Below are positions 1-20,109 of a DNA stretch of 20,109 bases, in pieces (position 1 is the stretch's first letter; each line of letters starts with the position of its first letter). The position numbers and the translations under genes are program-made. The notes beneath the pieces are model-generated. The model made no database searches, was not told where the DNA came from, and saw nothing but the letters and a program-made list of their open reading frames with translations. Location of the stretch: positions 1 through 20,109 of the forward strand of contig JAJRVA010000030.1 of the NCBI GenBank assembly GCA_024277485.1, in the 5' to 3' direction. The DNA comes from Deltaproteobacteria bacterium (GTDB lineage Bacteria > Desulfobacterota > Desulfobulbia > Desulfobulbales > Desulfobulbaceae).

Positions 1-701
1 AGCAACACCTTCATCAGGCCGACCATCCCCTGGGGGGTGTAGCCGGCCCTGGTCATATATTCCATGCCCAGCGCGTCGGCCTCGCGTTCATTGTCCCTGC
101 TGTAATGTGCCAGAAGAGCCCCGGCCCCGAGGCTGCCCAAGCCCTGGATGAGACCTCCGTAATCACCATAACCGGTTGTGCCTGCGGCAACGGCTGCGCC
201 GGCAATGAGAACATTCGCGATCGTGCCCTTGGTGGCTCTTTCAGCGGTATGGCGGGCATTGACATGGCCGATCTCGTGACCGAGCAGGGCGGCCAGCTCC
301 GCCTCGTTGTCAAGTTCCAGCAGGATGCCCCGGGTGGCCGCGATGGAGCCGCCGGGAAAGGCATAGGCATTGATGTATGTCGCATTGACGGCTCTGAAAG
401 AGAACGGCATGTCCGGCCGGTGCGATCTCGATGCCATTTCCCGGCCCACCCTGTCCAGGTATGCGTTGAGCCCGGAATCCTGCACAGGTCCGTAATCAGT
501 GGAAAACTGGTAGGGTGATTGCTGCCGGTCGAGCGCGATTTCCTCGGCCGGGGTCATGAGCATCAGCTGCTGGCGACCGGTAACAGGGTCCACGGCGCAG
601 CCTTGCAGGAGACCCTGGGCGACAAGTATCCCGCCGCCGGCTCCGAAAAGTTTCAGGAGCTGGCGCCGGGTCAGCTGGTCGGTTGTGCAGTCCGGCTTCA
701 T
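1..701 (-). CDS. M48 family metallopeptidase, lipoprotein (C-terminus outside window)
   Basis: Zinc metallopeptidase of family M48, probably in envelope quality control like the BepA/LoiP group. The first 233 residues are visible; the 3' end runs off the left edge. The zinc site HEIGH lies at residues 142-146, and the third ligand should be a Glu in NEREAD (204-209). The N-terminus has a twin-arginine-like TRRQLLK (11-17), a hydrophobic stretch and a lipobox LLQGC with Cys35, followed by the family-typical DPVTGR. This suggests a lipid-anchored protein, possibly exported by Tat. The ATG at 701 overlaps the stop of the upstream gene (ATGA, 698-701), which favours this start and translational coupling. 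Last visible gene of a three-gene operon with the MoCo-carrier-like and rubrerythrin-like genes. Family assignment is firm; substrate unknown. Confidence 0.93.
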   Translation of the reverse strand, partial: MKPDCTTDQLTRRQLLKLFGAGGGILVAQGLLQGCAVDPVTGRQQLMLMTPAEEIALDRQQSPYQFSTDYGPVQDSGLNAYLDRVGREMASRSHRPDMPFSFRAVNATYINAYAFPGGSIAATRGILLELDNEAELAALLGHEIGHVNARHTAERATKGTIANVLIAGAAVAAGTTGYGDYGGLIQGLGSLGAGALLAHYSRDNEREADALGMEYMTRAGYTPQGMVGLMKVL

Positions 702-1168
702 GGGGCTGTCGTTTTTTTCCAGTCGATCGCCAGCAACAGGCGCAGCACGGTATCATATATCCCGGGGGAGCTGCTGGCCCGGGGCCCGGCGACATTCAGT
801 GTCGATATGGAATGTTCCTTCATCCATTTTACTACAGCATCCACGGCCTCGTCCATGGATATTTCATCCAGGTCCAGGACCAGGCAGGGCCGGTCATGTT
901 TGACGGCCAGGTGCTGGGTCAGGGCCGAGCCACCGGTGAGGGGACCGAAGGAAACAATCAGGGTGCCGTCACTTGAAACCACGTTTTTTTCCGTCCGTTT
1001 TCTGTAGCTGAATGAATCCAGCTCCTGCAGGGCGTAACGGGCAGGCAGGGGACCGTCTTCGGTCTTTCTGCCCCGGGGCAGCCATCCGCCATGGGGGATG
1101 CCGAGTTTGATCGCCGCATCGAGCGCGGCCCGGTCAGCCCCGGTCTGTCCACCTGATATGATTTTCAT
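698..1168 (-). CDS. putative molybdenum carrier (MoCo-carrier/YpsA-like, SLOG fold)
   Basis: A 156-residue protein with the N-terminal glycine-rich SGGQTGADRAALDAA signature (residues 5-19) and a later FGPLTGGSALT segment. These are typical of the 'putative molybdenum carrier' family in the SLOG/Rossmann superfamily, whose members are thought to bind nucleotides or cofactors. Length fits a complete single domain; no signal peptide or membrane segment. It overlaps both neighbours by 4 bases (ATGA at 1165-1168 and 698-701), so the three genes are almost certainly one transcript. Actual metal or ligand binding in this family is poorly established, so the name is a family label and not a demonstrated role. 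Confidence 0.85.
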   Translation of the reverse strand: MKIISGGQTGADRAALDAAIKLGIPHGGWLPRGRKTEDGPLPARYALQELDSFSYRKRTEKNVVSSDGTLIVSFGPLTGGSALTQHLAVKHDRPCLVLDLDEISMDEAVDAVVKWMKEHSISTLNVAGPRASSSPGIYDTVLRLLLAIDWKKTTAP

Positions 1169-1659
1169 GTAACCGCGTCAATCTTTTTGAAACGGGTTCG
1201 CGGCGCTGAACAGACAGGGCAGTTGTCAGGAGGGGTATCCACCGCGATATAGCCACAGAAATCACAGGCATAGTACTGTGTGTCCGGTGGGTTGTCCCCA
1301 AGGCGGGTGTAGAGTTCAAGATTTCTCTGTTCCACTGCGGCGCTGTGCCGAAAGCCTGTTGCCAGGCCTTTCGCGCCGTCCTTTTCAGCATCAGCAAGGA
1401 GCTGCCGGTACTCTTCAATGGAGGCAGGGATCTCTTTAGCATAGACTGATTTTTCGTTTTCCTCTGTTGCACCGATCGGGCCGCGTATCTGCACGAGAAA
1501 ACGCTGTGCCTGCATAGTCCTGGATGCGGCCAGACTCAGAAAGAGCCTGGCCAGTTCGGGACGGCCGTCTTTCTCTGCCCGCATGGCATACACCTTGCCG
1601 CGTTCCGCATCCCTTGCAAGTCGGGCAAAGAGGCTGAGAAGTTTATGCTCCATATTCAT
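1165..1659 (-). CDS. rubrerythrin-like protein with C-terminal rubredoxin-type domain
   Basis: A 164-residue protein: a helical ferritin-like region (about 5-120) and a rubredoxin-like zinc or iron knuckle with CDFC (132-135) and CPVC (147-150). Classical rubrerythrins are diiron peroxidases that protect anaerobes from peroxide. Here the diiron motifs look degraded. By eye, the first ExxH reads RTMQ (47-50) and the second reads EQRN (110-113), so both histidines and one glutamate are replaced. The rubredoxin cysteines are intact. The start at 1659 is supported by an AGGAGA ribosome-binding site (1666-1671) six bases upstream. First gene of the left operon. It may be an electron-transfer or structural variant and not a peroxidase. 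Confidence 0.85.
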   Translation of the reverse strand: MNMEHKLLSLFARLARDAERGKVYAMRAEKDGRPELARLFLSLAASRTMQAQRFLVQIRGPIGATEENEKSVYAKEIPASIEEYRQLLADAEKDGAKGLATGFRHSAAVEQRNLELYTRLGDNPPDTQYYACDFCGYIAVDTPPDNCPVCSAPRTRFKKIDAVT

Positions 1660-2060
1660 GCTGTTTCTCCTGTTGTTACCGAGCGGATCCGGACAGGGAT
1701 ACGATTATGCGCCTGTCCACTGTTTCCTGACCGGCAAGATAATTGTGTAAACAGGGGCTTCATTGTTGTGAGTGGTCTGAGTTTACGCACACGGTGGTTC
1801 GCTGCGATTCTCAGGTTACTTTTTCGGATTAACGGGCCAAGGGCCGGAAACGTACAGATACCATAGATTCGCCGTGTCGTCTACTTTGCAGACTCCTCTT
1901 GAATAAAGGCTATGCTATGAGTTTTCCGGTGCCGACGGTGTTATTGAACAGGAGACACCTTGCGGCCGGTCGAGCAATGAAAAGGAAAAAAGATCCATTG
2001 GTGCAACTCGCCGTTATAGTGTATAAGGTTTTTTGTTGGTAAATAGATTTCTGGCCACTG
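1660..2060. other. intergenic region between divergent genes
   Basis: About 400 bases between the minus-strand rubrerythrin-like gene and the plus-strand B12-radical SAM remnant. It must hold the promoter of the left operon, but I find no convincing -35/-10 pair on the minus strand. A plausible plus-strand promoter sits at 1998-2027. No RNA gene, repeat array or convincing small ORF was seen; the open frame starting at 1645 begins inside the neighbouring gene and has no coding look. Confidence 0.5.
1998..2027 (+). promoter_or_regulatory. possible promoter for the B12-radical SAM remnant
   Basis: TTGGTG (1998-2003), an 18-base spacer and TATAAG (2022-2027) match a sigma-70-type promoter, with a strong -10 and a weak -35. 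Transcription would start about 25 bases before the ATG at 2061. Tentative. Confidence 0.35.
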
Positions 2061-2450
2061 ATGAATATCCTTCTTGTCAATCCACCAAATTGCGGACGCA
2101 GTATCCCGGAAGAGCGGTACGGCATAACTTCACTGAAACAGATTTTTCGTGGTGAACCCCTTGCCCTGGAGGAACTGGCCGGCAACCTTCTTGACCATGA
2201 AGTCCGTATAGTTGACCTGAAAGCAGATCCTGACGGGCTGGATTCGGAACTGGCCGGCTGGCGTCCGGAGGTGGTCGGGATTACCGGTGTGACCTGTGAA
2301 GCCAGGACCATGCTCAGGATCGCCGCAAAGGTCAAGGAAATGTGCCGGGCGGTTGTCGTGGTGGGAGGGAGTCACGCAAGCAGTGATCCTGCCTTTTTCA
2401 ACCATGCTGACAGTTGCGTAAAAGTTTTTATGCGGCCTGCTGTTTTCTGA
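2061..2450 (+). pseudogene. 5' remnant of a B12-binding-domain radical SAM protein
   Basis: The first ~115 residues match the N-terminal cobalamin-binding (Rossmann-like) domain of B12-dependent radical SAM proteins: MNILLVNPPN start, RGEPLALEELAG, VGITGVTCEA and VVVVGGSHAS. Family members are normally about 450-500 residues and carry a CxxxCxxC radical SAM motif after this domain. Here similarity stops after DPAFFNH near base 2405. The frame ends 15 residues later at 2450, having entered the antisense of the ACP gene that ends at 2428. No FeS motif is present, so it cannot be a working radical SAM enzyme. An intact start and possible promoter suggest recent truncation by deletion or rearrangement. 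A free-standing B12-domain protein is a less likely alternative. Confidence 0.75.
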
Positions 2451-2709
2451 TATAGTCGGCCAGGGTGGCCAGGGACTGCAGAACCACCCTGGTCGTATTC
2501 TCGGAGTCCATTCTCACGCCATATTCCTGCTGGATGGTAACGGCAATTTCCAGGGCATCTATTGAATCGGTTCCAAGGGGGGAGTCCGGGCCGATCAGGG
2601 GGGCATCGGTGTGCATCCTGTCATATTCCACCTCATGCAGGTTGCATGTTGTGCAGATAAGTTCCAGCAACTCCTGTTCCAGCGGATCCATTATCAGTAT
2701 CGGATTCAT
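2428..2709 (-). CDS. acyl carrier protein (export-block ACP)
   Basis: A 93-residue phosphopantetheine-binding carrier protein. Ser49 in the motif GTDSIDALEI (46-55) is the expected 4'-phosphopantetheine attachment site. The surrounding acidic helical pattern fits a type II ACP. The start at 2709 is the first ATG after the permease; Met7 (2691) is an alternative, and neither has a well-spaced Shine-Dalgarno. It is the last gene of the minus-strand transfer/export block, separated from the permease by 66 bases that hold a perfect inverted repeat, so it may be regulated apart from the tightly coupled genes above. A second ACP lies at 18686-18952. The BtrH-like acyltransferase three genes upstream (4865-5872) would be a natural partner (inference). 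Confidence 0.9.
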   Translation of the reverse strand: MNPILIMDPLEQELLELICTTCNLHEVEYDRMHTDAPLIGPDSPLGTDSIDALEIAVTIQQEYGVRMDSENTTRVVLQSLATLADYIRKQQAA

Positions 2710-2721
2710 CTCTTTGGTGTG

Positions 2722-2746
2722 ATGAAATACGGTGATTGTATTTCAT
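2722..2746. repeat. perfect 9-bp inverted repeat, 7-base loop
   Basis: ATGAAATAC (2722-2730), seven bases, then GTATTTCAT (2738-2746). It lies in the 66-base gap between the permease stop and the ACP start. On the minus strand it could be an operator or an mRNA hairpin just ahead of the ACP ribosome-binding region. On the plus strand it is followed by a T-rich tract (to 2759) and could weakly terminate transcripts coming from the B12-radical SAM remnant. The arms are AT-rich, so a strong terminator is unlikely. Confidence 0.45.
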
Positions 2747-2775
2747 TAAATCGTTTTTTCCGGTACGGCATGCGG

Positions 2776-4092
2776 TTATAATCGAATTTTCGCCAGTTTC
2801 CAGGAAAAAATCATGCTGAGCAGAAACAAAATGGTCAGCCGGCCGAGATCATCGATAATCCCGGTTACAGGCATCCCTCGCATCAGCAGGTCATGGAAGG
2901 ATGTCAGTCCCCAGTTGAGCGGCGAGATGATACTGAGTTTCTGCATACCCCCGGGCATGGCATAAACCGGAACCATCACTCCGCCCAGGGCGGCTGCGGC
3001 CACAACCGAGGTCGCCCCGATGGTGGAGGCCTGTTCATAGGTGTTGCAGGCCAGACCCAGGAAGGTACCGTATCCACAGGCGGCAAGGCTTGAGAACAGA
3101 ATAATCAGTCCCACACCAGCAGGATTGGCACTGATGGTGAACGACGGCAGCCCGATATACGGGAACAGGTACGCGCCGATAAGGCCGATAAGCAGGAACT
3201 GGCAGAAGCAGACACCGATATAGGCCAGAATTTTTCCTGAAAAGAGGAGCAGGGGAGAAGCCGGCATGGAGGTCAGACGGATCCAGATGCCGGATTCGTG
3301 TTCCTGCAGGATTGAACCGGCAATGGGGATCGCGGTAAAGAACAGGCCGAACAGTGCCCAGGCAGGAACATTCTGCTGCACCGGGTTATGCTCTGGTGTT
3401 TGGTCCGCAGAGGTTCTGCCGACCTGAACGGTCAGCAGGGGACGGCTGAGCAGCTCTGTCAGCCTTAAGTCCGGCAGGGGAGAAAATTCCTTCGGAACCC
3501 CGAGTTCCGCCATTGCATCATTGAGCATGCCCTCAAGGTTTTTCATCTCTGCCTCCACCGAAACCGCCTGTACTGCCATCTGCAGCTGGGCCATTATGCC
3601 TGAACGCAGTCCGGCCATGATGCCGGGATCAAAAAAGATGTGTACAACAGGTAACGGAGAAGTCTTCGGTTCCTGTCCGGTGTCCTGCCGGAGAATCTGG
3701 GCTGCCCGCTGCTGCAGACCGGCAGAGGCGCCTTCCTGCAGGACAATACCGGCCTGGTATGCACCATCCATGACCGCGGCCTCAAGCTCTGAGGCTTTTT
3801 TTGTATTTTTATCCCAGACAACGAGGTCCAGATTTCCTGTTGCCAGGCGTTCTTGCAGCGAACTGCCAAGTTCTCCGCTGTCCAGGTCCAGAAACAGCAT
3901 CCGGGTCATTGTCTGCCCGGTGAGCTGCATGACATTTTCCTGAACAAGGGTAAGCACCACGACCAGGATCGCGGGCATGAGAAACAGGACCAGCAGTCCT
4001 GCCCTGTCCCGCCTGAGCAGCAGAATTTCCTTGGCAGCAGATGTCAGTATCGTGTTCATACCGGTCTCACGGGAGAGGTGATGGAGTGTCAT
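2776..4092 (-). CDS. ABC-2 type exporter permease
   Basis: A 438-residue inner-membrane permease of the ABC-2 family (YhhJ/YbhR-like). Topology: one N-terminal membrane segment (about residues 33-50, LLVLFLMPAILVVV), a large extracytoplasmic domain (about 60-250), then about five C-terminal membrane segments, ending in ILFLLSMIFSWKLAKIRL. It pairs with the ATPase encoded directly upstream; the two overlap by ATGA (4089-4092). The start at 4092 gives that overlap; Met12 (4059) is a possible alternative. Such pairs export lipids, glycolipids or drugs; in this locus the cargo is presumably the acylated product (inference). Complete and unbroken. Confidence 0.9.
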   Translation of the reverse strand: MTLHHLSRETGMNTILTSAAKEILLLRRDRAGLLVLFLMPAILVVVLTLVQENVMQLTGQTMTRMLFLDLDSGELGSSLQERLATGNLDLVVWDKNTKKASELEAAVMDGAYQAGIVLQEGASAGLQQRAAQILRQDTGQEPKTSPLPVVHIFFDPGIMAGLRSGIMAQLQMAVQAVSVEAEMKNLEGMLNDAMAELGVPKEFSPLPDLRLTELLSRPLLTVQVGRTSADQTPEHNPVQQNVPAWALFGLFFTAIPIAGSILQEHESGIWIRLTSMPASPLLLFSGKILAYIGVCFCQFLLIGLIGAYLFPYIGLPSFTISANPAGVGLIILFSSLAACGYGTFLGLACNTYEQASTIGATSVVAAAALGGVMVPVYAMPGGMQKLSIISPLNWGLTSFHDLLMRGMPVTGIIDDLGRLTILFLLSMIFSWKLAKIRL

Positions 4093-4868
4093 GTGTCACG
4101 GAGCTGTTTTCCCGTCAGAAGCAGAAAAAGAGCTTCCAGGTTCGTGCTGCCGCTCTCTGCAAGCAACTGCTCAGGGGCGCCCTGTTTAATCAGGCGGCCG
4201 CTGTCAATAATGCCGATCCGGCTGCACAGCTCCCGGGCCTCTTCCATGTAATGGGTGGTGTAGAGAATCGTTGTCCCTCTTTGCTTGAGATCCGCAAGCT
4301 GTTTGTGGATAAGATGCCTGGACTGGGCATCAATACCCACGGTCGGTTCATCCAGAAAAAGAATTTTTGGCCTGTTCAAAAGCCCTGCCGCCAGGTTCAG
4401 CCTCCGTTTCATGCCGCCGGAGAAAGTGGCGACCATGCGGTCCGCATGGTCGCGGAGGGCCGCAAAATCCATGCATTCCGCCACCCGATCCCGCAGTTGT
4501 CTGCCGCCAAGACCGTACAGTTTTCCGAAAAAAATGAGGTTCTCACGGGCTGTCAGTTTATCATACAGGGCGATATCCTGCGGCACCAGCCCTGTCATCT
4601 GTTTGATGGCCGCAGGGCGCTGCGCAAGGTCCATACCCATGATTGTAACTGAGCCGTTGTCCGGTGCAAACTGTCCGGTGAGAAGAGAGATAACAGTGGT
4701 TTTTCCGGCCCCGTTCGGGCCGAGAAGCCCGTAGAATTCACCTGCACGCACGGACAGGCTGCAGTTGTCCAGGGCCGGGGTGGCAGTGTTTGCGTACCGG
4801 TGTGCCAGGCCCTGGGCCCTGATGGCATATCCATCATCCGGTCCTGAAGAGGGGTTTTTGCGGTTCAT
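4089..4868 (-). CDS. ABC transporter ATP-binding protein
   Basis: A 259-residue ATPase with all hallmarks: Walker A GPNGAGKTT (50-58), Q-loop Gln97 (LVPQD), signature SGGMK (150-154), Walker B ILFLDEP (169-175) and H-loop His206. It resembles the CcmA/DrrA-type ATPases that partner ABC-2 permeases. An open frame extends upstream to 4928, but the ATG at 4868 overlaps the stop of the upstream gene by ATGA (4865-4868), matching the pattern of the whole operon, so I take 4868 as the start. It energises the permease at 2776-4092. Confidence 0.93.
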   Translation of the reverse strand: MNRKNPSSGPDDGYAIRAQGLAHRYANTATPALDNCSLSVRAGEFYGLLGPNGAGKTTVISLLTGQFAPDNGSVTIMGMDLAQRPAAIKQMTGLVPQDIALYDKLTARENLIFFGKLYGLGGRQLRDRVAECMDFAALRDHADRMVATFSGGMKRRLNLAAGLLNRPKILFLDEPTVGIDAQSRHLIHKQLADLKQRGTTILYTTHYMEEARELCSRIGIIDSGRLIKQGAPEQLLAESGSTNLEALFLLLTGKQLRDT

Positions 4869-5872
4869 TGCTGTTTTTTCACCCACAGGGCCAGTTCCTG
4901 GAAAACTTTTTCTTCCAGTGCCGCGCACGCGCGCATTTTTTCCGCCATGGCAGGGTAGGTGTCCTCTGCCCGGGCGCGATCTTTACAGATACGGGCCGCC
5001 ATGACGCCGAACTGCCGCCAGCAGTCTCCTGATTCGGTCAGCAGAGAGGCTGAGTCGCGGAGCAGAGTGTCCTGCAGCACGTCCGCGCTTTCCTGGAGAA
5101 AGGCGCCATACATGAAACGAAAGCCTCCTCCTCCGGTTCCGATCTCCTCCTGCATACGGACAACATGACCCAGGTGCAGTTCCGTCCGTTCACGGCCCAG
5201 GCGCCGGGGCCATTTTTCCAGGCGCCCGGCCAGGAATCGTATGCCTTTCACACCTATCAGTGGAAAAGGCAAGGCAAGCATCATCCGGCAGACGGATGCG
5301 ATACCCTGAAGAATAAAGGGGCCGGGTTCAAAATTCTCCGGCACCCCGGTCAGATAATACATTTTTCCCCTGGGAGCAAGGGCGCCGGAAGCAAACCTGG
5401 CCCTTTGTAAATCCTCAGCCGGGCAGCGCACCGGCGCTGGAAACACGGGGTCACTTATGAGATACTCGTTTCCCTCTTTGCCGAACACGACCAGGTTATG
5501 GGCATTAAAATGAAAGCGCAGGGCCCTGGGAAAGAAGGGCAGCCAGAAAACACCGGTCTGCAGGCCCACCGGGATGCCTTTCTCAAGGGTTTCGTCCAGT
5601 TCCATCATGGCCTGGTCGCGGTCGCGAAATTTTTTGTATTCCATGGAAACTCCTGGAATCCTGGTGATCTGCTTGAGTATGTTTCCTGCCGCGGCCCGGT
5701 AGGTGACCAGGGGCATCCCGTTAATCCTGATAAAGGGAAGATACCCGAAAAAAAGACCGCACCCGATGCCGAAAGCCATGGCCTCGGTGATATGTATTCC
5801 CTGCCAGGCAAGGAGATTGGCCGCCACACCACTTTCACAGTGGGCGGATTGGTGATGTGGAAAATCAATCAT
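4865..5872 (-). CDS. BtrH-like acyltransferase (BtrH_N / DUF4872 type)
   Basis: A 335-residue protein whose N-terminal half matches the BtrH_N family. In butirosin synthesis, BtrH moves an acyl group from an ACP thioester to an amine of the acceptor through a papain-like Cys site. Visible candidates for the catalytic triad are Cys12 (HCESG), His125 (NAHNLVVFG) and Asp141 (ISDP). The C-terminal half (about 180-335) is mostly helical and fits the DUF4872 part that often follows. ATGA overlaps on both sides (5869-5872, 4865-4868) tie it to the neighbouring 145-residue protein and the ABC exporter. Inference: it transfers the chain made by the ketosynthase block from an ACP to a hydroxyl or amine acceptor before export. 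Family assignment is good; substrate unknown. Confidence 0.85.
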   Translation of the reverse strand: MIDFPHHQSAHCESGVAANLLAWQGIHITEAMAFGIGCGLFFGYLPFIRINGMPLVTYRAAAGNILKQITRIPGVSMEYKKFRDRDQAMMELDETLEKGIPVGLQTGVFWLPFFPRALRFHFNAHNLVVFGKEGNEYLISDPVFPAPVRCPAEDLQRARFASGALAPRGKMYYLTGVPENFEPGPFILQGIASVCRMMLALPFPLIGVKGIRFLAGRLEKWPRRLGRERTELHLGHVVRMQEEIGTGGGGFRFMYGAFLQESADVLQDTLLRDSASLLTESGDCWRQFGVMAARICKDRARAEDTYPAMAEKMRACAALEEKVFQELALWVKKQQ

Positions 5873-6306
5873 GGAGTTCCCGCCTGTCTAATTGCGTCAT
5901 ACACCGGGGCCGAGAGTCTGCCGCTTTTCAGGTCATCCGGGGAGACCTGGAACAGGTCGCCATATTTCCGCAGGGTTTTCAGACCAAGCCGCTTAAAAAA
6001 CAGCGGGAAAAGATGCAGGCGGACCTGCCAGCGGGACTGGTTTGTATAGCGGGCCAGAAGAGCGATGTCCATCTGGTTGGCAGTCATGTAATAGTGCAGA
6101 CAGCTGACCCGGCCGGCACGGACTTTTTCCCTGGATGCGGCAATATTTTTTTCTATTTCCAGCCATGCCTGGCGGTTGACCACATTCACCGGCTGCCAGC
6201 CCGGCCCGGAAACCAGTTCATATTTTCCGTCGCTGTTGACTGCATAACTGACGGTTTTTACTCCACCGGTTACACCCTGGCTGAATGTTTGTCCTTCACT
6301 CTTCAT
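5869..6306 (-). CDS. conserved-looking protein of unknown function, HTH-like C-terminal half
   Basis: A 145-residue soluble protein that I do not recognise. Residues about 79-128 (ALLARYTNQSRWQV ... LFQVSPDDLKSG) follow the spacing of a Cro/CI (XRE) helix-turn-helix: a 'TxxSRxxV' turn and a final 'LGVSPDEL'-like helix. The expected DNA-recognition polar residues are partly replaced by aromatic and hydrophobic ones (HLFPLFFKRLGLK). The N-terminal part (20-45) is polar, with a GKYELVSGPGWQPVN strand-like segment. The start at 6306 has AGGA nine bases upstream. It is ATGA-coupled to the BtrH-like gene, so it may be a partner or accessory of the acyltransferase, or a regulator. No signal peptide or membrane segment. 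Confidence 0.7.
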   Translation of the reverse strand: MKSEGQTFSQGVTGGVKTVSYAVNSDGKYELVSGPGWQPVNVVNRQAWLEIEKNIAASREKVRAGRVSCLHYYMTANQMDIALLARYTNQSRWQVRLHLFPLFFKRLGLKTLRKYGDLFQVSPDDLKSGRLSAPVYDAIRQAGTP

Positions 6307-6316
6307 GCGGAATTTC

Positions 6317-6922
6317 CTAAAATGTAATACCTGCCAGGAATTTGCCGGCGTTCAGCGGTACATTGGGTTCTTGTGTGCCGGCATTGGAGATGTGATGGTA
6401 CCGTAATTCAAGCAGCAGGTTGTGTTCGTTGTCCAGGGCATGTTCCAGGCCGATGCCGAACTGATAGTTGCCGTTCCAGACCGCTCCCATTCCGGGAATG
6501 TCGGCAAAACTGTACACCGGTCCGCCGCCGCCGAACAGGTAGGGGCGCCAGTTTGCACTGGCCGTAAAGGTGTAATTGGCCAGAAAATTTACGCCGACCA
6601 TGGCGGATACGTCAGGGCTGACGACAAGATGAACAGGCAGCTCCAGCAGGATGGAGTAAAACCCCTGGAACCAGCCGGAACCGAGATTATCAAGAATCCG
6701 ATGGTTGTAACGAAGGACAATGTCAATGGTTGCAACACGCTGGGTGGTCTGTCCCCAGCCCGGAAAACTTTGCCCGTAGCCGGTGATGACTGCCCGGCTG
6801 TCCTTTGACGTATCAATAATGCCGGCCCCGGCGGAATCAACCCGGAAAGAGGCGCCAGCAAAAAGGATATACAACAGGAGACAGATTACTCCCGCTGCTA
6901 TCCCGCCAGGATGGTTGCTCAT
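6317..6922 (-). CDS. PagL-like acyloxyacyl hydrolase (outer-membrane beta-barrel)
   Basis: A 201-residue protein with an N-terminal signal segment (about 10-30) and alternating beta-barrel strands. Its C-terminal motif RYHHISNAG (174-182) is that of the lipid A 3-O-deacylase PagL family. His177 and Ser179 correspond to the PagL catalytic His126/Ser128. At the spacing of PagL Glu140 this protein has Asn191, so the third catalytic position differs. PagL cleaves the 3-O-linked acyl chain from lipid A in the outer membrane. Here the target could be lipid A or the locus' own acylated product. ATGA-coupled to the DUF4410 lipoprotein upstream (6919-6922), with 10 bases to the next gene. Confidence 0.82.
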   Translation of the reverse strand: MSNHPGGIAAGVICLLLYILFAGASFRVDSAGAGIIDTSKDSRAVITGYGQSFPGWGQTTQRVATIDIVLRYNHRILDNLGSGWFQGFYSILLELPVHLVVSPDVSAMVGVNFLANYTFTASANWRPYLFGGGGPVYSFADIPGMGAVWNGNYQFGIGLEHALDNEHNLLLELRYHHISNAGTQEPNVPLNAGKFLAGITF

Positions 6923-7509
6923 TTCTCCGGCATGGACTCGACCACGTACCCGGCCAGGATTTTTCCCATATCGTCCAGAAGAGAATGATCGGAGGAGCCG
7001 TAACTCCAGGCAGCGGCAAAGGAATTGTTCCAGCTGGACATTTTTTTCGTGCGAACAGCTTTCCCGGTTTTGCCGTCGATCAACTGGAGATCAAGCTCAA
7101 CCCCTGAGCTGCCCGCAAATGCCCCGCCCCATATCCTGGCGCTGTCACTGACGATCCGCATGTTGGTAATTTCCGCTTTAATGAGGAGAGTGTTTCCCTT
7201 TGCCGGCATTGCTCCTGCGTCTGTGCCGACGTGCGCAAAGGTTTTTTCTTCCTGCAGGGCTGTCATCATACTCTTCTGCAGAGTTCTGGCTGCCTCCGGG
7301 TAATCTTTTGCAAGTTGGGGTTGAATAGTAAATGGTGATACCAGGATGTTCTCATATTTTTTATCCAGTTTTTTTGCCAAAGGCGCCTCTGCCGACGGTT
7401 CCTTCTTTTCCTGCTGTGCGGTCTGGGTGTTCCGGGTGGAAACACAGGAAACCAGCAGAAGGAGAGTAAAGAGTACGGCGGCCGATTGCTTCAGGGATCT
7501 TGTTTTCAT
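6919..7509 (-). CDS. DUF4410-type lipoprotein
   Basis: A 196-residue predicted lipoprotein. It has a basic N-terminus, a hydrophobic stretch and a lipobox LLVSC with Cys22, then a Gln/Lys/Glu-rich linker (25-50) and a mixed alpha/beta domain (about 52-196). The conserved-looking core (ILVSPFTIQP, ARIWGGAFAGSSGVELDLQLID) matches the DUF4410 family of uncharacterised envelope lipoproteins. The start at 7509 is well supported by AAGGAG seven bases upstream and an ATGA overlap with the deacetylase stop. Position between a deacetylase and a PagL-like enzyme points to an envelope role, perhaps as a scaffold or carrier of the modified lipid (inference). Confidence 0.8.
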   Translation of the reverse strand: MKTRSLKQSAAVLFTLLLLVSCVSTRNTQTAQQEKKEPSAEAPLAKKLDKKYENILVSPFTIQPQLAKDYPEAARTLQKSMMTALQEEKTFAHVGTDAGAMPAKGNTLLIKAEITNMRIVSDSARIWGGAFAGSSGVELDLQLIDGKTGKAVRTKKMSSWNNSFAAAWSYGSSDHSLLDDMGKILAGYVVESMPEK

Positions 7510-8333
7510 TGTTCACTCCTTTTTGTCTGTTGTAGCACTGTCATTACAGGGTGCTGGATGATCTCTGCCAATGATACAACGTTATGCTTCTTTTGCAACG
7601 TCCCAAAAAACCGGTCAAGTTCTTTTTGCCAGTATTCTGACAGGTGTCTTTGAAAGGGAGGCAGGTCGTGCAGCATGATGATGTCGCCCGGCTGCAGGCG
7701 CTTGAGAATTTTCCGGGCCAGGTTGTCGATTTTCCTGTTGCCGCGGTCCAGGGCGCGGCAACTGTAGTTTACCGCAATGAGGCCTTCCCGGGCAAGCACT
7801 TTGCCCAGGTGCGGATTGGTTATGCCGGCCGGCGGCCGAAAAACACGGGGCTGGATGTCGAAATTTTTGAAGATTTCCTGGGCGGCATGAATGTCCGCCT
7901 GCAGGGTCCTGGCTGATCGCAGCATAAGCAGGGGGTCATGCCGCAGGGAGTGGTTGCCGATCGCATGTCCCTGCGCCAGGATTTCCCTGATCAGCTCCGG
8001 ATATTTTTCCGCTTTTTCCCCCACCGCGAAAAAGGTGGCCTGCAGCCCGTGGCGAGCCAGAAGATCAAGGAGAATGGGCGTTGATTCCGGTGAAGGGCTG
8101 TCGTCAAAGGTGAGGGCAACGCTGTCTGTTCCTGTCCGGCCGCGGCAGATAATGGGCAGAAAAAAGCTGCAGCAGGGAAGAAAAGGGGCTGCCAGGCAGA
8201 ACAGCAGGAAAAGGAGTAACACAGTTGCGGCCAGGACGGGTTTGACAAAGAAAAGCACCAGTGCAAGGAGCAGGGCCGCAGCGCCGGTCTGTACGGCCGG
8301 GGAAAAACCTTTGCCGGAAGATTTATTTCGCAC
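7506..8333 (-). CDS. polysaccharide deacetylase family protein (NodB homology), membrane-anchored
   Basis: A carbohydrate esterase 4-type deacetylase of about 275 residues. Two hydrophobic N-terminal segments (about 17-60) anchor it, with the NodB domain after residue 70. Motifs: TFDDSP with metal and catalytic aspartates 77/78; HSLRH (His128, His132) as metal ligands; RPPAG (motif 3); and MLHDLPP (motif 5). It removes acetyl groups from N-acetylated sugars, consistent with the GT25 glycosyltransferase two genes upstream. Start choice: the GTG at 8333 has GGAG six bases upstream and gives an 11-base overlap with the exporter gene. The in-frame GTG at 8345 is an alternative without a clear Shine-Dalgarno. 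Coupled to the DUF4410 gene by ATGA. Confidence 0.9.
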   Translation of the reverse strand: MRNKSSGKGFSPAVQTGAAALLLALVLFFVKPVLAATVLLLFLLFCLAAPFLPCCSFFLPIICRGRTGTDSVALTFDDSPSPESTPILLDLLARHGLQATFFAVGEKAEKYPELIREILAQGHAIGNHSLRHDPLLMLRSARTLQADIHAAQEIFKNFDIQPRVFRPPAGITNPHLGKVLAREGLIAVNYSCRALDRGNRKIDNLARKILKRLQPGDIIMLHDLPPFQRHLSEYWQKELDRFFGTLQKKHNVVSLAEIIQHPVMTVLQQTKRSEQ

Positions 8334-11300
8334 CGGCTGCTCCACTGTTGACCCGGCCCACCATCCAGACCAGTTCCGGGTTGGTCCTGGTTACCTCGTT
8401 GAGCATGATTGAAAAGCCCGCTTCCGTCAAGAGGGCAGCCATCGCATCAGCCGGGCGGTACCAGGCCTTGCCGCCGGATATTTTCACCCGCCAATCCTCA
8501 AGCATCCAGGACCAGGATGGTTTGTTCGCAGGTGTGATCACGAATCGTGCCACCAGGATCCCGCCCGGCGCAAGGGCCTGGAAACTGCCCGCAAGAGCCG
8601 ACCGAACCGTGTCATCATCCAGGTAGTGCAGCATGTCAAGCAGCAGGACCACGTCGGCCGGTTGGGGCACAGCAGGTATCTCCGGGGCCAGGCCGCGGGT
8701 AATAGTGCCCCGGCTGCCGGTGGCAATGGATGCCACCCGGACCCTCTCCGGATCCGGATCAATGCCGAATACCCGCGCGTCTGGAAAATATTCAAGACAC
8801 CAGCAGGCCGGAACCCCGTAGCCGCAGCCGATATCGATAACAGTGCGGGTGTTTTCCGCATGGGCCAGTATCTGCGGCAGGTCGTCGAACATGGGATCAA
8901 ACCGCAGCTTGAAGCGGGCAAACATCCTGGGATACGTTTCCAGAAGCCGGAAACGGTCCCGGACCCGCCGGGGTATATCCCGGGCATCTTTTTTCCCCCT
9001 GCTTTTTCTGTCCCGGTCCGCAAAGTACCGGTTGAGCAGTGGGGGCAGCAGGAGGAAAGTGCCGAGCAGGGAATACCCGATCCCGGTGAATGACGTAACG
9101 CCTATGCTTCGCAGCATGGAGTGATCGGCAAAGCAGAGTGCTCCGAAGCCGATCAGGGTGGACGCCCCGGCCAGGAACACGCTGCTGCGGACCAGGGTAT
9201 AGGAGGGGTGCGAGATATCACGGTATCGCTGGTGCGCCCGCACACAGAAGATGGAATAGTCGATGCCCATGCCGAGTATGATAATGGACAGCATGAGGGC
9301 GGGAATATCCAGGGGGTGCCCGATGATCTTCAGGGTGCCCAGGGTGCAGATATAGGCGAAGACAACAGGGAGCAGGGTCAGAAGGGTGAGGGGCAGGCTG
9401 AGGTAGAAAAAAAACAGCATCAGGACCAGGCCGCCGCTGATTATCATCAGCATCCCGGTGAAGGTCGAAAACAGGATATCAGCTAATCGCTCTGAGAAGT
9501 AGGCCCCGTCAAAGATTTTTCCATCCCTGGTGTAGCGGCGGAAAAAATCTTCTGCCTGGTAGTTTTTACCGGGAACAAGGGTGGTGAACTGGACCAGTCC
9601 CGGGCTGTCTGTCCTGGTGGAAATACCCAGCAGGGGATAGTATTTTTCCTGAAGAGTGGCGGGGGTGGCTGGGAATTGAGGGTCAAGCAGGGCCAAAAAA
9701 GGAGCAAAGGCATCCGGCGCAAAGTGAAATTCCGCTCCGGCAGCAAGCAGGGCCTCCCGTACCTCCTGCCTGCGGCTGTCGTTCCAGAAATCCTGCCAGG
9801 CAGCCATGTTTGCCGCACTTTTTTCCGGGCCTGGAAAGATCATGGACGGCAAAAAACTCTTTTGCAGGATATTTTTTTCCAGGTCCTGTTCGGTCCTGGC
9901 AAGAATACGATCATTTTTTCGCTGCAGTTCGGCAACGGAATCACTACTGCTCATCAGAAATATCCGGTTGCCGATTTCGCCCCAGACCCCGGTAAACAGC
10001 GCGTCTGCCTGCAGGGTTTTTTCGCTGACCGTATTCATGCTGCTTAGACTGACGTGAAACGTCGGGCTGGCGAAAAAGAGGAGGAATACTGCCAGCAGAC
10101 CGGCACCGATGGCGCCGTATCGGCCGGTGCAGTACAGCCTGTTGACAAGGCCGCGCAGCGGCAGGGATCGATTGCTGCCGGGAGCCATTGTCGGGAAGAT
10201 ACGCGGTAAAACAGCGTGGACAAAGAGAAAGGAAAACAGAATGCCCAGAGCGGTGAACTGCCCGAGCTCGGTGAAGACGGGAAAACCGCTGAGTCCCAAT
10301 ATCAGAAAGGCGCCGATGGTCGTGATGACCGCCATGATACCGATGGCCCGGACCTCGCGAGATGCTTCCCTGCCCCTTGTCTCCCGGGGCCGGTCCAGAA
10401 AGAGCATATAGGTAATGCCGTGGTCCACGGTGATGGATATAATGGCCCCGCCAAAGCCCAGCACCATGATTGAAATGGTGGGGTGGAACAGGGAATAGAC
10501 AAAAAGCGCAGCAGATGTTCCGGCAAGGGCGGGCACGAGAGACAGGAGACCCAGCAGGGGCCGTGGAAAGGAAAAGAGCAGCAGCAGGCCGATACCAAAG
10601 GTTGCCAGGATAAGCGCCAACTGCACGTCACGCCGGATGATGCGCTCGTTATCAAGGGCAGCCCGATAGGCACCCACCGGCGTCAGGGTTACCTGCAGTC
10701 CCTGGCCGGTATATTTTTCAGCAAGCCGGGAGGCGGCCTGGTCAAGCAGTTCGGAAATCCTGCGGGCGGATGCGGTGTCCGTGCCGCCGGCCAGGGGCCG
10801 TGCCGTAACGAGAAGGTGTCGCCCGTCCGCAGAGACCAGGCTGCCTTTGTGCCACCTGGCATTCATGGCCGGTGCCAGCGGGGCCATTTTGGCCAGGACA
10901 ATATCTTTCAACCCCAGGGGATCACGTGCAAGGAATTGCGCCTGGCCGACCCCTTCCAGGCTGCTTAACTGCGCATACATACTCTGGACACGCTCCCTGA
11001 CCGCATCTTTTTCCAGGCGCGGCACAATGGACTTGAGATCATCCCCGGAGAGCAGAAGGGGAAGGTTCTCTGCCGCGTAGAGGGCGAGTTCCGGGATCAG
11101 GTCCCCAATGGCACCGGTCCCGACCCGGGCGAACAGGCCGCTTTCTTCCATCTTTTGTTCGAGATAGGCGCCGCATTCCACCAGCACATCAGGATTATCG
11201 CTGTTGAGCATGATATCCACCGCAACCTGGTCATGGATGGGATGCTGTTCGAAGATATCCAGCGCGTCGGCGATGACCTTTTCACCAGTCGGCAGCGAAC

Positions 11301-11397
11301 GGACCACATCCGTCTCAATATCGAGGCGCACCAGGCCCAGGGCCGTGCAGGCCATGACCAGGAGCGCAACAATACATAAGAGGCGATAGTTGATCAT
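8323..11397 (-). CDS. MMPL/RND-family exporter fused to a SAM-dependent methyltransferase
   Basis: A 1024-residue fusion. Residues 1-790 form an RND/MMPL exporter: a first membrane helix (5-22), an extracytoplasmic loop, a membrane bundle (about 258-400) with the charged VDHG motif (Asp325), a second large loop, and a second bundle (about 655-790) with GMGIDY (Asp713). After a basic linker (DRDRKSRGKK) comes a class I methyltransferase with motif I DIGCGYG (855-861), an acidic FGIDPD after strand 2, and LLLDMLHYLDD. Exporters of this family move lipids and pigments, for example in aryl-polyene loci. The methyltransferase would act on the cytoplasmic side. An open frame reaches 11526, but the ATG at 11397 gives the ATGA overlap with the GT25 gene. 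No internal stop or frameshift; both halves look intact. Confidence 0.92.
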   Translation of the reverse strand: MINYRLLCIVALLVMACTALGLVRLDIETDVVRSLPTGEKVIADALDIFEQHPIHDQVAVDIMLNSDNPDVLVECGAYLEQKMEESGLFARVGTGAIGDLIPELALYAAENLPLLLSGDDLKSIVPRLEKDAVRERVQSMYAQLSSLEGVGQAQFLARDPLGLKDIVLAKMAPLAPAMNARWHKGSLVSADGRHLLVTARPLAGGTDTASARRISELLDQAASRLAEKYTGQGLQVTLTPVGAYRAALDNERIIRRDVQLALILATFGIGLLLLFSFPRPLLGLLSLVPALAGTSAALFVYSLFHPTISIMVLGFGGAIISITVDHGITYMLFLDRPRETRGREASREVRAIGIMAVITTIGAFLILGLSGFPVFTELGQFTALGILFSFLFVHAVLPRIFPTMAPGSNRSLPLRGLVNRLYCTGRYGAIGAGLLAVFLLFFASPTFHVSLSSMNTVSEKTLQADALFTGVWGEIGNRIFLMSSSDSVAELQRKNDRILARTEQDLEKNILQKSFLPSMIFPGPEKSAANMAAWQDFWNDSRRQEVREALLAAGAEFHFAPDAFAPFLALLDPQFPATPATLQEKYYPLLGISTRTDSPGLVQFTTLVPGKNYQAEDFFRRYTRDGKIFDGAYFSERLADILFSTFTGMLMIISGGLVLMLFFFYLSLPLTLLTLLPVVFAYICTLGTLKIIGHPLDIPALMLSIIILGMGIDYSIFCVRAHQRYRDISHPSYTLVRSSVFLAGASTLIGFGALCFADHSMLRSIGVTSFTGIGYSLLGTFLLLPPLLNRYFADRDRKSRGKKDARDIPRRVRDRFRLLETYPRMFARFKLRFDPMFDDLPQILAHAENTRTVIDIGCGYGVPACWCLEYFPDARVFGIDPDPERVRVASIATGSRGTITRGLAPEIPAVPQPADVVLLLDMLHYLDDDTVRSALAGSFQALAPGGILVARFVITPANKPSWSWMLEDWRVKISGGKAWYRPADAMAALLTEAGFSIMLNEVTRTNPELVWMVGRVNSGAAGAK

Positions 11398-12134
11398 GTT
11401 TTCTGCCACAGGTACAGGAGCAGACCACCCAGTATGAAAAGGAGGGCCAGGTGAATAACAGAAAGCAATCCCTTGTGATTCTGATAAAATTCGTTTGCCC
11501 TCTGGATAAACGGCAGACCTCCGCACAGTCTCCGCACCAGGTCAATGGCCGCGGTCTGGTTATCGGTCCTTGAGCGACCCTGAAAGGCGCACATGGGATA
11601 GACGGCATAAAATTCCGTGTTATGGCGCCGCAACAGGGTGTCAAAGGGAATGTTGTTCCAGTTTTCCCGGGCGATCCGTTCCGCAAAAGGCCGCTTAAGG
11701 GCATACGCATGGGACAGGCAGCGGTATCTGATTTTCACCAGCGCTTTCTGGTCAGTACTGCGGCTGCCGCCTGTAATGCAGCCTAAAAAAAACGCGTTCC
11801 AGGGAAAGGGATTGCCCAGGCTGGAGCAGGCTTTGCGGAGAACCTCAGCATTAAAATTTTGAAAAAAAACATCATCCTCAAAGATCAGGATATTATCGGC
11901 CCCTTCGGCAAGTCCTTTTTTCAGGCAACGCATGTGGGACTGAAAGATACCCTTTTCCCGGTTTTCCGGATGCCTGGTAACAATAACAAACTCGACCCGG
12001 TTCTGCAGCCCGACACCGGTGAACTGTTTTTTCACCTGCTCTCTGCGGTCCCTGCGCTGGTCAATGGAGATGCAGTAGATCCTGTCAAAGAAGGCCCAGC
12101 AGTCAGGGATGATGTTATTCTCAGGAGGGTTCAC
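11394..12134 (-). CDS. glycosyltransferase family 25 (LPS glycosyltransferase type), membrane-anchored
   Basis: A 246-residue GT25-like glycosyltransferase. The N-terminal IYCISIDQRRDRR (19-31), QSHMRCLKKGL (65-75) and the metal-binding ILIFEDDV (82-89, acidic triad 86-88) match the family that adds sugars to lipooligosaccharide. A single C-terminal hydrophobic helix (about 222-242) would tether it to the inner membrane. It starts with GTG at 12134, preceded by AGGA about eight bases upstream. First gene of the transfer/export block, coupled by ATGA to the MMPL-methyltransferase fusion. Likely glycosylates the lipid product or its acceptor (inference). Confidence 0.88.
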   Translation of the reverse strand: MNPPENNIIPDCWAFFDRIYCISIDQRRDRREQVKKQFTGVGLQNRVEFVIVTRHPENREKGIFQSHMRCLKKGLAEGADNILIFEDDVFFQNFNAEVLRKACSSLGNPFPWNAFFLGCITGGSRSTDQKALVKIRYRCLSHAYALKRPFAERIARENWNNIPFDTLLRRHNTEFYAVYPMCAFQGRSRTDNQTAAIDLVRRLCGGLPFIQRANEFYQNHKGLLSVIHLALLFILGGLLLYLWQKT

Positions 12135-12240
12135 ATTGACGGTCCTGTTATGTGTTGATTGGTACGGTCATTGTGGTGTATGTTTATCATGCGTATTGTT
12201 TAACTCATTTTTTTCTTATCCCGTAACGAGACAGGCTTGT

Positions 12241-12270
12241 TTGGGAAACCGGTTGTCCGTGTGATACAAT
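12241..12270 (+). promoter_or_regulatory. promoter for the plus-strand membrane-protein gene
   Basis: TTGGGA (12241-12246), an 18-base spacer and TACAAT (12265-12270) with an extended -10 TG (12262-12263). Transcription would start near 12277, about 50 bases before the preferred ATG at 12328. It lies in the gap between the divergent GT25 and membrane-protein genes. Confidence 0.5.
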
Positions 12271-12327
12271 GTGTTTAATGCCAACCTGCCGGGATCACAA
12301 AATTGTCAAGGTGTACCGCGGCCACGG

Positions 12328-12690
12328 ATGATCAGGCAGGCTATTATAAAAATAGGGAAAACCGGGTTTGTCCGTTCCGCTATCGAGGAACAGGCCGACC
12401 TGTCGGCCTTCAGGGAAAAGCCCACCCCCCTGGTACTGGCCGGTGTTTTCACCATCGCGTTCAGTTTTGTCATCGGCTGGCCGGCAGTCGCCGGGCTCGG
12501 CATCCTGGCGGTCAAGCTGCATAATCCCTGGATTGCCGCCGTGGGAGGCCCGCTGATGTACGGCTTGTCCCATCTTGTCTTCCTGCTTGGCATGTATCTT
12601 TCCGGTGCGCTCTACTCCATGATTTTCCTCCGCTGGCTGACCAGGGTCTCCATGGAGAAACTTCTCGTCTGGGCGGGGGAGGACAATTGA
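12328..12690 (+). CDS. small membrane protein of unknown function
   Basis: The only intact-looking plus-strand gene in the window. A 120-residue protein with a short cytoplasmic-looking N-terminus (MIRQAIIKIGKTGFVRS) and two to four hydrophobic segments: about residues 34-62 (LVLAGVFTIAFSFVIGW) and about 70-106 (MYGLSHLVFLLGMYLSG). I do not recognise the family. The frame opens at a GTG at 12271, but that start would sit almost on the inferred transcription start, so the ATG at 12328 is preferred. The last 79 bases (12612-12690) overlap the end of the convergent dehydratase gene. Protein-like composition and its own promoter argue for a real gene; its link to the cluster is positional only. 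Confidence 0.65.
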   Translation: MIRQAIIKIGKTGFVRSAIEEQADLSAFREKPTPLVLAGVFTIAFSFVIGWPAVAGLGILAVKLHNPWIAAVGGPLMYGLSHLVFLLGMYLSGALYSMIFLRWLTRVSMEKLLVWAGEDN

Positions 12691-13493
12691 TAATTCTTAA
12701 TTTTCCTCATCCGGATGCCGGTTACGGTTTCGCAGGCCTGCCCCTGGCGGTCAAAGATTCCCAGGTCAAAGACAAGTTCGTCAGGGCCAAGGGAAACCAG
12801 TTTAACCTGTGTGATGTGGCACTCCCCGGGCCGGGTGGGCTGGTGGATAACCCTTCGCCTGAACCCGACCGGGAAAGGGACAAAGTCCACATGCTGCTGG
12901 CCAAGAACACAGGCTGCGTGCAGGGCGCCATCCAGCGGAAAGGGGGAACCGATTTCCTCCTGTACGCTGTAAACCGCGGGTAGAGACGGTGCCTGCAGTT
13001 TGCCCCAGGCCCCCTGTTCGGACACAAAGAGCGTCTCCTGCAGGGTATGGTAGGCCGGGCCGAAGGGCACCTTTTCCCGGTAGATCGCGTCTGCCTGAAT
13101 TTCAGTGCGCACCTTATCCGGGGGCGCGGGGCTGATGACCTCCTCATCGGCAAAGTGCCCTGAGGCTGGGAATACAACTTCAGCGTACTCAAAAATCCTG
13201 GTCATGGTTTTCAGCTGAACCCGGCTGCAAAGCCTGGCATGGACGGCATTAGCCTCATCCCTGTCGCAGTCGACCAGGACTTCCATGGACGTGTCTTCCG
13301 GAGGTATCTCGAGAAACCTGACAAAGCGGGCATTCTCCATGACCCTGATACTTCTTGCCGGGTAGGATTTTTGCACCTCTGCCGCAAGCAGAAGCATGGT
13401 TTCAACTGCAGGCAGCACTGCCTTGCCGCCAAAACAGTGGTCCCTGAACCAGGGCTGGACGGAAATTGCAACTGTAGCGCGATCACCCATCAT
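12612..13493 (-). CDS. PKS-type dehydratase (double-hotdog, PS-DH)
   Basis: A 293-residue stand-alone dehydratase of the polyketide-synthase type. The N-terminal hotdog carries the HxxxGxxxxP motif with catalytic His19, Gly23 and Pro28. The C-terminal hotdog carries the catalytic acid Asp188 in PLDGALHAA and the PFPVGFRR loop (206-213); VPFGPAYHTLQ (142-152) matches the YGPxF motif. It removes water from beta-hydroxyacyl-ACP to give enoyl-ACP. The final ~26 residues after KIKNYQ overlap the plus-strand membrane-protein gene and look like a read-through tail beyond the fold. ATGA-coupled to the thioesterase (13490-13493). Last gene of the biosynthesis block. Together with the FabZ/FabA-like enzyme it gives the block two different dehydratases. 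Confidence 0.88.
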   Translation of the reverse strand: MMGDRATVAISVQPWFRDHCFGGKAVLPAVETMLLLAAEVQKSYPARSIRVMENARFVRFLEIPPEDTSMEVLVDCDRDEANAVHARLCSRVQLKTMTRIFEYAEVVFPASGHFADEEVISPAPPDKVRTEIQADAIYREKVPFGPAYHTLQETLFVSEQGAWGKLQAPSLPAVYSVQEEIGSPFPLDGALHAACVLGQQHVDFVPFPVGFRRRVIHQPTRPGECHITQVKLVSLGPDELVFDLGIFDRQGQACETVTGIRMRKIKNYQLSSPAQTRSFSMETLVSQRRKIME

Positions 13494-13969
13494 GAATCGG
13501 GAAATTCCTGCCAGAGCCGGATGGTTTTTTTGTCTATCTCCACCGGGATCCCCTTCCTGTTGACCGCGCAGTGCCGGGTAAAGCCCGTACAGACAATCTC
13601 ACCGTTGTCGGCCCGGGTAATGAGGTAATCAAACTGCAGCTTGACCAGCTCAATATTGGCCGGGCGGGTATGGATGTACATCAGATCATCGTAGTAGAGG
13701 GGCGTGTAAAAGTTGAGTTCTGTCTTGATAATGGGGTAGATGAAGCCGCTTTCCTCGATTTTTTTATAGGGATAGGAGGCTTCCCGCATCAGCGACGCGC
13801 GGCCGAATTCAAAATATTTCAGGTAATTGGCATGGTAGACAACCTGGGAGCGGTCCGTGTCCACGTACAGGGTACGCATCTCGCAGCGATGCCAGACCAG
13901 GCCGGTGCCGCGGTCCCCGACATAGGGAGAATCCGCACGAAGCTCGGGGAGAAACGGTTTGGGGCGCAT
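13490..13969 (-). CDS. acyl-ACP/CoA thioesterase, YbgC/FadM (4HBT) hotdog family
   Basis: A 159-residue hotdog protein with the 4-hydroxybenzoyl-CoA thioesterase signature YVDTDRSQVVYHANYL (35-50). Asp39 aligns with the catalytic Asp17 of the Pseudomonas enzyme, and YFEFGR follows. It hydrolyses acyl thioesters, here probably releasing or editing chains on ACP. The first ~25 residues extend beyond the usual start of the family. Eight bases separate it from the ketosynthase stop, and it is ATGA-coupled to the dehydratase. In this locus a thioesterase alongside a BtrH-like acyltransferase suggests either free-acid release or proofreading of stalled chains. Confidence 0.9.
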   Translation of the reverse strand: MRPKPFLPELRADSPYVGDRGTGLVWHRCEMRTLYVDTDRSQVVYHANYLKYFEFGRASLMREASYPYKKIEESGFIYPIIKTELNFYTPLYYDDLMYIHTRPANIELVKLQFDYLITRADNGEIVCTGFTRHCAVNRKGIPVEIDKKTIRLWQEFPDS

Positions 13970-13977
13970 ATTTTTAT

Positions 13978-15243
13978 TTAGACTCCACGCAAGACAAGGC
14001 AGCAGTTGGTGCCGCCGAAGCCGAATGAATTGGACAGGACAAACTCATGCACATGTTTGCGGATCGTGTCGGGAACAACATCCAGGTCGTCAAAGGCAGG
14101 ATCCGGGATATGGTTGACAGTGGGCAGGACAATCCCCTGCTGCATGGCCTCGATGGCAAGGGCAGCCTCGATGGCTGCGGAGGCTCCCAGGCTGTGCCCC
14201 ACCTGGGACTTGTTGGCCGAGACGGGAATTTTTTGCAGCCTGTCTCCGAAGACGGTACGCAGGCACTCCACCTCGGTGCCGTCGCCCCTGGGGGTCGAGG
14301 TGCCGTGGGCGTTGATCGCGCCGATGGCGGAAGGAGGGATTTCGGCGTCATCAATGGCATCCAGTATGGCCCGGGTAACGGTCTCCGGGTTTGGCCGGGT
14401 AAAATGGTGCGCATCCGAGTTCCATCCTATGCCTGCTATCTCGGCTCTTTTTTTCAGGCCATGGGCCTGGACCGCCTCTTCCGCGGCAAGAACCACCACG
14501 CCTGCCCCTTCCGCCAGGACAAACCCCTTTCGGTCAAGGCTGAACGGCCTGGACGCCTGGGTCGGGTCGTCTGCGGCACGGTCTTTGGACCCCACCTTGA
14601 TAGTGGCAAGCATGTTGGCAAAACCCTGGATGATTTCCGGAACCAGGCAGGTCTCGACCCCTCCGGCCAGGACAAAATCACAGTCCCCGTCCCGGATCAT
14701 CCTGGCCCCGATGCCGATGGCATGATTTCCCGAGGCACAGGCCCCCTGGGGGGAAAAGATCGGTCCGGTGAAGCCAAGCAGCATGCCCGCTTTCCCCGCG
14801 GGCAGGTTGGCGCAGACATTGGGCAGGAGATAGGGACTGACCTTGAACGGTCCCCGGTTGACATAGTTGTCCATGGCGATGCGGAAGGAGTCGGTTCCGT
14901 TTAAGGCCGAACCGATCAGGCACCCGGTTCGCGGGCCGGTGTCCGCGGTCATCTCCAGGCCGGCATGGGCAAGGGCCCTGCGGCAGACCTCCATGGTGAG
15001 AAAGACATAGGCCGCATCCCAGAGCGATTCTTCTTTCCGGTCAACATAGGGAAGGGATCCCGGATCCCAGTCCGGAATTTCACCAACCACGTTGGACCGG
15101 CTCGTGGTCGCGCACCGGGTGACTCTGCGAAATCCGGCCCGGCCGTCTACCGCCCCCTGCCATGTTGCGGGAAAGGTATTGCCGAGAGCTGTGGCCGTAT
15201 CATACCCGATCACGAAGACTTTTCTGTTCTGCGGTGGTTTCAT
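13978..15243 (-). CDS. beta-ketoacyl-ACP synthase, FabF type (KS A)
   Basis: A 421-residue thiolase-fold condensing enzyme with a complete catalytic triad: Cys169 (QGACASG), His313 (NAHGTST) and His350 (KSQVGHSLG). It performs decarboxylative condensation of an acyl chain with malonyl-ACP. The C-terminal NSFGFGGTN (405-413) is typical of FabF/KAS II. The frame opens at 15327 inside the neighbouring gene; the ATG at 15243 gives a normal FabF N-terminus (MKPPQNRKVFVIGYD) 34 bases after the upstream stop. It follows the second ketosynthase directly. Both carry the active Cys, so this is not a KS/chain-length-factor pair in which one member has lost it. Confidence 0.93.
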   Translation of the reverse strand: MKPPQNRKVFVIGYDTATALGNTFPATWQGAVDGRAGFRRVTRCATTSRSNVVGEIPDWDPGSLPYVDRKEESLWDAAYVFLTMEVCRRALAHAGLEMTADTGPRTGCLIGSALNGTDSFRIAMDNYVNRGPFKVSPYLLPNVCANLPAGKAGMLLGFTGPIFSPQGACASGNHAIGIGARMIRDGDCDFVLAGGVETCLVPEIIQGFANMLATIKVGSKDRAADDPTQASRPFSLDRKGFVLAEGAGVVVLAAEEAVQAHGLKKRAEIAGIGWNSDAHHFTRPNPETVTRAILDAIDDAEIPPSAIGAINAHGTSTPRGDGTEVECLRTVFGDRLQKIPVSANKSQVGHSLGASAAIEAALAIEAMQQGIVLPTVNHIPDPAFDDLDVVPDTIRKHVHEFVLSNSFGFGGTNCCLVLRGV

Positions 15244-15277
15244 GGATACACTGGTACCTTCCGGCCGGTTCCCGAGT

Positions 15278-16579
15278 TCAGCCCGTCTTTCTGAAAACAG
15301 CGCAGGCGTTGCAGCCGCCGAAACCAAAGGAGTTTTTCAGCACAAACTCCTGGCTGACAGCCCGTTTTCCTTCGGCCACACAATCAATATCGATCTCCGG
15401 ATCAGGGGCGTAATTGATGGTCGGCGGCAGAATGTTTTCCCGCATGCCCCGGAGGGCAAAGATGGTCTCAATAACGCTTGAGGCTCCCATGGCATGGCCG
15501 ATAAGCGATTTGTTGGCAGACACCGGCGGCAGGGTAGCGCCGAAAACAGCCTTCAGGGCGTCATATTCCACCTTGTCCCCGACCCTGGTCGAGGCCGCGT
15601 GACCGTTGACGGCGTCAATATCAGGGGGGTTGAGTCCCGCACTCGCGACCGCATCCTGTATGCACTGTTTCACGGTGGAAAAATAGGGAGCGACAAAGTG
15701 ATGCGCATCAGATGTCATCCCCCAGCCCGCAAGTTCGGTAGCATAACGCAGGCCGTGTGTTTTGGCAAATTCCCTGGTGGTCAGAATAACCGCTCCAGCG
15801 CCCTCGGCAATGACAAAGCCCCGCCTGTTGGCTGAAAAGGGGCGGCTGGCCTTTTCCGGTGGCTCATCTTCGTGTCCTTCCCTGGGGTTATAGGCCCCGT
15901 TCATGGTATGGAAGCCTGCCACGATCGGTTCAACCAGGGCAAAGTCAACAGCACCGGCAATAACCACATCCGCCATGTCCTGGGCCAGGAACATGGCGCC
16001 GATGAGCATGGAGGTCAGGCCGGTGGCGCAGGCGGTGATGGTGGTTGTAATCGGCCCCCGTGCCCCGGTCTGGATAGCAATTTTTCCGCCCACCATGTTG
16101 ATGCAGGAGTTGGGGTTCGCGTAAGGTGGCGGCAGCCTGTTTGCAGTCTGCATCCTCCTGTCTGCCGCCAGGACCGCATCCAGGCCGCCGATGGCGGAAC
16201 TGTAGGTGACCGCCGTCCGGGACGCGATGTCCCCGGAGATATCAATGCGACTCCGTTCCAGAGCCCGCTCAACGGAGAGCATGGAATATTTGAAGACCGG
16301 TGAACTCCAGGCTGCCTGGTGACGGGGCGTCAGAAAAGGGTAGTCCAGGTGATCTATATCCGGGACCTGGCCGGCAATGGAAACAGGGAAATCGCGGGGA
16401 AGCGGAAAGCGGCTGAGTCTGCCGATGCCGCTTTTTCCGGCGAGTGCGCGCTGCCACTGGGTCTCCAGATCGCTGCCCAGCGGGGAGATGGCATCATAGC
16501 CGACAATGACCGCGTCTTTCCCCCCCATCGCACTGTTACCGAACGCAGCCACAGGGTTGCAGGGGCTGCGGTTTTCCAT
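15278..16579 (-). CDS. beta-ketoacyl-ACP synthase, FabF type (KS B)
   Basis: A 433-residue FabF-like condensing enzyme: Cys184 (ITACATGLTS), His327 and His362 (KSLIGHAMGAS), and the C-terminal NSFGFGGCN. The first His lies in NGHAAST and not the usual NAHGTST, so two residues of a well-conserved loop differ. This may alter substrate or extender handling. Start uncertain: the ATG at 16579 is 25 bases after the radical SAM stop; the ATG at 16528 gives a more typical FabF N-terminus (MGGKDAVIVGYD); and the frame also opens at 16636 inside the neighbouring gene. None has a strong Shine-Dalgarno. Works with KS A and the ACP at 18686-18952 in chain elongation (inference). Confidence 0.92.
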   Translation of the reverse strand: MENRSPCNPVAAFGNSAMGGKDAVIVGYDAISPLGSDLETQWQRALAGKSGIGRLSRFPLPRDFPVSIAGQVPDIDHLDYPFLTPRHQAAWSSPVFKYSMLSVERALERSRIDISGDIASRTAVTYSSAIGGLDAVLAADRRMQTANRLPPPYANPNSCINMVGGKIAIQTGARGPITTTITACATGLTSMLIGAMFLAQDMADVVIAGAVDFALVEPIVAGFHTMNGAYNPREGHEDEPPEKASRPFSANRRGFVIAEGAGAVILTTREFAKTHGLRYATELAGWGMTSDAHHFVAPYFSTVKQCIQDAVASAGLNPPDIDAVNGHAASTRVGDKVEYDALKAVFGATLPPVSANKSLIGHAMGASSVIETIFALRGMRENILPPTINYAPDPEIDIDCVAEGKRAVSQEFVLKNSFGFGGCNACAVFRKTG

Positions 16580-16604
16580 GCCTGTTCGTGTCCATGGCCG
16601 CTGT

Positions 16605-17603
16605 TTACCAGGGAATGAACTGGTAGAGCTTGGCAAACATCTCGTACACCTCGATCCAGTTCTGGAGGTCTTTGGTGGTCTTGATATGGGCCCGCTTGTT
16701 GACCATGACCCAGCTCATATGGGCGGCGCCGTCCTTGCAGGTGGAGCAGTCTCGGGTTTCCGAGGTGCAGCAGCGGTGCATGGTCTCAAGGTCCGAGGCC
16801 CAGCGGATAAAGTTGGTCAGGCGCCTGGGCCGGGGGTCTCTTTTGTCAATCGGCTCGGTTACCGACGGACACTCCATCCATCCGAACTCCCGGTCCAGCA
16901 TCTTTCCGGTGGTGATGATTTTGTGGTAATATTTTGACGAGATAACCGTGTCCGGATACCGGTCCAGCATATCATCCATCTCCGCCCGGATATCGACAAG
17001 CTCATCCGGCTGCCAGGAAAAGCCGTCAACCCCCTCGTCATTGGACAAAAGCTGCATGTGGACCTTGAGGCCCACGTCCCGTATTTTACGGATGATTTTT
17101 TCAGTCTTGCCAAGCTGTTTCGGGGTGATGGTGTACAGGTAGTAGGCGTGGGGATCTCCCTCGTAGTTGGCGCTGGAGATTTTGAAGGTATCCTTGCCCC
17201 GCAGGATGGTTTCGTCCTCCGCGTCTCCCCACAGGGAAAGGCCGACCATCATGTCGGGGAAACGGTCACGGGGAACCTTGATCAGGCCATTGGTGGCGCA
17301 GAAGGTGGGCAACCGTTTGTAAAAGGCCTCGATCCGGTCCAGGCAGAGCGTCGGTTCACCACCGATGAGGATGGCCAGGTTGACGCCGCGGGCCATCTCC
17401 TTTTCGACAAAGGCATGCCATCTGGCCACGTCTTTTTCCTCGGATGCCCTTTCATGCTCACCGGAAGAAAAGAAAAAGCATCCCTTGCAGCGCAGGTTAC
17501 AGCGGTCGGTCACGTCATAGATCGAACTGCGGATATTGAGCCTGGAAATTTTCTTGTAACGCTCGTACCAGTGGTCATCAAGCAGGGAACTGACGGTTAT
17601 CAT
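16605..17603 (-). CDS. radical SAM protein (paralog A)
   Basis: A 332-residue radical SAM enzyme. CNLRCKGC (35-42; Cys35, 39, 42) binds the [4Fe-4S] cluster that cleaves S-adenosylmethionine. LIGGEPTL (79-86) is the SAM-binding GGE motif. The C-terminal part has a second cysteine group, Cys278-Cys279 and Cys286-x-x-Cys289, also present in the next paralog, which could hold an auxiliary cluster. The role in this block could be C-C bond formation, desaturation or rearrangement of an ACP-bound chain. Pairs of radical SAM enzymes next to FabF and ACP genes are a feature of candidate ladderane loci. ATGA-coupled to paralog B (17600-17603), so the two are made together. Confidence 0.92.
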   Translation of the reverse strand: MITVSSLLDDHWYERYKKISRLNIRSSIYDVTDRCNLRCKGCFFFSSGEHERASEEKDVARWHAFVEKEMARGVNLAILIGGEPTLCLDRIEAFYKRLPTFCATNGLIKVPRDRFPDMMVGLSLWGDAEDETILRGKDTFKISSANYEGDPHAYYLYTITPKQLGKTEKIIRKIRDVGLKVHMQLLSNDEGVDGFSWQPDELVDIRAEMDDMLDRYPDTVISSKYYHKIITTGKMLDREFGWMECPSVTEPIDKRDPRPRRLTNFIRWASDLETMHRCCTSETRDCSTCKDGAAHMSWVMVNKRAHIKTTKDLQNWIEVYEMFAKLYQFIPW

Positions 17604-18679
17604 GATTCTACGTCCGCGTGTTGATTGTTTGGCGGTGGTGCAACAAATGTATCACAGAGATTGGTTCCTTTTTCATATCCCCTGACCCAGACCGCGAGAT
17701 AGGTGTCCACGTAATCAAGCCAGGCGGAAAACGTTGCCGGATCAACGGCGTGGCGGTACATCCTGGCCGTGACCACGGCGCTGCCGGCAGCGTAATGTCG
17801 GCAGTCATCACAGTCCGTGTCCGGCACGCAGCAGGCAGCCTCGCGGTCCCACTCGAGATCGGTGCGGTACTGGCGGAAGGAACGGCCAAGACCGATATCC
17901 GTGGACGGGTTCATGCGTGGATAGGAGCAGGAAAAAAGGTCATGCAGCCCAAGCCTGTCGGTGTGGGCAACGATGTTGTAGGGAGAAAAGAGAACCGTTT
18001 CCGGGAACTCGGCCAGCAGTTCAGCCATGACCTGCCTGGTCCTGGCCAGGGTTTCCGGGGTATGGCGGAGATGCCCGGTATAGCCGACCGGGGCGGAAAA
18101 CATGTTAAAGGTAATCTGCATGTTGCCGTCAGCCAGGAGCGCGGTTACCTCCCGCGCCTCGTCGATGTTCACCGGAGAAAAGGTGTAGACGAAAACAGCC
18201 CGGGGATCATCCTGGTAGTTTTTCATCTGGCGGACAAGCATATCCTGCGCATTTCTGACGGCAAGGCTGGTCCGGTCATTCCCCCAGGCCGAGATGTGTA
18301 TCCGGTAGTCAATTTCGCGCGGGATCGGTTTCAGGCCATTGGTGGCAATGGCGCCCCGGGGGATCACGCGGAAGCAGATTTCGCATAACTCGGGCACCAG
18401 GGAGGGTTCGGCCCCGGCAAGGACAACAAAGGTGATGCCGCGTTCTTTCTCCGCCTCGAGAAGCCGCTGCCAGGCAGACGGGTCTCTGTTTTCTTCAACA
18501 GACTGTTTTGCGCCGGTATAGTAATAGCAGCCTTCGCACCGGATATTGCACCGGTTGGTCATGTCATAGGTGGATTCACGCAGGAAAAAATATTTGCGGA
18601 CCTTTTCCCACCGTTTTCTGATGGCGGGATCGGCTATTATCTCTGAAAATGTGTATTCCTGCTGTTTCGGGGTCTGCAC
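17600..18679 (-). CDS. radical SAM protein (paralog B)
   Basis: A 359-residue radical SAM enzyme related to its neighbour. The cluster motif is CNIRCEGC (44-51; Cys44, 48, 51), followed by LAGAEPSL in place of the usual GGE, so the first glycine pair is altered to GA. A C-terminal CC (283-284) and CxxC (290-293) mirror paralog A. Shared order, motif spacing and C-terminal cysteines point to a tandem duplication followed by divergence. The start is GTG at 18679, six bases after the ACP stop, without a clear Shine-Dalgarno. The protein may form a heterodimer with A or act on a successive step (inference). Substrate unknown. Confidence 0.92.
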   Translation of the reverse strand: MQTPKQQEYTFSEIIADPAIRKRWEKVRKYFFLRESTYDMTNRCNIRCEGCYYYTGAKQSVEENRDPSAWQRLLEAEKERGITFVVLAGAEPSLVPELCEICFRVIPRGAIATNGLKPIPREIDYRIHISAWGNDRTSLAVRNAQDMLVRQMKNYQDDPRAVFVYTFSPVNIDEAREVTALLADGNMQITFNMFSAPVGYTGHLRHTPETLARTRQVMAELLAEFPETVLFSPYNIVAHTDRLGLHDLFSCSYPRMNPSTDIGLGRSFRQYRTDLEWDREAACCVPDTDCDDCRHYAAGSAVVTARMYRHAVDPATFSAWLDYVDTYLAVWVRGYEKGTNLCDTFVAPPPNNQHADVES

Positions 18680-18685
18680 GGGACT

Positions 18686-18952
18686 TTAGTCGCTGCTTTT
18701 CAGCTTGTTGTCAATGTACTTGGCAATGATGCGCACAGTCGTCAGTTTGGGATAGTCATCCTCGTCAATCCGTATGCCGTACTCATCACGGAGAACCAGG
18801 GCAATGGTTGCCAGGTCCATGGAGTCAATCCCCACCTCATCGACCAGGTCGAGGTCGGCATCAAAGGTTTCCGGCGTTACATCTTCAAGCTTGAGCTCAT
18901 CAATAATAATTTCCGCAATTCGGGTGATAGTCTGTCTGCTGTCGTTGTTCAT
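18686..18952 (-). CDS. acyl carrier protein (biosynthesis-block ACP)
   Basis: An 88-residue type II ACP with the phosphopantetheine site Ser44 in VGIDSMDLATI (40-50) and a strongly acidic surface (DADLDLVDEV, RIDEDDYP). It carries the growing chain for the two ketosynthases and the dehydratases. ATGA-coupled to the FabZ/FabA-like gene upstream (18949-18952), and six bases before the radical SAM B start. That position suggests the radical SAM enzymes act on ACP-bound intermediates. Clearly different in sequence from the ACP at 2428-2709. Confidence 0.95.
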   Translation of the reverse strand: MNNDSRQTITRIAEIIIDELKLEDVTPETFDADLDLVDEVGIDSMDLATIALVLRDEYGIRIDEDDYPKLTTVRIIAKYIDNKLKSSD

Positions 18953-19323
18953 AACTTCACTATTTTTTTTATACCTGTTGTTTTTGTTTCAAAACGCATT
19001 ATTCCGGAACAGACATCTTCATCTCTGCTCGTTATCCGGAAGGCATAGTGGCCTTTCTTCCTGTCGCAAGCAGCGTGAATGTCAAGGGGTTCCCCCGGCC
19101 TGACAATTTTCCTGAATTTAACTCTGCTCACCCCTGTCATGATTACCATATTTTTCCGTGCCGCGGCAATACAATCTGCAACCATATCCAGCTGGGCGAT
19201 TCCCGGCAGAATCGGGTTGCCGGGAAAGTGACCCGAGAACCAGGGCGAATCAGGCTCTGTTGTCACCCGGGCGCTCACCTCATCCTTGTCCGTCTTCGTT
19301 AATGCAACAAGCGTGTACCACAC
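18949..19323 (-). CDS. 3-hydroxyacyl-ACP dehydratase, FabZ/FabA-like hotdog protein
   Basis: A 124-residue single-hotdog dehydratase with GHFPGNPILPG (31-41); His32 is the catalytic His. At +14 from it, where FabZ has Glu68 and FabA has Asp84, this protein has Asp46, as in the bifunctional dehydratase/isomerase FabA. It removes water from beta-hydroxyacyl-ACP; an isomerase activity is possible but not shown. The start is GTG at 19323, with AGGA only two bases away, so initiation may be weak or the true start slightly downstream. First gene of the biosynthesis operon, about 70 bases after a good promoter (19401-19429). Confidence 0.88.
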   Translation of the reverse strand: MWYTLVALTKTDKDEVSARVTTEPDSPWFSGHFPGNPILPGIAQLDMVADCIAAARKNMVIMTGVSRVKFRKIVRPGEPLDIHAACDRKKGHYAFRITSRDEDVCSGIMRFETKTTGIKKIVKL

Positions 19324-19400
19324 GTTCCTGTGTCAGGTTAAGGTCAAACAGAGATGCTCATGGCAAGTTTACCCCCGTATACAGAACAAAAAGACGATTG

Positions 19401-19429
19401 TTTATACCATTAGGATCAGAAATACACAA
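19401..19429 (-). promoter_or_regulatory. promoter of the biosynthesis operon
   Basis: On the minus strand: -35 TTGTGT (19424-19429), a 17-base spacer, and -10 TATAAA (19401-19406) with an extended TGG just before it. Transcription would start near 19394, leaving a leader of about 70 bases before the GTG at 19323. That leader contains a five-codon mini-ORF (ATGAGCATCTCTGTTTGA). It separates the oxidoreductase gene from the operon that runs to 12612. Confidence 0.6.
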
Positions 19430-19521
19430 CATGGTCTCTTACAAAATATCGGGGCGGAAAAGAACCAGGCCCCCGGGTGGTGTGAAAAATCATGATTTCG
19501 CCTGACATCAAGGATGTTTTT

Positions 19522-20109
19522 TTACTCCAGCAGAATTCTTTTTCTGAATTCTTCCGGGCCCAGGATAAGCTTTACTGTGCTGAAAGAACCGACAATCGTG
19601 CCGATAATTCCAGGGGCCGTTACATTCTGCCCGGCAAGATAGAGCCCCCTGACAGCGGTCCTGTTCAGCAGGGCGGTGGCCAGCATGGTGCTGGATGATC
19701 GCAATACACCGTAAGCGCTCCCGCCGGGACTGTTGACCCAGTCCCGCATTGTCAGCGGTGTCCAGGTATCGATAATTTTTGCCCCGCGCAGTGTCCCGAA
19801 CAGTTTTTCCGCCTCCCGGACAAGTCCCATGGCATACTGTTTTTTTGCTTCCAGGTAGTCCCTGCCGCGCCGGCCGGTTCGTGTTTTCTCCCAGGGCGCC
19901 CACAGTTCGTCCCTGCCGGAGGTGAGGATCGACAGGAGGCTGCAGTTTTTTCTTTCGCTTTGCCGGATTTGGTAGAACCTGAGATCCGGCACGTTCCCAT
20001 TCCCGTCCGTATCAACTTTAAAAATATTGTATGGAATTTCCGGGTGCGCAGCAGCATCCAGCCTGACATGGACCGAGAAAATCCCGTGCGTATCCTCCAG
20101 GTTGCTGAT
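19522..20109 (-). CDS. CrtI/RetSat-like FAD-dependent oxidoreductase (C-terminal part)
   Basis: The last 195 residues of a larger flavoprotein whose 5' end lies beyond the right edge; the frame is open to base 20109. The C-terminal FAD-binding segment GLYLAGQNVTAPGI and the preceding TPLTMRDWVNSPGGSAYGV are characteristic of phytoene desaturases and RetSat-type retinol saturases, which are normally about 500 residues. Such enzymes desaturate, isomerise or saturate polyene or fatty chains with FAD. This gene lies on the same strand, just upstream of the promoter of the FabZ-like gene, and is a recurring member of candidate ladderane loci. The substrate, and whether it desaturates or saturates, cannot be told from the sequence. 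Confidence 0.88.
   Translation of the reverse strand: MSNLEDTHGIFSVHVRLDAAAHPEIPYNIFKVDTDGNGNVPDLRFYQIRQSERKNCSLLSILTSGRDELWAPWEKTRTGRRGRDYLEAKKQYAMGLVREAEKLFGTLRGAKIIDTWTPLTMRDWVNSPGGSAYGVLRSSSTMLATALLNRTAVRGLYLAGQNVTAPGIIGTIVGSFSTVKLILGPEEFRKRILLE

What the first reader, a model, noticed from the sequence alone, without database searches (positions are those of the whole stretch)
12612..20109. Ladderane-like or novel polyene lipid biosynthesis block
Seen: CrtI/RetSat-like oxidoreductase, FabZ/FabA-like dehydratase, ACP, two radical SAM paralogs, two FabF ketosynthases, thioesterase and PS-DH dehydratase on one strand in a nearly continuous run. Known: candidate ladderane loci of anammox bacteria combine FabF, FabZ, ACP, radical SAM and CrtI-like genes; such loci also occur in sulfate reducers, and no function has been proven for them. 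Inference: an unusual cyclised or polyunsaturated acyl chain is made here, in a host that need not be an anammox bacterium.
Basis: partly seen in the sequence, partly recalled or inferred. Interest (0 to 1): 0.8.

Follow-up and report, generated by a model that had tools for sequence, protein, structure and literature searches.

The report
Polyene lipid cluster with radical-SAM module
A sulfate-reducer-type DNA fragment carries about half of a gene cluster that looks like an aryl-polyene pigment pathway with a set of oxygen-sensitive radical enzymes added, and it probably makes an unusual membrane or envelope lipid that has not been identified.

Summary
In detail: CrtI-like end, dehydratase, ACP, two radical SAM (rSAM) enzymes, two FabF-like ketosynthases, thioesterase and PS-DH lie in order on the minus strand. 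The locus continues to about 2.4 kb with MMPL-methyltransferase, polysaccharide deacetylase, PagL, BtrH, ABC transporter and a second ACP. The core is syntenic in Desulfobulbales, other sulfate reducers and two purple sulfur bacteria.

In relatives the missing upstream half is an aryl-polyene (APE) type II PKS set: 14 of 18 E. coli APE-region proteins have island homologues, and its ketosynthases branch with ApeO and ApeR. A cobalamin rSAM there scores at the cut-off of NCBI's 'ladder' lipid family. In one order, rSAM1 and the ketosynthase/chain-length-factor fusion occur in exactly the same 47 of 146 genomes; phylum-wide the link is looser (14 of 21).

Best reading: an APE-type polyene synthase plus an anaerobic rSAM tailoring module making an unusual lipid acyl chain. 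A ladderane product is neither shown nor excluded; a related sulfate reducer was reported to lack ladderanes (Rattray 2009). Direct anammox orthology could not be tested.

The parts
19522..20109 (-). CrtI/CrtD/RetSat-like flavin oxidoreductase, C-terminal 195 aa, cut by the window end
   Evidence: NCBIfam TIGR02733 E 1.3e-4; full-length homologue L001:7459-8949 is PF01593; next to the core in 3 of 59 loci
18949..19323 (-). ApeI/FabA-like hot-dog dehydratase
   Evidence: PF07977, PF22818 ApeI-like; PDB 3esi, 6qsr best; E. coli ApeI E 2e-8
18686..18952 (-). ACP1, dedicated acyl carrier protein
   Evidence: PF00550; present upstream of rSAM1 in 75 of 75 loci
17600..18679 (-). rSAM1, radical SAM enzyme, CX3CX2C plus invariant C-terminal Cys residues
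   Evidence: PF04055; invariant Cys; 2053 relatives; family in 47 of 146 genomes of the order
16605..17603 (-). rSAM2, paralogue of rSAM1 (27% identity), strongly conserved
   Evidence: PF04055 below its cut-off, 27.6 bits; adjacent in 69 of 71 loci
15278..16528 (-). KS1, FabF-like ketosynthase with intact Cys-His-Lys-His (ORF opens at 16636)
   Evidence: PF00109/PF02801; TIGR03150 335.8 bits, below its cut-off 493.75; tree
13978..15243 (-). KS2, FabF-like ketosynthase with intact Cys-His-Lys-His (ORF opens at 15327)
13490..13969 (-). YbgC/FadM-type thioesterase, ApeK-like
   Evidence: TIGR00051 81 bits, over cut-off; E. coli ApeK E 3e-17
12612..13493 (-). PS-DH, double hot-dog polyketide-type dehydratase
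   Evidence: PF14765 E 9e-11; PDB 7zmf E 4e-4
12328..12690 (+). Conserved small membrane protein on the opposite strand, overlapping the 3' end of PS-DH by 79 bp
   Evidence: tblastn hits in relatives; 34 of 46 loci; PF11158 only below cut-off
11394..12134 (-). Glycosyltransferase family 25
   Evidence: PF01755; 30 of 44 loci
8323..11397 (-). MMPL-family exporter fused to a SAM methyltransferase (ORF opens at 11526)
   Evidence: PF03176 and PF13489; E. coli ApeN E 1e-16; 31 of 43 loci
7506..8345 (-). Polysaccharide deacetylase
   Evidence: PF01522 E 4e-29; 24 of 41 loci
6919..7509 (-). DUF4410 protein
   Evidence: PF14366; also in Allochromatium after the deacetylase
6317..6922 (-). PagL-like lipid A deacylase family protein
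   Evidence: PF09411; with the BtrH module in 3 of 12 fetched regions
5869..6306 (-). Unassigned protein of the BtrH module
   Evidence: no Pfam; homologues with BtrH
4865..5872 (-). BtrH/DUF4872-type protein, possible acyl-ACP-dependent acyltransferase (function recalled)
   Evidence: PF14399, PF16169
4089..4928 (-). ABC transporter ATPase
   Evidence: PF00005
2776..4092 (-). ABC-2 type transporter membrane subunit
   Evidence: PF12698
2428..2709 (-). ACP2, ApeE-like carrier protein
   Evidence: PF00550; E. coli ApeE E 2e-14

Best explanation
The window holds about half of a lipid biosynthetic island of an anaerobe close to Desulfobulbales. In relatives the other half is an aryl-polyene-type type II polyketide synthase: a ketosynthase fused to a chain length factor, an ApeR-like ketosynthase, ketoreductase, dehydratases, AMP ligase and carrier proteins; no dedicated enoyl reductase was recognised among the proteins scanned. 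Proposed mechanism: this part builds an ACP-bound conjugated polyene. The window's module (ACP1, rSAM1, rSAM2, KS1, KS2, PS-DH, with a cobalamin rSAM upstream in relatives) then desaturates, methylates or cyclises the chain by radical chemistry under anoxia and extends it. The thioesterase, a fatty-acid-kinase-like protein, acyltransferases and glycosyltransferases move it to a glycerol or sugar head group. MMPL, LolA-like and ABC proteins place it in the envelope. Shown: gene content, order, homology, intact and lost active sites, co-occurrence. Inferred: every chemical step, the product, and that the window's own genome has the upstream half.
For: 1. E. coli CFT073 APE region against the island (window, Desulfopila and Allochromatium proteins together; small database): 14 of 18 proteins have a homologue, among them ApeR 8e-95, ApeO 5e-63, ApeQ 4e-61, ApeJ 2e-40, ApeH 2e-28, ApeK 2e-20, ApeN 1e-16. 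2. Tree: E. coli ApeO with the fused ketosynthases 99/98, ApeR with the island ApeR-like 100/99. 3. The C-terminal half of the fusion has lost Cys, His and His (7 of 7 sequences) and several named relatives are called chain length factor. 4. rSAM1 and this chain length factor are found in exactly the same 47 of 146 genomes of the order, also on different contigs or 322 kb apart (G140), and in the same 2 of 146 genomes of the Allochromatium family. 5. The purple sulfur bacteria branch among Desulfobulbales in the rSAM1 tree (midpoint root), so the island probably moved as one unit. 6. Distant rSAM1 homologues (24-32% identity) on plasmids sit beside or near carrier-protein, dehydratase or NRPS genes in the three looked at. 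7. Five other genomes without the fusion have a compact form of the island; in 4 of the 5 a further protein follows PS-DH, and the three of these scanned are PlsY-type glycerol-3-phosphate acyltransferases, which points to a glycerolipid.
Against: The upstream half is cut off in this window, so it is inferred from relatives. CrtI adjoins the core in only 3 of 59 loci. In the phylum sample the co-occurrence is looser: 14 of 21 rSAM1 genomes have the chain length factor, and one genome has it without rSAM1; five of the seven exceptions are compact islands without it in the stretches fetched, so an APE-type synthase may not always be needed. KS1 and KS2 are FabF-like, which also fits a plain fatty-acid chain. 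The island's FabG best matches ApeQ, but its top Pfam model, a general SDR one, bears the title enoyl reductase, so reduction of some double bonds is not excluded. 4 of 18 APE-region proteins have no match, and no aromatic ammonia lyase is found in 41 of 47 rSAM1 genomes. Kinship is not corrected for in the co-occurrence. No structure could be predicted.
Confidence: 0.6

Rival explanations
1. A true ladderane-like pathway: the radical SAM enzymes cyclise a polyene acyl-ACP to concatenated cyclobutanes or another strained carbocycle that enters membrane phospholipids.
For: Kind of cluster as in Rattray 2009; cobalamin rSAM at the rSAM_ladder_B12 cut-off; compact islands carry a PlsY-type G3P acyltransferase; cobalamin rSAM enzymes are proposed for ladderanes (PMC13142503 passages).
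Against: Ladderanes were looked for in Desulfotalea psychrophila, which has a cluster syntenic with Kuenenia, and not found. The 'ladder' family is most typical (562-612 bits) in 23 of 146 genomes, 21 of which lack rSAM1, and in the two such clusters read gene by gene (L128, L134) it sits among APE-type genes. The double-Phe motif reported for AmxACP3 is absent from ACP1 and not seen in the aligned part of ACP2.
Confidence: 0.15
2. An anaerobic polyunsaturated fatty acid pathway that feeds OleABCD to make C31 polyunsaturated hydrocarbons, in the line of Rattray's proposal for D. psychrophila.
For: C31:8 and C31:9 found in D. psychrophila; PfaA over cut-off in 0 of 9 carriers (two of them, G008 and G007, have a large PKS-like protein at 321 and 231 bits, far under the cut-off of 1010); a run of OleB-, OleC- and OleD-like genes in the Desulfopila genome (OleC, the other two by position and recall).
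Against: OleC family over cut-off in 38 of 47 rSAM1 genomes but also in 58 of 99 others; 7 of the 47 show none over cut-off and 2 only pieces (Fisher p 0.009, kinship ignored). Export and head-group genes are unnecessary for a hydrocarbon.
Confidence: 0.12
3. An ordinary aryl-polyene pigment cluster in which the radical SAM genes are accessory or bystanders.
For: Homology to 14 of 18 APE-region proteins. In G075 an aromatic ammonia lyase lies within a few kb of PS-DH in the same run of genes, and in G069 one lies about 29 kb from rSAM1.
Against: Aromatic ammonia lyase absent from 41 of 47 carriers; rSAM1/rSAM2/ACP1/KS1/KS2 is the most constant part and persists without the APE part nearby in compact islands.
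Confidence: 0.1

Closest known systems
Aryl polyene (APE) cluster of E. coli CFT073 (ApeB-ApeR)
   Same: KS, KS-CLF, KR, two dehydratases, AMP ligase, ACPs, thioesterase, LolA, MMPL, GT2/acyltransferases have island homologues
   Different: KS and CLF fused; MMPL fused to a methyltransferase; added rSAM1, rSAM2, third SPASM rSAM, two cobalamin rSAMs, KS1, KS2, ACP1, PS-DH, fatty-acid-kinase-like protein; no ammonia lyase in 41 of 47 carriers
Ladderane candidate clusters of Kuenenia and the syntenic Desulfotalea cluster (Rattray 2009)
   Same: FabF paralogues, FabZ/ACP, rSAM genes, CrtI-like gene, acyl-CoA ligase, MMPL-like membrane protein, polysaccharide deacetylase-like protein, methyltransferase as described in the papers
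   Different: No anammox or D. psychrophila sequence was available to test orthology; no function has been shown for either cluster in what I read
NCBIfam TIGR04072 rSAM_ladder_B12
   Same: Upstream cobalamin rSAM of relatives scores 361-403 bits against a cut-off of 360 in 11 chosen proteins
   Different: A second, higher-scoring group (562-612 bits, 23 genomes) lies mostly in genomes that lack rSAM1 (21 of 23); the gene itself is outside this window
antiSMASH 'ladderane' clusters in non-anammox MAGs (Cariaco Basin, PMC9902471)
   Same: Reported in Desulfobacterota and eight other groups including Planctomycetota, function unknown outside anammox genera (passages)
   Different: No gene-level analysis of this island in the passages seen

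Membership tests
Aryl polyene-type cluster | Ketosynthase with chain length factor | tested here: met
   Met in relatives only: fusion, CLF half without Cys/His/His in 7 of 7, tree with ApeO; outside this window
Aryl polyene-type cluster | ApeR KS, KR, ApeI/ApeP dehydratases, ACPs, AMP ligase | tested here: met
   in relatives; in the window itself only the ApeI-like dehydratase and the ACPs
Aryl polyene-type cluster | Thioesterase, LolA, MMPL export set | tested here: met
   thioesterase and MMPL are in the window, LolA in relatives
Aryl polyene-type cluster | Aromatic starter by ammonia lyase (in some APE clusters, recalled) | tested here: not met
   PF00221 in 6 of 47 rSAM1 genomes; the E. 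coli APE region used here has none annotated either, so this does not settle membership; I call the island APE-type, not an aryl polyene cluster
Aryl polyene-type cluster | Aryl polyene product | not testable with these tools
   needs chemistry
Ladderane candidate cluster | rSAM, CrtI-like and FabF genes in one FAS-type cluster | tested here: met
   CrtI adjacency is rare in relatives (3 of 59)
Ladderane candidate cluster | Cobalamin rSAM of the 'ladder' family | tested here: inconclusive
   in relatives, 361-403 bits at a cut-off of 360; in the order 33 of 47 rSAM1 genomes over cut-off with this type and 4 just under it; not in the window
Ladderane candidate cluster | Double-Phe motif of AmxACP3 | tested here: not met
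   absent in ACP1 and in the aligned part of ACP2; other island ACPs not checked; motif from a PMC9821293 passage
Ladderane candidate cluster | Orthology with Kuenenia proteins | not testable with these tools
   no anammox sequence reached
Ladderane candidate cluster | Ladderane lipids in the host | not testable with these tools
   host unknown; D. psychrophila negative in Rattray 2009
Pfa-type PUFA synthase | PfaA-type multidomain synthase | tested here: not met
   0 of 9 carriers over cut-off
OleABCD hydrocarbon pathway | Tight co-occurrence of ole genes (OleC family as marker) | tested here: not met
   OleC in 38 of 47 carriers and 58 of 99 non-carriers

The most novel reading that the evidence does not exclude
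Ladderane-type chemistry is an elaboration of aryl-polyene biosynthesis: a type II polyene PKS (KS-CLF, no enoyl reduction) hands an ACP-bound conjugated polyene to radical SAM enzymes that cyclise it, and this machinery is spread well beyond anammox bacteria, in sulfate reducers and, by horizontal transfer, purple sulfur bacteria. The 'non-canonical FabF' proteins of anammox would then be chain length factors. If so, the product here is an undescribed cyclised polyene membrane lipid, and cultured carriers give access to a pathway that cannot be studied genetically in anammox bacteria.
Probability: 0.2. Interest if true: 0.85.

Novelty: new variant of a known kind. Interest (0 to 1): 0.55.

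Why it matters
How ladderanes are made is an old open question, and anammox bacteria are not in pure culture. This island ties the same kinds of radical enzymes to a better known pathway type (aryl polyenes), predicts an ACP-bound conjugated polyene as the substrate, and names cultured carriers of the core (Desulfofustis glycolicus DSM 9705, Desulfogranum japonicum and mediterraneum, Allochromatium palmeri DSM 15591, Thiorhodococcus mannitoliphagus DSM 18266) in which gene removal and lipid analysis could be tried. It also warns that a 'ladder' family label in sulfate-reducer genomes can mark an APE-type cluster, as in the clusters read here.

Tried and rejected
Whole genome of the window: none is held. 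Finding Desulfotalea psychrophila, the only species with lipid data, by its plasmid accessions (recalled) failed; the one genome of its size (recalled) without a match in the family sample was a fragmented draft, so its cluster could not be compared. PfaA as source of polyenes: rejected for 9 carriers. Ole linkage: weak. PDB comparison of rSAM1: only distant radical SAM enzymes, best SkfB E 4e-6. PDB comparison of BtrH: nothing. The first-stage name FabZ for the dehydratase is replaced by ApeI-like. Aromatic starter: not general.

Rows dropped: three genomes with only weak rSAM1 matches (G116, G120, G132); two genomes with weak chain-length-factor matches (G398 at 2e-22, G407 at 1e-15); four rows and four chain-length-factor rows before the KS tree, and one fetched region (L109) that gave no candidate; loci with too little flank before the counts; two genomes with split OleC pieces were counted as not over cut-off. 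Of the regions fetched only L128, L129, L132, L134 and L136 were read gene by gene. The loci examined are the best 80 of 308 confirmed. Recalled, not from a call: that NF006754/PRK09274 is OleC and the accession itself, that 7qv0/8ayb/8ayc are the anammox FabZ, that 6qsr is ApeI, the Ape letters given to the E. coli proteins, the functions of BtrH, FakA/FakB and PlsY.


Full report
What is in the window. Corrections: the dehydratase is nearer to ApeI than to FabZ (Pfam ApeI-like 34.3 bits, over its cut-off of 28.5; PDB best hits 3esi and 6qsr). KS1 and KS2 are FabF-like but well below the FabF equivalog cut-off (336 and 366 against 494 bits), and both keep Cys-His-Lys-His. rSAM1 and rSAM2 are paralogues at 27% identity. 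The CrtI-like gene is cut by the window end. Downstream the strand continues with a family 25 glycosyltransferase, an MMPL exporter fused to a methyltransferase, a polysaccharide deacetylase, DUF4410, PagL, an unassigned protein, BtrH/DUF4872, an ABC transporter pair and a second ACP.

Relatives. rSAM1 has 2053 database relatives at E 1e-3; the best 120 are listed, and the 119 besides the window's own are 77-87% identical; the four with an organism name are Desulfobulbaceae or Deltaproteobacteria. One scan of GTDB contigs confirmed 308 places, of which the best 80 were kept and examined. Counting only loci with enough flank, the core is nearly invariant: dehydratase 69 of 70, ACP1 75 of 75, rSAM2 69 of 71, KS1 58 of 59, KS2 51 of 53, thioesterase 49 of 53, PS-DH 44 of 46; the next genes are frequent: glycosyltransferase 30 of 44, MMPL-methyltransferase 31 of 43, deacetylase 24 of 41. 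Upstream, a cobalamin rSAM stands in 39 of 61, a ketosynthase fusion in 36 of 51, FabG in 29 of 44, LolA in 23 of 41, a second cobalamin rSAM in 23 of 40, but CrtI only in 3 of 59. The BtrH/ABC/ACP2/PagL module recurs beside the core in 3 of 12 further regions, in part in L004, and, without its PagL, a few kb from a different APE-type cluster that holds a PagL of its own (L128/L129).

The missing half. In Desulfopila and Allochromatium the island was followed beyond the window's edge (Pfam of nine Allochromatium proteins, of L001). It adds an ApeP-like dehydratase, FabG, LolA, an AMP ligase, GT2 and acyltransferases, a Dak2-DegV fusion (fatty-acid-kinase-like), an ApeR-like ketosynthase with its ACP, a SPASM rSAM, two cobalamin rSAMs, and a ketosynthase of about 720 aa whose second half lacks Cys, His and His in 7 of 7 sequences and whose named relatives are called chain length factor or 3-oxoacyl-ACP synthase. 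No dedicated enoyl reductase was recognised; the FabG best matches ApeQ, though its top Pfam model, a general SDR one, is titled enoyl reductase. Compared with the aryl-polyene region of E. coli CFT073, 14 of 18 proteins there have an island homologue at E 1e-3 or better in this small database (the four without are DUF3261, ApeG, ApeB and a 129 aa protein). In a maximum-likelihood tree of 36 ketosynthase rows (of 44 collected) E. coli ApeO joins the fused ketosynthases (99/98), ApeR joins the island ApeR-like (100/99), and KS1 and KS2 are sister groups (100/99) placed near FabF (91/90, not a strong node); ApeO is a long branch.

Co-occurrence. In 146 genomes of the order of Desulfopila, rSAM1 (E below 1e-180) is found in 47 (three further genomes at about 1e-4 were not counted). 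The chain-length-factor half is found in 47 too, and these are the same 47 (Fisher p 2e-39 without correction for kinship). The two genes are not always neighbours: 322 kb apart in G140, on different contigs in at least nine drafts. A cobalamin rSAM of the upstream type (over 680 bits) is in 38 genomes, 37 of them rSAM1 carriers. In the Allochromatium family rSAM1 and the chain length factor occur in the same 2 of 146 genomes, and the Chromatiaceae rSAM1 branches among Desulfobulbales (midpoint root), so the island was probably transferred whole. In 297 genomes of the phylum the link is weaker: rSAM1 in 21, the chain length factor at E below 1e-60 in 15, both in 14, one genome with the factor alone, two weak matches not counted. 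Of the seven exceptions, G260 has an APE-like set with a diverged ketosynthase nearby, G295 lies on a short contig, and five (G243, G279, G340, G434, G454) show a compact island in the stretches fetched: the membrane protein, ACP, cobalamin rSAM, deacetylase, dehydratase, ACP1, rSAM1, rSAM2, KS1, KS2, and (all but L122, which was fetched only to KS2) thioesterase and PS-DH; a FabA-like dehydratase precedes it in L117 and L118. In 4 of these 5 a further protein follows PS-DH; the three scanned are PlsY-type glycerol-3-phosphate acyltransferases (PF02660, E 8e-36 to 1e-37). This is the best hint that the acyl chain ends in a glycerolipid.

The ladderane link. Rattray et al. 2009 (PMC2649909; parts 1-4 of 7 read) reported FAS clusters with rSAM and phytoene-desaturase-like genes in Kuenenia with synteny in Desulfotalea psychrophila, no ladderanes but C31:8 and C31:9 hydrocarbons there, and FabF paralogues without the catalytic Cys and His residues. 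I read those paralogues as chain length factors; Kuste3348 shares Pro300 with the island factor, but this is a comparison with a printed table, not an alignment. The upstream cobalamin rSAM of relatives reaches the NCBIfam family rSAM_ladder_B12 (11 of 11 chosen proteins, 361-403 bits, cut-off 360); the second, divergent cobalamin rSAM does not (42 bits). In the order 59 of 146 genomes have a member over cut-off: 36 of the lower-scoring type (33 of them rSAM1 carriers; four more carriers lie just under the cut-off) and 23 of a higher-scoring type (562-612 bits), 21 of which lack rSAM1. Two of the latter clusters, L128 and L134, were read gene by gene and are APE-type clusters with two cobalamin rSAMs, and L134 holds an ammonia lyase gene. 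In G075, one of the two carriers of both rSAM1 and the higher-scoring type, the ammonia lyase and that cobalamin rSAM follow the window-type core within a few kb (L132). So in the clusters read here the 'ladder' label marks APE-type clusters, and the rSAM1/rSAM2/KS1/KS2/ACP1/PS-DH module is what sets the window's island apart.

Other tests. PfaA over cut-off in 0 of 9 carriers; G008 and G007 have large PKS-like proteins at 321 and 231 bits against a cut-off of 1010. OleC in 38 of 47 carriers and 58 of 99 others. Aromatic ammonia lyase in 6 of 47 carriers and 2 of 99 others. The MMPL-attached methyltransferase also occurs in a cable bacterium record (Electrothrix AR4). Distant homologues of rSAM1 on plasmids (15 of 72,556 records, 24-32% identity) lie, in the three looked at, next to an ACP and an NRPS gene, a MaoC dehydratase, or in a region with ACP and adenylation genes, which fits action on carrier-bound substrates.

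Literature. Clusters labelled ladderane are already known from Desulfobacterota and other phyla with unknown function (PMC9902471 passages). I saw no paper linking them to aryl-polyene biosynthesis in the listings; several of these lists are capped (30 of 44, 25 of 42, 15 of 108 and 15 of 612 shown) and the library lacks most subscription journals. Passages only were seen of PMC4790861, PMC13142503, PMC6463001, PMC9821293 and PMC12758564.

Verdict. The chemistry is unproven. I rate it a new variant of a known kind, interest 0.55, with a bold reading (radical cyclisation of an APE-type polyene) at 0.2.

Noticed in passing
window 12328-12690 (+): A conserved small membrane-protein gene lies on the opposite strand inside the operon and overlaps the end of PS-DH by 79 bp; 34 of 46 loci keep it. 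In compact islands a relative is co-oriented with the operon and stands at its front.
   Followed up: partly
window 2428-6922: PagL, an unassigned protein, BtrH/DUF4872, an ABC pair and ACP2 form a module that recurs beside some of these islands (3 of 12 regions) and, in similar form, beside another APE-type cluster.
   Followed up: partly
L128, L134 (G013, G112): A second class of APE-type cluster in the order with two cobalamin rSAMs, separate KS and CLF, no rSAM1/rSAM2 module and in G112 an ammonia lyase; its cobalamin rSAM type scores 562-612 bits to rSAM_ladder_B12 in 23 of 146 genomes.
   Followed up: partly
L084 (G001 C22): An OleC-family gene flanked by OleB- and OleD-like genes in Desulfopila, with no obvious OleA-like gene in the 18 kb fetched (by eye; flanking genes not scanned); OleC family over cut-off in 96 of 146 genomes of the order.
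   Followed up: no
L091, L092 (Alteromonas and Burkholderia plasmids): Distant rSAM1 homologues next to a gene annotated as phenylacetic acid catabolic protein and a MaoC dehydratase or PaaI thioesterase; a small uncharacterised cassette.
   Followed up: no
window 3-1659 (-): M48 peptidase, cpYpsA-type SLOG protein and a rubredoxin-like protein at the left end, apparently unrelated to the island.
   Followed up: no
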